Source: an uncultured Clostridia bacterium (lineage in GTDB: Bacteria; Bacillota; Clostridia; Oscillospirales; Ruminococcaceae). From it: DNA of 64,000 nucleotides. The notes under the pieces were generated by a model. It had not been told where the DNA came from, made no database searches, and was given only the letters and a program-made list of their open reading frames with translations. Each line of letters starts with the position of its first letter. Position 1 is the first letter of the stretch. A program made the translations under genes and the position numbers. The DNA is taken from NCBI GenBank assembly GCA_947304245.1, contig CAMZAK010000001.1, positions 62,001-126,000 of the forward strand. Reading direction: 5' to 3'. Shown one piece after another: positions 1 to 64,000 of this stretch.

Positions 1-416
1 TAACTTCAATTGAGCAGATTGCTTCTGTTTCTGTTAGTGAGGCTAGAGTTTTAGTAATAAACCCTTGGGATTCTTCTTCTTTACCTTTAATTGAAAAAGC
101 AATTCAGCAGTCAGACATTGGAATTAACCCGGTTAACGATGGAAAGGTTATTAGGCTTAACTTTCCTCAGTTAACACAAGAAGGAAGAAAAGAAATTGTT
201 AAAGAGGTTAGAAGTTTAAAAGAAGCTGCTAAAATAACCATAAGAAACGTTAGAAAAGATGCTTTAAATGAAATTAAAAATTTAAAGAAAGATGGAACTT
301 TTAGCGAAGATGAGGTTAAAGCAAAAGAAAATAACATAAAAAAATTAGTTGATGAATATAACGAAAAAATAGATGATATTTCAGAAAAAAAAGAGAAAGA
401 AGTTATGGAAGTTTAA
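1..416 (+). CDS. frr: Ribosome recycling factor, 3' part (5' end outside window)
   Basis: Reading frame open from base 3 to a TAA at 414-416. The translated 137 residues match the C-terminal three quarters of RRF, including SVSEARVLVINPWDSS, the INPVNDGKVIRL stretch, and a long charged helix ending in EKKEKEVMEV. RRF dissociates ribosomes from mRNA after termination, together with EF-G. The start and about the first 45 residues lie upstream of the window. The next gene, uppS, begins 27 bases downstream in the same direction, as is usual in Bacillota. The family call is secure. Confidence 0.95.
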   Translation, partial: TSIEQIASVSVSEARVLVINPWDSSSLPLIEKAIQQSDIGINPVNDGKVIRLNFPQLTQEGRKEIVKEVRSLKEAAKITIRNVRKDALNEIKNLKKDGTFSEDEVKAKENNIKKLVDEYNEKIDDISEKKEKEVMEV

Positions 417-443
417 TTAAAATTTTAATTTAGGAGATTTATT

Positions 444-1145
444 TTGTTTATTCCAAAACATATTGCAATAATAATGGATGGGAATGGTAGATGGGCAAAA
501 AGAAGAGGTTTAGCAAGATATAAAGGGCACATTGAAGGAGCAAAAATAATTAAACCAATTGTTTTACATTGCAATGAAATTGGAGTGGAGGTTTTAACTG
601 TTTTTGCTCTTTCAACCGAGAACTGGAATAGGCCTAAATTGGAAGTTAAAGCTTTAGTGAAACTAATTGAAAACTACCTTAACAATATGGATGAATATTT
701 AAAATATGGTGTTAAGATTAAATTTTTGGGAGATTTAAGTATTTTTAGTAACTACATGCAAAATAAGATTCTACAGGTGGAGGAAAAGTTTAGTAAAAAT
801 AAAGGAATGACATTTGCAATAGCTTTAAATTATGGTGCTAAAGATGAAATAAAAAATGCTTTTAAAAAAATATTATTGAAATTTGAAAATAAAGAGCTCA
901 ACAAAGAAGAAATAACAGAAAAATTAATTAGTGAGAATTTATACACAAAAACCTTCCCAATGGTGGACCTTTTAATTAGACCGGGGGGAGAATTTAGAAT
1001 TTCTAATTTTCTTTTATGGCAGGCTGCTTATGCTGAATTTGTTTTTTTAGAAGATGTTTTATGGCCAGACTTTAAACCAGAGCACATAGATTTTGCAGTT
1101 TCTGAATATTCTAAAAGAAATAGAAGGTATGGTAAAATTAGCTAG
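444..1145 (+). CDS. uppS: Isoprenyl transferase (undecaprenyl diphosphate synthase)
   Basis: Cis-prenyltransferase making C55 undecaprenyl diphosphate, the lipid carrier for peptidoglycan precursors; 233 residues, normal length. The MDGNGRW motif at residues 11-17 carries the catalytic Asp. The ALNYGAKDEI segment and DLLIRPGGE (normally RTSGE) near residue 180 form the substrate site. Start is TTG at 444, preceded by TAGGAGA about 8 bases upstream; no ATG is placed as well. It lies between frr and cdsA. The stop codon overlaps the Shine-Dalgarno region of cdsA, so the two are probably translationally coupled. Confidence 0.96.
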   Translation: MFIPKHIAIIMDGNGRWAKRRGLARYKGHIEGAKIIKPIVLHCNEIGVEVLTVFALSTENWNRPKLEVKALVKLIENYLNNMDEYLKYGVKIKFLGDLSIFSNYMQNKILQVEEKFSKNKGMTFAIALNYGAKDEIKNAFKKILLKFENKELNKEEITEKLISENLYTKTFPMVDLLIRPGGEFRISNFLLWQAAYAEFVFLEDVLWPDFKPEHIDFAVSEYSKRNRRYGKIS

Positions 1146-1158
1146 AGGAGAAAAAATT

Positions 1159-1986
1159 ATGAAAGCTAGAATTATTAGTGGAATTTTAGGAATTGGAATT
1201 TTAGTTTTAATTTTATTTTTTTACGATACTTTACTTTTAAATTTTGCGGTTTCTTGTGTTTGTGTGATGATGGTTTATGAAATTTTTTGTGCAACCAAAA
1301 TGTTTGAAAAATCTTTTTTGGTTTTTTTTGTTTCTGCTCTGTTTTCATTTGTTTTGCCTTTTTTAAAGTTAGAGCGCGGTTCAGATTTTAGGATTTTTGC
1401 AATATGTTTTTATGTTGCTTTTAATGTTTTATTTTTATTGAAAAAAAACAGAGAATTTAGAGTTTATGACATATTTTTTTGCTGTGTTTTCACAATTTTC
1501 ATGACGCTTTTTATTAGTAATATAATATACATTCGTTTTAAATTTAAACCTTACGGGCTTTATTACACAATTTTGTTTTTCATAATTTCTTGGGTTTGCG
1601 ATATTGGAGCTTATTTTGTTGGAGTAATTTTTGGAAAAACAAAACTAGCTCCTAACATAAGCCCTAAAAAAACCGTTGAGGGGTTTATTGGAGGAATTGT
1701 TTTTAGTTTTGTTGTTGTTTTTATTTATAGTTATACATATTTAAATTTTAATAATTTTAAAGTAGAGTTTAACTATTTAAATTTAGTTATTGCAACAATT
1801 TTAGGAGTTGTTTTTGCAACAGCAGGAGATTTGAGTTTTTCTGTATTTAAAAGGCAAAGAGGAATTAAAGATTTTGGGAACATTTTAAAAGGGCAGGGTG
1901 GAATGTTAGACAGGTTTGACAGTTGGATTTTTGTTTCTGCTATTTTATATCCTTTTATTAAATCTTTCCCAATTTTAATTTTTTAG
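1159..1986 (+). CDS. cdsA: Phosphatidate cytidylyltransferase
   Basis: Integral membrane enzyme making CDP-diacylglycerol from CTP and phosphatidic acid for phospholipid synthesis; 275 residues with about eight hydrophobic segments. The C-terminal signature is clear: FSVFKRQRGIKDFGN followed by a GG-MLDRFDS element. One residue is odd: the usual PGHGG reads KGQGG, with Gln (CAG) for the conserved His. Start chosen at ATG 1159 because AGAGGAG sits 9 bases upstream; an earlier in-frame start inside uppS (1093) has no comparable site. Member of the uppS-cdsA-dxr-rseP operon. Confidence 0.93.
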   Translation: MKARIISGILGIGILVLILFFYDTLLLNFAVSCVCVMMVYEIFCATKMFEKSFLVFFVSALFSFVLPFLKLERGSDFRIFAICFYVAFNVLFLLKKNREFRVYDIFFCCVFTIFMTLFISNIIYIRFKFKPYGLYYTILFFIISWVCDIGAYFVGVIFGKTKLAPNISPKKTVEGFIGGIVFSFVVVFIYSYTYLNFNNFKVEFNYLNLVIATILGVVFATAGDLSFSVFKRQRGIKDFGNILKGQGGMLDRFDSWIFVSAILYPFIKSFPILIF

Positions 1987-2000
1987 GTTTGGGGTTTTAA

Positions 2001-3167
2001 ATGAAAAAGAAAATTTGTTTACTAGGCAGCACCGGTTCTGTTGGAGTGCAGTGTTTGAGTGTTTGTGAGGAATTAGGAATTAAAGTTATAGCCATTGCTG
2101 CAAAAAAGAACATAAAACTTTTAGAAGAACAAGCTAGGAAATTTAACGTTAAAAAAGTTTGTGTCTTTGAGGAAAAGTATTATGAAACTTTGAAAGAAAA
2201 TTTAAAGGATTGCTTTTGTGAAGTTGTTTGCGGGCTAGAGGGAATATTTAAAATATGCCAAGAAGAGTGTGACGTTGTTTTAAATGCAATAGTGGGGATT
2301 GAAGGGCTTTTTCCAACCGTTTTTGCACTAGAAGCAAAAAAAAATGTTGCACTTGCAAACAAAGAAACTTTGGTTACGGCGGGAGAATTAATTTTAAAGT
2401 TAGCTGAAAAAAATGGTTGTGAAGTTTTGCCGGTGGACAGCGAGCATTCTGCAATTTTTCAGTGCATTAGAGCTAGCAAAAAAAACGAAGTTAAAAGTTT
2501 AATTTTAACGGCATCTGGGGGCCCTTTTTTGGGTAAGACTCGTGAATTTTTAAAAAACGTTACCAAAAAAGAAGCATTAAAACACCCTAACTGGAAGATG
2601 GGAGAAAAAATAACAATAGATTCTGCAACTTTAATGAATAAGGGGCTAGAATTAATTGAAGCTGTTAAACTTTTTAAAAAAAAGCCGGAAGAAATTGTTG
2701 TTGTTGTTCATCCGCAAAGTGTTTTGCATTCTGCTGTGGAATTTGTTGATGGAGCAATTTTAGGGCAGTTTTCTGTTCCTACAATGAAACTTGCAATTCA
2801 ATATGCTTTAACATACCCTAACAGGGTTTATTCTAAAATTAAACCCTTTAAATTCACAGATTACCTAAATCTTAGCTTTTTAAAACCAGACAACGAAACT
2901 TTTCCCTGCATAAAATTTTGTGAAATAGCTGCTAAAAGAGGAGGTTTGTTTCCCACAATTTTAAACGCTGTTAATGAAAAAGCTGTGGAACTTTTTTTGA
3001 ATGGGGAAATTGAATTTTTAGACATAGAAAAAGCAGTTGAAAATTCTTTAAAAATTGAATTAAAGCAGGAAGAGTTTTCTGTGAGCACAATTTTAAAAAC
3101 AGACAAATTAATTAAAGAAAATTTTAATAATATTTTAAAAATGAAGAAATTAGAGGTTTTTAGTTAA
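2001..3167 (+). CDS. dxr: 1-deoxy-D-xylulose-5-phosphate reductoisomerase
   Basis: Second step of the MEP isoprenoid pathway, converting DXP to 2-C-methyl-D-erythritol 4-phosphate with NADPH. At 388 residues it is of normal length. The N-terminal GSTGSVGVQ nucleotide-binding loop, the LPVDSEHSAIFQC metal/substrate segment near residue 145, LTASGGPF, HPNWKMG and the ATLMNKGLE loop are all intact. It feeds ispG two genes downstream, and ultimately uppS upstream. The stop TAA overlaps the ATG of rseP (TAATG), suggesting coupled translation. Confidence 0.97.
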   Translation: MKKKICLLGSTGSVGVQCLSVCEELGIKVIAIAAKKNIKLLEEQARKFNVKKVCVFEEKYYETLKENLKDCFCEVVCGLEGIFKICQEECDVVLNAIVGIEGLFPTVFALEAKKNVALANKETLVTAGELILKLAEKNGCEVLPVDSEHSAIFQCIRASKKNEVKSLILTASGGPFLGKTREFLKNVTKKEALKHPNWKMGEKITIDSATLMNKGLELIEAVKLFKKKPEEIVVVVHPQSVLHSAVEFVDGAILGQFSVPTMKLAIQYALTYPNRVYSKIKPFKFTDYLNLSFLKPDNETFPCIKFCEIAAKRGGLFPTILNAVNEKAVELFLNGEIEFLDIEKAVENSLKIELKQEEFSVSTILKTDKLIKENFNNILKMKKLEVFS

Positions 3168-4150
3168 TGTTTATTGTAAACACAATAATTTTATTTGAAG
3201 TAATTATTTTAACTCATGAATTAGGGCATTTTTTAGCAGCTAAATTTTTTAAGGTTCATGTTAGAGAATTTGCAATTGGTTTTGGGCCCACAATTTTAAA
3301 ATGGGGCAAAGGTTTAACTAAATATTCTTTGCGGCTCTTTCCCATTGGGGGTTATGTTGCTTTTAAAGATGAAGAAAAATTTTCTAAGGTTCCAATTTTA
3401 AATAGAATGATTATTATTTTAGCGGGCCCTTTAGTTAACATTTTTTCAGCTATGTTTGCAATCTTTGCAATTCTTTTAATTCAGGGGAAATATAGCTCTT
3501 TAGAAGTTGAAAGTGTTAAAAGTTATTGCACACAAATTAAACCTAACGATGAGATAATTAAGGTTAACAACCATAAGCTTCTAGGAGCAAACGACTTTTT
3601 ATTTGAACTTTCTAAAATTCCTCCTAATGAAAAGGTTAATTTAACCGTTTTGAGAAATAAGGAAAAAATTGAAGTTGAAGATGTTGGGCAAGAAGTTAAA
3701 ACTCAGGAAGGTTTGAAAAAGTCTATTGGGCTAAATTTAAGGGTTAAGAAATTAAATTTTTTAACTGCAATAACAAAAACATTTGAAAACTTTTTGTTTG
3801 TTTTAAAATTAATTTTTTCTTCAATTTTCAACATGTTCACGGGAAAAGCCTCTTTAAAAGATGTTTCTGGGCCTGTTGGGCTTTTTAAAACGGTTGGAGA
3901 AGCCGAAAAAAAAGGGGTTTGTGCTGTAATTTTTCTTTTTGCTCTTCTTTGTGTTAACATTGGAATGTTTAATTTGCTGCCTTTTTTTGCTTTAGATGGT
4001 GGGCAGTTTCTGTTTTTGGTTTACGAATTAATTTTTAAACGGCCTATAAGCAAAAAGATGCAAAATATTTTTAACGCAATAGGTTTTACAGTTTTAATTT
4101 TAATGCTAGTTATTGTAACATTTAAAGATATATTTTTAATTTTAAAATAA
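3167..4150 (+). CDS. rseP: RIP metalloprotease RseP (site-2 protease)
   Basis: Membrane-embedded zinc protease that cuts single-pass proteins within the membrane (anti-sigma factors and leftover signal peptides). The zinc motif HELGH lies at residues 17-21 in the first membrane helix. A PDZ domain follows (about 120-210), and the NLLPFFALDGG motif near residue 275 supplies the third zinc ligand. At 327 residues it is slightly short but has all core parts. Start overlaps the dxr stop. Its place between dxr and ispG is typical of Clostridia. Confidence 0.95.
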   Translation: MFIVNTIILFEVIILTHELGHFLAAKFFKVHVREFAIGFGPTILKWGKGLTKYSLRLFPIGGYVAFKDEEKFSKVPILNRMIIILAGPLVNIFSAMFAIFAILLIQGKYSSLEVESVKSYCTQIKPNDEIIKVNNHKLLGANDFLFELSKIPPNEKVNLTVLRNKEKIEVEDVGQEVKTQEGLKKSIGLNLRVKKLNFLTAITKTFENFLFVLKLIFSSIFNMFTGKASLKDVSGPVGLFKTVGEAEKKGVCAVIFLFALLCVNIGMFNLLPFFALDGGQFLFLVYELIFKRPISKKMQNIFNAIGFTVLILMLVIVTFKDIFLILK

Positions 4151-4165
4151 GACAGAGGTTTTAAA

Positions 4166-5215
4166 ATGAGAAGAAACTTAAAAGAAGTTAAGTTGAAAAA
4201 CGGGTTTATTTTTAATGGTGAGAAAATATATTTGCAGTCTATGTTAAACAAACCTTCTAAAAACATTAAAGAAAATTTAAAGCAAGCAGAAGTTTTAGAG
4301 CAGTTGGGTTGCCACATAATTAGGGTTTCTGTTCCTAGTGTTGAAGATGTGAAATTAATTAAAGCTTTAAAAAAACATGTTAGCTCTCCAATTGTTGCAG
4401 ATGTGCATTTTAACCATGAAATTGCAATTGAAGCGGTTAAAAATGGGGCAGACAAAATAAGAATTAACCCTGGTAACATCACTAAAAAAGAAAATTTGAA
4501 AAAGATTGTTGATGTTTGCAAAAACTATGAGGTTCCAATTAGAATTGGAGTTAACTCGGGTTCTTTAGAAAAGGAATTTTTAAAAAAAGGAGAAAAGGTT
4601 GGCCACAAAGCTCTTTTAAAAAGCGCTTTAAAAAATGTTAGCTTGTTTGAAAATGAGTTTAATTTTTCTAACATTGTTGTTTCAATTAAGTCTTCTAATG
4701 TTTTGGATGTTGTTCTTGCTTGCAGAGAATTTAGAAGGCTTAAAAATTTCCCTTTACATTTAGGGGTAACAGAGGCAGGGCTTGAAAAAGCAAGTTTAGT
4801 TAAGTCTTCCATTGCCATTGGCTCTCTTTTGTTAGACGGAATTGGGGAAACAATTAGAGTTTCCATAACCGGAGAGCCTGAAAAAGAAATTGAAGCTGCT
4901 AAACTAATTTTAAACGCATTAAACATTGAAAAAAAAGGGGTTGAGATTATTTCATGCCCAACATGTGGGCGAACTAAAATTAACATTTTAAAAATTGCAA
5001 GAGAGGTTGAAGAAAAATTAAAGTGTTGTGAAAAAAATTTAAAAATTGCTATAATGGGTTGTGTTGTTAACGGCCCCGGAGAAGCAAAAGAGTGTGACAT
5101 TGGAATTGCAGGAGGAAACAAGGTTGCGGTTTTATTTAAAAAAGGCGAAGTTGTTGCAAGCTTTAAAGAAGAAGAAATTGTGGATGTTTTATTAAAAGAA
5201 ATTGAAAAATTTTAA
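4166..5215 (+). CDS. ispG: 4-hydroxy-3-methylbut-2-en-1-yl diphosphate synthase (IspG)
   Basis: Penultimate MEP-pathway enzyme, a [4Fe-4S] protein reducing MEcPP to HMBPP. 349 residues: TIM-barrel N-terminal domain (VADVHFN, DKIRINPGN) and a C-terminal cluster domain with the cluster ligands in CPTCGRTK near residue 260 and MGCVVNGPGEAKECDIGIAGG near residue 295. Start ATG 4166 has AGAGG upstream. With dxr this is the second MEP gene in the operon. The oxygen-sensitive cluster fits an anaerobe. Confidence 0.97.
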   Translation: MRRNLKEVKLKNGFIFNGEKIYLQSMLNKPSKNIKENLKQAEVLEQLGCHIIRVSVPSVEDVKLIKALKKHVSSPIVADVHFNHEIAIEAVKNGADKIRINPGNITKKENLKKIVDVCKNYEVPIRIGVNSGSLEKEFLKKGEKVGHKALLKSALKNVSLFENEFNFSNIVVSIKSSNVLDVVLACREFRRLKNFPLHLGVTEAGLEKASLVKSSIAIGSLLLDGIGETIRVSITGEPEKEIEAAKLILNALNIEKKGVEIISCPTCGRTKINILKIAREVEEKLKCCEKNLKIAIMGCVVNGPGEAKECDIGIAGGNKVAVLFKKGEVVASFKEEEIVDVLLKEIEKF

Positions 5216-5242
5216 TTTTATTAAAAGAAAAGGACTAATAAT

Positions 5243-8200
5243 ATGAAAAACAGTTTAAAAAAAATTTTTAAAGAGCTAGATGAAACATTTGAAGGCAGAT
5301 TTTTAATTTTACAAGAAGGAATAATTAAAAAAATTATTAAAAATTTTGAAGAAAAAACCTTAAAGTTAAATGTTTTACTAAAAGAGAATGTGCAAAAAGA
5401 AGAAATTTTAAGCTGTGAAGAATATTTAAAACAAAAACTAGGTTTAAAAGAAGTAAAATTAGAAATTTTTTATGACGAAGTTAAAGAAGAGATTTCTTTT
5501 GAATTAATTTTAAAAAAAATTGAAGAAAACTCACCTTTTTTAGGGAATGTTTTAAGAGAATGTGAAATTAAAATAAAAGAGAAAAATGTTAAAATAATAA
5601 CCGAAGAAAAATCTGTTAACCTGCTATTAAAATTAAAGGCAGATGAAAAAATTAAACAAATTATTAATAAAGAATTTAATTTAAATTTTTCTATTGAAAT
5701 TTTAGATGAAGCTAAAGAAAATTTTAAAGAGCAAACAAAGAAAAAATTAAATTTTGCAGAAGAAGAAAAAGTTAAAGTTTTAGATGATTCGAAAACTTTA
5801 AAAGAATGTTTACCAGAAAAAAAAGAAGAAAAAAATGTTTTTGAAAAAGAAAACAAAACTCCTAAAGTGGAAATAATTAAAGGAAGTGAAATTAAAAACA
5901 AACCAATTAAAATTAAAGAAATTGTGGCGCCTATTTCTAATTGTGTTGTTTTTGGAGAAATTTTTTCTTTAAAAGTTCATGAATATAAAGAAAAAACAAT
6001 GCAAATTAGAACATATTACATCACAGATTTTACTTCTTCAATTTCTTTTAAAATTTTTTGTAAGAGTTCAGATTCTAATCAGTTTTCTAAATTAAAAGAA
6101 GGGGAAAATGTTTTACTAAGAGGAAATGTTGAAACAGACAGGTTTGATGGAGAACTAACATTTGTTGCAAAAGATGTTAATTTAATTAAAAAAGAGCAAA
6201 AAAAAGATGATGCCATAAAAAAAAGAGTGGAACTACATCTTCACACTAATATGTCTGCTATGGATGGGGTTACTTCTGTTAAAAAATTAATTAATTTTGT
6301 TCATGGTTTGGGGCAAAAAGCAGTTGCAATAACAGATCATGCTAATGTTCAGTCTTTTCCGGAGGCCATGAACGTTGTAGACCAAATTAGAAAAAATGGA
6401 GATGAATTTAAATTAATTTTCGGGATGGAAGGCTATTTTGTGGACGATTTTGCTTTAATTGTTTATGGAGAAAAAGAGCAAAATTTAAACAAAAGGTTTG
6501 TGGTGTTCGACACCGAAACAACAGGGTTAAATTTTAAAAAAGACAGATTAACAGAAATTGGAGCAGTTGAATTAATTAACGGAGAAGTTGGAGAAATTTT
6601 TAAAACCTTTGTTAACCCTAAAATTAAAATTTCTCAAAAAATTACAGAGTTAACAGGAATTAACAATGAAATGGTTTTAAATGCTCCTTTTGAAGATGTT
6701 GCTTTAAAAAAATTTTTAGAGTTTGTTGATGGGGCTGTTTTGGTTGCTCATAATGCATTATTCGACCTTAATTTTTTAAAAGAAACTGCAAAAAGAAATA
6801 ACATTAAGTTAAATGTAACCGTAATAGACACTTTAACTTTAGCTAAGGTTATTTATAAAAACCTAGCAAAATTCACACTAGACAAGTTAGTTAAACATTT
6901 AAAGTTGGGTGAGTTTAACCACCATAGAGCTTTTGATGATGCTTTAATTCTTGCAAAAGTTTTTTCTAATATGCTTTTAACTTTAAAAGAAGAGTTTAAA
7001 ATTAAAGATGTTGCTGAAATTAACGCTAAACTATGTGAAAAAATAGATTTTAAAAAGCAGAAGATGAATCATATTAGTTTAATTGCAAGAAACACTGTAG
7101 GGCTTAAAAATCTTTATAAATTAGTTTCTATTTCTCATTTAGAATTTTACTACAAAAAACCTAGAATTTTAAAAAGTATTCTTTTAAAACATAAAGAAGG
7201 TTTACTAGTTGGCAGCGCTTGCTCTAGGGGAGAGTTGTTTGAAGCAATTTTAATGGGCGAAGAAGAAGAAAAGTTAGAAGAGATTGCAAAATTTTACGAT
7301 TACCTAGAAATTCAGCCTGTTAAAAATAATGAATATTTGTTGGATTTGGAAAAGGTTAAAAGTTTTAAGGAACTAGAAGAAATAAATTTAAAAATTTTGG
7401 AGTTAGGCAAAAAATTAAACATTCCTGTTGTTGCAACTGGAGATGTGCATTTTCTTAGAAAGGAAGAAGCAATATTTAGAAAAATTTTGCTTAATTCTTT
7501 AAAGTTTGCAGAAGACTTTAATTCTGATGGGTTTTGTTTTCAAACCACAAAAGAGATGCTTTCTAATTTTTCCTATTTAACAGAAAAAGACGCTTTAGAT
7601 GTTGTTGTTAACAACACTCATAAAATTGCAAAAATGGTGGATTACCACATAAGGCCGTTCCCGAATGGGACTTATACTCCAAACATTGAAAATTCTGAAG
7701 AAACTTTAAAAGAGTTAACGCTTAAAAAAGCGGAAGAAATTTACGGAAAAAAGTTTCCCGAAATTGTTGAAAAAAGGCTTGAAAAAGAGCTCAATTCCAT
7801 AATTAAACACGGCTTTTCTGCTTTATATGTTATAGCGCAAAAGTTGGTTAATAAATCGCTAGAAGACGGATTTTTAGTGGGCTCTCGTGGTTCTGTTGGT
7901 TCTTCTTTTGTTGCTTTTTTAATGGGCATTTCTGAAGTTAACCCTTTAGCGCCGCATTATGTTTGCTTAAAATGCCATCACACAGAATTTTTTTTAGACG
8001 GAAGTGTTGGCTCGGGTTACGATTTAAAAGAAAAAAGTTGCCCTAATTGTGGTGAAAAGTTGCAAAGAGACGGACAAAACATTCCTTTTGAAACATTTTT
8101 AGGGTTTGATGGAGACAAAGCACCAGACATAGACCTAAATTTTTCTGGTGAATATCAGAATAAAATTCATAAATATACTGAAAATTTATTTGGAAAGGAT

Positions 8201-9562
8201 TATGTTTTTAAAGCGGGCACAATTTCTTCAATTGCTTCTAGAACTGCATTTGGTTTTGCTATGAAATATGTTGAAGAGAAAAATCTTAATTTAAATAAGG
8301 CAGAAAAACTAAGGCTTTCTAAGGGTTGTGAAGGGGTTAAAAGAACAACAGGGCAACACCCAGGAGGAATGGTTGTTGTGCCCAATAACTATGAAATATT
8401 TGACTTCACCCCAATTCAGCATCCTGCTGATGACTCTAAGAGTGACATTATAACAACTCATTTTGACTTTAACTCGCTGCATGATACAATTTTAAAACTA
8501 GACCTTTTAGGGCACGATGTTCCTACTATGTATAGATATTTAGAAAAATTAACAGGGAAGAAAATTGTTGAAGTTAACATGAGTGATGAAAAGGTTATTA
8601 GCTTGTTTACTTCAACCAAAGCTTTAGGTGTTAGTGAGGAAGAAATATTTAGTAAAACAGGGACATTGTCTTTGCCAGAAATGGGGACTAAATTTGTGCG
8701 GCAGATGCTTGAGCAAGCGCAACCAAAAACCTTTTCAGACCTTTTGCAAATTTCTGGGCTTTCTCACGGAACAGATGTGTGGATTGGGAACGCTCAAGAA
8801 CTAATAAACAAAAAGATTTGCACTATTTCTGAAGTAATAGGCACAAGAGACAACATAATGATTAATTTAATTCAAAAAGGAATTAAACCAAAGCTTGCAT
8901 TTAAAATTATGGAAATTGTAAGAAAAGGGCAAGCTAAAACAAAACTAACTGAAGAAATAATTAAAGAGCTCAAAGAACATGGGGTTGCAGACTGGTTTAT
9001 TGAAAGTTGCATGAAAATTAAATATATGTTCCCTAAAGCGCATGCTGCGGCTTACGTTATTGCTGCAATTAGAATTGGTTGGTTTAAGGTTTATGAGCCT
9101 TTGGCTTACTACGCAACATATTTTACAGTAAGAGGGCAAGACATAGATTCTAACATTGTTATTAAAGGAAAAGAAAAGGTTAGAAAAAAGATTGAAGAAC
9201 TAATGGCAAAAGGGAACGAAAAAACAGTTAAAGAGAACGATGTTTTAGAAACCTTGCTTGTTGCTAATGAGATGATGTGCAGAGGGTTTAGCTTTTTGCC
9301 TGTTAACCTTTATTCTTCTCGTGCTTTTGAATATGTTATTGAAGATGGAAAAATTAGGCTTGCTTTTAATTCTTTAAAAGGGCTAGGGGAGATTGCAGCT
9401 AAAAAGCTTGAAAAATCTGCTTTAGAGGGGGAATATATTTCGGTGGAGGATTTAATTAAAAGGACAGGTATTTCTAAAGTTGTTGTTGAATGTTTAAAAG
9501 AGATGGGAGCTTTAAAAGATATGCCTGAAACTAGCCAGATGAGTTTATTAAATTTTAGTTAA
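5243..9562 (+). CDS. polC: DNA polymerase III subunit alpha, PolC type (with 3'-5' exonuclease)
   Basis: Main replicative polymerase of low-GC Gram-positives, 1439 residues and full length. Domains in order: variable N-terminal region (1-230); OB fold (about 235-325); first half of the PHP domain (ELHLHT near 331); inserted DEDDh exonuclease (FDTETTG near 422, HNALFDL near 507, HHRAFDD near 560); second PHP half; zinc-binding cysteines CLKC and CPNCG (about 907-940); polymerase core with APDIDLNFSG near 960; HPGGM near 1038; helix-hairpin-helix end. AAAAGGA precedes the ATG. Both catalytic activities appear intact. Confidence 0.98.
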   Translation: MKNSLKKIFKELDETFEGRFLILQEGIIKKIIKNFEEKTLKLNVLLKENVQKEEILSCEEYLKQKLGLKEVKLEIFYDEVKEEISFELILKKIEENSPFLGNVLRECEIKIKEKNVKIITEEKSVNLLLKLKADEKIKQIINKEFNLNFSIEILDEAKENFKEQTKKKLNFAEEEKVKVLDDSKTLKECLPEKKEEKNVFEKENKTPKVEIIKGSEIKNKPIKIKEIVAPISNCVVFGEIFSLKVHEYKEKTMQIRTYYITDFTSSISFKIFCKSSDSNQFSKLKEGENVLLRGNVETDRFDGELTFVAKDVNLIKKEQKKDDAIKKRVELHLHTNMSAMDGVTSVKKLINFVHGLGQKAVAITDHANVQSFPEAMNVVDQIRKNGDEFKLIFGMEGYFVDDFALIVYGEKEQNLNKRFVVFDTETTGLNFKKDRLTEIGAVELINGEVGEIFKTFVNPKIKISQKITELTGINNEMVLNAPFEDVALKKFLEFVDGAVLVAHNALFDLNFLKETAKRNNIKLNVTVIDTLTLAKVIYKNLAKFTLDKLVKHLKLGEFNHHRAFDDALILAKVFSNMLLTLKEEFKIKDVAEINAKLCEKIDFKKQKMNHISLIARNTVGLKNLYKLVSISHLEFYYKKPRILKSILLKHKEGLLVGSACSRGELFEAILMGEEEEKLEEIAKFYDYLEIQPVKNNEYLLDLEKVKSFKELEEINLKILELGKKLNIPVVATGDVHFLRKEEAIFRKILLNSLKFAEDFNSDGFCFQTTKEMLSNFSYLTEKDALDVVVNNTHKIAKMVDYHIRPFPNGTYTPNIENSEETLKELTLKKAEEIYGKKFPEIVEKRLEKELNSIIKHGFSALYVIAQKLVNKSLEDGFLVGSRGSVGSSFVAFLMGISEVNPLAPHYVCLKCHHTEFFLDGSVGSGYDLKEKSCPNCGEKLQRDGQNIPFETFLGFDGDKAPDIDLNFSGEYQNKIHKYTENLFGKDYVFKAGTISSIASRTAFGFAMKYVEEKNLNLNKAEKLRLSKGCEGVKRTTGQHPGGMVVVPNNYEIFDFTPIQHPADDSKSDIITTHFDFNSLHDTILKLDLLGHDVPTMYRYLEKLTGKKIVEVNMSDEKVISLFTSTKALGVSEEEIFSKTGTLSLPEMGTKFVRQMLEQAQPKTFSDLLQISGLSHGTDVWIGNAQELINKKICTISEVIGTRDNIMINLIQKGIKPKLAFKIMEIVRKGQAKTKLTEEIIKELKEHGVADWFIESCMKIKYMFPKAHAAAYVIAAIRIGWFKVYEPLAYYATYFTVRGQDIDSNIVIKGKEKVRKKIEELMAKGNEKTVKENDVLETLLVANEMMCRGFSFLPVNLYSSRAFEYVIEDGKIRLAFNSLKGLGEIAAKKLEKSALEGEYISVEDLIKRTGISKVVVECLKEMGALKDMPETSQMSLLNFS

Positions 9563-9579
9563 TTAAAGGGAGAAATTTT

Positions 9580-9945
9580 ATGGGTGTTAAAGATGAAAAT
9601 ATTTTTGGCTTTGTGGAAAACATTTCAGAATTTTTAAATGTTATTCTTTTTAAAGAACTAGGAATTACAGTTAAAGACTACGATGAATATGAAGAATTGT
9701 TAGATTTAAAAAACGAATTGAAAAATTATATTGAAAAAAAAGAATTTAAAAAAGCAGAAGATTTATTATTTAAAGAAATTGAAAACGAGAATAAAGATCA
9801 TTCTGTTTTGCGTGTTGCTTATTGGTTTTATTTTAAGTTAAATTCATATTCCGAAGGAGAATTAAAAGAAGGAGGTTTTGAAAGATTAGACATTTTAAAT
9901 GGTTTGAGAAAAATTGAAAATTTTTGTTTGGGCGGCATTAATTAA
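9580..9945 (+). CDS. Small uncharacterised helical protein
   Basis: 121 residues, acidic/lysine-rich, with no signal peptide and no membrane segment; predicted almost entirely helical. A good Shine-Dalgarno (AAAGGGAG) precedes the ATG, and it sits 17 bases after polC and 2 bases before recQ on the same strand, so it is very probably expressed with them. The sequence alternates hydrophobic and charged residues, as in small tetratricopeptide-like or DUF6483-like proteins, but I cannot assign a family with confidence. No catalytic motif is seen. Confidence 0.75.
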   Translation: MGVKDENIFGFVENISEFLNVILFKELGITVKDYDEYEELLDLKNELKNYIEKKEFKKAEDLLFKEIENENKDHSVLRVAYWFYFKLNSYSEGELKEGGFERLDILNGLRKIENFCLGGIN

Positions 9946-9947
9946 AT

Positions 9948-11291
9948 TTGAAAAGAGAAGCAGAGTTGGAAAGAAAAATTAGAGAAGTTTTAAAAAAAGT
10001 TTTTGGTTACGAAAAGTTTAGAGAAAACCAAAAAGAAATTATTTTAAACATTTTAAAAAGAAGAGACGTTTTAGCTGTTATGCCAACTGGGTTTGGAAAA
10101 TCTTTATGTTTTCAAATTCCTGCAATTTTAGGGAATGGCGTTACTTTGGTTATTTCTCCTTTAATTTCTTTAATGCAAGACCAGGTTAGTGTTTTAAGGA
10201 AAAAAGGGGTTAGTGCTCAACAGTTAAACAGTAGTTTAACAAAAGGGGCATGTGGGAAAATTTTAAATGATGCCATAAATTTAAAGTTTAAAATGCTATA
10301 TGTTGCGCCAGAAAGGCTTTTAACTCCTAGTTTTTTAAATGCTGCCAAAAAATTTAAAATTTTTATGGTTGTTGTGGATGAAGCGCATTGCATAAGTAAA
10401 TGGGGGGAAGATTTTAGGCCGTCTTATGTTAAAATGACAAAATTTTTTAACCTACTGCAAAAGAGGCCAATTTTTGCTTGTTTTACTGCAACTGCAACAA
10501 AAAGTGTGCGAAAAGATATTGTTAATTTAATTGGGCTTAATAACTATTACTCTGTTATTACTGGGTTTAACAGGAAAAATTTATTTTTAGACGTTATTGC
10601 TGTAAAAGAGTCTAACAAAATTTTTAAATTAATTAAAATTATGAAGAAATTAAAAGATGAAAATGTTATAATATATTGTGCTACACGTCTTAAGGTGGAA
10701 AACATATTTGAAATTTTAAAGGAAAAAGGTTACTCTGTTGCTAAATATCATGCTGGACTGAAATTAATTCAAAGGAAAAGAAGCCAGAATTATTTTTTAA
10801 AAGGAGAAAAAAACATTTTAGTTGCAACCAATGCTTTTGGTATGGGGGTGGACAAAAAAGATATAAGATTTATAATACATTTTAATATGCCAATGAATTT
10901 GGAGAATTACTATCAGGAAGTTGGAAGAGCAGGAAGAGACGGTAAGCCTTCAAAATGTTTAATGTTTTATTCTGATTATGATGTAAGGCTTAGCAGTTTT
11001 TTCATAGAAAGTGCTAAAAATTCTAGTTTGAGTTTAAAAGAATTGGAAGCAATTAAACAAAGGAATTACAATAATTTGAAGGAAATTATAAGATATTGCG
11101 AAACTAAAGTATGTTTTAAAAGGTTTATTTTAAAATATTTTGATGAAGACTTAAAAAAAGACTGCAATAACTGCGGAAACTGCAAAAGAAAAAATAAATT
11201 TAAAATTTTTTCCAAAATTAAAAATTCAATTAAAAAAATAAATAAAAGAGCTATTATAATTTTAAAAAAGAAATTATTTAAAACAAATTAA
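9948..11291 (+). CDS. recQ: Short RecQ-family ATP-dependent DNA helicase
   Basis: 3'-5' DNA helicase of recombination/repair, 447 residues. Walker A MPTGFGKSLCF (about 45-55), DEAH box near 144 (VVVDEAHCISKWG), FTATAT motif III, and motif VI EVGRAGRDGKPS are all present. A Zn-binding cysteine cluster (C..C..CNNCGNC) sits at about 384-413. The protein stops after a basic tail; the winged-helix RQC and HRDC domains of full RecQ (about 600 residues) are absent, as in RecS-type short helicases. Start is TTG 9948. A degraded second copy of part of this gene lies at 12361-12520. Confidence 0.93.
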   Translation: MKREAELERKIREVLKKVFGYEKFRENQKEIILNILKRRDVLAVMPTGFGKSLCFQIPAILGNGVTLVISPLISLMQDQVSVLRKKGVSAQQLNSSLTKGACGKILNDAINLKFKMLYVAPERLLTPSFLNAAKKFKIFMVVVDEAHCISKWGEDFRPSYVKMTKFFNLLQKRPIFACFTATATKSVRKDIVNLIGLNNYYSVITGFNRKNLFLDVIAVKESNKIFKLIKIMKKLKDENVIIYCATRLKVENIFEILKEKGYSVAKYHAGLKLIQRKRSQNYFLKGEKNILVATNAFGMGVDKKDIRFIIHFNMPMNLENYYQEVGRAGRDGKPSKCLMFYSDYDVRLSSFFIESAKNSSLSLKELEAIKQRNYNNLKEIIRYCETKVCFKRFILKYFDEDLKKDCNNCGNCKRKNKFKIFSKIKNSIKKINKRAIIILKKKLFKTN

Positions 11292-11713
11292 AAGAGAGAT
11301 ATTTTAAAGTTAACTAAAAAATATTAGTAATTGAATTTTGCAATTCTGGTGAAAATTTCACTTTGGTTGTTTTTATTTTAAAAGAGAATTTTACAAAGAA
11401 TTATTGTAATGTATGAATATTTTCATAAATTAAAAAATAAAGATGTTTTAGATTCATGTAAAAATATTTTGTTGGTTTTTTGTAGAGTTTTTTATTTTAG
11501 TTGTTTTTTTAATATAATCTAAAAATATTAATGTTTATTATTTAATAAAAATATTGCACATAAAAGAAAAAATATTTTATTACTAATATTTTCTGAAAAT
11601 TTAAATAGAAATTAAATATATTTAAAAAATTTTTTAGTTTAAAAAAGCAATTATTTTAAATATGTGTTAACATATAAATGTTTTGTAAATTAAATTTTTT
11701 TGGAGGCTTAAAT
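11292..11713 (+). other. AT-rich spacer between recQ and dut
   Basis: About 420 bases without an open gene. It is almost pure A/T with poly-T and poly-A runs. A weak match to recQ (around 11335-11375, near the sequence encoding its motif Ia region) may be a further scrap of a duplicated recQ, but is too degraded to be sure. A short inverted repeat (ATATGT-4-ACATAT) lies near 11660-11675, just before dut; its role is unknown. The dut Shine-Dalgarno TGGAGG is at 11701-11706. Confidence 0.4.
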
Positions 11714-12154
11714 ATGTTAGAAGTTAATTTAAAAAAATTAAATAACAATGCTGTTGTTCCAACTAAAGGGAGTGATTACAGTGCAGGGTATGATTTATAT
11801 GCTTGCTTAGATGAAGAATTTATTTTAATTAAGCCAGGAGAAGTTGTTAAAGTTCCAACAGGAATTGCGGTTGAAATCCCTAATGGTTATGTTGGCTTAA
11901 TTTTTGCAAGGAGTGGTTTGGCTATTAATAAAAATCTTGCTCCGGTAAACAAGGTTGGGGTTTGTGACAGTGACTATAGGGGGGAATATTTGGTTGCACT
12001 TTTAAATTCTGGAAAAGAGGAAGTTAAAATTAAAAATAAAGACAGAATTGCACAATTGGTTATTGTTCCAATATTATCTGTTAAATTTAAAGAGGTTGCA
12101 AGTTTAACAGAAACAAAAAGAGGAGAAGGAGGGTTTGGTTCCACAGGAATTTAA
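11714..12154 (+). CDS. dut: Deoxyuridine 5'-triphosphate nucleotidohydrolase
   Basis: Trimeric dUTPase hydrolysing dUTP to dUMP and PPi, keeping uracil out of DNA and feeding thymidylate synthesis. 146 residues with all five motifs: AGYDLYA (1), ARSGLA (2), NKVGVCDSDYRGE with the catalytic Asp (3), DRIAQLVI (4) and the C-terminal RGEGGFGSTG lid (5). Start is ATG 11714 because TGGAGG lies 8 bases upstream; an in-frame ATG at 11678 has no ribosome site. Stands alone between two decayed spacers. Confidence 0.95.
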   Translation: MLEVNLKKLNNNAVVPTKGSDYSAGYDLYACLDEEFILIKPGEVVKVPTGIAVEIPNGYVGLIFARSGLAINKNLAPVNKVGVCDSDYRGEYLVALLNSGKEEVKIKNKDRIAQLVIVPILSVKFKEVASLTETKRGEGGFGSTGI

Positions 12155-12360
12155 AATTTACATATTTTAAACTGTGTGAATTATTAAAAAATAAACAATA
12201 ATTTTTTTTAAAATTCTTAATTGTTGTTAAAAATACAAAACTAAGCTGAATAACAAAGTAAAACATATCTGCCTATTCAACATAAACAAATTTTTTAACT
12301 AACTTAACTGTTTTAACATAAATTTTTTTTAAAAAGTATTTTAAAATAGGTATTGCTATT

Positions 12361-12520
12361 TTAAAGAAATTATTTTAAACATATTGCAAATTGAGTTTGG
12401 AGAATGTTTATGTTTTAAAATTCCTGCAATTTTAGAAGATTTATGTTATTTTTTGTTTATTTTAATTTTTTAGTTAAATCAGGTTTGCATTTTAAGAAAA
12501 AATGGTTAATTTTAAAAATT
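12361..12520 (+). pseudogene. Decayed partial copy of recQ
   Basis: This stretch parallels the Walker A region of the intact recQ (about 10030-10210). The phrase encoding KEIILNI, the one around FGKSLCFQIPAIL (here with G to A changes and a premature TAG), and the one encoding DQVSVLRKKG recur in the same order with internal deletions. No frame is open. It is best read as a remnant of a duplicated recQ segment about 2.3 kb downstream of the source. The rest of 12155-12629 is AT-rich with nothing else recognisable. Confidence 0.7.
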
Positions 12521-12629
12521 ATTAAAAGAGAATTTAAAAAGAGAATTTGAGGTGGAAATAAAAACTAGAGAAATTTTTAAAAAGTTTAGATGAAACCAAA
12601 GGGAATGTTTGTGTTCTATGTTTAAACGA

Positions 12630-13817
12630 TTAATCAAACATATTTTCATTAAACAGTAAAAATAGTGTTAAAACCAAAAAGAAGGAGATTATGCTGCAAC
12701 TAATTAAAAGACTTTTAAAAATTAAACTTTTATAATTTTTTTCTTTTTTGCTATATGGTTTACTTTCTTTATTTTTTTTATTTTTTTTAACCTTTTTACT
12801 TTTTTTAATTTTCTTTATCTCTTTTTGAAAATTTTCTTCTTTTGTTATTGTATATTCTCTAGGTGGAGCTGTTAAATCTTCATAAAAATCTTTCATTGTT
12901 TGGGTCCTTAGTTTTGGGGCTAAAACCAATGCAGACATTGTTGCAAAAGAGACGTTTTTTGGAATTTTTGAATTTAATACGTTTGGTGGAAGAAGATTAT
13001 CATTAGAAATTCTTGAAGTTGAATTAACAGGTTTTGTGCCTGTTAGTGTTTTGTAAATTAAAGCAGCAAGAGAATAAATATCTGTGTGAGTTCCTATGTT
13101 TTTTCCTTCATATTGCTCTGGAGCAGAATAGCCTTCGTTTAATTTAAATTTTTTTTCTTTAAAGTTTTCGTAATTAATTATAGCATTTTCAAAACTAATT
13201 ATTTTTAAAATGTTATTTTCAATGGCTAAGTTGTTTGGGGTTAAATCTGTGTGTATTATTTTTTTTGAATGAAGATTTCTTAGAAGATTAATTAAATTTA
13301 AAAACATATTTTTAGAGTGTTCCCATGTTAGTTCACCATAATTATTTGCAAGATATTTTGAAAAGGTTATTCCTCTTACAAATTCTTGCACAATGTAAAC
13401 TGTGTTGTTTTCTTCAAAATAAGCATAAATTTTTAACATATTTGTTAGAAATCTTAAATTTATTAAATTTTTATGTAATTCTAAAAAATTATTTTTCAAA
13501 CCATTAACATATTCTTCATGATAATAATTTTTTACTATAACTTTTTTTTCAAGTCTGCTAACCATTTCATTTGGGTAAAATTCCACTATTTCAACTTTAG
13601 ATTCTAAGTTTTCATCTAAACATAAATAAGATATTGTTTTTTCATTCGTGGAAATTATATTTAAAACTCTATATCTATTATTTAATAATGTTTTTGGTTT
13701 TAAAGCGAATTTTAATAGATTTATATCGTAAGTTTTATGTCCGCAAACAGGGCAAAAATTAACTTTACTGGTTAGCTTATTCATGCATCTGTTACAATAA
13801 AAATTTTCTTCATTCAT
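12630..13817 (-). CDS. Zinc-ribbon Ser/Thr kinase-like membrane protein, probable pseudokinase
   Basis: 395 residues: N-terminal zinc ribbon (C8, C11, C22, C25), protein-kinase fold (about 45-310), lysine-rich linker, and a single C-terminal membrane helix (about 367-390). The kinase fold is clear from HTDLTPNN (the HRD loop), GYSAPEQYEG (the APE motif) and DIYSLAALIYKTLTG. Several catalytic elements are changed: the Gly-rich loop reads STNEKT, the VAIK lysine is Val (VEIVEFYP where relatives have VAIKEYFP), and DFG reads SFE. It therefore probably does not phosphorylate and may act as a membrane-anchored scaffold. AAAGGA precedes the start. Catalytic loss is inferred from motifs only. Confidence 0.85.
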   Translation of the reverse strand: MNEENFYCNRCMNKLTSKVNFCPVCGHKTYDINLLKFALKPKTLLNNRYRVLNIISTNEKTISYLCLDENLESKVEIVEFYPNEMVSRLEKKVIVKNYYHEEYVNGLKNNFLELHKNLINLRFLTNMLKIYAYFEENNTVYIVQEFVRGITFSKYLANNYGELTWEHSKNMFLNLINLLRNLHSKKIIHTDLTPNNLAIENNILKIISFENAIINYENFKEKKFKLNEGYSAPEQYEGKNIGTHTDIYSLAALIYKTLTGTKPVNSTSRISNDNLLPPNVLNSKIPKNVSFATMSALVLAPKLRTQTMKDFYEDLTAPPREYTITKEENFQKEIKKIKKSKKVKKNKKNKESKPYSKKEKNYKSLIFKSLLISCSIISFFLVLTLFLLFNENMFD

Positions 13818-13874
13818 TTTATGATAATCCTTTCTTTTATTTATTTAAATATTACAAAAATTTTTATTTTTTTA

Positions 13875-13903
13875 TTGAATAAACCAACAACACCATGTAT
13901 AAT
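13875..13903 (+). promoter_or_regulatory. Sigma-A promoter of the 6S-like RNA
   Basis: TTGAAT at 13875-13880 and TATAAT at 13898-13903 with an exact 17-base spacer. Initiation about 7 bases on would begin just before the 12-base arm that closes the downstream RNA, which supports both calls. Confidence 0.8.
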
Positions 13904-13909
13904 ACTATA

Positions 13910-14100
13910 TTGAAGATTGCTTTAATTTTTGTGTTATTATATAAATTCAACATTTTATTATAGGGAGCTCGGGCTTCAAAACCGAATTGCAGACCTCCTA
14001 ATTTTAAATTAGACGAAGGGAGCATGAAACTTTTGAGAGAGCACCCACCTGGTTGTTTAAGGGTTTTTACTTTTTTACGCATAAAAGCAATCTTCTTTTT
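13910..14100 (+). ncRNA. ssrS: 6S RNA (RNA polymerase-regulating), probable
   Basis: A roughly 190-base non-coding transcript with its own consensus promoter. Its ends form a perfect 12-bp closing stem (13912-13923 with 14084-14095), followed at once by a T-tract serving as terminator. The interior is markedly more GC-rich than its surroundings and includes the AGCACCCACCTGG segment resembling the 3' strand of Firmicutes 6S RNAs. Length, closed-stem form and this motif match 6S RNA, which mimics an open promoter and sequesters sigma-A holoenzyme. Sequence recognition is from memory of the family; a covariance-model search would settle it. An antisense 72-codon frame here is not credible as a gene. 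Confidence 0.75.
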
Positions 14101-14150
14101 ATTTTTATAAATAATTTATATGATTGTTTTTTTAAAATATATTATAAATT

Positions 14151-15926
14151 TTAATTTTTTTCTAATCTTTCTTTTAAATTGTTCAGTTCATTTTTTAATT
14201 CTAAAGGCAGCTTACTACCAAATTTTTTAAAGAATTCCTCAATTTCTTTTGTTTCTTGTTTCCATAAATTTAAATCTATTGAAAGAATTTTTTCTAAATT
14301 ATGTTCATTAACACTAGATTGTTCTAGATTTAAATCTGTTTTTTTAGGAATGTAACCTATAGCAGTTTTTTTAGCGTCCACCTCACCATTACAACGGTTT
14401 AAAATCCACATTAAAACACGCATGTTTTCACCATAACCTGGCCATAAAAATTCTCCGTTTTCATCTGTTCTAAACCAGTTTACATTAAAAATTTTGGGAG
14501 CTTTGTCTTTTAATTTTTCTCCCATTGTAAGCCAGTGTTTAAAATAATCTCCCATGTTATAACCACAAAACGGAAGCATTGCCATTGGGTCTCTTCTTAC
14601 CACGCCAACTTTTCCTGCTGCTGCTGCTGTTGTTTCTGACGCTGTTGTTGCTCCAACAAAAACACCATGCTGCCAATTAAATGTTTCATAAACTAATGGA
14701 GTTGTTTTTGCTCTTCTTCCTCCAAATATTATTGCAGAAATAGGGACTCCATCAGGGTTGTTAAATTCTTTACTAATGCAAGGACAATTTTTAGCAGGAG
14801 CAGTAAACCTAGAGTTTGGGTGTGCTCCTTTTTCTTTAGATGTTTTACCGTTCCATTCTTTACCTGTCCAGTCTATTGCGTTTTCTGGAGGGTTTTCGTT
14901 TAAGCCCTCCCACCAAACAGTGTTGTTTTCTAAATTATGTGCAACATTTGTAAAAATTGTGTTTTTCTTGGTAGATTCTAATGCGTTAGGGTTAGACTTA
15001 GAATTTGTTCCTGGTGCCACTCCAAAAAAACCGTTTTCTGGGTTTATTGCGTAAAGTCTTCCGTCTTGCCCTATTCTAAGCCATGCTATGTCGTCTCCCA
15101 CTGTCCAGACTTTGTAACCTTGTTTTTTGTAAAGTTCGGGTGGAATTAACATTGCAAGGTTTGTTTTTCCGCATGCAGAAGGGAAGGCAGCAGCAACATA
15201 TTTAACTTCACCTTGAGGGTTTTCTATTCCTAAAATTAACATATGCTCTGCCATCCAGCCTTCATTTTTTCCTTGGTATGAGGCAATTCTTAGTGCAAAG
15301 CATTTTTTGCCCAATAAAACGTTTCCACCATAAGCAGAATTAATAGACCATATTGTGTTGTCTTCAGGAAAATGTGCAATAAACCTGTTTTCTGGGTCTA
15401 TGTTTGCTTTAGAATGTAGCCCTCTTACAAAATCGTTAGAGTCTTCTTTTAAATTTTCAAATGCTTGTTTTCCCATACGAGTCATAATATTCATATTTAT
15501 TACAACATAAATTGAATCTGTTAATTCCACTCCAACTTTAGACATATGCGAGCCAATTGGGCCCATGGAATACGGAATAACATACATAGTTCTGTTTTTC
15601 ATAACACCTGCAAACAGTTTTTTTAATTTAGAATACATTTCTTCAGGGTCACACCAATTGTTTGTTGGGCCGGCGTCTTCTTCTTTTCTAGAACAAATAA
15701 ATGTTTTGTCTTCAACTCTTGCAACGTCGTTTTGTTTTGTTCTGTGTAGGTAGCACCCTGGCAATATTTCTTGGTTTAATTCAATTAATTCTTTTGTTTG
15801 AACTGCAATTTTTTTTAGTTCATTTAGTTGTTCTTCAGATCCGTCTATCCATACCACATTATCTGGTTTGCACAAATCCACCATTTGTTGCACCCATTCT
15901 AAAACATTTTTATTTTTAGTTAACAT
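14151..15926 (-). CDS. pckG: Phosphoenolpyruvate carboxykinase (GTP)
   Basis: Interconverts oxaloacetate + GTP and PEP + CO2 + GDP; in fermenters it often runs toward oxaloacetate. 591 residues, full length. Diagnostic motifs: AFPSACGKTNLAM (kinase-1a P-loop with the hyper-reactive Cys), TVGDDIAWL, GGRRAKTTPLVYE, and the nucleotide-site segment NWFRTDENGEFLWPGYGEN near residue 500. These mark the GTP class rather than the ATP class (PckA). Single gene on the minus strand. The spacer to the upstream ychF (15927-16119) is AT-rich without a clear promoter. Confidence 0.97.
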   Translation of the reverse strand: MLTKNKNVLEWVQQMVDLCKPDNVVWIDGSEEQLNELKKIAVQTKELIELNQEILPGCYLHRTKQNDVARVEDKTFICSRKEEDAGPTNNWCDPEEMYSKLKKLFAGVMKNRTMYVIPYSMGPIGSHMSKVGVELTDSIYVVINMNIMTRMGKQAFENLKEDSNDFVRGLHSKANIDPENRFIAHFPEDNTIWSINSAYGGNVLLGKKCFALRIASYQGKNEGWMAEHMLILGIENPQGEVKYVAAAFPSACGKTNLAMLIPPELYKKQGYKVWTVGDDIAWLRIGQDGRLYAINPENGFFGVAPGTNSKSNPNALESTKKNTIFTNVAHNLENNTVWWEGLNENPPENAIDWTGKEWNGKTSKEKGAHPNSRFTAPAKNCPCISKEFNNPDGVPISAIIFGGRRAKTTPLVYETFNWQHGVFVGATTASETTAAAAGKVGVVRRDPMAMLPFCGYNMGDYFKHWLTMGEKLKDKAPKIFNVNWFRTDENGEFLWPGYGENMRVLMWILNRCNGEVDAKKTAIGYIPKKTDLNLEQSSVNEHNLEKILSIDLNLWKQETKEIEEFFKKFGSKLPLELKNELNNLKERLEKN

Positions 15927-16119
15927 ATCTCAAAAAACCCCTTTTAAAATTTAATTTAAAAATATAAATATATTTTTACACAACATTTTAATTATACAAC
16001 AAAATTCAAATAAATTCATCAAAATTTAATATTAATTTTAAAAAATTTATTTTTAATACAATATTCATTACAATATTATGAGTTATTTTGCTTATTATTA
16101 AACTAAATTAGCTTTAAAA

Positions 16120-17217
16120 TTAAACATTAAACCTAAAAGTTATTATGTCTCCATCTTTTACAACGTAATCTTTTCCTTCTGTTCTAATAACTCCAGCTTT
16201 TTTAGCTTCTTCCATGTTTTTAAATTTCATGAAGTCTTCATAAGAGATTATTTCTGCACAAATGAAGCCTCTTTCAAAATCTGAGTGAATTTTCCCTGCT
16301 GCTTTTGGCGCTTTTGTGTTTTTTTTAATTGTCCATGCTCTAACCTCATCTGTGCCTGCTGTTAAATAAGAAATTAAATTTAAAATTTCGTAGCTTGCTT
16401 TAATTATTCTATCTAGTCCTGACTGGTTTAAACCAATTTCATTTAAAAAAAACTTTTTTTCTTCTTCTTCCATTCCGTTTAGATCTTCTTCCATTTTTGC
16501 ACAAATTGGCAAAACAATTGAAGAATTTTTTTCTGCAAATTCACAAACTTTTTTAAATTTAACGTTGTTTTCTATTTTGTTTTTGTAGTCTTCTTCCTTA
16601 AAGTTTGCTGCATAAATCACTTCTTTTTTTGTTATTAGGCCCAAAGAGTTTAAAGTTTCTTCCCATTCTTCATCATGGTTAAAATTTTTTGCAAGGTTGC
16701 CTTCTTCTAGCCATTTTAAAAGTTCTTCTAAGAAGTTAACTTCATCTTGAAGTGAAGTTTCTCTTTTGGCTTGTTTTTTTAATTTTTCAATTCTTTTAGT
16801 TAAAATTTCTATGTCAGACAAAATTAATTCAACATTTATTGTTTCTATGTCTTTTACTGGGTCCACTAAATTTTCTACATGTATTATGTTTTCATCTTCA
16901 AAACAACGAACAAGATGAATTATTGCGTCCACCTCTCTAATGTTTGAAAGAAACTTGTTTCCAAGCCCTTCTCCTTTTGAGGCTCCTTTAACAAGGCCTG
17001 CTATGTCTATGAATTCTAAAATTGCGGGAGTTACTTTTTTTGGTTTAAAAATAGCAGCCAAATTTTCTAGCCTTTCATCTGGCACATTTATCACACCAAC
17101 GTTTGGTTCTATTGTGCAAAAGGGGTAGTTTGCTGCTTGAGCAGAAATTTTGTTGCAAAGAGCATTAAAAAGTGTGCTCTTTCCAACGTTGGGAAGGCCC
17201 ACAATTCCTAATTTCAT
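16120..17217 (-). CDS. ychF: Redox-regulated ribosome-binding ATPase YchF
   Basis: Obg-like P-loop protein that prefers ATP to GTP and binds the ribosome; 365 residues, normal length. G1 motif GLPNVGKSTLFNAL starts at residue 6, FIDIAGLVKGASKGEGLGN forms G3, a coiled-coil insert follows, and the C-terminal TGS domain holds the conserved EVRAWTIKKNTKAPKAAGKIH and DYVVKDGDIITFRFNV segments. AGGAGT lies upstream of the ATG. It is divergent from cinA. Confidence 0.97.
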   Translation of the reverse strand: MKLGIVGLPNVGKSTLFNALCNKISAQAANYPFCTIEPNVGVINVPDERLENLAAIFKPKKVTPAILEFIDIAGLVKGASKGEGLGNKFLSNIREVDAIIHLVRCFEDENIIHVENLVDPVKDIETINVELILSDIEILTKRIEKLKKQAKRETSLQDEVNFLEELLKWLEEGNLAKNFNHDEEWEETLNSLGLITKKEVIYAANFKEEDYKNKIENNVKFKKVCEFAEKNSSIVLPICAKMEEDLNGMEEEEKKFFLNEIGLNQSGLDRIIKASYEILNLISYLTAGTDEVRAWTIKKNTKAPKAAGKIHSDFERGFICAEIISYEDFMKFKNMEEAKKAGVIRTEGKDYVVKDGDIITFRFNV

Positions 17218-17267
17218 ATTTAAAAACTCCTCATTTGAATTACTAATTAAAATTATATTAAAATATT

Positions 17268-17296
17268 TTGCAAAATGTCAAATAAAATATTAAAAT
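17268..17296 (+). promoter_or_regulatory. Putative sigma-A promoter for cinA
   Basis: TTGCAA (17268-17273) and TAAAAT (17291-17296) separated by 17 bases, 39 bases before the cinA start. Both boxes deviate from consensus in an AT-rich spacer, so this is only a candidate. Confidence 0.45.
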
Positions 17297-17334
17297 TGTA
17301 TTTGATGTTTTAAATTGTAAAAGGGAGGGGTTTA

Positions 17335-18576
17335 ATGGTTGCAGAAATTTTAAACGTTGGAAGTGAAATTTTAATTGGAGATATTTTAAACACAAATGCT
17401 AGATATCTTTCTTTAAAACTATCTGAATTTGGGCTGGATGTTTATTGTCATACTTCTGTTGGAGATAATTTGAAAAGAATTAAAGAAGCCATTAAAAAAG
17501 CATTGGAAAGATGTGATATTTTATTCATAACAGGAGGTTTAGGGCCAACTAAGGATGATGTAACAAAAGAAGCAGTTGCAGACTTTTTTTCAAAAGATTT
17601 AGTTGAAGATTTAGAGATTAAAAAAAACATTGAAGAAAAGTTTAATTTAACTAAAACTAAAATTACAAATAATAACTATAAGCAATGCTTAATAATTGAA
17701 GATGCTAAGGTTTTTAAAAACAGAAAAGGAACAGCACCAGCTCTTTTAGTGGAACACAAAAGAAAAAAAATATTTTTATTACCAGGGCCACCAGAAGAAG
17801 TAAGAGATATTTTTGAGAATGAAATTTCTTCATACCTTAAAGATTTAGCTGGTTTTTTAATAATATCTAAAAATGTTAATGTTTACGGTTTAACAGAGTC
17901 AGGTGTGGACGAGTTAGTTGCAGATATTTTAGAATATGAAAACCCAACTGTTGGAATTTATGCAAAACATGGAGAGGTTAGGCTTAGAATTACAGCGAAA
18001 GCTAAAACAGAAGAAGAATGCAAAACATTAATTAAAGATGTGTTTTTAAAAATAAAACAAAGAATTGGAAGGTTTGTTTACGGGTTTAACACTAACATGC
18101 AAGCTGCACTTGTGGAAGCTTTTAAGCTAAAAGAAAAAACATTAGCAGTTGCTGAAAGCTGCACTGGTGGTTTAATTAGCTCTAAAATTGTGGGGGTTTC
18201 GGGTTCTAGTGAAATTTTCAAATTAGGGGCTGTTTGCTATTCTAACCATGCTAAAACTAAAATTTTAAATGTTAGAGAAGAAAGTTTAAACAAATTTGGA
18301 GCTGTAAGCGCTATTGTGGCAAAAGAGATGGCTTATGGAGCAAGAAAAGTTTCTAATGCAGACATTGCAATTTCAACAACAGGAATTGCAGGGCCAAACG
18401 GAGGCACAGAAGAAAAACCAGTTGGATTGGTTTACGTTGGAATTTCAACAGAAAAAGAAACTAGAGCTTTTAAATTGTTTCTCTCTAAAAATGAAAAAGA
18501 TGAGAGAAACACAATTAGAAATTTAGCAGCTTTGTTTGCAATGAACAAGGCAAGAGTAGAGGTTTTAAAATTTTAA
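17335..18576 (+). CDS. cinA: CinA-family nicotinamide-nucleotide amidohydrolase
   Basis: 413 residues with two domains. The N-terminal MoaB/MogA-like domain (1-170; GSEILIGDILNTNA, TGGLGPTKDD) in CinA proteins acts on ADP-ribose-type nucleotides. The C-terminal PncC domain (about 255-410; AVAESCTGGLISSK, GVSGSSEIF, STTGIAGPNGG) deamidates NMN to nicotinic acid mononucleotide for NAD recycling. GGGAGGGG sits 5 bases before the ATG. It is convergent with hydF; no strong terminator hairpin is seen in the 45-base gap. Confidence 0.95.
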   Translation: MVAEILNVGSEILIGDILNTNARYLSLKLSEFGLDVYCHTSVGDNLKRIKEAIKKALERCDILFITGGLGPTKDDVTKEAVADFFSKDLVEDLEIKKNIEEKFNLTKTKITNNNYKQCLIIEDAKVFKNRKGTAPALLVEHKRKKIFLLPGPPEEVRDIFENEISSYLKDLAGFLIISKNVNVYGLTESGVDELVADILEYENPTVGIYAKHGEVRLRITAKAKTEEECKTLIKDVFLKIKQRIGRFVYGFNTNMQAALVEAFKLKEKTLAVAESCTGGLISSKIVGVSGSSEIFKLGAVCYSNHAKTKILNVREESLNKFGAVSAIVAKEMAYGARKVSNADIAISTTGIAGPNGGTEEKPVGLVYVGISTEKETRAFKLFLSKNEKDERNTIRNLAALFAMNKARVEVLKF

Positions 18577-18621
18577 AAATACAGCAAAAGCTAAAGGTAA
18601 GGAAGAATGAGAGACTTGACT

Positions 18622-19815
18622 TTAATTTTTTAAATTTTCTAAAAACGCTATACTTTTTTCTAGTAGGTTGTTTAAATAGGCAATTAAAATGCCATAATTT
18701 GTAATGGGTATATTGTTTTCTTCACATAATTTAAACCTGTTTTGTATTTTTTTTGTTGTTGTCATGCAGCCTCCACAGTGAACAATTAATTTATATTTTT
18801 TAACATCTTTTGTGAAGTCTTCACCTGTTTTAAATTTAAAGTTTGGTTTAATTTTAAATTTTTCTTCAATTAATTTTGGGATTATTACACTGCCAATATC
18901 ACAACTTTTTTTAATGTGTGTGCAGCTTTCACAAATTAAAATTTCATCTTTACTGTTAAGATTTTTTAAGCTTTTTGCGCCTTTTATTGCTGTTTTTAAA
19001 ATTCCTTTTTTTCTTGCAAGCAGAATTGAAAAAGAGGTTATTTTGTAGTCTTTTGGGGTTACTTTAAAAATGTACGAAAAAATTTGGCTATCTGTTACTA
19101 TTAATTTTGGTTTTACCTTTAAATTTTTTAAAAGATGTTCATATTCATAGTTTTTGCAAACTTTACAAATTCCGCCTTTTTTTAAAATTTCATAAATTAG
19201 CTGTTGTTGCGGTAGAATTAATCTATCTTTAGGGTAGGATTCATCAATCACAACAACTAATATTATTAAATCTTTTGGTTTTATTAGGTCATATAATAAA
19301 AAATTTTCTTCTTTAACTTTGCTAAAATTTTTTGAAATTAAATATAGCAATTCTTTTATGTTAATTTTTTCTTTTGCACTAATTTTTAAGAAGTTGGAGT
19401 TTGTTGTTTCGTTATTTTTTAAATTTTCGTCGCATTTATTACTTACCACAATAAACGGAATATTTTTAAGTTTTATTTTTTTTAGAAAATTTTTCTCCAC
19501 TTCTTCTAATTTTTCTGTGTTTTCTAAAACTAAAATTGCAGCATTAACATAATTTAAAACTTCAATGCTTTTTTTAACTCTAATTTTTCCAATTTTTGAG
19601 TTAAAATCATCAAATCCGGGAGTGTCCACCAAAACACAAGGGCCAATTTTAGGGATTTCCATGTTTTTTTTAACCGGGTCTGTTGTTGTGCCTTTTTTGC
19701 TGGAGATTATTGCAATTTCTTGGTTTGTGAGTGCATTAATTAAAGAAGATTTACCAGAATTGCATTTCCCGAAAATTCCAATATAAAACCTATTTGAAGA
19801 TGGTGTGGAATTCAT
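18622..19815 (-). CDS. hydF: [FeFe]-hydrogenase H-cluster maturation GTPase HydF
   Basis: Scaffold GTPase on which the 2Fe subcluster is assembled before transfer to the hydrogenase. 397 residues: N-terminal Ras-like GTPase (P-loop GKCNSGKS at 16-23, DTPGFDDF, NKCD), dimerisation middle domain, and C-terminal cluster domain with the CxH (CTH) and HCGGC ligands separated by about 45 residues, the HydF hallmark. GAGG lies upstream of the start. It follows hydG on the minus strand with a 147-base gap that holds a duplicated hydG scrap. HydE and the hydrogenase itself are not in this window. Confidence 0.95.
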   Translation of the reverse strand: MNSTPSSNRFYIGIFGKCNSGKSSLINALTNQEIAIISSKKGTTTDPVKKNMEIPKIGPCVLVDTPGFDDFNSKIGKIRVKKSIEVLNYVNAAILVLENTEKLEEVEKNFLKKIKLKNIPFIVVSNKCDENLKNNETTNSNFLKISAKEKINIKELLYLISKNFSKVKEENFLLYDLIKPKDLIILVVVIDESYPKDRLILPQQQLIYEILKKGGICKVCKNYEYEHLLKNLKVKPKLIVTDSQIFSYIFKVTPKDYKITSFSILLARKKGILKTAIKGAKSLKNLNSKDEILICESCTHIKKSCDIGSVIIPKLIEEKFKIKPNFKFKTGEDFTKDVKKYKLIVHCGGCMTTTKKIQNRFKLCEENNIPITNYGILIAYLNNLLEKSIAFLENLKN

Positions 19816-19852
19816 ATTAAACCTCTATTTTCATTACTTAGTGTTTTTTAAA

Positions 19853-19948
19853 TTTAATTAAAAAAACAAATTTTGCTTTTCTTTATTTTTAATTTCTTCT
19901 AAAAATATAGTAGCGTTTTTTTTTAATTTTAGTTTCTTTTAAATTTTA
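19853..19948 (-). pseudogene. Degraded duplicate of the hydG 3' end
   Basis: About 95 bases repeat the last 90 or so bases of hydG (19958-20053) at a spacing of 104-105 bases, in the same orientation, with only scattered substitutions and small indels (for example, the phrase around TTTAGTAGCGTTTTCTTT recurs). It carries no independent gene. It is best explained as a tandem partial duplication just downstream of hydG. Confidence 0.85.
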
Positions 19949-19962
19949 TATTTTTAATTTAA

Positions 19963-21387
19963 TTAAAAAAACAAATCTTGCTTTTCTTTATTTTTAATCT
20001 TTTCTAAAAATTTAGTAGCGTTTTCTTTAATTTTAGTTTCTTTTAAATTTTTAAATTCTTTTAAAATTAAGTTTTCTCCTAATTTTTTTGTTTCGTTGTC
20101 GGCAAAATTTTGTAAAAATTCCTGCAGTGTTAAAAGAGCGTTTGGAGTGCAAAATTTTTTAATTTCGCCAGATTTACTAAATTCCATAAAGCTTTCACCA
20201 ATTCTATTTTTTCTATAACATGCAGTGCAAAAACTTGGAATACGCCCCAACTTTAAAAGCCATTTTATTACTTCGTTTAAAGATCTTTTGTCTGATGTTT
20301 CAAATTGTTCTGAATTTTCAAATTTTTCTTTTTTGGAATACCCCCCAACACCTGTTGAAGAACCAGCTGAAATTTGTGAAACGCCAACCTCTAAACTTCT
20401 TTTTCTAATTTTTTCATTTTCTCTTGTGGACATAATAATTCCTGTGTAGGGCGCTGCAATTCTAAAACAAGCCACTATTTTTAAAAAAATTTCGTCTGGA
20501 ACAATATTTTTAAAATTGTTAACGTCAATTTCGTTTGCAGGTTTAATTCTGGGAACAGAAATTGTGTGTGGCCCTATTTTAAAATTTGCTTCTAGGTGTT
20601 CTTTATGCATTAAAAGGCCTGTAAAATCGTACTTGTAGTTTTCTAGCCCTAATAAGATGCCAAGGCCTACATCGTAAAGGCCAGCTTTTATGGCTCTATC
20701 TATTGCAGTTGTGTGAAATTCATAGTTGCTTTTCGGGCCAAATTTGTGAAATTTTTCATAGCTTTTTTTGTTATAGGTTTCTTGAAATAAAACGTAGGTC
20801 CCTATATTTTTTAATTTTAGTTTTTTGTAGTTTTCTTCTGTTGTTGCTGCAATGTTAACGTTAATTCTTCTAATTGCTTGTTCGTTGTTTTTGTCTTTAA
20901 CAGAATAAATGCTTTCAATGGAATTTAAAATATACTCCATTGAACAATTTTTGTTGTCTTCTCCTGCTTCTAACGCAATTCTTTTGTGGCCCATTTCACT
21001 TAAAATTTTAACCTGCTCTTTAATTTCTTCCTGTGTTAGTTTAACTCTTTTTATTTTGTTTTTTTCAAAGCAATAAGGGCAATAGCTGCACCCATTAACA
21101 CAAAAGTTTGAAATGTAAAGCGGAGCAAAAAGAACAATTCTTTTGCCATATATTAAATCTTTTATTTTTTCTGCTAGTTTAAAAATTCTCAAATTTTCTT
21201 CTTCTAGTTCGCATAATAACAATAGTAGTGCCTCTTTGTGAGAAAGGCCTTTAATTTTTTCGGCTTTTTTTATTGTTTCATTAATTAAATCTTTGTTGTT
21301 TTTATTTAATTCTGCGAATTCAATTGTTTTTTTAATTTCTTCATCATTTATGAAATCTTCTGCAATTTTAGATTTAACAAAACACAT
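19963..21387 (-). CDS. hydG: [FeFe]-hydrogenase maturation radical SAM enzyme HydG
   Basis: Tyrosine lyase supplying the CO and cyanide ligands of the H-cluster. 474 residues. The radical-SAM cluster motif CX3CX2C (CVNGCSYC) is at 96-103. The TIM barrel carries the usual YGVSQISAG-like GVSQISAGS and GGYSKK segments. The C-terminal auxiliary-cluster motif CX2CX22C (CTACYRKNR...FC) is exact, separating HydG from the thiamine enzyme ThiH. GAAGG precedes the ATG. It is upstream of hydF in the same orientation, so the two form a maturation pair implying an active [FeFe] hydrogenase elsewhere. Confidence 0.97.
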   Translation of the reverse strand: MCFVKSKIAEDFINDEEIKKTIEFAELNKNNKDLINETIKKAEKIKGLSHKEALLLLLCELEEENLRIFKLAEKIKDLIYGKRIVLFAPLYISNFCVNGCSYCPYCFEKNKIKRVKLTQEEIKEQVKILSEMGHKRIALEAGEDNKNCSMEYILNSIESIYSVKDKNNEQAIRRINVNIAATTEENYKKLKLKNIGTYVLFQETYNKKSYEKFHKFGPKSNYEFHTTAIDRAIKAGLYDVGLGILLGLENYKYDFTGLLMHKEHLEANFKIGPHTISVPRIKPANEIDVNNFKNIVPDEIFLKIVACFRIAAPYTGIIMSTRENEKIRKRSLEVGVSQISAGSSTGVGGYSKKEKFENSEQFETSDKRSLNEVIKWLLKLGRIPSFCTACYRKNRIGESFMEFSKSGEIKKFCTPNALLTLQEFLQNFADNETKKLGENLILKEFKNLKETKIKENATKFLEKIKNKEKQDLFF

Positions 21388-21464
21388 TTTAATAACCTTC
21401 TTTACTATGTGTAAAATTATTAATAATTTTAAAAATATGTAATAAAAATAAGATTTGAAATAAA

Positions 21465-21492
21465 ATATTATGTTAAAAATTTTCTAATTCAA
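21465..21492 (-). promoter_or_regulatory. Putative sigma-A promoter for hydG-hydF
   Basis: On the minus strand, TTGAAT (21492-21487) and TAATAT (21470-21465) with a 16-base spacer, about 80 bases before hydG. A reasonable match, not proven. Confidence 0.5.
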
Positions 21493-21555
21493 GACTAATA
21501 TTTATATACATTTTTTAAATATGTAACTTGTTGACCTATTTATTATTTTTAATTT

Positions 21556-22416
21556 TCATTTTAAAAAACCTTTTCCTAAAACTTCTTGTGCAGGAGTTAT
21601 TATAACAAAAGCTTGCTCATCTTTAGATTCTATTATTCTTTTTAGTTTTATTATTTCTTTTGGCATTACAACAACGATTAAAAGATTTTTTTCTTTTTTG
21701 GTGTACATTCCAGTGCAGTTAACATTTGTTGAGCTCCTATTTAATTTTTTAAAAATATCTTGAGAAATTTCTTCTGTTTTGTTGGTTATTACAAAAACAG
21801 CTCTTGCAAACCGCAAACCTCCTAAAATACTGTTTATTATTTTAGAACCAATAAAAATTTCTAAAATTGCATAACTTGTTTTTATTGGCCCAAAAATTAA
21901 AAAACCTAGAAGAACAACGCAAGCATCTATTACTAAAATTATTGTTGCTATTGAAAATTGTGGAAATATTTTGTTTAAAGAATTAGCGAGCATATCGCTT
22001 CCGCCTGATGCTGCGCCCACTTTTAAAATTAAACCAGAACCGGTTCCACATAAAACACCTGTTATTATTGTTGTGATGAAGATATCGTTTTCTATTACAA
22101 AAAATGAAGGGATTTTATTAAAAACAGCAAGCCAAAAAGTCATCATCAATGTTGCAAATAAAGATTTTTCAACAAATTTTTTACCACTAACAATAAAACT
22201 CATAATAAAAATTGGAATATTAATTAAAAGCACTAGTAAACTAATTGGAATATTTATGTCTGTTAAAAAATTTATTAAATTTGTTAAAATTATTGCTGCT
22301 CCACTAGCTCCACCAGTTACAATTTTATTAGGGCTTGCAAACCATTCAATTCCTATTGCAAAAATTATGGAACCTAATATTATTTGTAAAATATTCTTAA
22401 AATCTATTTTTTTCAT
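21556..22416 (-). CDS. YitT-family membrane protein
   Basis: 286 residues: five to six hydrophobic helices in the first 200 residues, with the family's glycine-rich element (TGGASGAAIIL near 35-45) and GAASGGSDMLAN near 135, then a cytoplasmic DUF2179 domain of about 80 residues ending in ITPAQEVLGKGF. The family is abundant in Bacillota; transport is suspected but the substrate is not established. GGATGGA precedes the ATG. It follows the ferredoxin gene, separated from it by a terminator hairpin, so it is probably transcribed separately. Confidence 0.9.
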   Translation of the reverse strand: MKKIDFKNILQIILGSIIFAIGIEWFASPNKIVTGGASGAAIILTNLINFLTDINIPISLLVLLINIPIFIMSFIVSGKKFVEKSLFATLMMTFWLAVFNKIPSFFVIENDIFITTIITGVLCGTGSGLILKVGAASGGSDMLANSLNKIFPQFSIATIILVIDACVVLLGFLIFGPIKTSYAILEIFIGSKIINSILGGLRFARAVFVITNKTEEISQDIFKKLNRSSTNVNCTGMYTKKEKNLLIVVVMPKEIIKLKRIIESKDEQAFVIITPAQEVLGKGFLK

Positions 22417-22445
22417 TTAAATCCATCCAAACATTTATTAAATTC

Positions 22446-22479
22446 AAAAAAATCATCGACTAAAAAAATATTAGTCGAT
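22446..22479 (-). terminator. Rho-independent terminator of the ferredoxin gene
   Basis: Perfect 9-bp inverted repeat (22455-22463 with 22471-22479, arm ATCGACTAA) followed on the minus strand by a run of T. It lies just after the ferredoxin stop and before yitT. Confidence 0.85.
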
Positions 22480-22505
22480 TTTAATATTTTTTGTAAGAAA
22501 TTTTT

Positions 22506-22691
22506 TTACTGTTCATCTGGAGATTTAGGTGCGCCTACAGGGCAAACATTCTTACAACTTCCACATTCTATGCATTTTGATGAATCTATTTCATATTTTC
22601 CTTCATTGTTTTGTGTTATGCATTCTTGAGGGCAACCAGGTTCACAAGAACCACATCCTATGCATTCATCAGCATTAATTTTATAAGCCAT
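22506..22691 (-). CDS. 2[4Fe-4S] ferredoxin
   Basis: 61-residue soluble electron carrier of the clostridial type. Two CxxCxxCxxxCP motifs: C10, C13, C16, C20 and C40, C43, C46, C50; each cluster takes three Cys from one motif and the fourth from the other. Such ferredoxins accept electrons from pyruvate:ferredoxin oxidoreductase and donate them to [FeFe] hydrogenase, which fits the nearby hydG and hydF. A strong TGGAGG precedes the ATG, and a clear terminator follows. Confidence 0.97.
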   Translation of the reverse strand: MAYKINADECIGCGSCEPGCPQECITQNNEGKYEIDSSKCIECGSCKNVCPVGAPKSPDEQ

Positions 22692-22818
22692 TTTTTAAAT
22701 CCTCCATTTAAATTGTTTTTTAAAATTAAAAATTGGAAAATGTATTAAAATTCCCCAACGAAAATTATAACAGTAGTATTTATAATAATCAAGAGAATTT
22801 TATTTTATTTTATATTGC

Positions 22819-22847
22819 TTGACATGAAAATGTTTACGTGTTATTAT
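22819..22847 (+). promoter_or_regulatory. Sigma-A promoter of the rpmG-secE-nusG operon
   Basis: Perfect TTGACA at 22819-22824, then TATTAT at 22842-22847 after 17 bases (an alternative TATAAT at 22845-22850 would give a 20-base spacer). About 87 bases before rpmG. Confidence 0.75.
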
Positions 22848-22933
22848 AATATTCGTTATTTTTTGAAATTTTAAATTGGATTTTAATTTATTATAATTCA
22901 AAATTTTAATATTGTTAGGGGGTGTTTTAAACT

Positions 22934-23083
22934 ATGAGAATTAACATTACTTTGGCTTGTGGAGATTGTAAGAACAGAAATTACAGTACGGTTAAAAACA
23001 AGAAAAATAATCCTGAAAGATTGGAAATGAAAAAATATTGCAGGTTTTGCAGAAAGCACACCCTTCATAAAGAGGCAAAATAG
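22934..23083 (+). CDS. rpmG: 50S ribosomal protein L33
   Basis: A 49-residue protein, [17 protein letters not shown]... ending in [10 protein letters not shown], with the zinc-binding pairs CGDC and CRFC of the Zn form of L33. Start ATG 22934 has GGGGGTG upstream. First gene of the classical rpmG-secE-nusG-rplK run; the tRNA-Trp often found between rpmG and secE is absent here. Confidence 0.95.
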
Positions 23084-23156
23084 TTTAATTTTAAAAAGGG
23101 TGTTACATTATTTTGCAATGGCATAAACAAACTAAGTTTAATTGACGAGGAGAGTT

Positions 23157-23495
23157 ATGACTAAAAGAGAAAAGAAGGAAAAAACCAAAGAAGAAAAAAA
23201 ATTAAATAAGGCAAATGTAGTGGATGATAAAACTCTTTTGAAGAAAAAGGTTTCAAAAAAACTAAAATCTAAAAAAGAAAAGTCTAAAAAATCGGAAGTT
23301 GGTTTTTTTGGGAGGATTTTTAATTTCTTTAAAGGAATAAAAAGTGAATTAAAAAAAATTGTATGGCCTAGAAAAAAAGAGCTTTTCAGTTCAACTTTAA
23401 CCGTTATGTTTGTTATAGTTATAATGACTTTGTTTGTTGTTTTGGCAGATAAAACTTTTCATAGTTTATTAAAACTTTTAATTAAGACATTATGA
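23157..23495 (+). CDS. secE: Preprotein translocase subunit SecE
   Basis: 112 residues: a long lysine-rich N-terminal extension (1-50) and the conserved core FFKGIKSELKKIVWPRKKELF followed by one C-terminal membrane helix (about 80-105). SecE clamps SecY in the SecYEG channel. The ATG at 23157 is preferred over an in-frame TTG at 23142, because the Shine-Dalgarno GAGGAGA lies between them, 5-10 bases before the ATG. Adjacent nusG confirms identity. Confidence 0.93.
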   Translation: MTKREKKEKTKEEKKLNKANVVDDKTLLKKKVSKKLKSKKEKSKKSEVGFFGRIFNFFKGIKSELKKIVWPRKKELFSSTLTVMFVIVIMTLFVVLADKTFHSLLKLLIKTL

Positions 23496-23521
23496 TGTGG
23501 TTTTTAAAGGAGTTTAATTAA

Positions 23522-24043
23522 ATGAATGAAGAAGCAAAGTGGTTTGTTGTTCACACCTATTCGGGTTATGAAAAATTGGTTGTTGAAAACATTAAAAAAG
23601 TTATTAAATCTCAGAACTTTGGAAATTTAATTAAAGATGCTATTGTTCCAACCGAAAAGGTTAAAGAATTAAGAAATGGAAAATTTAAAGAAGTTGAAAA
23701 AAAGCTTTTTCCTGGTTATGTTATTGTTAAAATGATTTTTAACAATGAAAGTTGGTTTGCAATAAAAAATGTAAAAGGAGTAACAGGGTTTGTTGGAGAC
23801 CCATATAACCCAAATAGTTTAAGCCAAAGTGAAATAGATGAATTAGGAATTGAAAAGCATACTGTTAATGTGGACTATAAAGTTGGTGATGTTGTAAACA
23901 TTGTTTCTGGTTCTTTTGAGGGATTTAGTGGCAAGGTTGAGGAAATTAATAAAGATACTTCTAAAGTTAGAGTTGTTGTTAGTGTTTTTGGCAGAAACAC
24001 GCCAATTGAAGTAGATTTAGATAAGGTAATATTAAAAGTTTAG
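23522..24043 (+). CDS. nusG: Transcription termination/antitermination protein NusG
   Basis: 173 residues: NGN domain (WFVVHTYSGYEKLVVENI at the N-terminus, FPGYVIVKM near 65) that binds the RNA polymerase clamp, and a C-terminal KOW domain (VGDVVNIVSGSFEGFSGKV near 122) that binds S10 or Rho. Normal length, preceded by AAAGGAG. Lies between secE and rplK as in most bacteria. Confidence 0.97.
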   Translation: MNEEAKWFVVHTYSGYEKLVVENIKKVIKSQNFGNLIKDAIVPTEKVKELRNGKFKEVEKKLFPGYVIVKMIFNNESWFAIKNVKGVTGFVGDPYNPNSLSQSEIDELGIEKHTVNVDYKVGDVVNIVSGSFEGFSGKVEEINKDTSKVRVVVSVFGRNTPIEVDLDKVILKV

Positions 24044-24072
24044 GTTAAAAGTTAAAGGAGTGTTATTTTAAA

Positions 24073-24498
24073 ATGGCAAAAAAGATAACTGGTTATGTAA
24101 AATTACAAATTCCCGCAGGAAAGGCAACACCAGCACCACCAGTTGGAACAGCACTTGGGCAGCATGGTGTTAACATTGTTAATTTCACAAAAGAGTTTAA
24201 TGACAGAACAAGAAGTGAGGAAGGAATGATTATTCCTGTTGTAATAACAATTTATGCAGATCGTTCTTTTACCTTCATTACTAAAACTCCTCCTGCTGCA
24301 GTTTTAATTAAAAAAACATTAAAACTGGAAAAAGGATCTGGAGAACCAAACAAGAATAAGGTTTCTAAAATTACAAGGGAGCAGCTAAAAGAAATAGCAG
24401 AGAAAAAAATGCAGGATTTAAATGCTTCTAACATAGATTCTGCAATTAAAATAATAGCAGGAACTGCAAGGTCTATGGGTGTTGAAGTTGTGAATTAA
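24073..24498 (+). CDS. rplK: 50S ribosomal protein L11
   Basis: 141 residues: [28 protein letters not shown]-terminal domain and the rRNA-binding C-terminal domain (SMGVEV end). Builds the GTPase-associated stalk base with L10. AAAGGAG precedes the ATG. Unlike the usual tight rplK-rplA pair, 265 bases containing a decayed copy of the rplA 5' end separate it from rplA. Confidence 0.97.
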
Positions 24499-24617
24499 TT
24501 ATAATTAATTAAAACATGTAATTAAAAGAGTTTATTTAAAATGATATATTGTCAAAAAATTGATATTTATTACTCACAGTAAAATTTTAATTTAAATTTA
24601 TAATAAAATTTAGAAGA

Positions 24618-24728
24618 AATATTTTAAATGAAAAATTTTTAAGTGGGTGAGAAATATTAAGAAAATTTTAAGAAAATAGACACTAAAAAACTATGGAATA
24701 AAATATGCTTTAAATTTGGTTTTAAATA
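24618..24728 (+). pseudogene. Degraded duplicate of the rplA 5' region
   Basis: This stretch mirrors 24739-24849 (the rplA leader, start and first 27 or so codons) at a spacing of about 121 bases. It has clear local identity, but the ATG has become GTG-like, the Shine-Dalgarno is lost, a TAA interrupts the frame and single-base deletions occur. It cannot make protein. Read as a tandem partial duplication of the start of rplA, inserted between rplK and rplA. Confidence 0.85.
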
Positions 24729-24763
24729 ATATTAGAAAAATGTTTTAAAGGAGAAATTTTTAA

Positions 24764-25453
24764 ATGGGTAAGAAATATCAAGAAAGTTTAAAGAAAATAG
24801 ATACTAAAAAAACCTATGAAATAAAAGATGCTTTAAACTTGGTTTTAGATGGTTCTCTTGCAAATTTTGATGAAACAGTTGAGCTTCATGTTAGGTTGGG
24901 AGTAGACTCAAGGCATGCAGATCAGCAGGTTAGAGGTTCTGTTGTTTTACCAAATGGAACCGGAAAAAAGGTTAAGGTTTTGGTTTTTGCAAAAGATGAA
25001 AATTTAAAAAAGGCTAAAGCTGCAGGAGCAGATTACGCTGGAGGAGAAGAATTAGCAGAAAAAATTCAAAATGAAAATTTTCTAGATTTTGATGTTGTTG
25101 TTGCTTCACCAGACATGATGCGTGTTGTTGGTAAACTAGGAAAAATTTTAGGGCCTAAAAACTTAATGCCTTCTCCGAAATCTGGAACTGTTACAGCAGA
25201 TGTTGCTGATGCTGTTAAACAGGTTAAGGCGGGTAGGATAGAATATAAATTAGATAAAAGCAACATAATACATTGTTCCATTGGAAAAGTTTCTTTTGGT
25301 GAGGAAAAGCTTTGCAGTAATTTTGAAGTTTTAATGGGTGCAATTTCTTCTTCTAAACCTAATACATTTAAAGGGCAATATATTAAATCTTGTTACACTA
25401 CAAGAACTATGGGGCCTGGCGTTAGGGTTAATGTTTCTAAATATGAAGAATGA
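24764..25453 (+). CDS. rplA: 50S ribosomal protein L1
   Basis: 229 residues forming the L1 stalk that guides deacylated tRNA out of the E site. Conserved segments: [50 protein letters not shown] near 125-150, and the ending in [18 protein letters not shown] 10 bases before the ATG distinguishes this copy from the dead upstream duplicate. Ends in TGA, showing UGA is a stop here. Confidence 0.97.
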
Positions 25454-25459
25454 AAAAGC

Positions 25460-25488
25460 TTGACTTTATAGTTATTTTAAAATATAAT
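25460..25488 (+). promoter_or_regulatory. Sigma-A promoter of rplJ-rplL
   Basis: TTGACT (25460-25465) and TATAAT (25483-25488), spacer exactly 17. It immediately follows rplA and drives the L10 leader. Confidence 0.85.
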
Positions 25489-25645
25489 TGTTTTGTAATT
25501 TAAAAAATTAATTTTTCTAAAGACAGCAGGTTTAAAATTAAAAGTTCCTGCCGAGGAGAAATGTTTTAAAGATTTAAATATTGTTTTAATGTTTTAAACT
25601 TTTCTCTTTGTTTTTGAGAAGAGTTTAATTTTATGTTTAGGAGGT
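25489..25645 (+). promoter_or_regulatory. Ribosomal protein L10 leader (autoregulatory RNA)
   Basis: The untranslated leader carries the conserved AAAGACAGCAGG ... CCTGCCGAGGAGAAA hairpin (about 25519-25560) known from Firmicutes rplJ leaders, which mimics the L10/L12 site on 23S rRNA. Further down, an 11-bp hairpin (25596-25606 with 25616-25626) followed by a T-rich stretch looks like the attenuator. Known mechanism: excess L10-L12 binds the leader and promotes termination before rplJ. Confidence 0.85.
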
Positions 25646-25655
25646 GAAATTTAAG

Positions 25656-26207
25656 ATGCCTAGTCAGAAAATTTTAGAAGCAAAAAAGCAATATGTTAAT
25701 GGTTTGGTTGAAAAATTAAAAGGTTCTAAAATGGGGATTATTGTTTCCTATAAAGGAATTAACGTTGAGCAAGACACAAGGCTTAGAAAAGAAATTAGAG
25801 AAGCAGAACTTGAATATTTTGTTGTTAAAAACAGCATGCTTCGTTTTGCAACAAAAGAAGTGGGTTATGAAATAGAAGAAAGCTTACACGGAACAACAGC
25901 AATAGCACTAAGTAAGGAAGACCCAATAAAGGTTTCTAAAATAATTACTAAATATGTTAAAGAGCTAAAAGAAAGTTCTGAGTTTAAAATTAAAACAGGT
26001 TTCATGGAAGGCAAGGTTGTTGATGTTAAACTAATAAATGAATTGGGTTCTTTGCCAACTCAAGAGGAATTATATGCAAAACTTTTAGGTTTGCTAACTT
26101 CACCAATGCGTATGTTTGCTGTTGCTGGTAAAGCAGTTGCAGAGAAAAAAGCTTTTGAAGATTCCGGTGAGGAGAGCGTAACTAAAACCGAAGAAAAAAA
26201 AGATTAG
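25656..26207 (+). CDS. rplJ: 50S ribosomal protein L10
   Basis: 183 residues; base of the L7/L12 stalk. N-terminal rRNA-binding domain (KKQYVNGLVEKLKGSKMGIIVSYKGI, VVKNSMLRFA) and a C-terminal helix for L12 dimers. Start is ATG 25656 because AGGAGGTG ends 9 bases upstream; the in-frame GTG at 25644 lies inside that site. The long charged C-terminal tail ends in TKTEEKKD. Regulated by the preceding L10 leader. Confidence 0.96.
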   Translation: MPSQKILEAKKQYVNGLVEKLKGSKMGIIVSYKGINVEQDTRLRKEIREAELEYFVVKNSMLRFATKEVGYEIEESLHGTTAIALSKEDPIKVSKIITKYVKELKESSEFKIKTGFMEGKVVDVKLINELGSLPTQEELYAKLLGLLTSPMRMFAVAGKAVAEKKAFEDSGEESVTKTEEKKD

Positions 26208-26243
26208 AATTTTTATTTTTAAAAATTAGGAGGTATTTTTAAA

Positions 26244-26621
26244 ATGGCTAAAGTTGAAGGTATTCTTGAAGAAATTAAAAGTTTAACTGTTGTGGAATTG
26301 AATGAATTAGTTAAAGCAATTGAAGAAGAATTTGGAGTTTCTGCTGCAGCAATGGCAGTTGCAGGCTCTGCTGGTGGTGGCGGTGGAGCAGATTCACCAG
26401 GAGAAGAAAAGTCTGAGGTTACCATTAATTTAGTTGAAGTTGGTGGAAACAAAATGGCTGTTATTAAGCTTGTTAAAGAAGTAACAGGTTTAGGTTTAAA
26501 AGAAGCTAAAGATATTGTTGATAATGCTCCTAAAACTGTTAAAGAGAATGTTCCAATTGCAGAAGCACAAGAAATTAAGAAAAAATTTGAAGAAGCTGGA
26601 GCAAAAGTTGAATTAAAGTAA
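26244..26621 (+). CDS. rplL: 50S ribosomal protein L7/L12
   Basis: 125 residues: N-terminal dimerisation helix, Ala/Gly-rich hinge (about 35-52), and factor-binding C-terminal domain with [22 protein letters not shown]. Recruits translation GTPases. Perfect AGGAGGT precedes the ATG. It is followed not by rpoB, as is usual, but by a tRNA cluster. Confidence 0.97.
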
Positions 26622-26639
26622 AAAAAATTAAAATTTTTG

Positions 26640-26668
26640 TTGACAATTTTAAATAATAATGGTAATAT
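26640..26668 (+). promoter_or_regulatory. Sigma-A promoter of the tRNA cluster
   Basis: Consensus TTGACA (26640-26645), 17-base spacer, TAATAT (26663-26668); transcription would begin about 30 bases before the first tRNA. Confidence 0.85.
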
Positions 26669-26704
26669 ATAGCGGTAGGCATTGAATTAGATTTTAGTTG
26701 ATAG

Positions 26705-26781
26705 GGCGATATAGCTCAGTTGGCTAGAGCATGCGGTTCATACCCGCAGGGTCGCTGGTTCGAGCCCAGCTATCGCTACCA
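26705..26781 (+). tRNA. tRNA-Met (CAT)
   Basis: A 77-base cloverleaf. Acceptor GGCGATA pairs with TATCGCT, with one G-U at position 1-72. The anticodon stem TGCGG/CCGCA encloses loop TTCATAC (anticodon CAT). The T arm has GGTTCGAGCC, and CCA is encoded. With a G1-U72 pair rather than an unpaired 1-72 it looks like an elongator Met (or possibly a CAT-Ile) rather than an initiator. Confidence 0.93.
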
Positions 26782-26787
26782 TTGTTT

Positions 26788-26862
26788 GGCCCGTTGGTCA
26801 AGAGGTTAAGACGTCGCCCTTTCACGGCGGAATCATGGGTTCAATTCCCGTACGGGTCACCA
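26788..26862 (+). tRNA. tRNA-Glu (TTC)
   Basis: 75 bases; acceptor GGCCCGT/ACGGGTC, anticodon loop CTTTCAC (TTC), T loop GGTTCAATTCC, CCA encoded. It is separated from tRNA-Met by six bases. Confidence 0.95.
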
Positions 26863-26886
26863 TTTTTATTATATTGTGCTATATAT

Positions 26887-26962
26887 TCCTCCTTAGCTCA
26901 GTTGGTAGAGCACACGGCTGTTAACCGTGTTGTCGTTGGTTCGAGTCCAACAGGGGGAGCCA
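26887..26962 (+). tRNA. tRNA-Asn (GTT)
   Basis: 76 bases; acceptor TCCTCCT/AGGGGGA with one T-G pair, discriminator G, anticodon stem CACGG/CCGTG with loop CTGTTAA (GTT), T arm GGTTCGAGTCC, CCA encoded. Last tRNA of the three-gene cluster. Confidence 0.95.
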
Positions 26963-26974
26963 CTAATTTTGAAG

Positions 26975-27005
26975 TAAAGCTTGATTATTCGGGCTTTATT
27001 TTTTT
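26975..27005 (+). terminator. Terminator of the tRNA cluster
   Basis: Eight-base stem (26975-26982 with 26991-26998, including two G-U pairs), eight-base loop, followed by a run of seven or more T. Confidence 0.8.
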
Positions 27006-27189
27006 GTTTTAAAATGTGTGTATTCTGTTTTTAGAATTAATTAAAGTTTTTAGAATTAATTAAACAATAATTTTTTCGCTAACAAAAAATTTATAATTTA
27101 TTAAAAATAAGATTAAAATAAATATTTAATATATGAATTTAACATATAATTAAATTTATATATTAACTAATGTTTGAAAATTTTATGGA

Positions 27190-27563
27190 TTATAAGTTAA
27201 ATGGGAAAACTTAAAATTTGGTAAAAACAAGGAATGAGATATTTTTTCTTTAAGGAATTTAGTTAAAAATTATGCTGTGAAGGTTAATACAATAAAACTT
27301 TTAAATTTTTTAAATGAACCAATTTCTTCAACTAGAATTAGAAAAGTTTTAAGAGAAGGAGATTTTAAAATTTAAGCAAAATGTTGGGTTATTGGTTTTA
27401 CGTTAAAATTAATGCCGATGGGTTAGTTTTTAAAAACAATTTTGTAATAGTAACTAAAATAATTAATAAAAAATATTTTAATTTAAATAATGGTTTTTAT
27501 TTAGCTTTAGTGAAACAAACAAAAAGTTTGGAAATGGTTAAAGTAAAAGAGTTGGGATTTTAA
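27190..27563 (+). pseudogene. Broken ribF (FAD synthetase/riboflavin kinase)
   Basis: Translated fragments follow RibF order. In one frame LKFGKNKE, then a TGA, then DIFSLRNLVKN, and NEPISSTRIRKVLREGDFK ending in TAA (the adenylyltransferase ISSTRIR signature). After a +1 shift, a KANE-like step into MLGYWFYVKI, then KKYFNLNNGFYLALV, resemble the kinase domain (normally LGRPY..., LP.GVY). At least two stops, a frameshift and a missing N-terminal half show it is dead. FMN/FAD supply must then come from another copy or a host. The rest of 27006-27900 is AT-rich with no gene. Confidence 0.8.
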
Positions 27564-27801
27564 ACTTTTAGTTATTAAGATTAAATTTAAGAATAACTTT
27601 AAATTAGTTTGTTATATTTTTATAATTTTCATACTGTAAATTTAAATTTTATATAAACTTTTAAAAATTTATTATTTTGTGATTATGTAAGTTAAAAAAA
27701 TAATATTAAAATAAAAATTAATATTTAATATTTAATATTTGAATATAATTTTAACTAGATGTTTTGTAAAGTTTTATTTATTATAGTTTTTTTAATTTAA
27801 T

Positions 27802-27830
27802 TTGAAAATATATTATAAATTTTATGTTAT
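27802..27830 (+). promoter_or_regulatory. Putative promoter for proS
   Basis: TTGAAA (27802-27807), 17 bases, TGTTAT (27825-27830), 70 bases before proS. Moderate match in an AT-rich region. No T-box signature was found in the leader. Confidence 0.4.
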
Positions 27831-27900
27831 TATGTTAAAATAGTTTATGTTAAATTATAATTTGTTTTATGTTAAAAAAAGACGTTATTGAGGTGTTAAA

Positions 27901-29154
27901 ATGAGAATTAGTAGAACCGGAGCAAAAACAAAGCATTCCAAAGCGCAAGCAGACAACATGTTTCAGCAGATTTTGCTTCAAGCTTCACAGCTTAAAATGC
28001 ATGCAGCAGGAATTTATGGATTTGGGCATTTTTTAATAAGAGCACGAAATAAGCTTGTGCAAATAATTAGAAAAAACTTAGAGGATTTTGGTTCTGCTGA
28101 AGTTAGTTTACCAATTCTACAACCAAAAGCATTGTGGCAAAATTCTGGTAGATGGGAAATTTTTGCTGGTGGGAAGCTTATGTTTAATTTTTCTGGCAGG
28201 AATGGGGACTATTGTTTGGCTCCAACCGGTGAAGAAATTGTTTTAGATTTTGCTAAAGATGCAATAATTTCTTATAAAGATTTACCAATTAACATTTTTC
28301 AGATTGGTAATAAATATAGAGATGAGATTCGTGTTAGAGGTGGAATTTTAAGAAGTAAAGAATTTTTGATGAAAGATGCTTACAGTTTTCATGCTAGTTT
28401 TGAAGACATGGTTTTGGAATATGAGTCTATGAAAAAATGCTATTTTAAAATTTTTAAAGATTTGGAGATGAAGGTTGTTGCTGTTAAAGCTTTAAATAGC
28501 GATATGGGTGGAAATGTTTCTGAAGAGTTTATGTGTTTTTCTAAAATTGGTGAGGACAAAATTTTAATTGATGAGGCTAGAAATCTTGCTTTTAACGAGG
28601 AAATTTTGCAAAATAAAGAAAAATTAGATGAATTGAAAAAAACATATGAAAATTTTAATGTTGAAGACTTAAAAAAGGTGGAATGCATAGAGTTAGGCCA
28701 TATTTTCCAGTTGGGGCAGCATTATTCTAAAAAAATGCAAGGTTTGTTTGTTGATGTGGATGGCGTAAAAAAGCCATATTACATGGGGTGCTATGGCATA
28801 GGAATTAACAGAGTTTTAGGCACAATTTGTGAGAACAATTGCGATGAAGAGGGGTTAATTTGGCCAAAAGCTATTGCACCATATAAATGTGTTATAATTT
28901 ATAACGAAAATAATAAAAACAAAGCAGAAGAAATATATTTAAAATTAAAACAACACGGGGTTGAAGTTGTTTTGTTTGACAAAGAAGCAGGTTTTGGAAG
29001 CAAAATTAAAGACTCTAAACTGCTTGGTTTTTTATATATAATAATTTTAGGGAACAAATTTAATGAAAATGGTTTATTTGAATTAGAAGACAGGATTAAT
29101 GCAAATAAAATATTTTTAGAAGAAGAAGAGTTGTTTAATTTTTTAAAGAATTAA
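27901..29154 (+). CDS. proS: Prolyl-tRNA synthetase, bacterial type without the editing insertion
   Basis: Class II aminoacyl-tRNA synthetase, 417 residues. Class II motif 2 is clear (NKYRDEIRVRGG...EFLMKDAYSFH near 140-165); motif 3 is GCYGIGINRVLG near 300; and the anticodon-binding domain fills the last 90 residues. Bacterial ProRS is normally about 570 residues because a roughly 180-residue INS domain that hydrolyses Ala-tRNA(Pro) sits between motifs 2 and 3; here only a short linker is present, as in alphaproteobacterial ProRS. Mischarged Ala would need trans-editing or be tolerated. GAGG precedes the ATG. Confidence 0.92.
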   Translation: MRISRTGAKTKHSKAQADNMFQQILLQASQLKMHAAGIYGFGHFLIRARNKLVQIIRKNLEDFGSAEVSLPILQPKALWQNSGRWEIFAGGKLMFNFSGRNGDYCLAPTGEEIVLDFAKDAIISYKDLPINIFQIGNKYRDEIRVRGGILRSKEFLMKDAYSFHASFEDMVLEYESMKKCYFKIFKDLEMKVVAVKALNSDMGGNVSEEFMCFSKIGEDKILIDEARNLAFNEEILQNKEKLDELKKTYENFNVEDLKKVECIELGHIFQLGQHYSKKMQGLFVDVDGVKKPYYMGCYGIGINRVLGTICENNCDEEGLIWPKAIAPYKCVIIYNENNKNKAEEIYLKLKQHGVEVVLFDKEAGFGSKIKDSKLLGFLYIIILGNKFNENGLFELEDRINANKIFLEEEELFNFLKN

Positions 29155-29258
29155 AATTATTTTTTTTATTTAAAATATTTAAATAGATTTTTTTATTTTT
29201 TTAGATGTTTTAAATAAAATTCTTTTTGTCTAAAATACAATATTTTTTTCATTTAATA

Positions 29259-29287
29259 TTGACATTTTATTCAAAAAATTGTTTAAT
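29259..29287 (+). promoter_or_regulatory. Sigma-A promoter of the 694-residue orphan gene
   Basis: Perfect TTGACA (29259-29264), 17-base spacer, TTTAAT (29282-29287); 32 bases before the ATG, so the leader is short. Confidence 0.75.
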
Positions 29288-29318
29288 TGTGTAGATATAT
29301 AAAAAAAGGAGGTTAAAA

Positions 29319-31403
29319 ATGGAAAATTATAGCAATGAAAAGATGTGGATTGAAACATTTTTAGTTCAAAATTATGGAATGAACTCAGATAGTAAAAATG
29401 AAAATTTTATAAATGATGGAGAGACTTTAATATATGACCCACACCCAAATAAGAAGGAACGAGAACAAATTGCAAAAAAACTATTAAAAGAAGCAGATAC
29501 ACAAGAATATGAAGAATATATAGACGACATGGTAGAACATTATATTGGAGAAAGAAATAACACAACAAAAAATTTATTTGATGAAGTTCTTTTTGACGAT
29601 AGTGCCTTATATACCAATAAAATAAATGTAAGTAAAAAGGATATGGAAGATAAGTCGAGTTGGCCTGTGTCACGGTTTTTAAAAGATGGAAAAATTAGAA
29701 CTGAAAATGAATTATTTTTGACTAGTAATTATTATTATAAAAAATATCATCTACTGTTTAATAAATTATTAAATGATATGTTTTTTATGATAAACCTATT
29801 TGAAGCTTCAAAAGCTAAAGAATTAGTAAAAAGTGAAAGCACTAGTGCAGATTATAGTGAATATAATAAATTTGAATTATTTAAAGATTATTCTTATCTT
29901 TATGAAATAATTGGAAAATTTATAAAACATTGTAAAGAACACGTTATACCCAAAGGAGCAATTTACGATAAAGAAAAAGAATGGGGAAAAGAAGGGCTGT
30001 TTAGTGCTATAAATAAAATTTTTAATTGTGGTATGAATCTTAATGATTTGGGATATTATACATACCAAATTGGAAATAAAGCTTATACTATATTTAGAAA
30101 AGTGTATAATAAATTTTTAAAAGAATTTGTTAGTTTTTCAGATTTATTTACTAAAAGAATGTTGGAAATAATTTCGAACTATAATAGTTTATTAAATGCA
30201 CTTAGGATGAGAATTGGTGTAATCCAGAATTCCCAAAAGGAGCTAGCAGATTGGTTAGAAAAATTAAATATATATGGATCTTTTAATTTAAATAATTTTA
30301 TAAATTTATTGAAAGAAAATAAAAATTTTAAAAATTGCCTTAAAAAATTTTTGCAATTTTATGAGAAAATAAAAAACAAAGAAAAATTAGACAAATATGA
30401 GAACAAATATGAGAATTTGAATGAAGTGTTATTAAAAGCAAAATATTTTGAATATTTTAAAAATAATAAAATAGATTTTGAGTTTATAAATAATTTAATT
30501 AAAATTTGTAATCAAAAAAATATAAATTCAAATAATTTAAACGAATTAATAAACAAATGTGGTGAAACGAATAATTTAAATTGTTTAAAAGAATTAATGA
30601 AAAACTTTATATCAGATTTTATGGAAAATTATCCTAAAGATGTTTTAAATAATACGAAAAACTTATTTGTAAAAGCTACTATTAGGCCATTAAGAGAGGC
30701 TATTAAAGCTATTGAGTCTCATTTTTATGAAATAGTAAATTTTTTAAATGAAAGAGACAAACTATTTTCAACATATATAAATGACCCACTTAAAAGTAGT
30801 GAATTTAAAAAAAAGTTTGAAAACTATAATGAAAAATTTTTGAAAAAAAATGAAAAACAACTAAACATTATATCTAATAACAAAAAGAAACAAAAAAAAG
30901 ATGATCTTGTAATAAGTTACAAGTTAAAGAATTCTAACCCTGGTGTTGAATTAGGAAAATATTTAAAAGAAGTAAGAGAAGATGTAAATTCATTTATTGA
31001 TGGTTATGATGAAGTTTTAGTAAATATAAAAGACAACAAAGAAGATGAGAAAGAAAAAATAAATCCTTCCTTTAACGTTATAGAAATTAGCAAACAAGAA
31101 AAAGCTGAAGAAATACCAAAAGGTAATGAAATATCATTAGTACAAATAAATGATATAGTTGATGATAATTCCAACAAAAAGAAAAATAATAATAACGAAA
31201 TAGTTGATAATTTAAAGAATTCCAATGAGGTTGTTGAACAAAAAGAAGATTTAAAATTAAAAATTAAAGAAGACGTTAAGCAAGAAGAAAAGAAAGAAGA
31301 GAAAAATGAGGAAACAAAATCAGAAATTGATGCGTTATTAGAAGAGATAAATGCAACAGGTAATAAGAAAAAAGGAAAAAATAAAAAGAAAAATAATAAA
31401 TAA
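29319..31403 (+). CDS. Large charged protein of unknown function
   Basis: 694 residues, not recognised. No signal peptide, membrane helix or enzymatic motif. Residues 1-110 are acidic. Residues 110-520 are mostly helical and rich in Lys, Asn, Glu and Phe. A tail of about 170 residues (about 525-694) is low-complexity, dominated by Lys, Glu and Asn with coiled-coil-like stretches, ending in a polybasic KKKGKNKKKNNK. It has a strong promoter, a near-perfect ribosome site (AAAGGAGGT) and a 16-bp terminator, so it is a deliberately expressed single-gene unit. It adjoins the amidase array, converging on it. It could be a structural or lineage-specific host-interaction protein; that is speculation. 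Confidence 0.8.
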   Translation: MENYSNEKMWIETFLVQNYGMNSDSKNENFINDGETLIYDPHPNKKEREQIAKKLLKEADTQEYEEYIDDMVEHYIGERNNTTKNLFDEVLFDDSALYTNKINVSKKDMEDKSSWPVSRFLKDGKIRTENELFLTSNYYYKKYHLLFNKLLNDMFFMINLFEASKAKELVKSESTSADYSEYNKFELFKDYSYLYEIIGKFIKHCKEHVIPKGAIYDKEKEWGKEGLFSAINKIFNCGMNLNDLGYYTYQIGNKAYTIFRKVYNKFLKEFVSFSDLFTKRMLEIISNYNSLLNALRMRIGVIQNSQKELADWLEKLNIYGSFNLNNFINLLKENKNFKNCLKKFLQFYEKIKNKEKLDKYENKYENLNEVLLKAKYFEYFKNNKIDFEFINNLIKICNQKNINSNNLNELINKCGETNNLNCLKELMKNFISDFMENYPKDVLNNTKNLFVKATIRPLREAIKAIESHFYEIVNFLNERDKLFSTYINDPLKSSEFKKKFENYNEKFLKKNEKQLNIISNNKKKQKKDDLVISYKLKNSNPGVELGKYLKEVREDVNSFIDGYDEVLVNIKDNKEDEKEKINPSFNVIEISKQEKAEEIPKGNEISLVQINDIVDDNSNKKKNNNNEIVDNLKNSNEVVEQKEDLKLKIKEDVKQEEKKEEKNEETKSEIDALLEEINATGNKKKGKNKKKNNK

Positions 31404-31424
31404 TATGGAATAAAAGAGTAGAAA

Positions 31425-31463
31425 ATTAAACTCATCCTATTAAAATTATAGGATGAGTTTAAT
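31425..31463. terminator. Bidirectional terminator between the orphan gene and the amidase array
   Basis: Perfect 16-bp inverted repeat (31425-31440 with 31448-31463, core CTCATCCTAT) with a 7-base loop, flanked by A-rich sequence on the left and T-rich on the right. It can serve both converging genes. Confidence 0.9.
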
Positions 31464-31470
31464 TTTAATA

Positions 31471-32589
31471 TTATGTGGATTTAAAATATTCTGTTATGGA
31501 TTTTTCTAACGCAGCCGCCATTTCTTGTCTTTTAATAGGGTTTAGTGCATGTTGCAATTCTGCATCGTTAGAGCCAAATCCTAGTTCCACTAATAACGCA
31601 ACTTCGGGGCCAGGTTGAGTAACTAAAAAAATGTTTCCTGCAACTTTGCTTGCATCTATGCCGGGAGATTGATATATATTTCTACAATTATTAAGTAAAA
31701 TTTCTCCTAATTTCTTACTTTTTTGTATGTAGTCTGCTGGGGCATCTCCTCTAAAATATGGTATGAAACCACGAATGTTTTTATTATCAGCAAAGTTATG
31801 GTGTAAACAAATTGAAACAAAGCGTGCATTTGGGTTGTTTTCTTTTAGTTTCTCTGCAACAGTTAACATTATTCTAGAAGTTGCTTCTGCCATTCTTCTG
31901 TTATATTTTCCATTTTTATTTTTATAGCCCGTAATTGGAGGACGGCATTTTTTAAAGATTATGTGTAACTTAGGGTTTTCATATGGCAAAACTAGGCCAT
32001 GTTCTTCTAAGTCGTAGGGCATGTAAACTTCATAGCCTTTATTTAATAATGATATTGCTAATTCAAATGAAATTAGTTGATTTAAAAATTTTTCTTTAAT
32101 TGTTCCATTGTTGAAGGTGGCGCCTTCATCTTCAAACCCATGACCTGGAATAAGCATAACGCTTAAATTATTTTTATCTGTTGGCAGGGTGGTTAACCTT
32201 TTAATGTAATTTTTTTCTTCATTATTTATTAAATTTTCTAAATTATTAATTCTTAGTTGTTCGTTTTTGTCTGCAGTTAAATTAGTAACTTTTTCAATTT
32301 CTGCTTTTTCTTTGTCATTTATAACTATTTCAGAAATTTCTTGGGGAGGCATACCAAAATAAGAATTTACTATTTCCCCGTCATTTTTTCCAGATCTCAT
32401 TAAATTTAGAATATATTTTCTTGTTGTAATTTTTTCTACTTTTATTTTTTCAATGTTATTTTGAACATTTAAAGCTTGTGCCTTAATTTTAAAATTACTT
32501 TTCTGTAGTGTTAACATCATAAAAAAACTTAAAACAATAATCTTTCTTATTTTTGTTTTAAGTTTTTTTTGTCTTAAATTAAATATAAT
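31471..32589 (-). CDS. Secreted N-acetylmuramoyl-L-alanine amidase (Amidase_3), array member A
   Basis: Zinc amidase cleaving the MurNAc-L-Ala bond of peptidoglycan. The catalytic domain keeps the first His (LIPGHGFEDEGA), Glu (GTIKEKF), second His (ICLHHN) and the general-base Glu (LLVELGFGSND). It precedes a stop and the bidirectional terminator. The first ATG is at 32520, but the frame is open upstream and encodes a basic, hydrophobic signal peptide (KIRKIIVLSFFMMLTL, cleavage after AQA). The only codons next to the Shine-Dalgarno AAGGGGAT are ATT 32589 and ATA 32586; no ATG, GTG or TTG fits. From ATT it has 372 residues. The middle has a charged helical linker shared with member C. Confidence 0.85.
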   Translation of the reverse strand: MIFNLRQKKLKTKIRKIIVLSFFMMLTLQKSNFKIKAQALNVQNNIEKIKVEKITTRKYILNLMRSGKNDGEIVNSYFGMPPQEISEIVINDKEKAEIEKVTNLTADKNEQLRINNLENLINNEEKNYIKRLTTLPTDKNNLSVMLIPGHGFEDEGATFNNGTIKEKFLNQLISFELAISLLNKGYEVYMPYDLEEHGLVLPYENPKLHIIFKKCRPPITGYKNKNGKYNRRMAEATSRIMLTVAEKLKENNPNARFVSICLHHNFADNKNIRGFIPYFRGDAPADYIQKSKKLGEILLNNCRNIYQSPGIDASKVAGNIFLVTQPGPEVALLVELGFGSNDAELQHALNPIKRQEMAAALEKSITEYFKST

Positions 32590-32744
32590 AACATCCCCTT
32601 TAACCTAAAATATCCATATAATAACCAAATAATGGAAATTACATGGATATTTTACCAATTTTAGGTAAATATTAATATATTTTTTATTTCTTATAGTGTT
32701 GAATTAAATTAAAAAAAATGTAAAATTGGAAAAATCTTTTTCAG

Positions 32745-33700
32745 TTTTTAAAATATTCTGTTATAGATTTTTCTAATTCATAAGATATTTCTTTTATTTT
32801 TATTTCATTTGATATTGTTCTAGTTGTTCTTTGTTTGTTCCAAATCTTAATTCTAAGTAAACGGCAGCCTCATGTCCTGGTTTATTAACTAAGTAGTTGT
32901 ATTTTTTAATATCACTAACATCTTTTCCTTTGGGGTTGAGTTGTGGTTTAAACTTAAAGAAACCAACCTAAAACTAGAATCTGCTTCTTTTAATTTTTCT
33001 GCTAACGTTAACATAATTGCAGATGTTAAATTAACAGGATCTTTTCTGAATTTGCCTTTATACTGTCCATTTTCAGTTTTTTCTCCTGTTACGGGTGGCC
33101 GGTAGCCTTTAAAAATTACATGTAAATTTGGGTTGGAATATGGCAGAACTAAATCACTTTCTTTCAAGTTGAAAGGAAGGTAAACATCATAATTTTTTTC
33201 TAATAGCTTTAATGTTAAATTTTATGTTACTAGTTGGTTTAATTTTCTTTTTTAAATTTTTTTATTTTTTTGTTTTTAAATCCTGCTCCATCTGCCTTAA
33301 AACTATGACCTGGAATTACCATAACACACTTCTATTTTTTGGAATATCTAAAAATTTTTTAATGTAGTCTCTTTTTTTTGTTCATCCCTATCTTTGGTTG
33401 TGTTAATTCGTTTTCTCCATCTATATTTTTGTTGCTGTCTTGTATATTATTTGTGAGATTTCTTGTGAAACATTTTAAAATAAGCTTCTTTTATTTCTTT
33501 TTCAGTTCTGTTTTTTTAAACAATATGTTAAATATGAATTTTTTAGTTGTCATTTCTTCTAATTTAATTTTTTCAATTCTTTCTGCAATTTCTGTACCAG
33601 TAATATAGCTTTTATTATCTTTGTTATTTTTTTGAACTTCAATTGTTTTCACTATATTTTTTGTCGGTTTTATTTTTAATTTATTGAATAAAAAATCAAT
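32745..33700 (-). pseudogene. Frameshifted amidase, array member B
   Basis: Pieces of an amidase close to member A lie in order in different frames: an N-terminal region near 33500-33700; MVIPGHSFKADGAGF near 33270-33320; a 92-codon open piece (32889-33167) with LVLPYSNPNLHVIF, RPPVTG and SLNHNS; and the C-terminal NKPGHEAAVYLELRFGTNKEQL near 32800-32880. The catalytic Glu and His motifs are still visible, but at least three frameshifts and several stops break the gene. It is recent enough to align easily with member A. A long-loop hairpin at 32609-32650 would have been its terminator. Confidence 0.9.
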
Positions 33701-33760
33701 TATTATATTAATAGGTTTTCAGTTGCCTTAAATTTTATGGTTAGAGTTTTATATAAAAAA

Positions 33761-33789
33761 AGTATAATTCAATTTAACTGAACTATACT
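33761..33789 (-). terminator. Terminator of amidase C
   Basis: 11-bp stem (33761-33771 with 33779-33789, one G-U), 7-base loop, then seven T on the minus strand. It is one of three related hairpins in the array built on AGTATARTTCA. Confidence 0.85.
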
Positions 33790-33880
33790 TATATGTTTAT
33801 GTTCGTGTTATTTTTTACTTTGATGTTTTTTTAAATGATATAGCAAATTTATGTTATGATTTATTATTAAAAATATTTTA

Positions 33881-35047
33881 TTAAACATTTTCAATATTTT
33901 TGTAGTATTCTACTATTGAATTTGCTGTTTTTTCTGCTAATTTTTTCATTAGTTTAGTGTTTAAAATTTTGTTTAATTGATCTTTATTGCACATGTACCC
34001 ATTTTCAACTAAAAGAGAGGCATGAATATTTCCTTTTCCAAAAGAAGTAATTAAAAAGTCTTTTCCAAAAACACCAGATTTTTCCGAAAATTCTTTTCCT
34101 TCTAATTTGTAAACATCCTTACAATTTTTAACTAAAATTTCTCCTAATTTTTTGCTGTTTTCAATGAATTGTGAATATTTTGAAGGCATTTTTTTAACTG
34201 CTTTTTCATTTTCTTTTTCATCTTCTTTTTCCATTCTGTAAAATGTTTTGTAACCATAAATTGAACAGCTGTTTTCTTTGCCGTTAATAGTTTCACTGCA
34301 ATAATCTCTTTGTCCACATGCATCGTGGTGAAAATCTAAACAAATTATTTTAGCGTTTGGTTTAAAATTTTTTACAATTTCTGCTGTTGCTTGAGAAAAC
34401 ATGTAGTGTCCATCTACAGGTCTTTTTTTATATTTTTTATCTTCTTTATTGTAAAACCCGTTAATTGCTGGTGGCCCGTAGTAGCTAAATAAAATATTTA
34501 AATAGGGGTTGTTTAGGGGTAGTTTTTCTTTGTTAACACGTCCTGTTAAAGGGGTGCATAAATAAACATTAACATTTTTATTTAAAAGATTTTTTGCAAC
34601 TTCAAAAGCAATGTCTTCATTAAAGTTTTTCTCATCAATTTTAAAATTTTGTGTACCGGGTTCATGGCTTCTTCGTCCACCGTGGCCTGGTGTTATTATT
34701 ACATGTAAATTTTCAAATTCTTTATTTTCATCATTTTTCAATGAATTTTTTTCTTTAACAACTTTATGCATTGCTTTTTTAATGTAATTATATTCTTTGT
34801 TATAAATTTCTTTTTCTATTGTTTCTATTTTATCTCCTTCAACTTTGTCATTTTTAATTATTTCTGCTTTAATTTCTGGTGATAAAGAATAATAATTTTT
34901 AACAATTTCATTGTCAAGAATGTAGTTTTTAATTGAATTTAAAATTAAATTGTGTGTTGTTAATTTTTCTTTTTTTATAAAACTAATAACAAGTTTTTTA
35001 TTTGTATTCTGATTTTCAAGTAAAAATTCAAATATGTTTTTAATAAT
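33881..35047 (-). CDS. N-acetylmuramoyl-L-alanine amidase-like protein, array member C
   Basis: Amidase_3 fold with His (TPGHGG), Glu (KIDEKNF), His (CLDFHHDACG) and Glu (LLVENGYMCN) retained. The first ATG is at 34771, yet the frame continues upstream for 92 codons and encodes TTHNLILNSIKNYILDNEIV, which aligns with the linker of member A, so translation must start earlier. After a good Shine-Dalgarno (AAAGGAGATG) the frame offers only ATT ATT at 35047; from there it has 388 residues. The N-terminus contains only a short hydrophobic patch (KKLVISF), so a functional signal peptide is doubtful. Cysteine-rich relative to A. Could be partly decayed. Confidence 0.75.
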   Translation of the reverse strand: MIKNIFEFLLENQNTNKKLVISFIKKEKLTTHNLILNSIKNYILDNEIVKNYYSLSPEIKAEIIKNDKVEGDKIETIEKEIYNKEYNYIKKAMHKVVKEKNSLKNDENKEFENLHVIITPGHGGRRSHEPGTQNFKIDEKNFNEDIAFEVAKNLLNKNVNVYLCTPLTGRVNKEKLPLNNPYLNILFSYYGPPAINGFYNKEDKKYKKRPVDGHYMFSQATAEIVKNFKPNAKIICLDFHHDACGQRDYCSETINGKENSCSIYGYKTFYRMEKEDEKENEKAVKKMPSKYSQFIENSKKLGEILVKNCKDVYKLEGKEFSEKSGVFGKDFLITSFGKGNIHASLLVENGYMCNKDQLNKILNTKLMKKLAEKTANSIVEYYKNIENV

Positions 35048-35080
35048 TTACATCTCCTTTAAATTTTTAGTTAAAAAAAG

Positions 35081-35105
35081 TATAGTTCAACTTAAATGAA
35101 CTATA
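35081..35105 (-). terminator. Hairpin terminator-like repeat beside scrap D
   Basis: Perfect 9-bp stem (TATAGTTCA at 35081-35089 with 35097-35105), 7-base loop and T-run on the minus strand. Same family as the hairpins at 33761 and 35308. Confidence 0.75.
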
Positions 35106-35189
35106 ATTATTTTATTAATTTTGCAATTAATTTGTGTAGATTATTTTTTTAAAATTTTATTGCCAATATATTTACAGATTCATCGTTAA

Positions 35190-35300
35190 AAATTGAGTTT
35201 TTAATTGAATTTAAAATTAAATTGTGTGTTGTTAATTTTTCTTTTTTTATGAAACTAATAATATGTTTTTAATAATTTATGTCTTATTTAAATTTTTAGT
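35190..35300 (-). pseudogene. 5' scrap of an amidase gene (array unit D)
   Basis: About 110 bases nearly repeat the 5' end of member C (leader, ATT-ATT-AAA-AAC start area and first 40 or so codons, minus an internal 39-base stretch) and then stop. A frameshift and stop lie in it. With the adjacent hairpin it looks like an amidase unit that has lost nearly all of its body. Nothing else is seen in 35048-35371. Confidence 0.8.
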
Positions 35301-35307
35301 TAAAAAA

Positions 35308-35340
35308 TAAGCACAATTCAACTTAAATGAACTATGCTTA
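35308..35340 (-). terminator. Terminator of amidase E
   Basis: Imperfect 13-bp stem (TAAGCACAATTCA with TGAACTATGCTTA, two weak positions), 7-base loop, with T-rich sequence on both strands; directly downstream of the array member E stop. Confidence 0.8.
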
Positions 35341-35371
35341 TTTTTTTAATTTTTAAATTAATTTGTGTAGA

Positions 35372-36625
35372 TTATTTTTTTATAATTTTAATGCCAAGAT
35401 ATTCCCAGAACTCCAATAAAGCATCCACAAAATTTTCAGCCATTTCTTTTATTTTCTTAATATCTTTGAAAAATTTTAATTGTTCTGGGTTTCTAACATT
35501 TCCATTTTCAATTAGTAAAGAAACTAAAATATTTTTAAATGCTTGTTTGGTTATTTTATAATCGTTTTCTTTTGCACCATTAACATGTTTTTGTTGTTTG
35601 TTTTTTGTGTCATAAACATCACTACAATATTCGTTTATTATTTCTGCAAGTTTTTTACTGTTTTTATAAAAATCTTTTGTGGATTTTTTTTCAAGTTTTC
35701 TGTAATATGGAGTAAAACAACAAACGTTTGGTTCTGGGCATTCGTGATGGTCTTCAAACGCAATAATTTTTTTCTTTGGGTTTAATTCTAAAACTCTTTT
35801 TGCAAATGCTTTGTAAACTTCATAATAAGCATCCACTTTTCTTCTTATGTATCTTTTACTTTCTTTGTCAAAAGAACCGTTAATTGGCAGAATTAAATAT
35901 ACTTCATCAAATGCACAATGAATTCTTTTTAAATCTTCTTCGCTTAATCTTTCATCTGTTTTGAAGGTTTTTTTCGTAATGCTGTTTTGTAATGGGTAGC
36001 ATAAAAGAATATGTACATTTTTTGTACGTCTTAAAATTTCAACAATTTTTTCATAAACTAAGTTTTCGTTTATTATGCTTTCTTTTGTGTTATGGTAAAA
36101 ACAACCACTATCTAACCCGAAAGGGCCTGGGCCGTGCCCTGAGCTAGCCATTAGTAAAACGGCGTTTTTTCCAAGTTTTGAAAGAACTCTGTTAACAATT
36201 TTTCTTAGGAATTCTTCTTCAGCTTCAACTATTTTGTCTTCTATTTCAAAAACTCTTTTATTTATTCTTTCATTCTTTGAAACAGTTTCTCTTTTTTTTA
36301 TTTTTTTTTCAAGCATTTTTGAATTGAAAATTAATAAAGATTTAATATCTTTTAACAATTTAAAATATTTATCTACAATTTCATCATCTGCTAAACCTCT
36401 TTTAAGATTTTTATGAATCCATTTATTCAAAGTTATTTTTTCTTCTTTAATTTCTCTAAAAGTGGAATTATTCTCATGTTTTGAGATTTTAACTGTTGCG
36501 TTAGCAATTGTTGAATCATAGCCTATTTTATTAATTTTTGGTGTAGCCACCATTAAAAAAGAGGCTAAAAATAATGGTTTTACAAATTTAAAAAATTTTT
36601 TACTTATTTTAAACTTCTTTTTCAA
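35372..36625 (-). CDS. Secreted amidase-like protein, array member E
   Basis: 417 residues. Signal peptide with a very basic start and hydrophobic core (FKFVKPLFLASFLMVATP, about 12-29). A helical linker (60-160) with the same EKITLNKWI...DDEIVDKYF pattern as in member A, then a diverged Amidase_3 domain: SSGHGPG, NTKESIINEN (Glu), FEDHHECPE (His) and LLIENGNVRN (Glu). All four active-site positions persist despite low identity to members A and C. Start is TTG 36625 with GGAGAAAAGG upstream. It is the 3'-most in coordinates and first transcribed of the array. Confidence 0.85.
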   Translation of the reverse strand: MKKKFKISKKFFKFVKPLFLASFLMVATPKINKIGYDSTIANATVKISKHENNSTFREIKEEKITLNKWIHKNLKRGLADDEIVDKYFKLLKDIKSLLIFNSKMLEKKIKKRETVSKNERINKRVFEIEDKIVEAEEEFLRKIVNRVLSKLGKNAVLLMASSGHGPGPFGLDSGCFYHNTKESIINENLVYEKIVEILRRTKNVHILLCYPLQNSITKKTFKTDERLSEEDLKRIHCAFDEVYLILPINGSFDKESKRYIRRKVDAYYEVYKAFAKRVLELNPKKKIIAFEDHHECPEPNVCCFTPYYRKLEKKSTKDFYKNSKKLAEIINEYCSDVYDTKNKQQKHVNGAKENDYKITKQAFKNILVSLLIENGNVRNPEQLKFFKDIKKIKEMAENFVDALLEFWEYLGIKIIKK

Positions 36626-36803
36626 TTTACCTTTTCTCCTTTTCTATTTTATTTTAGTAAATTATACCATAAAATTTTAAAAATGACAAGATCTTTAAAA
36701 ATTAGACATAAAATTTTTTCTTATTTTAAAATTTATTTAGTTTATTAATTTTAAAGATTGGAATTAGAGTTTATAAATAAGTTTAAAACAACTGTAACAA
36801 AAT

Positions 36804-36832
36804 TTGAATAAAAAAACATAGTATGTTATACT
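36804..36832 (+). promoter_or_regulatory. Sigma-A promoter of ruvCAB
   Basis: TTGAAT (36804-36809), 17-base spacer, TATACT (36827-36832), 38 bases before ruvC. Confidence 0.75.
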
Positions 36833-36870
36833 AAAATTATTAAAATAGATTTAATAATTTGGAGAGAGTT

Positions 36871-37371
36871 TTGAAAATAATTGGAGTGGACCCTGGTTAT
36901 GCAATTGTTGGTTGGGGCGTTTTGAATTATAATAATTCTAAATTTTTAACCATAGACTATAATGCTATTACAACATTAGCGCAGGAACAATTTTCAAAAA
37001 GGTTAGAGTTAATATATGATGAAATAAGTTATGTTTTAAATGTTTACAAGCCCGATTGCATTTCAATAGAAAAATTATTTTTTTCTGTTAACAAGAAGAC
37101 GGCAATTGATGTTGCTCAAGCTAGGGGAGTTATTTTGTTGGCTGCTAAAAAGTTTAATATTCCAATTTTTGAATATGCACCAGTTGAAGTAAAGCAGGCA
37201 ATTGCGGGTTACGGAAGAGCCACTAAAAAACAGGTTATGGATATGGTTAAACTTACGTTAAATTTAAATAAAATTCCAAAGCCAGACGACGTTGCAGATG
37301 CTTTGGCTTTGGCTGTTGCTCATGCTCATTGTAGTTTTTCTAAATTATTTTCATTAAAGGAGAATTTATGA
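36871..37371 (+). CDS. ruvC: Crossover junction endodeoxyribonuclease RuvC
   Basis: Holliday-junction resolvase, 166 residues. Acidic active site: D7 in IIGVDPGYAIVGWG, Glu in ISIEKLFFSVNKKTA near 68, and the Asp pair in PDDVADALALAVAHAH near 140. TTG 36871 is the likely start: GGAGAG sits 4-10 bases before it, whereas an in-frame TTG at 36859 precedes that site. The stop TGA overlaps the ruvA ATG, indicating coupled translation. Confidence 0.95.
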   Translation: MKIIGVDPGYAIVGWGVLNYNNSKFLTIDYNAITTLAQEQFSKRLELIYDEISYVLNVYKPDCISIEKLFFSVNKKTAIDVAQARGVILLAAKKFNIPIFEYAPVEVKQAIAGYGRATKKQVMDMVKLTLNLNKIPKPDDVADALALAVAHAHCSFSKLFSLKENL

Positions 37372-37979
37372 TATACTGCATTTGTGGAGAGCTAGTTCTT
37401 TTGAAAAAATTTGAAGGCTTTTGCTTAGCTTGTGTTAAATGCAAAAGTGGAGTTGGGTTTGAACTTAAAATTTCTAACAACACTGCAAATAAAATTGAAG
37501 GGAAAAAAGAAGTTAACCTGTTTTCTAGTCTTGTTGTTAAAGAAAATTCTATGGAACTGTTCGGATTTTTTTCTTTAGAAGAAAAGGAAGTTTTTAGGTT
37601 ACTTGTTTCTGTTTCTGGAGTTGGGCCTAGTTTTGCAATATTTATTCTTTCTTTTTTAACTGTTTTTGAGTTTTATGAAGCTATTAATAGTGGTGATTAT
37701 GAAAAATTTTGTAGTTGCAAAGGAATTGGAAAGAAAACTGCTAACAGAATAATATTAGAATTAAAAGATAAGGTTAAAAATTTAGAATTAGAGCAGGTGG
37801 AAAATTTTAAAGTTAGAGAATTGTCTTCAAATTTTAGTAATGCGTTTAATGAAGCAGTGGAAGCTTTAGTTGTTTTAGGGTATGGCAAAAACGAAGCTAA
37901 AAATGCTGTTGCTGCTCAAAAAAACATAAATGAAGTTGAAGAATTAGTTAAAAAAGCTCTTGTTATGTTGAATAAATGA
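37368..37979 (+). CDS. ruvA: Holliday junction branch migration protein RuvA
   Basis: 203 residues; tetramer that holds the junction for RuvB. N-terminal OB-like domain is diverged and Cys-rich, while the two helix-hairpin-helix motifs (LLVSVSGVGPSFAIFIL near 80 and CKGIGKKTANRIILELKDKV near 113) and the C-terminal RuvB-binding domain (EALVVLGYGKNEAKNAV near 165) are typical. Overlaps ruvC by four bases. Confidence 0.94.
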   Translation: MIYCICGELVLLKKFEGFCLACVKCKSGVGFELKISNNTANKIEGKKEVNLFSSLVVKENSMELFGFFSLEEKEVFRLLVSVSGVGPSFAIFILSFLTVFEFYEAINSGDYEKFCSCKGIGKKTANRIILELKDKVKNLELEQVENFKVRELSSNFSNAFNEAVEALVVLGYGKNEAKNAVAAQKNINEVEELVKKALVMLNK

Positions 37980-38017
37980 TGTAATTTTAATATAAATTTT
38001 AAGGAGGCTTTAAATTT

Positions 38018-39043
38018 TTGAACAAAAATAAAGGTTTAAAAGAAGGCGTTATGAAGCCAGAATTTAACCAGGAAGACTTTGATGTGGAATTTAGCTTGCG
38101 TCCTAAAAATTTATGTGAATATGTTGGGCAGAAAGAAATTAAAGAAAATTTAAAGGTTTACATTAAAGCTGCAAAAAACAGAGGGGAAGCGCTAGACCAT
38201 CTCCTGCTTTATGGGCCTCCAGGGCTTGGAAAAACAACTCTTGCAATGATTGTTGCAAACGAACTTGGAGTTAACATTAAAATAACATCTGGCCCTGCAA
38301 TTGAAAAAACAGGAGATTTAGCGGCACTGCTTTCTAGTTTGAATGAAAACGATGTTTTGTTTATTGATGAAATTCATAGGCTTTCAAGGCAGGTTGAGGA
38401 AGTTTTGTACCCCGCCATGGAAGACAAAGCATTAGACATAATAATAGGCAAAGGGCCAGCTGCAAGGTCTATTCGTCTTTCCCTTTCTAATTTTACTTTA
38501 ATTGGAGCAACAACAAGAGCAGGGCAACTTTCAGCGCCACTTAGAGACAGGTTTGGTGTTATTTTTAGGTTGCAGATGTATGATGTTAAAGAGTTAAAAG
38601 AAATAATTTTGCGTAGTGCAAAACTTTTAAATGTTGAATGTTTAGAAACTAGTGCAGAAAAACTTTCAAAAAGAGCAAGAAAAACTCCAAGAATTGCAAA
38701 CAGACTTTTAAAAAGAGCAAGAGATTTTGCTCAGGTTGTTGGAGATGGAGTAATTAACGACTACATTGTTAATTTAACTTTAGAAAAATTAAATGTGGAC
38801 GAATTAGGTTTAGAGAAGCTAGACATTAAAATTTTAAAAACAATTGTTGAAGACTACGAAGGAGGGCCTGTTGGAATTGAAGCGATTAGTTCTTTAATTG
38901 GAGAAGATGTTGTAACAATTGAGGATGTTTATGAGCCATATTTAATGCAATTAGGTTTTATTACAAGAACTCCAAGAGGCAGATGTGTTACTAAAAAAGC
39001 TTGTGAATATTTAGGACTAAAAAATTTAGGGGATAATAATTAA
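38018..39043 (+). CDS. ruvB: Holliday junction ATP-dependent helicase RuvB
   Basis: AAA+ motor of branch migration, 341 residues. Walker [12 protein letters not shown] near 66, Walker [11 protein letters not shown] near 112, sensor 1 [19 protein letters not shown] near 165 (with Arg finger), and winged-helix end TPRGR. Start TTG 38018 follows AAGGAGG by 10 bases; an ATG at 38051 lacks a site. Completes a compact ruvCAB operon. Confidence 0.96.
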
Positions 39044-39076
39044 TTAAACTTATAATTTTGAAAGGTTTGTGTATTT

Positions 39077-40432
39077 ATGAGTAAACTTTTTGGGACAGAT
39101 GGAGTAAGAGGAATTGTAGGAGAAGATTTAACAGTTGAACTAGCCTTAAAACTTGGAAAAGCAACTGCTTACGTTTTAAAGAAATATTATAATAAACCTT
39201 TAAACATAATAATTGGAAGAGACACTAGAATTTCTGGCTTTATGTTAGAATCTGCTTTTGTTGCTGGTGCTTGTTCTTTTGGTGCTAACTGCAATTTAGC
39301 TGGGGTGGTCCCCACACCTGCAATATCTTATTTGGTTTCTAAATATAAGTTTGAGGCGGGAGTTATTATTTCTGCTTCGCATAACCCTTCAAAATTTAAC
39401 GGTATTAAAATTTTTAACAGGTTTGGTTTTAAACTTTCAGATGAATTAGAAAGAAAAATTGAAGAATGTGTTTTTGGAAAAAACAAAGATTTTTTAAAAG
39501 AAAACTCGTTTTGTTTTGGTGGTAGTTTTTGTTGCAATAATGCTTTAAAAGACTATGTTGATTATGTTGTTTCTACGGTTAAAAACATAGATTTTTCTGG
39601 AATTAGGGTTGCTGTGGATTGTGCTAATGGAAGTGCTTTTAAAACTGCTAGAGAAATTTTTAAAAAGCTTAAAATTGATGCAGATTTTTTTAATGTTTCT
39701 CCAGATGGAATAAACATTAATGAAGATTGTGGCTCAACGCATATTGAAAATTTTGCAAAAGAGGTTAAAAACGGAGAATACGACTTAGGAGTTGCTTTTG
39801 ACGGTGATGCAGACAGATGCCTTGCTGTGGATGAAACAGGTAACGTAATTGATGGAGACCAGTTAATTGCAATTTTTGCAAGATGCATGAAGGATGATGG
39901 GCTTTTAAAAAACAACACTGTTGTTGTAACTGTTATGTCTAACTTGGGGTTTTTTCATTTTGCTAAGTCTAATGGAATTAATTTAGAGGTGACGCAGGTT
40001 GGGGATAGGTGTGTTTTAGAGAGCATGGTTGCAAATGGCTACAAAATTGGTGGTGAGCAATCTGGGCACATAATTTTTAAAGATTATTCCAACACTGGAG
40101 ATGGACAGCTAACCGCTTTGCAGCTAATTAAATGTTTAAAAAACAGCAAGAAGAGTTTTTCTAGCCTTGCTAGTTTAATGGTTAAGTTTCCTCAAATTTT
40201 AGTTAACATTAAGGCAACTAATGAACAAAAACAAAAATATTATAATAACAAAGACATTGAAGAATATATTAATCAAAAAGAAAAAACTTTGGGCAAGGAA
40301 AGCAGAATAGTTGTTAGATGTTCTGGAACAGAGCCAATAATTAGAATTATGATTGAAGGCCCTAATAAAGAACTAATTGAAAAAGCTTCTAAAGAGGTTG
40401 CAAATAGAATTACGCAGTTGGTTGGAGTTTAA
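39077..40432 (+). CDS. glmM: Phosphoglucosamine mutase
   Basis: Converts glucosamine-6-P to glucosamine-1-P for UDP-GlcNAc and peptidoglycan. 451 residues, full length. Phosphoserine loop GVIISASHNPSKFNGIKIF near 97-115, metal loop AFDGDADRCLAVDE near 240, sugar loop GGEQSGHIIFKDYSNTGDG near 325, and phosphate loop VVRCSGTEPIIRIM near 415. Likely the last gene of the ruv transcript or independently expressed; a 72-base gap leads to the ECF genes. Confidence 0.97.
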   Translation: MSKLFGTDGVRGIVGEDLTVELALKLGKATAYVLKKYYNKPLNIIIGRDTRISGFMLESAFVAGACSFGANCNLAGVVPTPAISYLVSKYKFEAGVIISASHNPSKFNGIKIFNRFGFKLSDELERKIEECVFGKNKDFLKENSFCFGGSFCCNNALKDYVDYVVSTVKNIDFSGIRVAVDCANGSAFKTAREIFKKLKIDADFFNVSPDGININEDCGSTHIENFAKEVKNGEYDLGVAFDGDADRCLAVDETGNVIDGDQLIAIFARCMKDDGLLKNNTVVVTVMSNLGFFHFAKSNGINLEVTQVGDRCVLESMVANGYKIGGEQSGHIIFKDYSNTGDGQLTALQLIKCLKNSKKSFSSLASLMVKFPQILVNIKATNEQKQKYYNNKDIEEYINQKEKTLGKESRIVVRCSGTEPIIRIMIEGPNKELIEKASKEVANRITQLVGV

Positions 40433-40504
40433 AAATTTGTTGTTTAACAAAAAAAAATATGTTAAAATTGTTTGGAAATGTTTAATTTAAAAGGATTTTG
40501 TTAA

Positions 40505-41368
40505 ATGAGCAAGTTTTTTAATGTTTCTAATCTTTATTTTTCTTACGATAAGAAAAAAGAAAATGAGGAATGTGAAAATTTTGTTTTAAAAAATTTAAAT
40601 TTCACAGTTGAAAAAGGGGAACATGTTGCAATTGTTGGCGCTAATGGTTGTGGTAAGTCTACTCTTTCTAGGCTTTTAAATGCTATTTTAACTCCCTCAA
40701 AAGGAGTTATTGTTGCTAAAGGAATTAAAACTTCAAAAAAAGAAACAATTTACGAAATAAGGAAAAATGTTGGATTAATTTTTCAGGATGCAGACAACCA
40801 AATTGTTGCAACAATTGTTGAAGAAGATGTTGCTTTTGCTTTGGAGAATTTGTGTGTTCCTCAAAAAAATATTGAAGAAATAGTTAACAAAAGCTTAGAG
40901 TCTGTGGGAATGTTAAGTTTTAAAAAAAGCATGGTTGAGAATTTGTCTGGTGGGCAAAAAAGCAAAATTGCAATTGCAGGAATTTTGGCAATGCAGCCTG
41001 AGTGCATAATTTTTGATGAAGCAACAGCAATGCTAGACCCAAAAAGCAGAAAAGAAGTTTTAAAAATAATTGAAGATTTGAACAAAAATAAAGGAATCAC
41101 AATAGTTAACATAACACATAACATGAAAGAGGTTTGTTTTGCAGACCGCGTTATTGTTTTAAAAGATGGACAAGTTTTAAAAGAAGGCAAACCTAAAGAA
41201 ATTTTTTCGGATGATTTAACGTTAAAAGAAGCAAAGCTTTGTTTGCCGCAGCTTTGTGAATTAATTAAAAAATTAAATGAAAAGGGGCTTGTAAAAGAAA
41301 AGGTTGCTGTTAATTTTGATGAATGTGTTGAAATTTTGGTTGGTGCTAATTTGTTGAAAGGGGAATAA
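40505..41368 (+). CDS. ecfA1: ECF transporter ATPase EcfA1
   Basis: 287 residues. ABC ATPase with Walker A VGANGCGKSTLS near 50, Q-loop IFQDADNQIVATIVEEDVAF (typical ECF), signature LSGGQKSKIAIAG near 150, Walker B CIIFDEAT and the H-loop His in NITHNM. One of two ATPases energising uptake of vitamins through interchangeable S components; no S gene is in this window. Immediately followed by ecfA2. Confidence 0.95.
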   Translation: MSKFFNVSNLYFSYDKKKENEECENFVLKNLNFTVEKGEHVAIVGANGCGKSTLSRLLNAILTPSKGVIVAKGIKTSKKETIYEIRKNVGLIFQDADNQIVATIVEEDVAFALENLCVPQKNIEEIVNKSLESVGMLSFKKSMVENLSGGQKSKIAIAGILAMQPECIIFDEATAMLDPKSRKEVLKIIEDLNKNKGITIVNITHNMKEVCFADRVIVLKDGQVLKEGKPKEIFSDDLTLKEAKLCLPQLCELIKKLNEKGLVKEKVAVNFDECVEILVGANLLKGE

Positions 41369-41373
41369 GGCTT

Positions 41374-42240
41374 TTGGCTGTTGCAGTTGAGTTTAAAAAT
41401 TTAAATTATGCATATGACGCAATAAACAGTGAGAAAAAAAACGCTTTAACAAATATTAATTTAAAGATTGATGAAGGCGACTATGTTTGCGTTGTGGGGC
41501 ATACTGGGTCTGGTAAAACAACATTATTAAAACATATTAATGGAATTTTAAAGCCAACTTCTGGAGAGGTTCTAGTTTTTGGAAGCAACATATGGGAAGA
41601 AAAAAAAACTTTTAAAGAAAACAATTTTAAAATTGGCTATGTTTTTCAAAACCCGGCATACCAACTTTTTGAAGAAACTGTTGAAAAAGACATAGCTTTT
41701 GGCCCAAAAAACTTAGGGCTTAGTGAAGTTGAAGTTAAAAACAGAGTTAAAAAAGCTGCTGAAATTGTGGGGTTAAGAGAAGAAACTTTAAAAAAAAGCC
41801 CGTTTGAAATTTCGGGAGGGCAAAAAAAAAGAGCTGCAATTGCGGGAGTTATTGCAATAAACCCAAAAATTTTGTTGTTAGATGAGCCAACAGCAGGGTT
41901 AGATCCCGAAGGGAAGAAAAACATTTTAAAAATAATTAAAAAATATAATGAAGAATTTTTAGCAACAGTTATTGTGGTAACGCATTCCATGGAAGACATA
42001 TATTCATTCGCTAACAAGATTTTGGTTTTAAATGAGGGCAAAGTTTTTAGTTATGATGAAATTGAAAAAACCTTTGAAAGAGCAGCAGAGTTGCAAAAAA
42101 TTGGGCTAGATGTGCCAGATGTTACTAAGGTTTTTTTGAAACTTAAAGAAAGAGGTTTTAATGTTCCTTTAAACATTTACTCTGTTGAAAAAGCTGTTGA
42201 GTTTTTAGAAAATTTAAAGAAAGAGGAAAAAACATGCTAA
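41374..42240 (+). CDS. ecfA2: ECF transporter ATPase EcfA2
   Basis: 288 residues. Walker A VGHTGSGKTTLLKH near 44, Q-loop VFQNPAYQLFEETVEKDIAFGPKN, signature ISGGQKKRAAIAG near 147, Walker B ILLLDEPTAGLDPEG, and H-loop VVTHSMED. Start TTG 41374, with AAAGGGG about 13 bases upstream straddling the ecfA1 stop. Overlaps ecfT by seven bases. Pairs with EcfA1 as a heterodimer. Confidence 0.94.
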   Translation: MAVAVEFKNLNYAYDAINSEKKNALTNINLKIDEGDYVCVVGHTGSGKTTLLKHINGILKPTSGEVLVFGSNIWEEKKTFKENNFKIGYVFQNPAYQLFEETVEKDIAFGPKNLGLSEVEVKNRVKKAAEIVGLREETLKKSPFEISGGQKKRAAIAGVIAINPKILLLDEPTAGLDPEGKKNILKIIKKYNEEFLATVIVVTHSMEDIYSFANKILVLNEGKVFSYDEIEKTFERAAELQKIGLDVPDVTKVFLKLKERGFNVPLNIYSVEKAVEFLENLKKEEKTC

Positions 42241-43043
42241 AAAATTTAACCTTAGGGCAATATATTAAAGGAAATTCTTTCTTACATAAAGCAACACCTA
42301 AGTCTAAACTTGTTGTAACTTTTGCTTATATTTTTATTTTATTTTTTTTTAGTAAAATTTCAACATTTGTTTTCGGTTTTTTGGTTGTTGTTGTTTTATA
42401 TAAAGTTTGCAAAATTCCATTAAAACTTGCTTTTAACAATTTTAAAACAATAATGTTTATTATGATTTTCACCTCCATAATTAATTTATTTTTTGGCAGA
42501 AAAGGAGAAGTTTTATTTAAATTTTTAGTTTTTGAAATAACGAAAGAATCTTTAAATTTAACAATTTTAGTTATTGTTAGGATTTTTTTATTAATGTCTG
42601 GTGTTGCAATTTTAACTTACACAACCCTTCCTTTAGATTTGGCAAGGTGCATTAGTGATTTTTTTAAACCGCTTAAAAAATTCAAATTCCCTGTTGAAGA
42701 AATTTCAACAATGCTTTCAATTTCAATTCGTTTTGTTCCACTTTTGGTGGATGAAACACAAAAAATTATTTTTGCACAAAAATCTAGAGGGGTTAACATT
42801 TCAGGAAAAGGAATTAAAAATAAAATTAAATTCATTATTTCAATTTTAGTGCCTTTGTTGGTTTCTTCTTTTAAAAGAGCAGATGACTTGGCTGTTGCTA
42901 TGGAGTCTCGTTGCTACAAGATTGGAGCAGAAAGAACGAGATATATAACATTTAAAATTAATGGTTGCGACTACATTTTAATTTTTAGTTTTTTTGTTTT
43001 TTTTGTTTGTTTGTTTTTGGTTAATTTTTTTAGTTATTTTTAG
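42234..43043 (+). CDS. ecfT: ECF transporter transmembrane subunit EcfT
   Basis: 269 residues with five to six membrane helices and the coupling-helix motifs of EcfT: AQKSRGVNISGKGIK near 182 and AMESRCYKIGAERTRY near 222 (both with the Ala-x-x-Ser-Arg-Gly/Cys pattern). Bridges the ATPases to the substrate-binding S component. Overlaps ecfA2; truA follows 17 bases later, the standard Bacillota arrangement. Confidence 0.94.
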   Translation: MLKNLTLGQYIKGNSFLHKATPKSKLVVTFAYIFILFFFSKISTFVFGFLVVVVLYKVCKIPLKLAFNNFKTIMFIMIFTSIINLFFGRKGEVLFKFLVFEITKESLNLTILVIVRIFLLMSGVAILTYTTLPLDLARCISDFFKPLKKFKFPVEEISTMLSISIRFVPLLVDETQKIIFAQKSRGVNISGKGIKNKIKFIISILVPLLVSSFKRADDLAVAMESRCYKIGAERTRYITFKINGCDYILIFSFFVFFVCLFLVNFFSYF

Positions 43044-43059
43044 TTTAAGTGGGGGAAAT

Positions 43060-43794
43060 TTGGAAAGATATCTTTTTTGCATTAGTTTTAATGGTTCATC
43101 TTATTTTGGTTGGCAGGTTCAAAAAAATTGTGTTACCGTTCAAAGTGTTGTGCAAGATGCAGTTGAAGCTGTTTTTGGAAGCAGGATTAATGTTAAGGCT
43201 TGTTCTAGAACAGACTCTGGTGTTCATGCTAATAATTTTTATTTTCATATGGATTTAAATTTAAAAATTAGTTTAAACAGGTTAATTTTTGTTTTAAACA
43301 ACAAACTTCCACAAGATGTTGTTTTAAAGAGTGTTAAAAAGGTTGAAAAAAATTTTCATGCTAGATATTCTGTTAAAAAAAAAGAATATATTTATAAAAT
43401 TTGGACTGGAAAATTTAAAAATCCATTTTTAAAAGGTTTGGTTTTAAACTATTTTAGAAAAATAGATTTGAAAAGAATTTTAAAAGCTGCAAAATTTTTA
43501 GTTGGAAAGCATAACTTTTCTTCGTTTTGTGGCAGTGGAAGTTCTGTTTTAGAAAAGACCAGAACAATATATTTACTGGACGCTTACTTTGAAGGAGAGA
43601 TGTTAATTTTTAAAATTGTGGGAGACGGGTTTTTATATAATATGGTTAGAATAATTGTTGGCACATTGCTTGAAGTTTCTGAAGGAGTTTTAAAACCAGA
43701 AGACGTTAAAAAAATATTAGAAAAAAAAGACAGAAAGTTTGCAGGCAGAACGGTTAAAGCTGCAGGGCTTTATTTAAACGAAGTTACATATTAA
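43060..43794 (+). CDS. truA: tRNA pseudouridine(38-40) synthase TruA
   Basis: 244 residues; isomerises uridines 38-40 in the anticodon arm. ISFNGSSYFGWQ N-terminus, catalytic Asp in CSRTDSGVHANNF near 52, FSSFCGSGSS near 155, and the FLYNMVRIIVGTLLEVSEG segment near 190. Start TTG 43060 with GTGGGGGAA just upstream; an earlier in-frame ATG lies inside ecfT and would add a spurious hydrophobic leader. Confidence 0.95.
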   Translation: MERYLFCISFNGSSYFGWQVQKNCVTVQSVVQDAVEAVFGSRINVKACSRTDSGVHANNFYFHMDLNLKISLNRLIFVLNNKLPQDVVLKSVKKVEKNFHARYSVKKKEYIYKIWTGKFKNPFLKGLVLNYFRKIDLKRILKAAKFLVGKHNFSSFCGSGSSVLEKTRTIYLLDAYFEGEMLIFKIVGDGFLYNMVRIIVGTLLEVSEGVLKPEDVKKILEKKDRKFAGRTVKAAGLYLNEVTY

Positions 43795-43806
43795 AAGGAA
43801 TGTTTT

Positions 43807-44925
43807 ATGAAAAAAATTCTAGATGTTAATTTGCAAAGAAAAATTAGAAAAAAAAGACTAGCTAAAAAATATTTTAAAACCATTTTTTTGTTTTTTAGTT
43901 TTTTTTTAGTTATTGTTGGTGTTTGGCAAATTTCTTTAAAAAATTATATATTTTCAAATAAAGATTCTAAGTTTCCAATTGTTTTTTTAGGTGATGAAAT
44001 TTTAGGGTTTGAGAGTGTTAAAAAAGGTTTTTGTATTTTAACAAACTCACAATTTAATTTTTATGAAAACAATGCTAGGCTTTTAAAAAATTCTTCTAAT
44101 AATAGTTTAAAAGCTAACATTAAATCTTTTAATAATAACAGTAATAATGTTTTGTTTTATGAAAAGGGAGCCAGGAATTTTAGTATACAAAATGAAAAAC
44201 AGGTTGTTTTTTCGGGCGAATTGGAAAATGATGTGATTTCTGCTAAAACTTTTAAGAATGGTATGTATGCTTTTGTAACAAAAGAAGAAAATTATTTATG
44301 TTGTCTCGTTATTTACAATAAAAAAAATGAGCAAATTTTTAGTTGGAGTTGTGCTGAAAATTTAATTGTGGATTTTAATATTTTAGAAAAAGAAGATGGC
44401 GTTATTGTTTGCACTGCTGGAGTTAAAGAAGGATTTTTAAAAACTTTGGTTTATGAACTTAATTTTTCTAATGATAAGGAAAAATTAAAAAAAGAGATAG
44501 ATAACTTTATGCCTTTATTTATTAAAAAGATTGGCAGTGTTATAATTTTGGTTGGAGATACTAAAGTTTTTTATTTTGACAATAGCGGTAAAATTTTAAA
44601 TTCAATTGATTTTGGAAAAGATTTGCAAAATTTTATTGTTAACGATTTTGGATGTTTCATAACGTTTTTTAATAATACGATTGCATCTTACGATAAGTAT
44701 GGCAATTTAATTAGTAAAAAAGAAACACAAAAGCAGGTTAAAGATATTAAATATTTTAATAATGATGTAATTTTTTTAATGGATGATGAAATCCTTAAAA
44801 CAAACAGCAAATTAAAAGAGTTGAAAAAAATAAAAAATGAGTTTAACATAGAAAAGTTTACATATAAAAAACCATATATTTATTACATTTCTATGAATAA
44901 GGTGAATAGAATTTTGTTAAACTAA
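43807..44925 (+). CDS. DUF5711-like membrane-anchored protein
   Basis: 372 residues: basic cytoplasmic N-terminus, one membrane helix (about 24-44), then an extracytoplasmic domain of repeated short beta segments resembling a propeller (for example FPIVFLGDEILGFE, VIILVGDTKVFYFD). This pattern, and the CvpA-like gene directly after it, match clostridial DUF5711 proteins of unknown function. AAAAGGAAT precedes the ATG. No catalytic residues recognised. Confidence 0.75.
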   Translation: MKKILDVNLQRKIRKKRLAKKYFKTIFLFFSFFLVIVGVWQISLKNYIFSNKDSKFPIVFLGDEILGFESVKKGFCILTNSQFNFYENNARLLKNSSNNSLKANIKSFNNNSNNVLFYEKGARNFSIQNEKQVVFSGELENDVISAKTFKNGMYAFVTKEENYLCCLVIYNKKNEQIFSWSCAENLIVDFNILEKEDGVIVCTAGVKEGFLKTLVYELNFSNDKEKLKKEIDNFMPLFIKKIGSVIILVGDTKVFYFDNSGKILNSIDFGKDLQNFIVNDFGCFITFFNNTIASYDKYGNLISKKETQKQVKDIKYFNNDVIFLMDDEILKTNSKLKELKKIKNEFNIEKFTYKKPYIYYISMNKVNRILLN

Positions 44926-44942
44926 AGAGGAAGTGAAGTTTT

Positions 44943-45566
44943 ATTAAAAATTTTGTTTCGTTATTTTATGATGTAATAGTTGTTTTAATAATTTCTCATA
45001 ATGTTTTTAGTTGCTATAAAAAGGGTTTTCTAAAAAGTTTAATATTTATTTTGTGTTCATTTTTAGGGATTGTTATTTCTTGTTTTTTAAACAAACTAAT
45101 ATTGAAAAAATTATTAGAAAATGAAGTTTTTTATGAGTTTGAAAAAATAATATTAAAAAATTTTAAAGTTCCTAAAGAATTTGAAGTTTTAGCTAAAAAT
45201 TTTAATTTAGGGGAAGGATTTATTGCAAAGGATGTAATAATTTCAAATTTGGTTAATATATTTTTAAGTAGAATTATATTTATAATTTTAATTTTTATAA
45301 TATTTTTCATATTTCGTGTTTTTAGAAAATATCTTTATAAAATGGTTAGAATAGCCAGAAAGATGCCTGCAATAGGGATGTTAGATGGAATTTTAGGAGC
45401 ATTATGCGGAGTTTTGAAAGCTTCAATTTATTTAATAATTTTTTCTGTTTTATGTTTTGTTTTAATTATTATAACTAGAAATGAATTGAGTTTTTTAAAT
45501 TTTGAGATTATAAATTCGACTTATTTATTTTTTTTATTCTACAAAATAGCATATTTAATAAAATAA
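44943..45566 (+). CDS. CvpA-family membrane protein
   Basis: From the proposed start, 207 residues with four hydrophobic helices and the family's GYKRGF-like element as CYKKGFLKSL near 27, an extracytoplasmic loop, then a third helix followed by a basic segment with RKMPAIGMLDGILGALCGVLKA, the conserved glycine-rich part. The first conventional start (TTG 45051) would cut the first helix in half. The frame is open back to a TGA, and the only codon placed behind the AGAGGAAGTG ribosome site is ATT 44943. Function of the family is vague (envelope or colicin-V-related). Confidence 0.75.
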   Translation: MKNFVSLFYDVIVVLIISHNVFSCYKKGFLKSLIFILCSFLGIVISCFLNKLILKKLLENEVFYEFEKIILKNFKVPKEFEVLAKNFNLGEGFIAKDVIISNLVNIFLSRIIFIILIFIIFFIFRVFRKYLYKMVRIARKMPAIGMLDGILGALCGVLKASIYLIIFSVLCFVLIIITRNELSFLNFEIINSTYLFFLFYKIAYLIK

Positions 45567-45659
45567 AAAATTTTAAGTATGTCACATATTTTGATGAGAT
45601 TTTGATTATACTAAAACAAAAATGATATATAAATTTTTTTGAATGTTTGCGTAATTCTC

Positions 45660-45688
45660 TTGCAAATTTTTTTACAATGTAGGATAAT
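45660..45688 (+). promoter_or_regulatory. Putative sigma-A promoter of clpE
   Basis: TTGCAA (45660-45665), 17-base spacer, GATAAT (45683-45688), about 75 bases before clpE. No clear CtsR heptad repeat was identified by eye. Confidence 0.6.
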
Positions 45689-45762
45689 TATGTTGTATAT
45701 ATAAAAAATTATTGTTAAGAATTTAAATTTGTGATATTAGATTTTTGTGAAGGAGATAATAT

Positions 45763-48039
45763 ATGCGCTGCAGTAGATGTAAAAAAAGGATGGCAGTTAT
45801 TTTTGTTAGTAGAGAAGTAAACGGTAAACCAATAACTGAGGGTTTATGTTTTACTTGCGCAAAAGAATTGAAGATTCCTAAAATAGATGAAATTGCCAAT
45901 AAAAGTGTTATGGGCGATTTGGAGAATATGGGCAATCAGCTAATGGGTATGTTTGAAGGGGATGGTTTTAAAACTGTTGGTTCTAATTTTATGGGACCTC
46001 CTTTTATGCCAGATTTTAATAATGGTTTTGACGGGAGAGAAAAAATGGAGAAAAATGGTACTGGTTTAAATTCTAGAGAAATGCTCAAAAAAGACAAGGT
46101 GAGATATAGATTTATTGAAAACTTTGGTTTAAACCTAACAGAAAAGGCGAGGTTAAATAAGCTAGACAACATTGTGGGCAGAAATGAGGAGATTTATAGG
46201 GTTATTCAAATTTTATCTCGTAGAACTAAAAACAATCCTTGTTTAATTGGTGAACCTGGAGTTGGGAAAACAGCAATAGCAGAGGGAATAGCTCAAAGAA
46301 TTGCAAGAAAAGATGTGCCATATAGATTGTTAAACAAAGAGGTTTATTTAATAGATATGACTGCTTTGATTGCAGGAACTCAGTTTAGAGGGCAATTTGA
46401 AAGCAGAGTTAAAGGGTTAATTTCTGAGATAAAAAAAGCGGGTAACATTATTCCATTCATAGATGAAATTCACACATTAATTGGAACCGGAGATTCTGAA
46501 GGTTCTATGAGTGCTGCAAACATTTTAAAACCAGCTCTTTCCAGAGGAGAAATACAGCTAATTGGAGCCACAACTTTTAATGAATATAGAAAATATATTG
46601 AAAATGATGCTGCGTTAGAAAGACGTTTTCAACCTGTTTCTGTGGAAGAGCCTAGCATAGAATCTAGCATTAAAATTTTAAGAGGAATAAAAACTTATTA
46701 TGAAAATTTTCATAGGGTTAAAGTTAAAGAAAAAATAATAGATGACGCTGTGAGGTATTCAGAAAAATATATTAATGACAGGTTTTTGCCAGATAAGGCT
46801 ATAGATCTTTTAGATGAGGCTTGTGTTTGCAGAGCTTTGAGATGTGAAGAAATTAGTGAATTTGAAAAATTAATAGATGAAAGAGAAAAACTAAAAAGAA
46901 AAGAGTTGGCTTTAGAGGAGGAAATTTCTAAGTCTGAAGATGTGGATTATGAAACTGTTGTTAAGGTTAAATATGAAGAGATTGCAAAAGTTAAAGAAAA
47001 ACTAAGTAAAATTAACGACAAATTAAAAGAATTAGAGGAAAGTCTTTCTAAAGTTTACGTTGAAAATGAAGATCTTTCAAAGGTTGTTCAGCTCTGGACT
47101 GGAATACCAGAAGAAAAAATTAGGCAAAGCGAAGTGGAAAAATTAAACCAATTAGAAGAAAATTTAAAAAGTAGAATTATTGGACAAGATAATGCAGTTA
47201 AAGTTTTAGCTAATGCTGTTAAATGTCATAGAGTTGGAATTTTTAGCAATGAAAGGCCAGCTTCATTCATTTTTGTTGGGCCTACTGGGGTTGGAAAAAC
47301 AGAACTTGTTAAGGTTTTGTCTGAAGTGTTGTTTGACGGTTCCGATAATTTAATTAGAGTGGATATGTCTGAATTTATGGAAAAGCACGCTGTTTCTCGT
47401 CTTACTGGTTCTCCTCCTGGTTATGTTGGTTATGATGATGCTGGCCAGTTAACAGAAAAAGTTAGAAGAAAACCGTATTCGGTTGTTTTGTTCGATGAAA
47501 TTGAAAAAGCTCACCCTGATGTTATGAATCTTTTGCTACAAATTTTAGATGAGGGAAAAGTTACAGATTCACACGGTAGGTTTGTTAATTTTAAAAATAC
47601 AATAATTGTTATGACTTCAAATGCGGGTAGTAATGAAAAAACAGGAATTGTTGGTTTTAATAAAACTCAAAATGAACTAGAAACACAAAGAGCAAAAAAA
47701 GCGTTGGAAAAATTTTTAAGACCAGAATTCATAGCAAGAGTTGGAGAAATTATTGTATTTAACAAATTAACCACAGAAAACTTAAAACAAATAGCTAAAT
47801 TAATTTTAAATGAATTTAAAAAAGCTTTGTATGACAGGAAAAATATTAACTTTGTTTATGATGAAAAATTGGTTGATTGTTTGGTTGCTCCTTTGGAAAA
47901 CAGTAAGTATGGTGCTAGAGATTTAAGAAAGGAGATACACGATAAGGTTGAAAAATCTATTGTTGAATTAATTTTGAGTCCTAATAATTTAGAAACTGTT
48001 AATGTTTCTGCCAATGAAGGAAATGTTATAATAAATTAA
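45763..48039 (+). CDS. clpE: ATP-dependent Clp protease ATP-binding subunit ClpE
   Basis: HSP100 unfoldase, 758 residues. The N-terminal zinc finger (C3, C6, and CFTC near 31) replaces the ClpC N-domain and marks ClpE. AAA-1: GEPGVGKTAIAEG near 167, IPFIDEIHTLIG; coiled-coil middle domain with charged helices (about 355-430); AAA-2: GPTGVGKTELVK near 507, VVLFDEIEKAHPDV, and a GIVGFN loop near 628 that docks ClpP. Complete and presumably active with ClpP elsewhere. It is its own transcription unit with promoter and terminator. Confidence 0.94.
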   Translation: MRCSRCKKRMAVIFVSREVNGKPITEGLCFTCAKELKIPKIDEIANKSVMGDLENMGNQLMGMFEGDGFKTVGSNFMGPPFMPDFNNGFDGREKMEKNGTGLNSREMLKKDKVRYRFIENFGLNLTEKARLNKLDNIVGRNEEIYRVIQILSRRTKNNPCLIGEPGVGKTAIAEGIAQRIARKDVPYRLLNKEVYLIDMTALIAGTQFRGQFESRVKGLISEIKKAGNIIPFIDEIHTLIGTGDSEGSMSAANILKPALSRGEIQLIGATTFNEYRKYIENDAALERRFQPVSVEEPSIESSIKILRGIKTYYENFHRVKVKEKIIDDAVRYSEKYINDRFLPDKAIDLLDEACVCRALRCEEISEFEKLIDEREKLKRKELALEEEISKSEDVDYETVVKVKYEEIAKVKEKLSKINDKLKELEESLSKVYVENEDLSKVVQLWTGIPEEKIRQSEVEKLNQLEENLKSRIIGQDNAVKVLANAVKCHRVGIFSNERPASFIFVGPTGVGKTELVKVLSEVLFDGSDNLIRVDMSEFMEKHAVSRLTGSPPGYVGYDDAGQLTEKVRRKPYSVVLFDEIEKAHPDVMNLLLQILDEGKVTDSHGRFVNFKNTIIVMTSNAGSNEKTGIVGFNKTQNELETQRAKKALEKFLRPEFIARVGEIIVFNKLTTENLKQIAKLILNEFKKALYDRKNINFVYDEKLVDCLVAPLENSKYGARDLRKEIHDKVEKSIVELILSPNNLETVNVSANEGNVIIN

Positions 48040-48060
48040 AAAAATTAAATTAACGAAAGT

Positions 48061-48097
48061 ATATTGTAAATGTTGCAGCATTTGCAATATATTTTTT
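48061..48097 (+). terminator. Terminator of clpE
   Basis: 12-bp stem (48061-48072 with 48079-48090, one G-U), six-base loop and a T-rich tail. Confidence 0.85.
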
Positions 48098-48320
48098 ATA
48101 TAAACTTAAAAAATTAATGGTAGGGTGCATATTTTAGAATTTTTTTACTAAAATTTGTAAAACATTTAATTATGAATGTTATTTTTAAAATGTTAGTTTA
48201 AAATTTTAAAAAACGTTAAATTGACCAATATATTTTTATTATTAAATAAAATATTATAATATTTATGCTATAATTATTGTAATATGAAATGTTTTATGGT
48301 TAATGGAGGTTTTAAGTTTT

Positions 48321-50513
48321 TTGAGAAAAAAGAACAGGAGAGATATAAGCAGCAATAATTATGATGACGGCAAGATTAAAATTGGCAAAAATATTTTTAA
48401 AAAATTTGCTATTTTTAAAAATAATGGTAGTACTTTTAAATTATTTGGGAAACTTTTAGTTTGTTTTATTTTATTTTTCATAATTGTTTTTAGTATTGTG
48501 GTTACTGCTCTTACTGTTTATGTTATGAAAGCAACGGAGGCAGAAACAACAATTAACCTAGAAAGAGAAACAATAGTAGGGAGTGAATTTACTAATGTTT
48601 ATGGTAAAAACGAAAATGGTGAATTTGTAAAACTTTCTGTAATAGATTCTGGTGAGAAAAGAATTTGGGTGGATATTTCAGATGTTCCACAAATTGTTAA
48701 AGATGCTGTTGTTTCAATTGAAGACTACAAGTTTTATGAGCATGACGGTGTGGACTTTTGGCGTACTTCTGGTGCTGTTTTAAACATGTTTTTGCATTTT
48801 TGGAAAACAAACCAGGGTGGTTCCACCATAACTCAGCAGCTTTTAAAAAATATTACAGGAGAAAGACAAAATAGTGGATTAAGAGGAATTTCTCGTAAAG
48901 TTAAAGAAATTTGCATGGCGATGGCGTTAGAAAGAAAATATAGCAAAGATCAAATTTTGCAGGCATATTTAAATGTTATTTATGTTGGAAATGGAAATTA
49001 TTACGGAATTAAAACTGCAGCAAAGTTATATTTTAATAAAGATTTAAAAAAGGTTAATCTGCAGGAAGCAGCAACTCTTGCAGCTTTAATTAGAGGGCCA
49101 GGAAACTACAACATTTTAAAAGACCCTAATAAAATTCTTAAACGCAGAAATTACACTTTAAATAAGATGTATGAACAGGGAAAAATAACTAAGCAGGAAT
49201 GTGAAGAAGCAAAAAAAACTCCCGTAAAGGTGCATAAAGGGACTATTTATAAAGATAAACTAGATGAAAACAAACAAAGTTATTTTGTGGACACCGCTTT
49301 AAATGAAGTTGTTTATAGATATATGAAAGAAAAAGAAAACAATAATTGGGAAGAAGTAAACAATAAGGTTAAAAGAAGTGGCTTTAAAATTTACACTACA
49401 GTGGATGTTGAAATGCAAAAGAAATTGGAACAGGAATATGAAGATTTAACATTGCCTAAAAATATTCAGTCTGCATTCATAGTTTTCGATTTAAATGGTA
49501 ACATTAAAGCTTGTGTTGGTGGAAAAGGTAAAAAAATTGCAGGAGACAGGGCTTCTTTAAATTATGCTACAAATTCTAATGCGTTAATTTCACCTGGTTC
49601 AACAATGAAACCTTTAATTTATGCCTATGCTTTGGAGAAAAATCAGTTAACCTATTCTAGTTTGTTTAAAGATGCTCCTTGTAAAACTGTTCAGGGCAAG
49701 CCATGGCCTGAAAACTTTGATGGGAAGCATTCTAATGGCTATGTTACCGTAAAACATGCAATACAAAAATCTTTAAACACTGTGCCAACAAAAATTTTAT
49801 ATGATTATGGCCGAGAAGGTGTTTCTAATTTTTGTGATTTTTTAACGCAAAAGCTCGGAATTGCTAACATAGTAAACCCTAAAAACCCCACAAAAGATGG
49901 CAGGTTTGAAACTAGCGCTATGGCTATGGGTTCTTTAATTAATGGTGTTGTTATTAGTGATATGGTTAATGCATTTCAAATTTTTGCTAATGGGGGAACT
50001 TTTAGAAAAGCAACAACACTAGAAAGAGTTGAAGGTTTAAACAAAGAAGAACCTTTTAAAATTAAAAATGCACAAAATAGGGTTATTTCTAAAGACACTT
50101 CTGTTGTTTTAAATAGGCTTTTGCGTAATGTTGTTTTAAGTGGTGGAACTGGTGCGGCGGCAAATTTAGATTCAATTTCTGTTGATGTTTTTGGGAAAAC
50201 AGGAACCAGTAACGATGGAAAAAATTTAATGTTCATAGGAGGCACGCCAAAATATATTGCTGGGATTTGGTTTGGCAGCACAGATGGGAAAAAAATTCCA
50301 AGATCTCAAATTAACCCATCTAAAATTTGGGGGAACATTATGAGAAAACTTTTAAGTGATAGGAAAGCTGGCAAATTTTCTTTAGTTGCTGCAGTAAAGG
50401 AAGTTTATTGTTCAGATAGTGGGCTTAGAGCTAATTCTAATTGCCCTAGAAAAGAAGAAGGGTATTATAGAAGAGATAACACTTTAACAAGAGTTTGCAA
50501 CATGCATGGCTAA
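48321..50513 (+). CDS. Class A penicillin-binding protein (PBP1A type)
   Basis: Bifunctional peptidoglycan glycosyltransferase/transpeptidase, 730 residues from TTG 48321. Cytoplasmic basic tail, membrane helix (about 48-72), GT51 domain (SIEDYKFYEHDGVDFWRT near 130, GGSTITQQLLKN near 165), and transpeptidase with the SxxK serine in SPGSTMKPL near 425, SLNT as SxN, and KTG in VFGKTGTSNDG near 625. The GGAGG site at 48305-48309 favours TTG 48321 over the ATG at 48303, which lies inside the site. Main wall synthase in the window and functional counterpart of the amidases. Confidence 0.92.
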   Translation: MRKKNRRDISSNNYDDGKIKIGKNIFKKFAIFKNNGSTFKLFGKLLVCFILFFIIVFSIVVTALTVYVMKATEAETTINLERETIVGSEFTNVYGKNENGEFVKLSVIDSGEKRIWVDISDVPQIVKDAVVSIEDYKFYEHDGVDFWRTSGAVLNMFLHFWKTNQGGSTITQQLLKNITGERQNSGLRGISRKVKEICMAMALERKYSKDQILQAYLNVIYVGNGNYYGIKTAAKLYFNKDLKKVNLQEAATLAALIRGPGNYNILKDPNKILKRRNYTLNKMYEQGKITKQECEEAKKTPVKVHKGTIYKDKLDENKQSYFVDTALNEVVYRYMKEKENNNWEEVNNKVKRSGFKIYTTVDVEMQKKLEQEYEDLTLPKNIQSAFIVFDLNGNIKACVGGKGKKIAGDRASLNYATNSNALISPGSTMKPLIYAYALEKNQLTYSSLFKDAPCKTVQGKPWPENFDGKHSNGYVTVKHAIQKSLNTVPTKILYDYGREGVSNFCDFLTQKLGIANIVNPKNPTKDGRFETSAMAMGSLINGVVISDMVNAFQIFANGGTFRKATTLERVEGLNKEEPFKIKNAQNRVISKDTSVVLNRLLRNVVLSGGTGAAANLDSISVDVFGKTGTSNDGKNLMFIGGTPKYIAGIWFGSTDGKKIPRSQINPSKIWGNIMRKLLSDRKAGKFSLVAAVKEVYCSDSGLRANSNCPRKEEGYYRRDNTLTRVCNMHG

Positions 50514-50516
50514 ACC

Positions 50517-50590
50517 TATGTGAAATTATACTATTTGTTATTTTTCACATAAAAACTCCAATAAACACTTTAAACTATGCTTATTGGAGT
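50517..50590. terminator. Paired hairpins ending the PBP gene
   Basis: Stem TATGTGAAA/TTTCACATA (50517-50525 with 50543-50551), then a perfect 10-bp stem ACTCCAATAA/TTATTGGAGT (50555-50564 with 50581-50590) with T-rich sequence after it on the plus strand and a T-run on the minus strand; it may serve both converging operons. Confidence 0.75.
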
Positions 50591-50695
50591 AAATTTTAAT
50601 TTTTAACTAAGAAATAACTTTTCTAGCGTTAATTTTCCTTTATGGGTATTTTTAATGTAGCTATCGTTTTTGTTGAAATTTTTTAATTTTTATTA

Positions 50696-50876
50696 TTTAA
50701 TTATTTTGTTTAATTAGTTTTTCTGTTTCTTTTTCTTCTAAAGCGTTTGAAATATATTTTATGTTTTTTTAACTTTAGGAATAACAATGTTTTCTAATGC
50801 GTTGGCACGAATTTTGGTTAAAAATAAATGCACTTTTGCGTAAGATGCAAAAGAGCTAGTTTTTATTGTATTTTTT
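50696..50876 (-). pseudogene. Chimeric scrap of atpD and atpB
   Basis: On the minus strand, about 125 bases repeat the 3' part of atpD (intact at about 50890-51030; the region encoding NALENIVIPKVEENIKYI). They are joined to about 35 bases that repeat an internal part of atpB (51775-51812, encoding the YAKVQEI area). No frame is open. Located immediately downstream of the ATPase operon. The junction of two non-adjacent segments implies deletion within a larger duplicate. Confidence 0.85.
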
Positions 50877-50886
50877 TTATTTAAAT

Positions 50887-51498
50887 TTAATTAGTTTTCC
50901 TGTTTTTAATTAGTTTTAGTCTGCTAAATTCTTCTCTTTCTTTTTCTTCTAAAGCATCTGAAATATATTTTATGTTTTCTTCAACCTTAGGAATAACAAT
51001 GTTTTCTAATGCGTTAGCACGAATTTTGGTTTCTTTAATTTCTTTAGAAAGAGAATATATGCTGTTTTCAATTTCTGCTAAAATTATGCTAATTTCTTTA
51101 GCTTTTAAAAACCAAAAATATGCTGTGTCTAAATGAGAGTTTGTGTTTAAAATGCCATATTCTCTGCCAGTAACATTAGAATTTAACGTTACTTTAGGAA
51201 TTTCAATTCCCATAACGCTTTTATATTCAATTGAAATGCCTGTTTCAACCGTTGTTAATTCTGCAATGTTTTCGCAGTTTTCAAGTGTTAAATTAGCCAT
51301 TTTCAAAGCTTCATAAGCTTTTTTAAAGGTTTCTTCTACGTCGTTTCTAATTGTTTTTGCAACTTCAACTAGTGGCATCATCTCTCTAATTAAAATATTT
51401 CTTTTTTTGTCCATTAACTCGAAACCTAGTTTGGAAAGCTGCAAGTTTTTCTTTAAATTAATTAAATTACCTTTAGTTGGAGATAAAAATGTTGCCAT
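50887..51498 (-). CDS. atpD: V/A-type ATPase subunit D (central stalk)
   Basis: 203 residues, long antiparallel coiled coil with the N-terminal PTKGNLINLKKNLQLSKLGFELMDKKRNIL signature. Rotor shaft coupling the A3B3 head to the membrane ring. Last gene of the nine-gene operon. AAGGAG precedes the ATG. A degraded piece of this gene lies just after its stop. Confidence 0.95.
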   Translation of the reverse strand: MATFLSPTKGNLINLKKNLQLSKLGFELMDKKRNILIREMMPLVEVAKTIRNDVEETFKKAYEALKMANLTLENCENIAELTTVETGISIEYKSVMGIEIPKVTLNSNVTGREYGILNTNSHLDTAYFWFLKAKEISIILAEIENSIYSLSKEIKETKIRANALENIVIPKVEENIKYISDALEEKEREEFSRLKLIKNRKTN

Positions 51499-51522
51499 AT
51501 AAACTCTCCTTAAAAATATTAT

Positions 51523-52920
51523 TTAAATTTGTGTTTTATGAGGTTCTTCATAAAATTCGTCTAAAATTTTGGTGTCTATTCTGTCTAGCTCTTTTTTTGG
51601 AAGCAGTGCTAAAAGGTTCCATCCAAGGTTTAGTGTTTGCTCTATTGTTCTGTTTTCGTTTAAATTTTGCGTTATAAACTTTTCTTCAAATTCTTTTCCA
51701 AACTTAATGTAGGCTTTGTCTATTTCAGAAAGTTTTTCTTCACCTATTACAGATGCTAAAGACTTAATTTCTTGCACTTTTGCGTAAGATGCAAAAAGCT
51801 GGTTTGCTAGGTCTTTGTGGTCTTTTCTTGTAAACCCTTCTCCAATTCCGTCTTTCATTAACCTCGAAAGAGAAGGCAAAATTGCAATTGGAGGATATAT
51901 TCCTCTTTTGTTTAACTCCTTTGAAAGAACAATTTGCCCTTCGGTTATATAACCTGTTAAGTCTGGCACTGGGTTTGTTATGTCTCCATTTGGCATTGTT
52001 AAAATAGGGATTTGTGTTAAAGAACCTTTAGAACTTTTTAAAACACCAGCTCTTTCGTAAATTTGCGCAAGGTCGGAATATAAATAACCTGGAAAACCTT
52101 TTCTTCCTGGAATTTCTCCTTTGGATGAAGAAATTTCTCTAACCGCTTCAGCGTAAGATGTCATATCTGTTAAAATTACTAAAACATGCATGTTTTTTTC
52201 AAATGCTAAATATTCTGCTGCAGTGAGAGCAGCTCTTGGAGTTAAAATTCTTTCAATTATTGGGTCGTTGGAAAGGTTTAAAAACATTACAACATTTTTT
52301 AGAATTCCGCTTTCTTCAAATTTTGTTTTAAAGTAATCTGCTACGTCGTTTTTAACACCCATTGCAGCAAAAACAATGCAAAAATTATCTTTCTCATTGG
52401 TGTCCACTATTTTAGCTTGGTTTACAATTTGAACAGCTAACTTGTTGTGAGGCAAACCAGCATCTGAAAAAATTGGAAGTTTTTGACCTCTAATTAGGGT
52501 AGACAAAGCGTCTATTGCAGAAATTCCTGTTTCTATGAAGTTTTTGGGGTAAACCCTAGAAATTGGGTTTATTGCAGAACCGTTTATGTCTTCATATTTT
52601 TCCACAAAAATTTCTCCGAACCCGTCAATTGGCTTACAAGAACCGTTAAAAATTCTGCCAATCATTTCTGTTGAAAGTGGCATTTTTAGTGGTTCTCCGG
52701 TAAAATTAATTTTAGTGTTACTTAAAGAAAGATTGTTAGTTCCTTCAAAAACTTCAATTACAACCTTTTTTCCCTCTATTTTAACAATCTTACCCTGACG
52801 TATTTGCTTATTGTTAACCACAATTTCAACTAGTTCGTCAAACGCAGCATTTTCAACATTATCTAAAAAAACCAATGGTCCGTTAATTGCATTCAAACCA
52901 ATATGACGTATAACTGCCAT
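51523..52920 (-). CDS. atpB: V/A-type ATPase subunit B (non-catalytic)
   Basis: 465 residues. Regulatory nucleotide-binding subunit of the A3B3 hexamer. It lacks a Walker A lysine motif, as expected, and has SGLPHNK-like [13 protein letters not shown] near 157, [44 protein letters not shown] near 255, and [12 protein letters not shown] near 350. GGAGG precedes the ATG. Lies between atpA and atpD. Confidence 0.97.
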
Positions 52921-52950
52921 ATTTTTTCCTCCAATTCTAATGAAAAATCT

Positions 52951-54711
52951 TTAATTTTTAATGTTTTCTTTAAAATATGAATCTATTTTTTCAATGTATT
53001 CATCAAATTTTTCTAAATTTTCATTTGTTGTCTCATATTTAATGTTATATATGTTGTTTAAAACATCGCTCTCTTTTAGTTGCGAAAAGTTTATGGTGTT
53101 GTTAATTGCTTTAGAAGATATATCATAAAAATGTAATATTACTTCCATCATACGTTTTTGTTTTTTTAGCGTTACAAAACAATCGTTTTCATTAAATGCA
53201 TTTTGTTGTAAAAACAACACTCTAATGATTTTTGCAGTTTCAATAATTAATTTTTCTTCGTCTGGTAAAACATCCATCCCAATTAGTTTTACAATTTCTA
53301 AAAGTTCTGCTTCTTTTGCAAGAATTGAAGAAATTTTCTTTTTCATCTGCAAAAATTCTTCACCTAGGTTTTCATCAAAAAAGTTTTTTAGGTCTTCATC
53401 ATATTCGCTGTAGCTGTCCATCCAATTTATTGCGGGGTAGTGCCTTGCATAGGCTAAAGATTTGTCTAACGCCCAAAAACACCTAACAAACCTTTTTGTG
53501 TTTTGCGTTACTGGTTCTGAAAAGTCTGAGCCTTGCGGGGAAACTGCTCCAATTATTGTAATAGAGCCTTCTTTTCCAGATAATGTTTTTACATATCCTG
53601 CTCTTTCGTAAAACTGAGAAAGACGAGAAGGTAGGTATGACGGGAAACCTTCTTCTGCTGGCATTTCTTCTAGCCTTCCAGAAATTTCTCTTAATGCTTC
53701 TGCCCATCTTGAAGTGGAATCTGCCATTATTGCAATATGGTAGCCCATGTCTCTGTAGTATTCTGCTAGAGTTATTCCGGTGTAAATGGATGCTTCTCTT
53801 GCTGCAACCGGCATGTTAGATGTGTTTGCAATTAAAACAGTTCTTTCTGTTAAAGCTTTTTTGGTTCTAGGGTCTATTAAATGAGAAAATTCTTCTAAAA
53901 CTTGAGTTATTTCGTTTCCACGTTCACCACAGCCAATGTAAATTATAATGTCTGCGTCGCACCATTTTGCAATTGCGTGTTGTGTCATTGTTTTTCCTGT
54001 GCCAAATCCTCCTGGGATTGCTGCTGTTCCTCCTTTTGCTATGGGGAACATTGTGTCTATTATTCGTTGCCCTGTAACTAGTGGTTTTGAAATTTTAAGC
54101 CTTTCTTTTACTGGTCTTGTTTTTCTAATTGGCCATTTTTGGCATAGGTTAACCTTAATTAGTTCGCCATTTTTGCTTTCAAACTCTAAAACATCTTCGT
54201 TAACAGAATATTCTCCATCAGGAGCTGTTTTTGTTACTATTCCGCCTTCTAAAAAAGGGGAGAGCATGCATTTATGCGTTATTGACTCTGTTTCTTTGCA
54301 TTCTGCATAAATTTGCCCCGGCTTAATTTCTTCTCCAACTTTGGCAACAATTTTAACGTTAAACTTTTTGTTTAGGTTTAAAGATTCTATGTTAGAGCCA
54401 ACTTCAATGAAACAACCACTTTTTTCTTCCATGCTTTTTAAAGGGCGCAAAATTCCATCAAAAATTCCTGAAACAATTCCTGGCCCAAGCGTTGCAAAAA
54501 GAGGCATTTTTGTGGAATAAACAGGTTCATTTGGCTTTAACCCGTTTGTTGTTTCATAAACCTGAATTGTTGTTTCAAAGTCGTTAACCGAAATTACTTC
54601 TCCAATTATTTTTTTTTCTCCAACGTAAACCATTTCCATCATAGAAAATTCTTTGGTGTTTCTAACTTTAACTACTGGTCCGTTAATTGAAAAAATTTTA
54701 CTGTTTGGCAA
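52951..54711 (-). CDS. atpA: V/A-type ATPase subunit A (catalytic)
   Basis: 586 residues. Catalytic ATP site with Walker A PGGFGTGKTM near 228, IYIGCGERGNE with the catalytic Glu near 256, and MADSTSRWAEALREISGRLEEMPAEEGFP near 327; bulge domain (about 110-190) characteristic of V/A-type A subunits is present. Only 7 bases separate it from subunit E, so it is tightly coupled. Hydrolyses or makes ATP according to ion gradient. Confidence 0.97.
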   Translation of the reverse strand: MPNSKIFSINGPVVKVRNTKEFSMMEMVYVGEKKIIGEVISVNDFETTIQVYETTNGLKPNEPVYSTKMPLFATLGPGIVSGIFDGILRPLKSMEEKSGCFIEVGSNIESLNLNKKFNVKIVAKVGEEIKPGQIYAECKETESITHKCMLSPFLEGGIVTKTAPDGEYSVNEDVLEFESKNGELIKVNLCQKWPIRKTRPVKERLKISKPLVTGQRIIDTMFPIAKGGTAAIPGGFGTGKTMTQHAIAKWCDADIIIYIGCGERGNEITQVLEEFSHLIDPRTKKALTERTVLIANTSNMPVAAREASIYTGITLAEYYRDMGYHIAIMADSTSRWAEALREISGRLEEMPAEEGFPSYLPSRLSQFYERAGYVKTLSGKEGSITIIGAVSPQGSDFSEPVTQNTKRFVRCFWALDKSLAYARHYPAINWMDSYSEYDEDLKNFFDENLGEEFLQMKKKISSILAKEAELLEIVKLIGMDVLPDEEKLIIETAKIIRVLFLQQNAFNENDCFVTLKKQKRMMEVILHFYDISSKAINNTINFSQLKESDVLNNIYNIKYETTNENLEKFDEYIEKIDSYFKENIKN

Positions 54712-54718
54712 TTTAAAT

Positions 54719-55324
54719 TCACCCTATCTTATAATTTTTTAAATTTAACTCAGATGTTTTATAAAAGTTTTTAAAAACTTTTTTTAGTAAAGTTTCAAAT
54801 GTTTCGTCTATTTCAATAGCTTTTTTTGTGTCTACTAAAATAAATCCACCTAAATTTATGTTTGGGTCTTTCTCAAATTTTTTAATTTCTTTAATGGAAG
54901 AGATTTGTTCTTTAAAAATTAAATCTTCTTCTTTAAGTTTAATTATAACTTCATTGCATGAATTTTCTCTTAATGTTTTTTGTATTTTATCTAACAAATA
55001 ATTCACGTAATTTTCAGACTTTGTAAAACGATTTAAATTTTTTTCACAAAGGCCATATATTTTTTTAATTTCTTCATTTTTAAAATTTAAAATTTCTTTT
55101 TCCATTTCAAATGTTTTTTTTGCTAATTTAAATTTATAGCTAGCCTTTAAATTATTAATTTTTTCTTCAATTTTAGGTAAGATTTCTTTCTTTGCATTTT
55201 TTTCTGTTTCTTTTAATTCTTCATTTAACTTTAAAATTTTAATTTTAATTTCTTCTGCCTTTTTTTTAGCATCTTTTAAAATAATATCTTTAAATGATGT
55301 TAATTTTTTTTCATCGTAAGACAT
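54719..55324 (-). CDS. atpE: V/A-type ATPase subunit E (peripheral stalk)
   Basis: 201 residues: N-terminal two-thirds a lysine/glutamate coiled coil, C-terminal globular domain with NLGGFILVDTKKAIEIDETFETLL. Forms the peripheral stator stalk with the small coiled-coil subunit (59077-59391). Identity rests on the C-terminal pattern and position between F and A. Confidence 0.92.
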   Translation of the reverse strand: MSYDEKKLTSFKDIILKDAKKKAEEIKIKILKLNEELKETEKNAKKEILPKIEEKINNLKASYKFKLAKKTFEMEKEILNFKNEEIKKIYGLCEKNLNRFTKSENYVNYLLDKIQKTLRENSCNEVIIKLKEEDLIFKEQISSIKEIKKFEKDPNINLGGFILVDTKKAIEIDETFETLLKKVFKNFYKTSELNLKNYKIG

Positions 55325-55345
55325 AATAAAATACCACTTTTCTTA

Positions 55346-55657
55346 TTATATTTTTATGCCAATTGAGTCGTTTATATATTTACTAATTAAACCACTAACA
55401 TTAGAGTTTTCATCATCATTAGGAATTGTAACAATTAGTGGGAGTTTAAATTTTGCTTTAATTTTTAAAATTTCTTCTTCACAAAGCTTAACCAAATTTT
55501 GAGTTATTAAAACAATTCCAATTTCTTTTTTTTCTTTTGTTATTTCATTTAACTTATTTATAACTTCTTCTTTAGAATTCAAAACAATTCCTTCAATTCC
55601 TGCTAAGCGCATTCCTGTTTTTGTGTCTTTGCTACTGCTAATGCAAAAAATCTTCAT
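55346..55657 (-). CDS. atpF: V/A-type ATPase subunit F
   Basis: 103 residues, Rossmann-like, starting MKIFCISSSKDTKTGMRLAGIEGI, with IGIVLITQNL near 48 and PLIVTIP near 74. Regulatory central-stalk subunit. The ATG at 55657 is preferred over an in-frame TTG at 55669 from family alignment; neither has a strong ribosome site. Confidence 0.92.
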   Translation of the reverse strand: MKIFCISSSKDTKTGMRLAGIEGIVLNSKEEVINKLNEITKEKKEIGIVLITQNLVKLCEEEILKIKAKFKLPLIVTIPNDDENSNVSGLISKYINDSIGIKI

Positions 55658-55682
55658 AAACCAACCCAACTTTTTAATTAAT

Positions 55683-56126
55683 TTAATTTGAAAATAATAT
55701 TAAAAATGAAATAACGAATCCGTAAATTGCAATACCTTCACCCAAAACAACAAAAATCATTGCTTTTCCGAATGTGTCTTTGTCTTCGCTGTAGGCTCCT
55801 ATTGCTGCTGGGGCTGCTCCTCCCACTGCAATTCCTGCCCCTATGCAGGCTAAACCTGTTGAAATAGCGGCACCTATGAATTTTAAACCTTCACTTAAGT
55901 TTTTAGGGTTTTGTGCAGATGAAGCTGCTGCTTCCATGGCGTGAACAGGAAAACTTTGTGTTAAAAAAACTATTGTTGCAATAATTAGAGTTAAAAAAAA
56001 CAAAACAAAATGAGTTGCAAAACGTGTTTTTACATAGTTTTTAGGTTTAGAGGAAAAGAGAGGAATTACCGGAGTTAATGTTAAAGTTAATGCTAATAAC
56101 GGTAGTGCTAAAAATAAAATATTCAT
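55683..56126 (-). CDS. atpK: V/A-type ATPase subunit K (membrane rotor ring)
   Basis: 147 residues. Two N-terminal hydrophobic segments then the c-type hairpin: Gly/Ala-rich helix (STGLACIGAGIAVGGAAPAAIGA) and final helix VVLGEGIAIYGFVISFLILF with the ion-binding Glu. Extra N-terminal helices are usual in clostridial K subunits. The residue after the Glu is Gly, not the Ser/Thr of typical sodium sites, which leans toward proton coupling; this is an inference only. Preceded by AAGGAGC. Confidence 0.93.
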   Translation of the reverse strand: MNILFLALPLLALTLTLTPVIPLFSSKPKNYVKTRFATHFVLFFLTLIIATIVFLTQSFPVHAMEAAASSAQNPKNLSEGLKFIGAAISTGLACIGAGIAVGGAAPAAIGAYSEDKDTFGKAMIFVVLGEGIAIYGFVISFLILFSN

Positions 56127-56154
56127 ATTATTATGCTCCTTATTTTATAAAATT

Positions 56155-58122
56155 TTAATTTTTAAAATTAATTTTAACAGGATTAAAGGGTTTGCCGTTA
56201 GATTTGTAAAACCTGCTAAATATTTCATAATAAACCAACCTTAAAGCTTGAATTGAAACAATTAAACCTTCTAAAAGAATTACGAATGCGTTTCCAATTA
56301 CAACAATTAAAACGAAACTTAAAGTTCCAACGCCGTTTAAAGAACTAGCCATTTTTGCAAATTTCATTACAACCAACATTAATGCAGCATGGCTGAGCGC
56401 TAGCCCTCCAATTCTTAAAAAAGAAAGTGTATTTGTAAAGTAACTTAGTAATATGTCAATCATATCGAAAATCGCTGAAGAAATTGTGAATTTTTCTCTT
56501 TTTTCATGTTTTACTTTCATGTTTTTTTCAATTAAACCGCTAAGTGGAATATTAAAAAATATTAAAATTATTGGTAAAACAAAAATTAACAAAATAAAAA
56601 CTGGTGAAACTATGTTTTTATTATATAAAATTAAATATAATACTGCAAAAGTAACTCCTCCATAGCAAACAAAACCAGAAACGCCGTTATGTGAAAAAAT
56701 TGCTTCTCCTAAATTTTTGCTTTTTAAGTTTAAATATATGTTAATTCCAATTGAAATTAAAATTAAAGCCATTCCCATTAAGCAAGATACAACTAAAATA
56801 GGGATTGAATTAGAAGGTTTTAACAAGTGAAACGGTAAAGTTTCTCCTAATCCAAAATTTTTCCAAAAGTTTTCTAAAAGGCCTTCAAAACCAAAAATGG
56901 AGTCGAACAGTGTTCCAAAAATTATGCTGGAAAAGCCACATCTCGTTAGAATTAAACCTAGTTTGTTTTTCATTTTCTTCCAGGCAAAAATTCCGCCAAT
57001 TAAAAGAATTAAGCCTTGGCCTAGGTCTCCAAACATTATTCCAAAAACTATGCTGTAAACCAATCCAACTAAGCTTGAAGGGTTAATTGAACCATATTGC
57101 GGAGTGCCATATGTTGAAACATACATCTCAAACGGTTTAAACAACCTAAAGGTTTTCAGCTTAACTGGTGGGGAATATTTTTCATCATATTCATCTTTTA
57201 AAATTTCGTAAACAATGTTTTTTTCTTCTTTAAAAATTTCATCAAACTTTTTAATTTCTCTGGTTGGAATAAAGCCGCAAATGTTAAACTGTTTATTGTT
57301 GACTGCTGCAAATTTTCTGTAACTAAAAACATCGTTTAAAATTTTAAATTTTTCAAAAAGTTTTTGTAAAATTTCTAAATGTTCTTCTTTTAATTTTTCT
57401 TTTTCAAAATTAATGTCTTTTAAGTCTATTTCTAAATATTCAATTTTTTTATTTATTTCTTCTTCTGCATTTTCTGCATTGTTTCGGTTTAATTTTAATT
57501 CATCTGGTATTTCATATTCTAAAAAGCCTAAATTTTTGAAAAATTCAAATGTTTGGGTTTCTTGTGGTTTTGGCGTTACGTAAAAACCCCAACAGTTGTT
57601 TTGGTCTTCATCTTGTTTTAAAAAATAAAAATTTTCATCTTTAGCGTTTTCAATTTTAAAATAGTTTTCTTTTGAAATTTTCCCAAAATGAGTGCTTATG
57701 AATTTGGAATTTAAAATGTCTTGTAAATTTTCATCTAAATTGTTCATATGGCTTATTATAGTTAAATTTTCTTTTAAATTTTTAATTTTGTTATTAATTC
57801 TGTTGGTTTCTTCTTCAAATTTTAAAAGCAGTTGATTACAAACATTTAAAAACTCATTTTCAGAATCTGTAATTGTAACATTTTCATTTAAATTAAAATT
57901 ATAATTTAAATCTATTTTTAAAATTTTAAATATGTTTTTAATTTTGTTTAACGGTTCTGTGTATGGGTTTTGTTCATTTAAAACTTTAAAATTTAATGGG
58001 TTTTTGGTTTCTTTAATTTTTTCTATGTGAAACATTTTAAAATTAATTAGTTTTAAAATGCATTCATTTAAAAAAGAATTTTTGCCTACTATGTTAACCA
58101 AACTCATTGTTTCAATTGACAA
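56155..58122 (-). CDS. atpI: V/A-type ATPase subunit I (membrane stator)
   Basis: 655 residues: cytoplasmic half with long coiled coils (1-330), then seven or eight membrane helices. The motif SLVGLVYSIVFGIMFGDLGQGLIL near 355 and LSYFTNTLSFLRIGGLALSHAALM near 560 (the conserved Arg of the ion channel) identify the a-like subunit. Start TTG 58122 has AGAGGAGA 9 bases upstream; an ATG 15 bases later is the alternative. Confidence 0.95.
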   Translation of the reverse strand: MSIETMSLVNIVGKNSFLNECILKLINFKMFHIEKIKETKNPLNFKVLNEQNPYTEPLNKIKNIFKILKIDLNYNFNLNENVTITDSENEFLNVCNQLLLKFEEETNRINNKIKNLKENLTIISHMNNLDENLQDILNSKFISTHFGKISKENYFKIENAKDENFYFLKQDEDQNNCWGFYVTPKPQETQTFEFFKNLGFLEYEIPDELKLNRNNAENAEEEINKKIEYLEIDLKDINFEKEKLKEEHLEILQKLFEKFKILNDVFSYRKFAAVNNKQFNICGFIPTREIKKFDEIFKEEKNIVYEILKDEYDEKYSPPVKLKTFRLFKPFEMYVSTYGTPQYGSINPSSLVGLVYSIVFGIMFGDLGQGLILLIGGIFAWKKMKNKLGLILTRCGFSSIIFGTLFDSIFGFEGLLENFWKNFGLGETLPFHLLKPSNSIPILVVSCLMGMALILISIGINIYLNLKSKNLGEAIFSHNGVSGFVCYGGVTFAVLYLILYNKNIVSPVFILLIFVLPIILIFFNIPLSGLIEKNMKVKHEKREKFTISSAIFDMIDILLSYFTNTLSFLRIGGLALSHAALMLVVMKFAKMASSLNGVGTLSFVLIVVIGNAFVILLEGLIVSIQALRLVYYEIFSRFYKSNGKPFNPVKINFKN

Positions 58123-58144
58123 AATTTTTTCTCCTCTCTTCTAA

Positions 58145-59071
58145 TTATATTATTAACAAACTTTTTATTCTTTCTTTTGGCATTTCGTAAGAAATTCCTT
58201 CAATTATTTTTAATAAATTTAAAATTTCAATTTTTTGCAAAACCAAAAAACAATAAAAAACAGTTGTTATGTTAAAAGAAATGTGAATGTAATGTTTAGA
58301 AATAATATATTCAATTTTATTAGAACAAATTTCAACATCTTCAATTTTAAAATTTTTTACCTTTTTGAAAAATTTTTTAAAATTTTCTTCTAACTCTGGT
58401 TTTGTTTTGCTTTCTAAAATGTTTTGTAAATTGTTTTCATTTAGATTTTTGTTAAAAGGGAAAATTTCAGATTTTATTTCACTTATTGGTGTTTCAATTA
58501 AAAATTTTTTTCTATATATGCTGCATAAATTAATTAATTCAATTTTTGTTTTTAGTAAACGATTTAATTCAAAAAGTTCAATATTTTTAGAATTAGATTT
58601 AACGGTTTTTAGTAGCTTTTTAAAATAAGAGTTATATAAAGCAAACTCAATTTTAAAATGGTTTAATTTTTTTTCATCGCTTTTTAAGTTATTTAATAAT
58701 TTTTTAATTGTTTTTGTTTTTTTTGGTTGCGTTTTATTAAAATTATGGTTTAAAAAATTCGAAATTTCATCTTGTTTTAATAATATGCTTAAAATTTTGC
58801 TTTCTTTAAAATATTTGAATATTTTATTTTTGTTGTTTAATGCATGTGTTTTTAAAATGGTTTTAACTTTTTCTTTTTCAACGTTTTTTTCTTCTAAGTT
58901 TTGTAGAGATTTTTTGTAATGTGTGTTGTTTTTAAGGTATGTTATAATCTCTAAAACATTTTTACAATTTAAAATTTCTAAATATTCTTTTTCTTTTAAC
59001 ATTTTTCCATGCATCGCACGAAGTTTTACTAATGCAGTTTCGTTTAAAGAGCGCAAAACAAAAAACCTCAC
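58145..59071 (-). CDS. atpC: V/A-type ATPase subunit C
   Basis: 308 residues, basic and helical, diverged. The N-terminal RSLNETALVKLRAMHGKML and the leucine-rich spacing are those of the C (d-like) subunit that sits on the rotor ring and receives the central stalk. Identification depends largely on operon position between the stalk subunit and subunit I. Start GTG 59071; the ribosome site is weak. Confidence 0.85.
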   Translation of the reverse strand: MRFFVLRSLNETALVKLRAMHGKMLKEKEYLEILNCKNVLEIITYLKNNTHYKKSLQNLEEKNVEKEKVKTILKTHALNNKNKIFKYFKESKILSILLKQDEISNFLNHNFNKTQPKKTKTIKKLLNNLKSDEKKLNHFKIEFALYNSYFKKLLKTVKSNSKNIELFELNRLLKTKIELINLCSIYRKKFLIETPISEIKSEIFPFNKNLNENNLQNILESKTKPELEENFKKFFKKVKNFKIEDVEICSNKIEYIISKHYIHISFNITTVFYCFLVLQKIEILNLLKIIEGISYEMPKERIKSLLII

Positions 59072-59076
59072 TTTTT

Positions 59077-59391
59077 CTAAACTATATTTATTACACTAAA
59101 AACAATTTTTTCAATCCATTCTTTTTCTTTTTCTTCGTATAATTTTTTTAGTGTGTTTAGTTTTTTTTCTTTTTTTAGTTCTATTTCTTTGCACTTTTCT
59201 AAAAATTTTGTTTCTTCTTCTCTTATTGTGTTATCATATTTTTCATCTGCAAATTGTTTAATTTCATTAAAAATTTCTTTTTTTTCTTCACTTATTCGTT
59301 GTTTTACTAATTCATATTCTTTTGTTGCATCGTTTAAAATTTTGTCTGCTTCTTTTTCAATTTTTAAAATTTCTTCCAAAAATTCACTCAT
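59077..59391 (-). CDS. V/A-type ATPase small coiled-coil stalk subunit (G/H type)
   Basis: 104 residues, almost entirely a Glu/Lys-rich coiled coil with heptad spacing (EILKIEKEADKILNDATKEYEL). It partners subunit E in the peripheral stator. First gene of the operon, preceded by TGGAGATG. Only five bases separate it from subunit C. Call relies on composition and position. Confidence 0.85.
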   Translation of the reverse strand: MSEFLEEILKIEKEADKILNDATKEYELVKQRISEEKKEIFNEIKQFADEKYDNTIREEETKFLEKCKEIELKKEKKLNTLKKLYEEKEKEWIEKIVFSVINIV

Positions 59392-59435
59392 ATCTTCATC
59401 TCCATTTAAAAGACTACAAATAATTTTGTGTAGAT

Positions 59436-59464
59436 ATTTTACAATATTATTTTTAAAAATGCAA
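59436..59464 (-). promoter_or_regulatory. Sigma-A promoter of the V/A-ATPase operon
   Basis: Minus strand TTGCAT (59464-59459), 17-base spacer, TAAAAT (59441-59436), 45 bases before the first gene. Confidence 0.65.
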
Positions 59465-59563
59465 TAGGAATTGAAATATTTAGAAAATTATTTGATATTT
59501 ATTTTACATATTTTTTGTTTTAATGTATACTTATTTTGATTATATTTTAAAGTGGGTTTTAAA

Positions 59564-60613
59564 ATGAGAAAATTTAATATTAAAGGTAAAGAGCCTTATG
59601 AAGTTTTTGTTGGAGAAAAAATTATTTTCGAAATTGGAGAATTAATTAAACAAAGACTAAATTTTTGTTGCAAGGTTGTTTTAGTTTGTGATGAATTAGT
59701 TTTTAAAATTTATGGAGATATTGTTAAAAAAAGTTTAGAAGAGGCAGGGTTTTTAGTTTTAATTTTTAGTTTAAAAGGGGAAGAAAAGTCTAAAAATTTT
59801 GAAAATTTAACAAGAGTATACTCTTTTTTGTTTAAAAACAACGTTAAAAGAAAAGATTTAATTCTAGCTTTAGGTGGGGGAATGGTTGGAGACTTTGCAG
59901 GGTTTTGTGCAGCAACATATTTAAGAGGAATTAAATTTGTTAACATTCCAACAACATTGTTAGCGCAGGTGGACTCTAGCATTGGAGGAAAAACTGCTGT
60001 TAATTTAAAGTTTGGCAAAAATTTGGTTGGAGTTATTAAATCTCCTTTTTTGGTTGTTTGTGATGTTTTTTTTCTTAAAACTTTAAGTTTTAGAATGTTT
60101 AATGCTGGAGTTAGCGAAATAATTAAAATGGCGGCTATTTTTTCAAAAGAATTATTTAAAATTTTAGTTAAGGAAAAAATTTCAAATGTTTTAGAAGATG
60201 TTATTGCAAAAAGCATAGAGATTAAAAAAGATGTTGTTGAAAAAGATGAATTTGAGAAAAATGTTAGAATGAAATTAAATTTTGGGCACACAGTAGGGCA
60301 TGCACTAGAAAAAGCTTTAAATTTTGAAATTCATCATGGTGAGGCTGTTGCTGTTGGTATGTGTTTTATAACAAAACAATCTTCAAAGTTAGGGATTACT
60401 AATTTTAAAAGCTATTTAAAATTAAAAGCTTTATTAGAAAAATATTCCTTACCTGTTGAAACAGATGTTAATTTTAATTTAATTTTTGAAAACATTATGG
60501 CAGACAAGAAAATTTTTGGAGATGAAATAAATTTTTGCGTTATGAAAAAAATTGGAGAAGGAGAGATTATGTCTTTGCCTATTTTAAAATTTAAAGATTT
60601 TTTAAAAGGTTGA
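59564..60613 (+). CDS. aroB: 3-dehydroquinate synthase
   Basis: NAD- and metal-dependent second step of the shikimate pathway, 349 residues. LALGGGMVGDFAGFCAATYLRG near 105, TTLLAQVDSSIGGKTAVNLKFGKNLVG near 135, KMKLNFGHTVGHALE near 232 and IHHGEAVAVGMC near 255 (metal His and Glu) are intact. ATG 59564 is preferred over GTG 59552 because GTGGG can serve as its ribosome site. First of an aroB-aroA-aroC run. Confidence 0.96.
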   Translation: MRKFNIKGKEPYEVFVGEKIIFEIGELIKQRLNFCCKVVLVCDELVFKIYGDIVKKSLEEAGFLVLIFSLKGEEKSKNFENLTRVYSFLFKNNVKRKDLILALGGGMVGDFAGFCAATYLRGIKFVNIPTTLLAQVDSSIGGKTAVNLKFGKNLVGVIKSPFLVVCDVFFLKTLSFRMFNAGVSEIIKMAAIFSKELFKILVKEKISNVLEDVIAKSIEIKKDVVEKDEFEKNVRMKLNFGHTVGHALEKALNFEIHHGEAVAVGMCFITKQSSKLGITNFKSYLKLKALLEKYSLPVETDVNFNLIFENIMADKKIFGDEINFCVMKKIGEGEIMSLPILKFKDFLKG

Positions 60614-60625
60614 AGAAAATTAAAA

Positions 60626-61900
60626 ATGAAAGTTAAAATTAAACCTTCACAGTTAACGGGAACTTTAAAGGCCACCTCTTCTAAAAGTTTTGTAATAAGA
60701 GCAATTTTGGCGGCTAGTTTTAGTAAAGGGGTTAGTTTAATTAAAAATGTTGAACTTTGTGATGATGTTAAAATAATTATTTTAATTATGAAAAAATTTG
60801 GGGTTAAATTTGAATTTAAAAATAAAATATTAAAGGTTTTTGGAGGTTTAAACAAAGAAAAAACTAATGAAAAATTAATAATTAACTGCGATGAGAGCGG
60901 GTTTTGTTTTAGAATTGTTAGTTTTTTAGCTGCAGCATATTTTAACAATTGTTATTTAAAGGTTAGCGAGTCTTTGGCTAAAAGGCCACTTAGTTGTTTA
61001 ATTAAACTAAATGGAAAAAATTTTAACTATGTTGAAAAGGTGGCAGAGTGCACTTTTAAAGTAACTGAAAAATTAGTTCCTGGAAAATTTGAGGTGGACG
61101 GGAGCGTTAGTTCTCAATTTATTTCGGCACTTCTTTTTATTTTGCCAACATTAAAAGAAAAGAGTGAAATAATAGTTAAAAACAAACTTGTTTCTAAGCC
61201 ATATTTAACCATGACTTTAAAAGTTTTAAAGAGTTTTGGTGTTAAAGTTAAAAAAACCTTAAGAGGCTTTAAAATTTCCGGTGGGCAAAAATTTTCACCT
61301 TGTAATTTTAAGGTTGAAGGAGATTTTTCGCAAGCTGCTCTTTTTGAGGTTTTGGGTGTTTTAAACCCTATTAAAATTATTGGTTTAAACAAAAATTCTT
61401 GCCAGGGAGATAAAAAAATTTTAAACGTTATTAAATTTTGTGGCGCTGGGGTTAAATTAAAAAAAAATTTTGTTTTAATTTTTCCTAAAAAAAGAAAACT
61501 TAAGGCATTTAGTTTTTCTGTTGAAGATGCACCAGATTTAGCGCCACCTCTTGCTGTTCTTGCTTGTTTTTGCTCTGGAATTTCTAAAATAAAAGGTGTT
61601 AAAAGGCTTGCTTTTAAAGAGAGCAACAGAATTAATTCAATTTTAGAATTAATTAATGGGCTGGGAGGAGAAGCTTTTTTAGAAGATGATGTAATTAAAA
61701 TTAAAGGAGGGGCCAAATTAAAAGGAGGAGAAGTTAAAAATTTTAAAGACCATAGAATTATTATGGCAGCCTTCATAATTTCTCGTTTTTGTGAAGATTT
61801 TGTTTTTGTTTCTAACATTGAAAATGTTTTTAAGAGCAATTTAAATTTTTTTGAAGATTTTAAAATGTTAGGAGGAAATTTTAGTGGCATCTGTTTTTAA
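60626..61900 (+). CDS. aroA: 3-phosphoshikimate 1-carboxyvinyltransferase (EPSP synthase)
   Basis: 424 residues, two-domain inside-out barrel. Substrate-binding ATSSKSFVIRAI near 12-23 (Lys-Ser and Arg), ESLAKRPLSCLI near 116, VDGSVSSQFISALL near 158, catalytic Asp in DAPDLAPPLAVLA near 298, FKESNRINSI near 330, and DHRIIMAAFI near 373. Class looks diverged from the glyphosate-sensitive type but complete. Overlaps aroC by 17 bases. Confidence 0.94.
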   Translation: MKVKIKPSQLTGTLKATSSKSFVIRAILAASFSKGVSLIKNVELCDDVKIIILIMKKFGVKFEFKNKILKVFGGLNKEKTNEKLIINCDESGFCFRIVSFLAAAYFNNCYLKVSESLAKRPLSCLIKLNGKNFNYVEKVAECTFKVTEKLVPGKFEVDGSVSSQFISALLFILPTLKEKSEIIVKNKLVSKPYLTMTLKVLKSFGVKVKKTLRGFKISGGQKFSPCNFKVEGDFSQAALFEVLGVLNPIKIIGLNKNSCQGDKKILNVIKFCGAGVKLKKNFVLIFPKKRKLKAFSFSVEDAPDLAPPLAVLACFCSGISKIKGVKRLAFKESNRINSILELINGLGGEAFLEDDVIKIKGGAKLKGGEVKNFKDHRIIMAAFIISRFCEDFVFVSNIENVFKSNLNFFEDFKMLGGNFSGICF

Positions 61901-62975
61901 TAAAGGGCTTTATGTTTCTGTTTTTGGTGAGTCTTACTCCAACGCTATTGGAGTTGTTTTAGACAATTTTCCTGCTGGAATTAAGCTAAACGTTGAAACA
62001 ATAAAAAAAGATATGCAATTTAGAGCTCCATTAAAAGGTTATGTGGGCGCCAGCAAAAGAAAAGAAACAGATGAATTTGAAATTTTATCTGGCATTTTTA
62101 ACGGGCATTCCACCGGAAGCCCAATTTGCGCAGTTATTTACAACAAAAGTTTGAATTCTTCTCATTACAATAAAATTAAAAATTTAATTCGCCCTTCTCA
62201 TGCAGACTACACTGCAAAAGTTAGATATAATAATTTTAACGATTTCAGAGGAGGAGGGCACCTTTCTGGAAGGCTAACCGCTCCTTTAGTTTTTGCGGGA
62301 AGCATTTGTAAACAAGCACTAAAAACTAAAAAGATTGAAATTTTTTCGCATATTTTTTCGGTTGGAAAAATTAAAGACTATGAGTTTAATTCTTTAAATT
62401 TTAATGCTAAAGAATTAAGAAACATTAAAAATAAACCTATTGCGGTTTTAAATGATGAAATAATTAAAGAGATTTTAAATGAAATTGAAGATGCTAAAAA
62501 AGAAGGAGATTCAATTGGAGGAATTGTTGAAGCTGGCGTTTTTGGGCTAGCTGCTGGCATTGGTTCTCCAATTTTTGATGGGCTTGAAAATTTTATTGCA
62601 AGCATTATGTTTTCAATTCCTGCTGTTAAGGGTTTGGAGTTTGGAAAAGGTTTTAAATTTGCTAAAATGAAAGGTTCTTTTGCTAATGATGAGTTTTACA
62701 TAAAAAACGGAAAAATTAAAACAAAAACCAACAATAATGGGGGAATTTTAGGAGGAATTTCTAACGGTATGCCCATTATTTTAAAGGTTGTTTTTAAGCC
62801 AACTCCAACAATTTTTAAAGAACAAAACACTGTTAATTTAAAATTTAAAAGAAATGAGAAAATTTTATGTTCTGGCTTTCACGATGTTTGCATTGCAACA
62901 AGAGGAGTTTTTGTTGTTGAAGCTGCTCTTAATGTTGCAATTCTTTCTAGTTTAATTTTTCAGGGTGAATTTTAA
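61884..62975 (+). CDS. aroC: Chorismate synthase
   Basis: FMN-dependent last step to chorismate, 363 residues. Signature elements: SVFGESYSNAIGVVLDNFPAG near 11, RPSHADYTAKVRYN near 106, the DFRGGGHLSGRLTAPLV loop near 117, and HDVCIATRGVFVVEAALN near 330. GTG 61884 follows AGGAGGAAAT. It needs reduced FMN, notable because the only ribF visible here is broken. Confidence 0.96.
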   Translation: MASVFNKGLYVSVFGESYSNAIGVVLDNFPAGIKLNVETIKKDMQFRAPLKGYVGASKRKETDEFEILSGIFNGHSTGSPICAVIYNKSLNSSHYNKIKNLIRPSHADYTAKVRYNNFNDFRGGGHLSGRLTAPLVFAGSICKQALKTKKIEIFSHIFSVGKIKDYEFNSLNFNAKELRNIKNKPIAVLNDEIIKEILNEIEDAKKEGDSIGGIVEAGVFGLAAGIGSPIFDGLENFIASIMFSIPAVKGLEFGKGFKFAKMKGSFANDEFYIKNGKIKTKTNNNGGILGGISNGMPIILKVVFKPTPTIFKEQNTVNLKFKRNEKILCSGFHDVCIATRGVFVVEAALNVAILSSLIFQGEF

Positions 62976-62988
62976 AAGGGGCGATTTT

Positions 62989-63897
62989 TTGCAAAAGTTT
63001 GAGATTAATGAAAATGATTCTGGGCAAAGGCTGAACAAATTCATTGAAAAATGTTATTTTAATATTCCAAAATCTTTAATTTATAAGGCAATAAGAACTA
63101 AAAACATTAAAGTAAACAAAAAAAGAACAGAAGCATCTTACATTTTAAAAGAGGGTGATTTTGTTTTAGTTTACGGCTTAGATGAATTCTTTAAAAAAAG
63201 AGAAAATTTTAATTATGAAAACTTTAATAATTTTAAATTAAATATTGTTTTTGAAGACGAGAACATTTTAATTTTAAATAAGGAAAAAGGAATTAAAACG
63301 CAGCCAAACAGCCAGGTTAAAGACAGTTTAATAGATAAAGTTTTGAGTTATTTAATAAGCAAAAAAGAATATTTTCCTTTAAAAGAAAACAGCTTCACTC
63401 CAGCATTTTGCACAAGGCTAGATTTTAACACTAGCGGTTTGGTTGTTGCCGGGAAAAATGCAAAAGCGTTGCGATGTTTAAACAAATTAACAGCAGAAGG
63501 AAAAATTAAAAAAACATATTACTGCAATGTTGAAGGAATTATGCAAAAAAGAAAAGAAACTTTGGTTGGCTATTGGAGTAAAGACCAAAATAAAAACAAG
63601 GTTTTAATAACTAATTTTAAAAGAGAAAACTCAAAAAAAGTTATAACAGAATATTTTGTTTTAAAGCAAAATAAATCCACAGCTTTTTTAAAGGTTATTT
63701 TGCACACTGGAAAGTCTCACCAAATTAGAGCACATTTAAGTTTAATTAATCACCCAATTGTTGGAGATTTTAAATATGGTTCTAAAACAAAAAAAAATTT
63801 GCAGCTAGTTTGTGGTGAACTGCAATTTTTTAGTGAAAACACATATTTGAATTATTTAAACAAGAAAAAAATATCAATAAAAAACATTCATATTTAA
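62989..63897 (+). CDS. RluA-family pseudouridine synthase
   Basis: 302 residues: N-terminal S4 RNA-binding domain (QRLNKFIEKCYFNIPKSLIYKAIRTKNIKVN), then the catalytic domain with DENILILNKEKGI, the catalytic Asp in CTRLDFNTSGLVVAGK near 145, and HTGKSHQIRAHLSLINHPIVGD near 240. Modifies rRNA or tRNA uridines (RluC/RluD type; exact site not predictable). TTG 62989 is preferred: AAGGGGCGA lies 6-13 bases before it, while an in-frame GTG at 62965 lies inside aroC. Confidence 0.93.
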   Translation: MQKFEINENDSGQRLNKFIEKCYFNIPKSLIYKAIRTKNIKVNKKRTEASYILKEGDFVLVYGLDEFFKKRENFNYENFNNFKLNIVFEDENILILNKEKGIKTQPNSQVKDSLIDKVLSYLISKKEYFPLKENSFTPAFCTRLDFNTSGLVVAGKNAKALRCLNKLTAEGKIKKTYYCNVEGIMQKRKETLVGYWSKDQNKNKVLITNFKRENSKKVITEYFVLKQNKSTAFLKVILHTGKSHQIRAHLSLINHPIVGDFKYGSKTKKNLQLVCGELQFFSENTYLNYLNKKKISIKNIHI

Positions 63898-64000
63898 AAT
63901 TAAAATTTAATATGTTTAGTTATATTATAAGAATTTTAATTTACATAAAAATTTTTTAAAAAACTAAAAGAATAATAAAATTTTTAATTATTATATTTTT

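What the first reader, a model, noticed from the sequence alone, without database searches (positions are those of the whole stretch)
31471..36625. Tandem array of diverging secreted cell-wall amidases, with dead members
Five amidase units lie head to tail on the minus strand: A (alive), B (frameshifted), C (probably alive), D (5' scrap) and E (alive). A, C and E are strongly diverged from one another but all keep the His, Glu, His, Glu catalytic set. A and C share a helical N-terminal linker, and a conserved NP-L-(I/V)-F ... PP-I/V-(T/N)G insertion occurs in A, B and C. Birth-and-death expansion of wall hydrolases in an otherwise shrinking genome suggests selection, perhaps on wall thinning, muropeptide release or interaction with a host or phage. 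That purpose is speculation.
Basis: partly seen in the sequence, partly recalled or inferred. Interest (0 to 1): 0.65.

Follow-up and report, generated by a model that had tools for sequence, protein, structure and literature searches.

The report
Decaying tandem array of wall amidases
A bacterium with a very small genome has turned one cell-wall-cutting enzyme gene into five side-by-side copies, three with an intact reading frame and active site, one wrecked and one mere scrap, which shows a gene family being born and dying fast, although the enzyme type itself is ordinary.

Summary
On the minus strand between proS and ruvC lie five head-to-tail Amidase_3 units: A, B (dead), C, D (scrap) and E. 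A, C and E keep all four zinc/catalytic residues although only 25-32% identical. They are the genome's only Amidase_3 genes found.

- Only E is clearly a secreted protein with an ordinary start.
- C has no signal peptide and needs an ATT start. A and C are the only two of 47 window ORFs with this problem.

Related genomes of the same reduced genus keep one amidase at this spot (two with a glucosaminidase domain, one with the linker) or two. In the two-copy genome one copy has lost all four catalytic residues yet stays open for 409 codons. The helical linker and the NP..F..PP.G insert belong to this subclade, not to the array alone. The amidases diverged far more than neighbouring genes. The tree favours expansion within this lineage but does not exclude an older first duplication.

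Most likely these are cell-separation amidases undergoing birth and death with fast, partly relaxed evolution. A host or phage role is untested.

The parts
31471..32589 (-). Unit A: Amidase_3 with signal peptide and helical linker; intact. Translation would start at ATT 32589 or ATA 32586; the first ATG (32520) lies inside the signal peptide.
   Evidence: Pfam 61.9 bits; open frame and start analysis; AF2 model pLDDT 82 matching Amidase_3 structures, Z up to 21.4
32741..33712 (-). Unit B: dead copy, closest to A; at least five frame changes, in-frame TAA codons, internal deletion, zinc-Glu and second zinc-His lost
   Evidence: tblastn pieces; sister of A in the tree; dN 0.34 / dS 1.12 against A
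33881..35047 (-). Unit C: Amidase_3, 388-codon open frame, four catalytic residues kept; no signal peptide; SD AAAGGAG followed by ATT, no ATG/GTG/TTG nearby
   Evidence: Pfam 57.5 bits
35149..35276 (-). Unit D: scrap, 5' end of a C-type unit joined to the 3' tail of an E-type unit (internal deletion scar)
   Evidence: DNA self-comparison; linker remnant 25 bits
35372..36625 (-). Unit E: most diverged Amidase_3, TTG start, signal peptide, helical linker; closest to ruvC
   Evidence: Pfam 25.3 bits (below cut-off 27); BLASTP to C 3e-30; AF2 model matching CwlD
36661..36689 (-). Promoter-like TTGTCA-17-TATAAT upstream of E
   Evidence: read from the sequence; not tested for function
35312..35336 (-). 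Terminator-like hairpin between E and D, repeated with the unit
   Evidence: folding z -4.6
35081..35105 (-). Terminator-like hairpin between D and C
   Evidence: folding z -2.1
33763..33787 (-). Terminator-like hairpin between C and B
   Evidence: folding z -2.3
32606..32654 (-). Strong hairpin just before the ribosome-binding site of A (no T-run after it)
   Evidence: folding -35.4 kcal/mol, z -5.6
32182..32457 (-). N-terminal helical linker domain of A (same domain in E 36185-36463, C 34760-34987, remnant in D 35170-35259)
   Evidence: profile search; helix order alike in both AF2 models

Best explanation
The array comes from one ancestral wall amidase (Amidase_3, a zinc N-acetylmuramoyl-L-alanine amidase) that sits between ruvC and proS in this genus. 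Shown: in the subclade holding this genome no other Amidase_3 gene, no NlpC/P60 and no glucosaminidase domain is detected, the remaining amidase carries an N-terminal helical domain not seen elsewhere in the genus, and in this genome it is present as five tandem units of which two are dead. Inferred: unequal recombination between the terminator/leader repeats made and removed copies; the living enzymes are exported by Sec, are held or regulated through the helical linker, and cut the amide bond between MurNAc and L-Ala for daughter-cell separation; having several copies relaxed constraint, so they diverge fast. E is probably the well-expressed member; A and C are probably translated weakly from ATT/ATA starts, and C may act inside the cell or be on its way out.
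For: Synteny with single amidases in G003, G005 and G006 and a pair in G001. No other Amidase_3, no NlpC/P60 and no Glucosaminidase hit in G000, G001 and G006. Fold and catalytic residues. Tree with A+B and C+E pairs. Repeat units and deletion scar D. A and B differ with dN 0.34 against dS 1.12, so B was constrained before it broke. Linker confined to these proteins in the genus. AUU and AUA starts behind strong SD sites are real in Firmicutes, at about 10% of AUG efficiency (PMC13009471).
Against: No activity, expression or localisation is known. C has no signal peptide. The non-canonical starts could instead mean that A and C are recently silenced. Synonymous sites are saturated, so timing and dN/dS are rough. 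Support for monophyly of this genome's units is modest (91/75).
Confidence: 0.6

Rival explanations
1. The first duplication is older: A is the ortholog of G001 unit 2, and the remaining units derive from a second ancient copy. Only some of B, C and D are then recent.
For: A and G001 u2 are reciprocal best hits (35%, E 3e-52) and both lie nearest proS; AU test does not reject trees that join them (p 0.084-0.118).
Against: The best tree groups A, B, C and E; the tree that also joins C/E with G001 u1 is rejected (p 0.019).
Confidence: 0.3
2. The array is mostly decay: only E works; A and C lost their start codons and are pseudogenes in waiting, as in other shrinking genomes.
For: A and C are the only SD-ATT cases among 47 window ORFs; C lacks a signal peptide; B and D are already dead.
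Against: A and C keep 377 and 388 codons open and all four catalytic residues; A keeps a good signal peptide upstream of its first ATG; a dead gene in so AT-rich a genome should gain stops quickly.
Confidence: 0.25
3. The amidases act outside the cell on something other than the cell's own wall, such as removing muropeptides that a host would sense, or attacking other bacteria; rapid change reflects an arms race.
For: Signal peptides, very fast divergence, and a maintained pseudoenzyme in the sister genome. The genus resembles the intracellular small genome clade of PMC10579323, which is predicted to secrete host-directed proteins.
Against: No targeting domain, no site-wise evidence of positive selection, no phage relatives found in viral contigs, and the enzyme is the only Amidase_3 left, which suggests a housekeeping duty.
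Confidence: 0.15

Closest known systems
CwlD / CwlV type N-acetylmuramoyl-L-alanine amidases (Amidase_3, PF01520)
   Same: Fold (7rag, 1jwq, 4rn7; Z about 20-21), His-Glu-His zinc site and catalytic Glu, Sec export in A and E
   Different: Far below the CwlD equivalog cut-off (47 against 221.6 bits); extra helical N-terminal domain; insert before the second zinc-His; tandem array with dead members
Division amidases AmiA/AmiB/AmiC of E. coli and Bartonella
   Same: Same catalytic fold, Z 19-20
   Different: Below the AmiA and AmiC model cut-offs; no AMIN domain found; the insert is before the second zinc-His, not in the later position that I recall for the inhibitory helix
Single syntenic amidase of G003 and G005 (Amidase_3 plus Glucosaminidase)
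   Same: Same place next to ruvC and proS, signal peptide, Amidase_3
   Different: Single copy, C-terminal glucosaminidase domain, no helical linker, slow evolution
Small genome clade of endosymbiotic Clostridia (Ca. Improbicoccus, Ca. Paraimprobicoccus; PMC10579323)
   Same: Reduced AT-rich genomes in a family of larger genomes; ATP/ADP translocase in five of eight genus members
   Different: This genome and its two nearest relatives show no translocase hit; the main text of that paper does not mention amidases; identity of the genus by name was not established

Membership tests
Amidase_3 (PF01520) zinc amidases | Pfam gathering score | tested here: met
   A 61.9 and C 57.5 bits against 27; E at 25.3 falls just short and is placed by homology to C
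Amidase_3 (PF01520) zinc amidases | Zinc ligands His, Glu, His and catalytic Glu | tested here: met
   Present in A, C, E, G001 u2, G006, G003, G005; all four replaced in G001 u1 (F, T, F, F)
Amidase_3 (PF01520) zinc amidases | Amidase_3 fold | tested here: met
   Model of A: Z up to 21.4 to 4rn7; model of E: best hit 7rag, E 6e-6
Amidase_3 (PF01520) zinc amidases | Amidase activity on peptidoglycan | not testable with these tools
   needs purified protein
CwlD spore-cortex amidase (TIGR02883) | Equivalog cut-off | tested here: not met
   A 47.1, C 31.0, E 17.8 bits against 221.55
AmiA / AmiC division amidases (NF007652, NF038267) | Curated model cut-off | tested here: not met
   at most 26.9 bits against 400, and 14 against 700
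Amidase-glucosaminidase autolysin as in G003 | Glucosaminidase domain PF01832 | tested here: not met
   no hit in G000, G001 or G006
Birth-and-death tandem gene family | Tandem paralogs with pseudogenes, syntenic single copy in relatives | tested here: met
Birth-and-death tandem gene family | Paralogs monophyletic within the lineage | tested here: inconclusive
   best tree yes (91/75), alternatives not rejected
Phage endolysin | Relatives in viral contigs | tested here: inconclusive
   no relative found with A as query; such a scan finds close relatives only

The most novel reading that the evidence does not exclude
In these reduced Clostridia the last wall amidase has become a diversifying set of secreted proteins carrying a lineage-specific helical domain, in which some members have dropped catalysis (G001 u1) and others are throttled by AUU/AUA starts, so that enzyme, pseudoenzyme and weakly made copies together tune wall cleavage or act on a host or rival.
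Probability: 0.15. Interest if true: 0.6.

Novelty: new variant of a known kind. Interest (0 to 1): 0.36.

Why it matters
Reduced genomes are expected to lose duplicates, so a wall-enzyme family that grows at one locus while every other Amidase_3 is gone is a clean natural case of birth and death under genome reduction. The open-frame pseudoenzyme in the sister genome and the paired ATT-type starts are testable and would bear on how host-bound bacteria retune wall cleavage. If nothing more is found, it remains a well-documented but ordinary amidase expansion.

Tried and rejected
Phage origin: a viral-contig scan with A found no relative; it can miss distant ones. Horizontal acquisition of separate units: not supported, since the ingroup units share the linker and insert and lie at the syntenic locus. 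Clean dN/dS: synonymous sites saturated. Naming the organism: the one genome-contig scan (with a RuvC alignment) returned Oscillospirales/Clostridia neighbours but no recognisable member of the genus; an amidase search of those 80 loci found one hit (L082), not followed up. Linker domain: no PDB sequence match; the fold searches were filled by the amidase domain, so the linker's fold was barely tested. The two K/E-rich neighbours (window 694 aa, G001 about 450 aa) are not detectably related. Literature searches for amidase arrays in reduced genomes found nothing matching.

Full report
What is there. The minus strand between proS (27901-29154 +) and ruvC (36859-37371 +) carries five head-to-tail amidase units, in order of transcription E, D, C, B, A. 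Pfam Amidase_3 is hit by A (61.9 bits), C (57.5) and marginally by E (25.3, cut-off 27); a whole-genome search finds Amidase_3 only at these units. B aligns to A only in pieces whose frame goes 2, 1, 2, 1, 3, 2, with in-frame TAA codons and a missing stretch of about 40 residues. D is the 5' end of a C-type unit joined to the 3' tail of an E-type unit. The zinc and catalytic residues H, E, H, E are present in A, C and E.

Starts and signal peptides. A's first ATG (32520) lies inside the hydrophobic core of a signal peptide. Read from the ATT or ATA behind AAAGGGG, the N-terminus is IIFNLRQKKLKTKIRKIIVLSFFMMLTL..., with seven positive residues and a 12-residue core of mean hydropathy 2.7; from the ATG the core is lost (0.2). 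C's open frame begins TAA-ATT-ATT behind AAAGGAG and encodes no signal peptide. In a survey of 47 long window ORFs only A and C have their ribosome-binding site followed by ATT/ATA with no ATG, GTG or TTG to use (my reading of that table). B and D share the same kind of 5' end (read). E has a TTG start, a good SD and a promoter-like TTGTCA-17-TATAAT. AUU and AUA starts behind strong SD sites are documented in Staphylococcus aureus at about a tenth of AUG efficiency (PMC13009471), and an AUU start in Borrelia (PMC13398362). So weak translation of A and C is plausible but not shown.

Relatives. The genome (1.06 Mb, 40 contigs, 98% complete) belongs to a genus of eight reduced genomes (0.8-1.6 Mb) within a family of mostly 2-3 Mb genomes. 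Among 61 genomes searched, matches to A at E 1e-6 or better occur only in this genus. G003 and G005 have one amidase between ruvC and proS, with a signal peptide and, in G003, a clear C-terminal glucosaminidase domain. G006 has one 511-residue amidase there with the linker. G001 has two, and its contigs C9 and C11 share their end sequence, so the order there is ruvC, a secreted K/E-rich protein, u1, u2, proS. G007 has no amidase in the 1.4 kb upstream of ruvC. G000, G001 and G006 have no other Amidase_3, no NlpC/P60 and no Glucosaminidase hit, but keep four or five M23 proteins.

A pseudoenzyme next door. G001 u1 has a signal peptide and 409 open codons but has replaced all four catalytic positions (F, T, F, F).

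Domain content. A profile of the linker (about 90 residues, TT.K.ILN......EIV..YY.......I..ND) finds only these amidases in G000, G001 and G006, plus the D remnant; one further hit in G005 is at noise level (E 0.09). AlphaFold2 models of A (pLDDT 82) and E (66) place the same series of helices before the amidase domain. The catalytic part matches Amidase_3 structures (Z up to 21.4). The linker had no sequence match in the PDB and its fold was not separately tested.

Evolution. The best tree pairs A with B and C with E and separates them from the G001/G006/outgroup units (91/75); A+B is split from the rest at 98.5/100. AU tests do not reject trees in which A and G001 u2 are orthologs (p 0.084, 0.118), but reject one that also joins C/E with G001 u1 (p 0.019). 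Between G000 and G001 the neighbouring genes are 55-80% identical while the amidases are 28-35%. At similar (saturated) dS, dN is 0.58 for A against u2, 0.17 for proS and 0.11 for the single-copy amidases of G003 and G005. Second-position changes remain rarer than third-position ones, and A against B gives dN/dS about 0.3, so constraint existed but was weaker. Adaptive change cannot be told from relaxation with these data.

Mechanism. The terminator-like hairpins and leaders are repeated with the units, and D is a scar of the kind unequal recombination leaves; that route is inferred. As the only Amidase_3 proteins found, the living units most likely separate daughter cells; this is inferred from the family. 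The hairpin before A (z -5.6) and the ATT/ATA starts suggest low or regulated output for A; this too is inferred.

Setting. The genus resembles the small genome clade of intracellular Clostridia (PMC10579323): five of eight members have the ATP/ADP translocase, but this genome and its two nearest relatives show none.

Verdict. The array is real and its description is largely correct; it is a new variant of a known kind. The surprise is moderate: growth and decay at one locus while all other Amidase_3 genes are gone, a neighbour's open-frame pseudoenzyme, and paired ATT-type starts.

Noticed in passing
L041:1523-2752 (G001 u1): Amidase-like secreted protein of 409 codons with all four catalytic residues replaced (F, T, F, F) and no stop: apparently a maintained pseudoenzyme.
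   Followed up: partly
window 29319-31403 (+): 694-residue K/E-rich protein with no relative found in the genus and no signal peptide, lying between proS and the array.
   Followed up: partly
L041:1-1296 with L034:1-110 (G001): Secreted K/E-rich protein of about 450 residues between ruvC and the amidases; its 3' end is followed by a near repeat of itself.
   Followed up: partly
G000, G001, G006: No ATP/ADP translocase (PF03219) hit, unlike the other five genus members, although nearly all of the related published clade has it.
   Followed up: no
L035 (G006 ruvC): ruvC carries an in-frame TAA while ruvA is intact and ruvB open as far as the contig goes.
   Followed up: no
L038:41-729 (G007): Two small proteins with similar MSKMKDNK..NEAAETVAGGA leaders (look like double-glycine peptide precursors) where relatives have the amidase.
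   Followed up: no
window 32606-32654: Very stable hairpin (z -5.6) directly before the ribosome-binding site of A, without a T-run.
   Followed up: partly
window 50887-59071 (-): V-type ATPase gene cluster (by sequence recognition, not by a family search).
   Followed up: no
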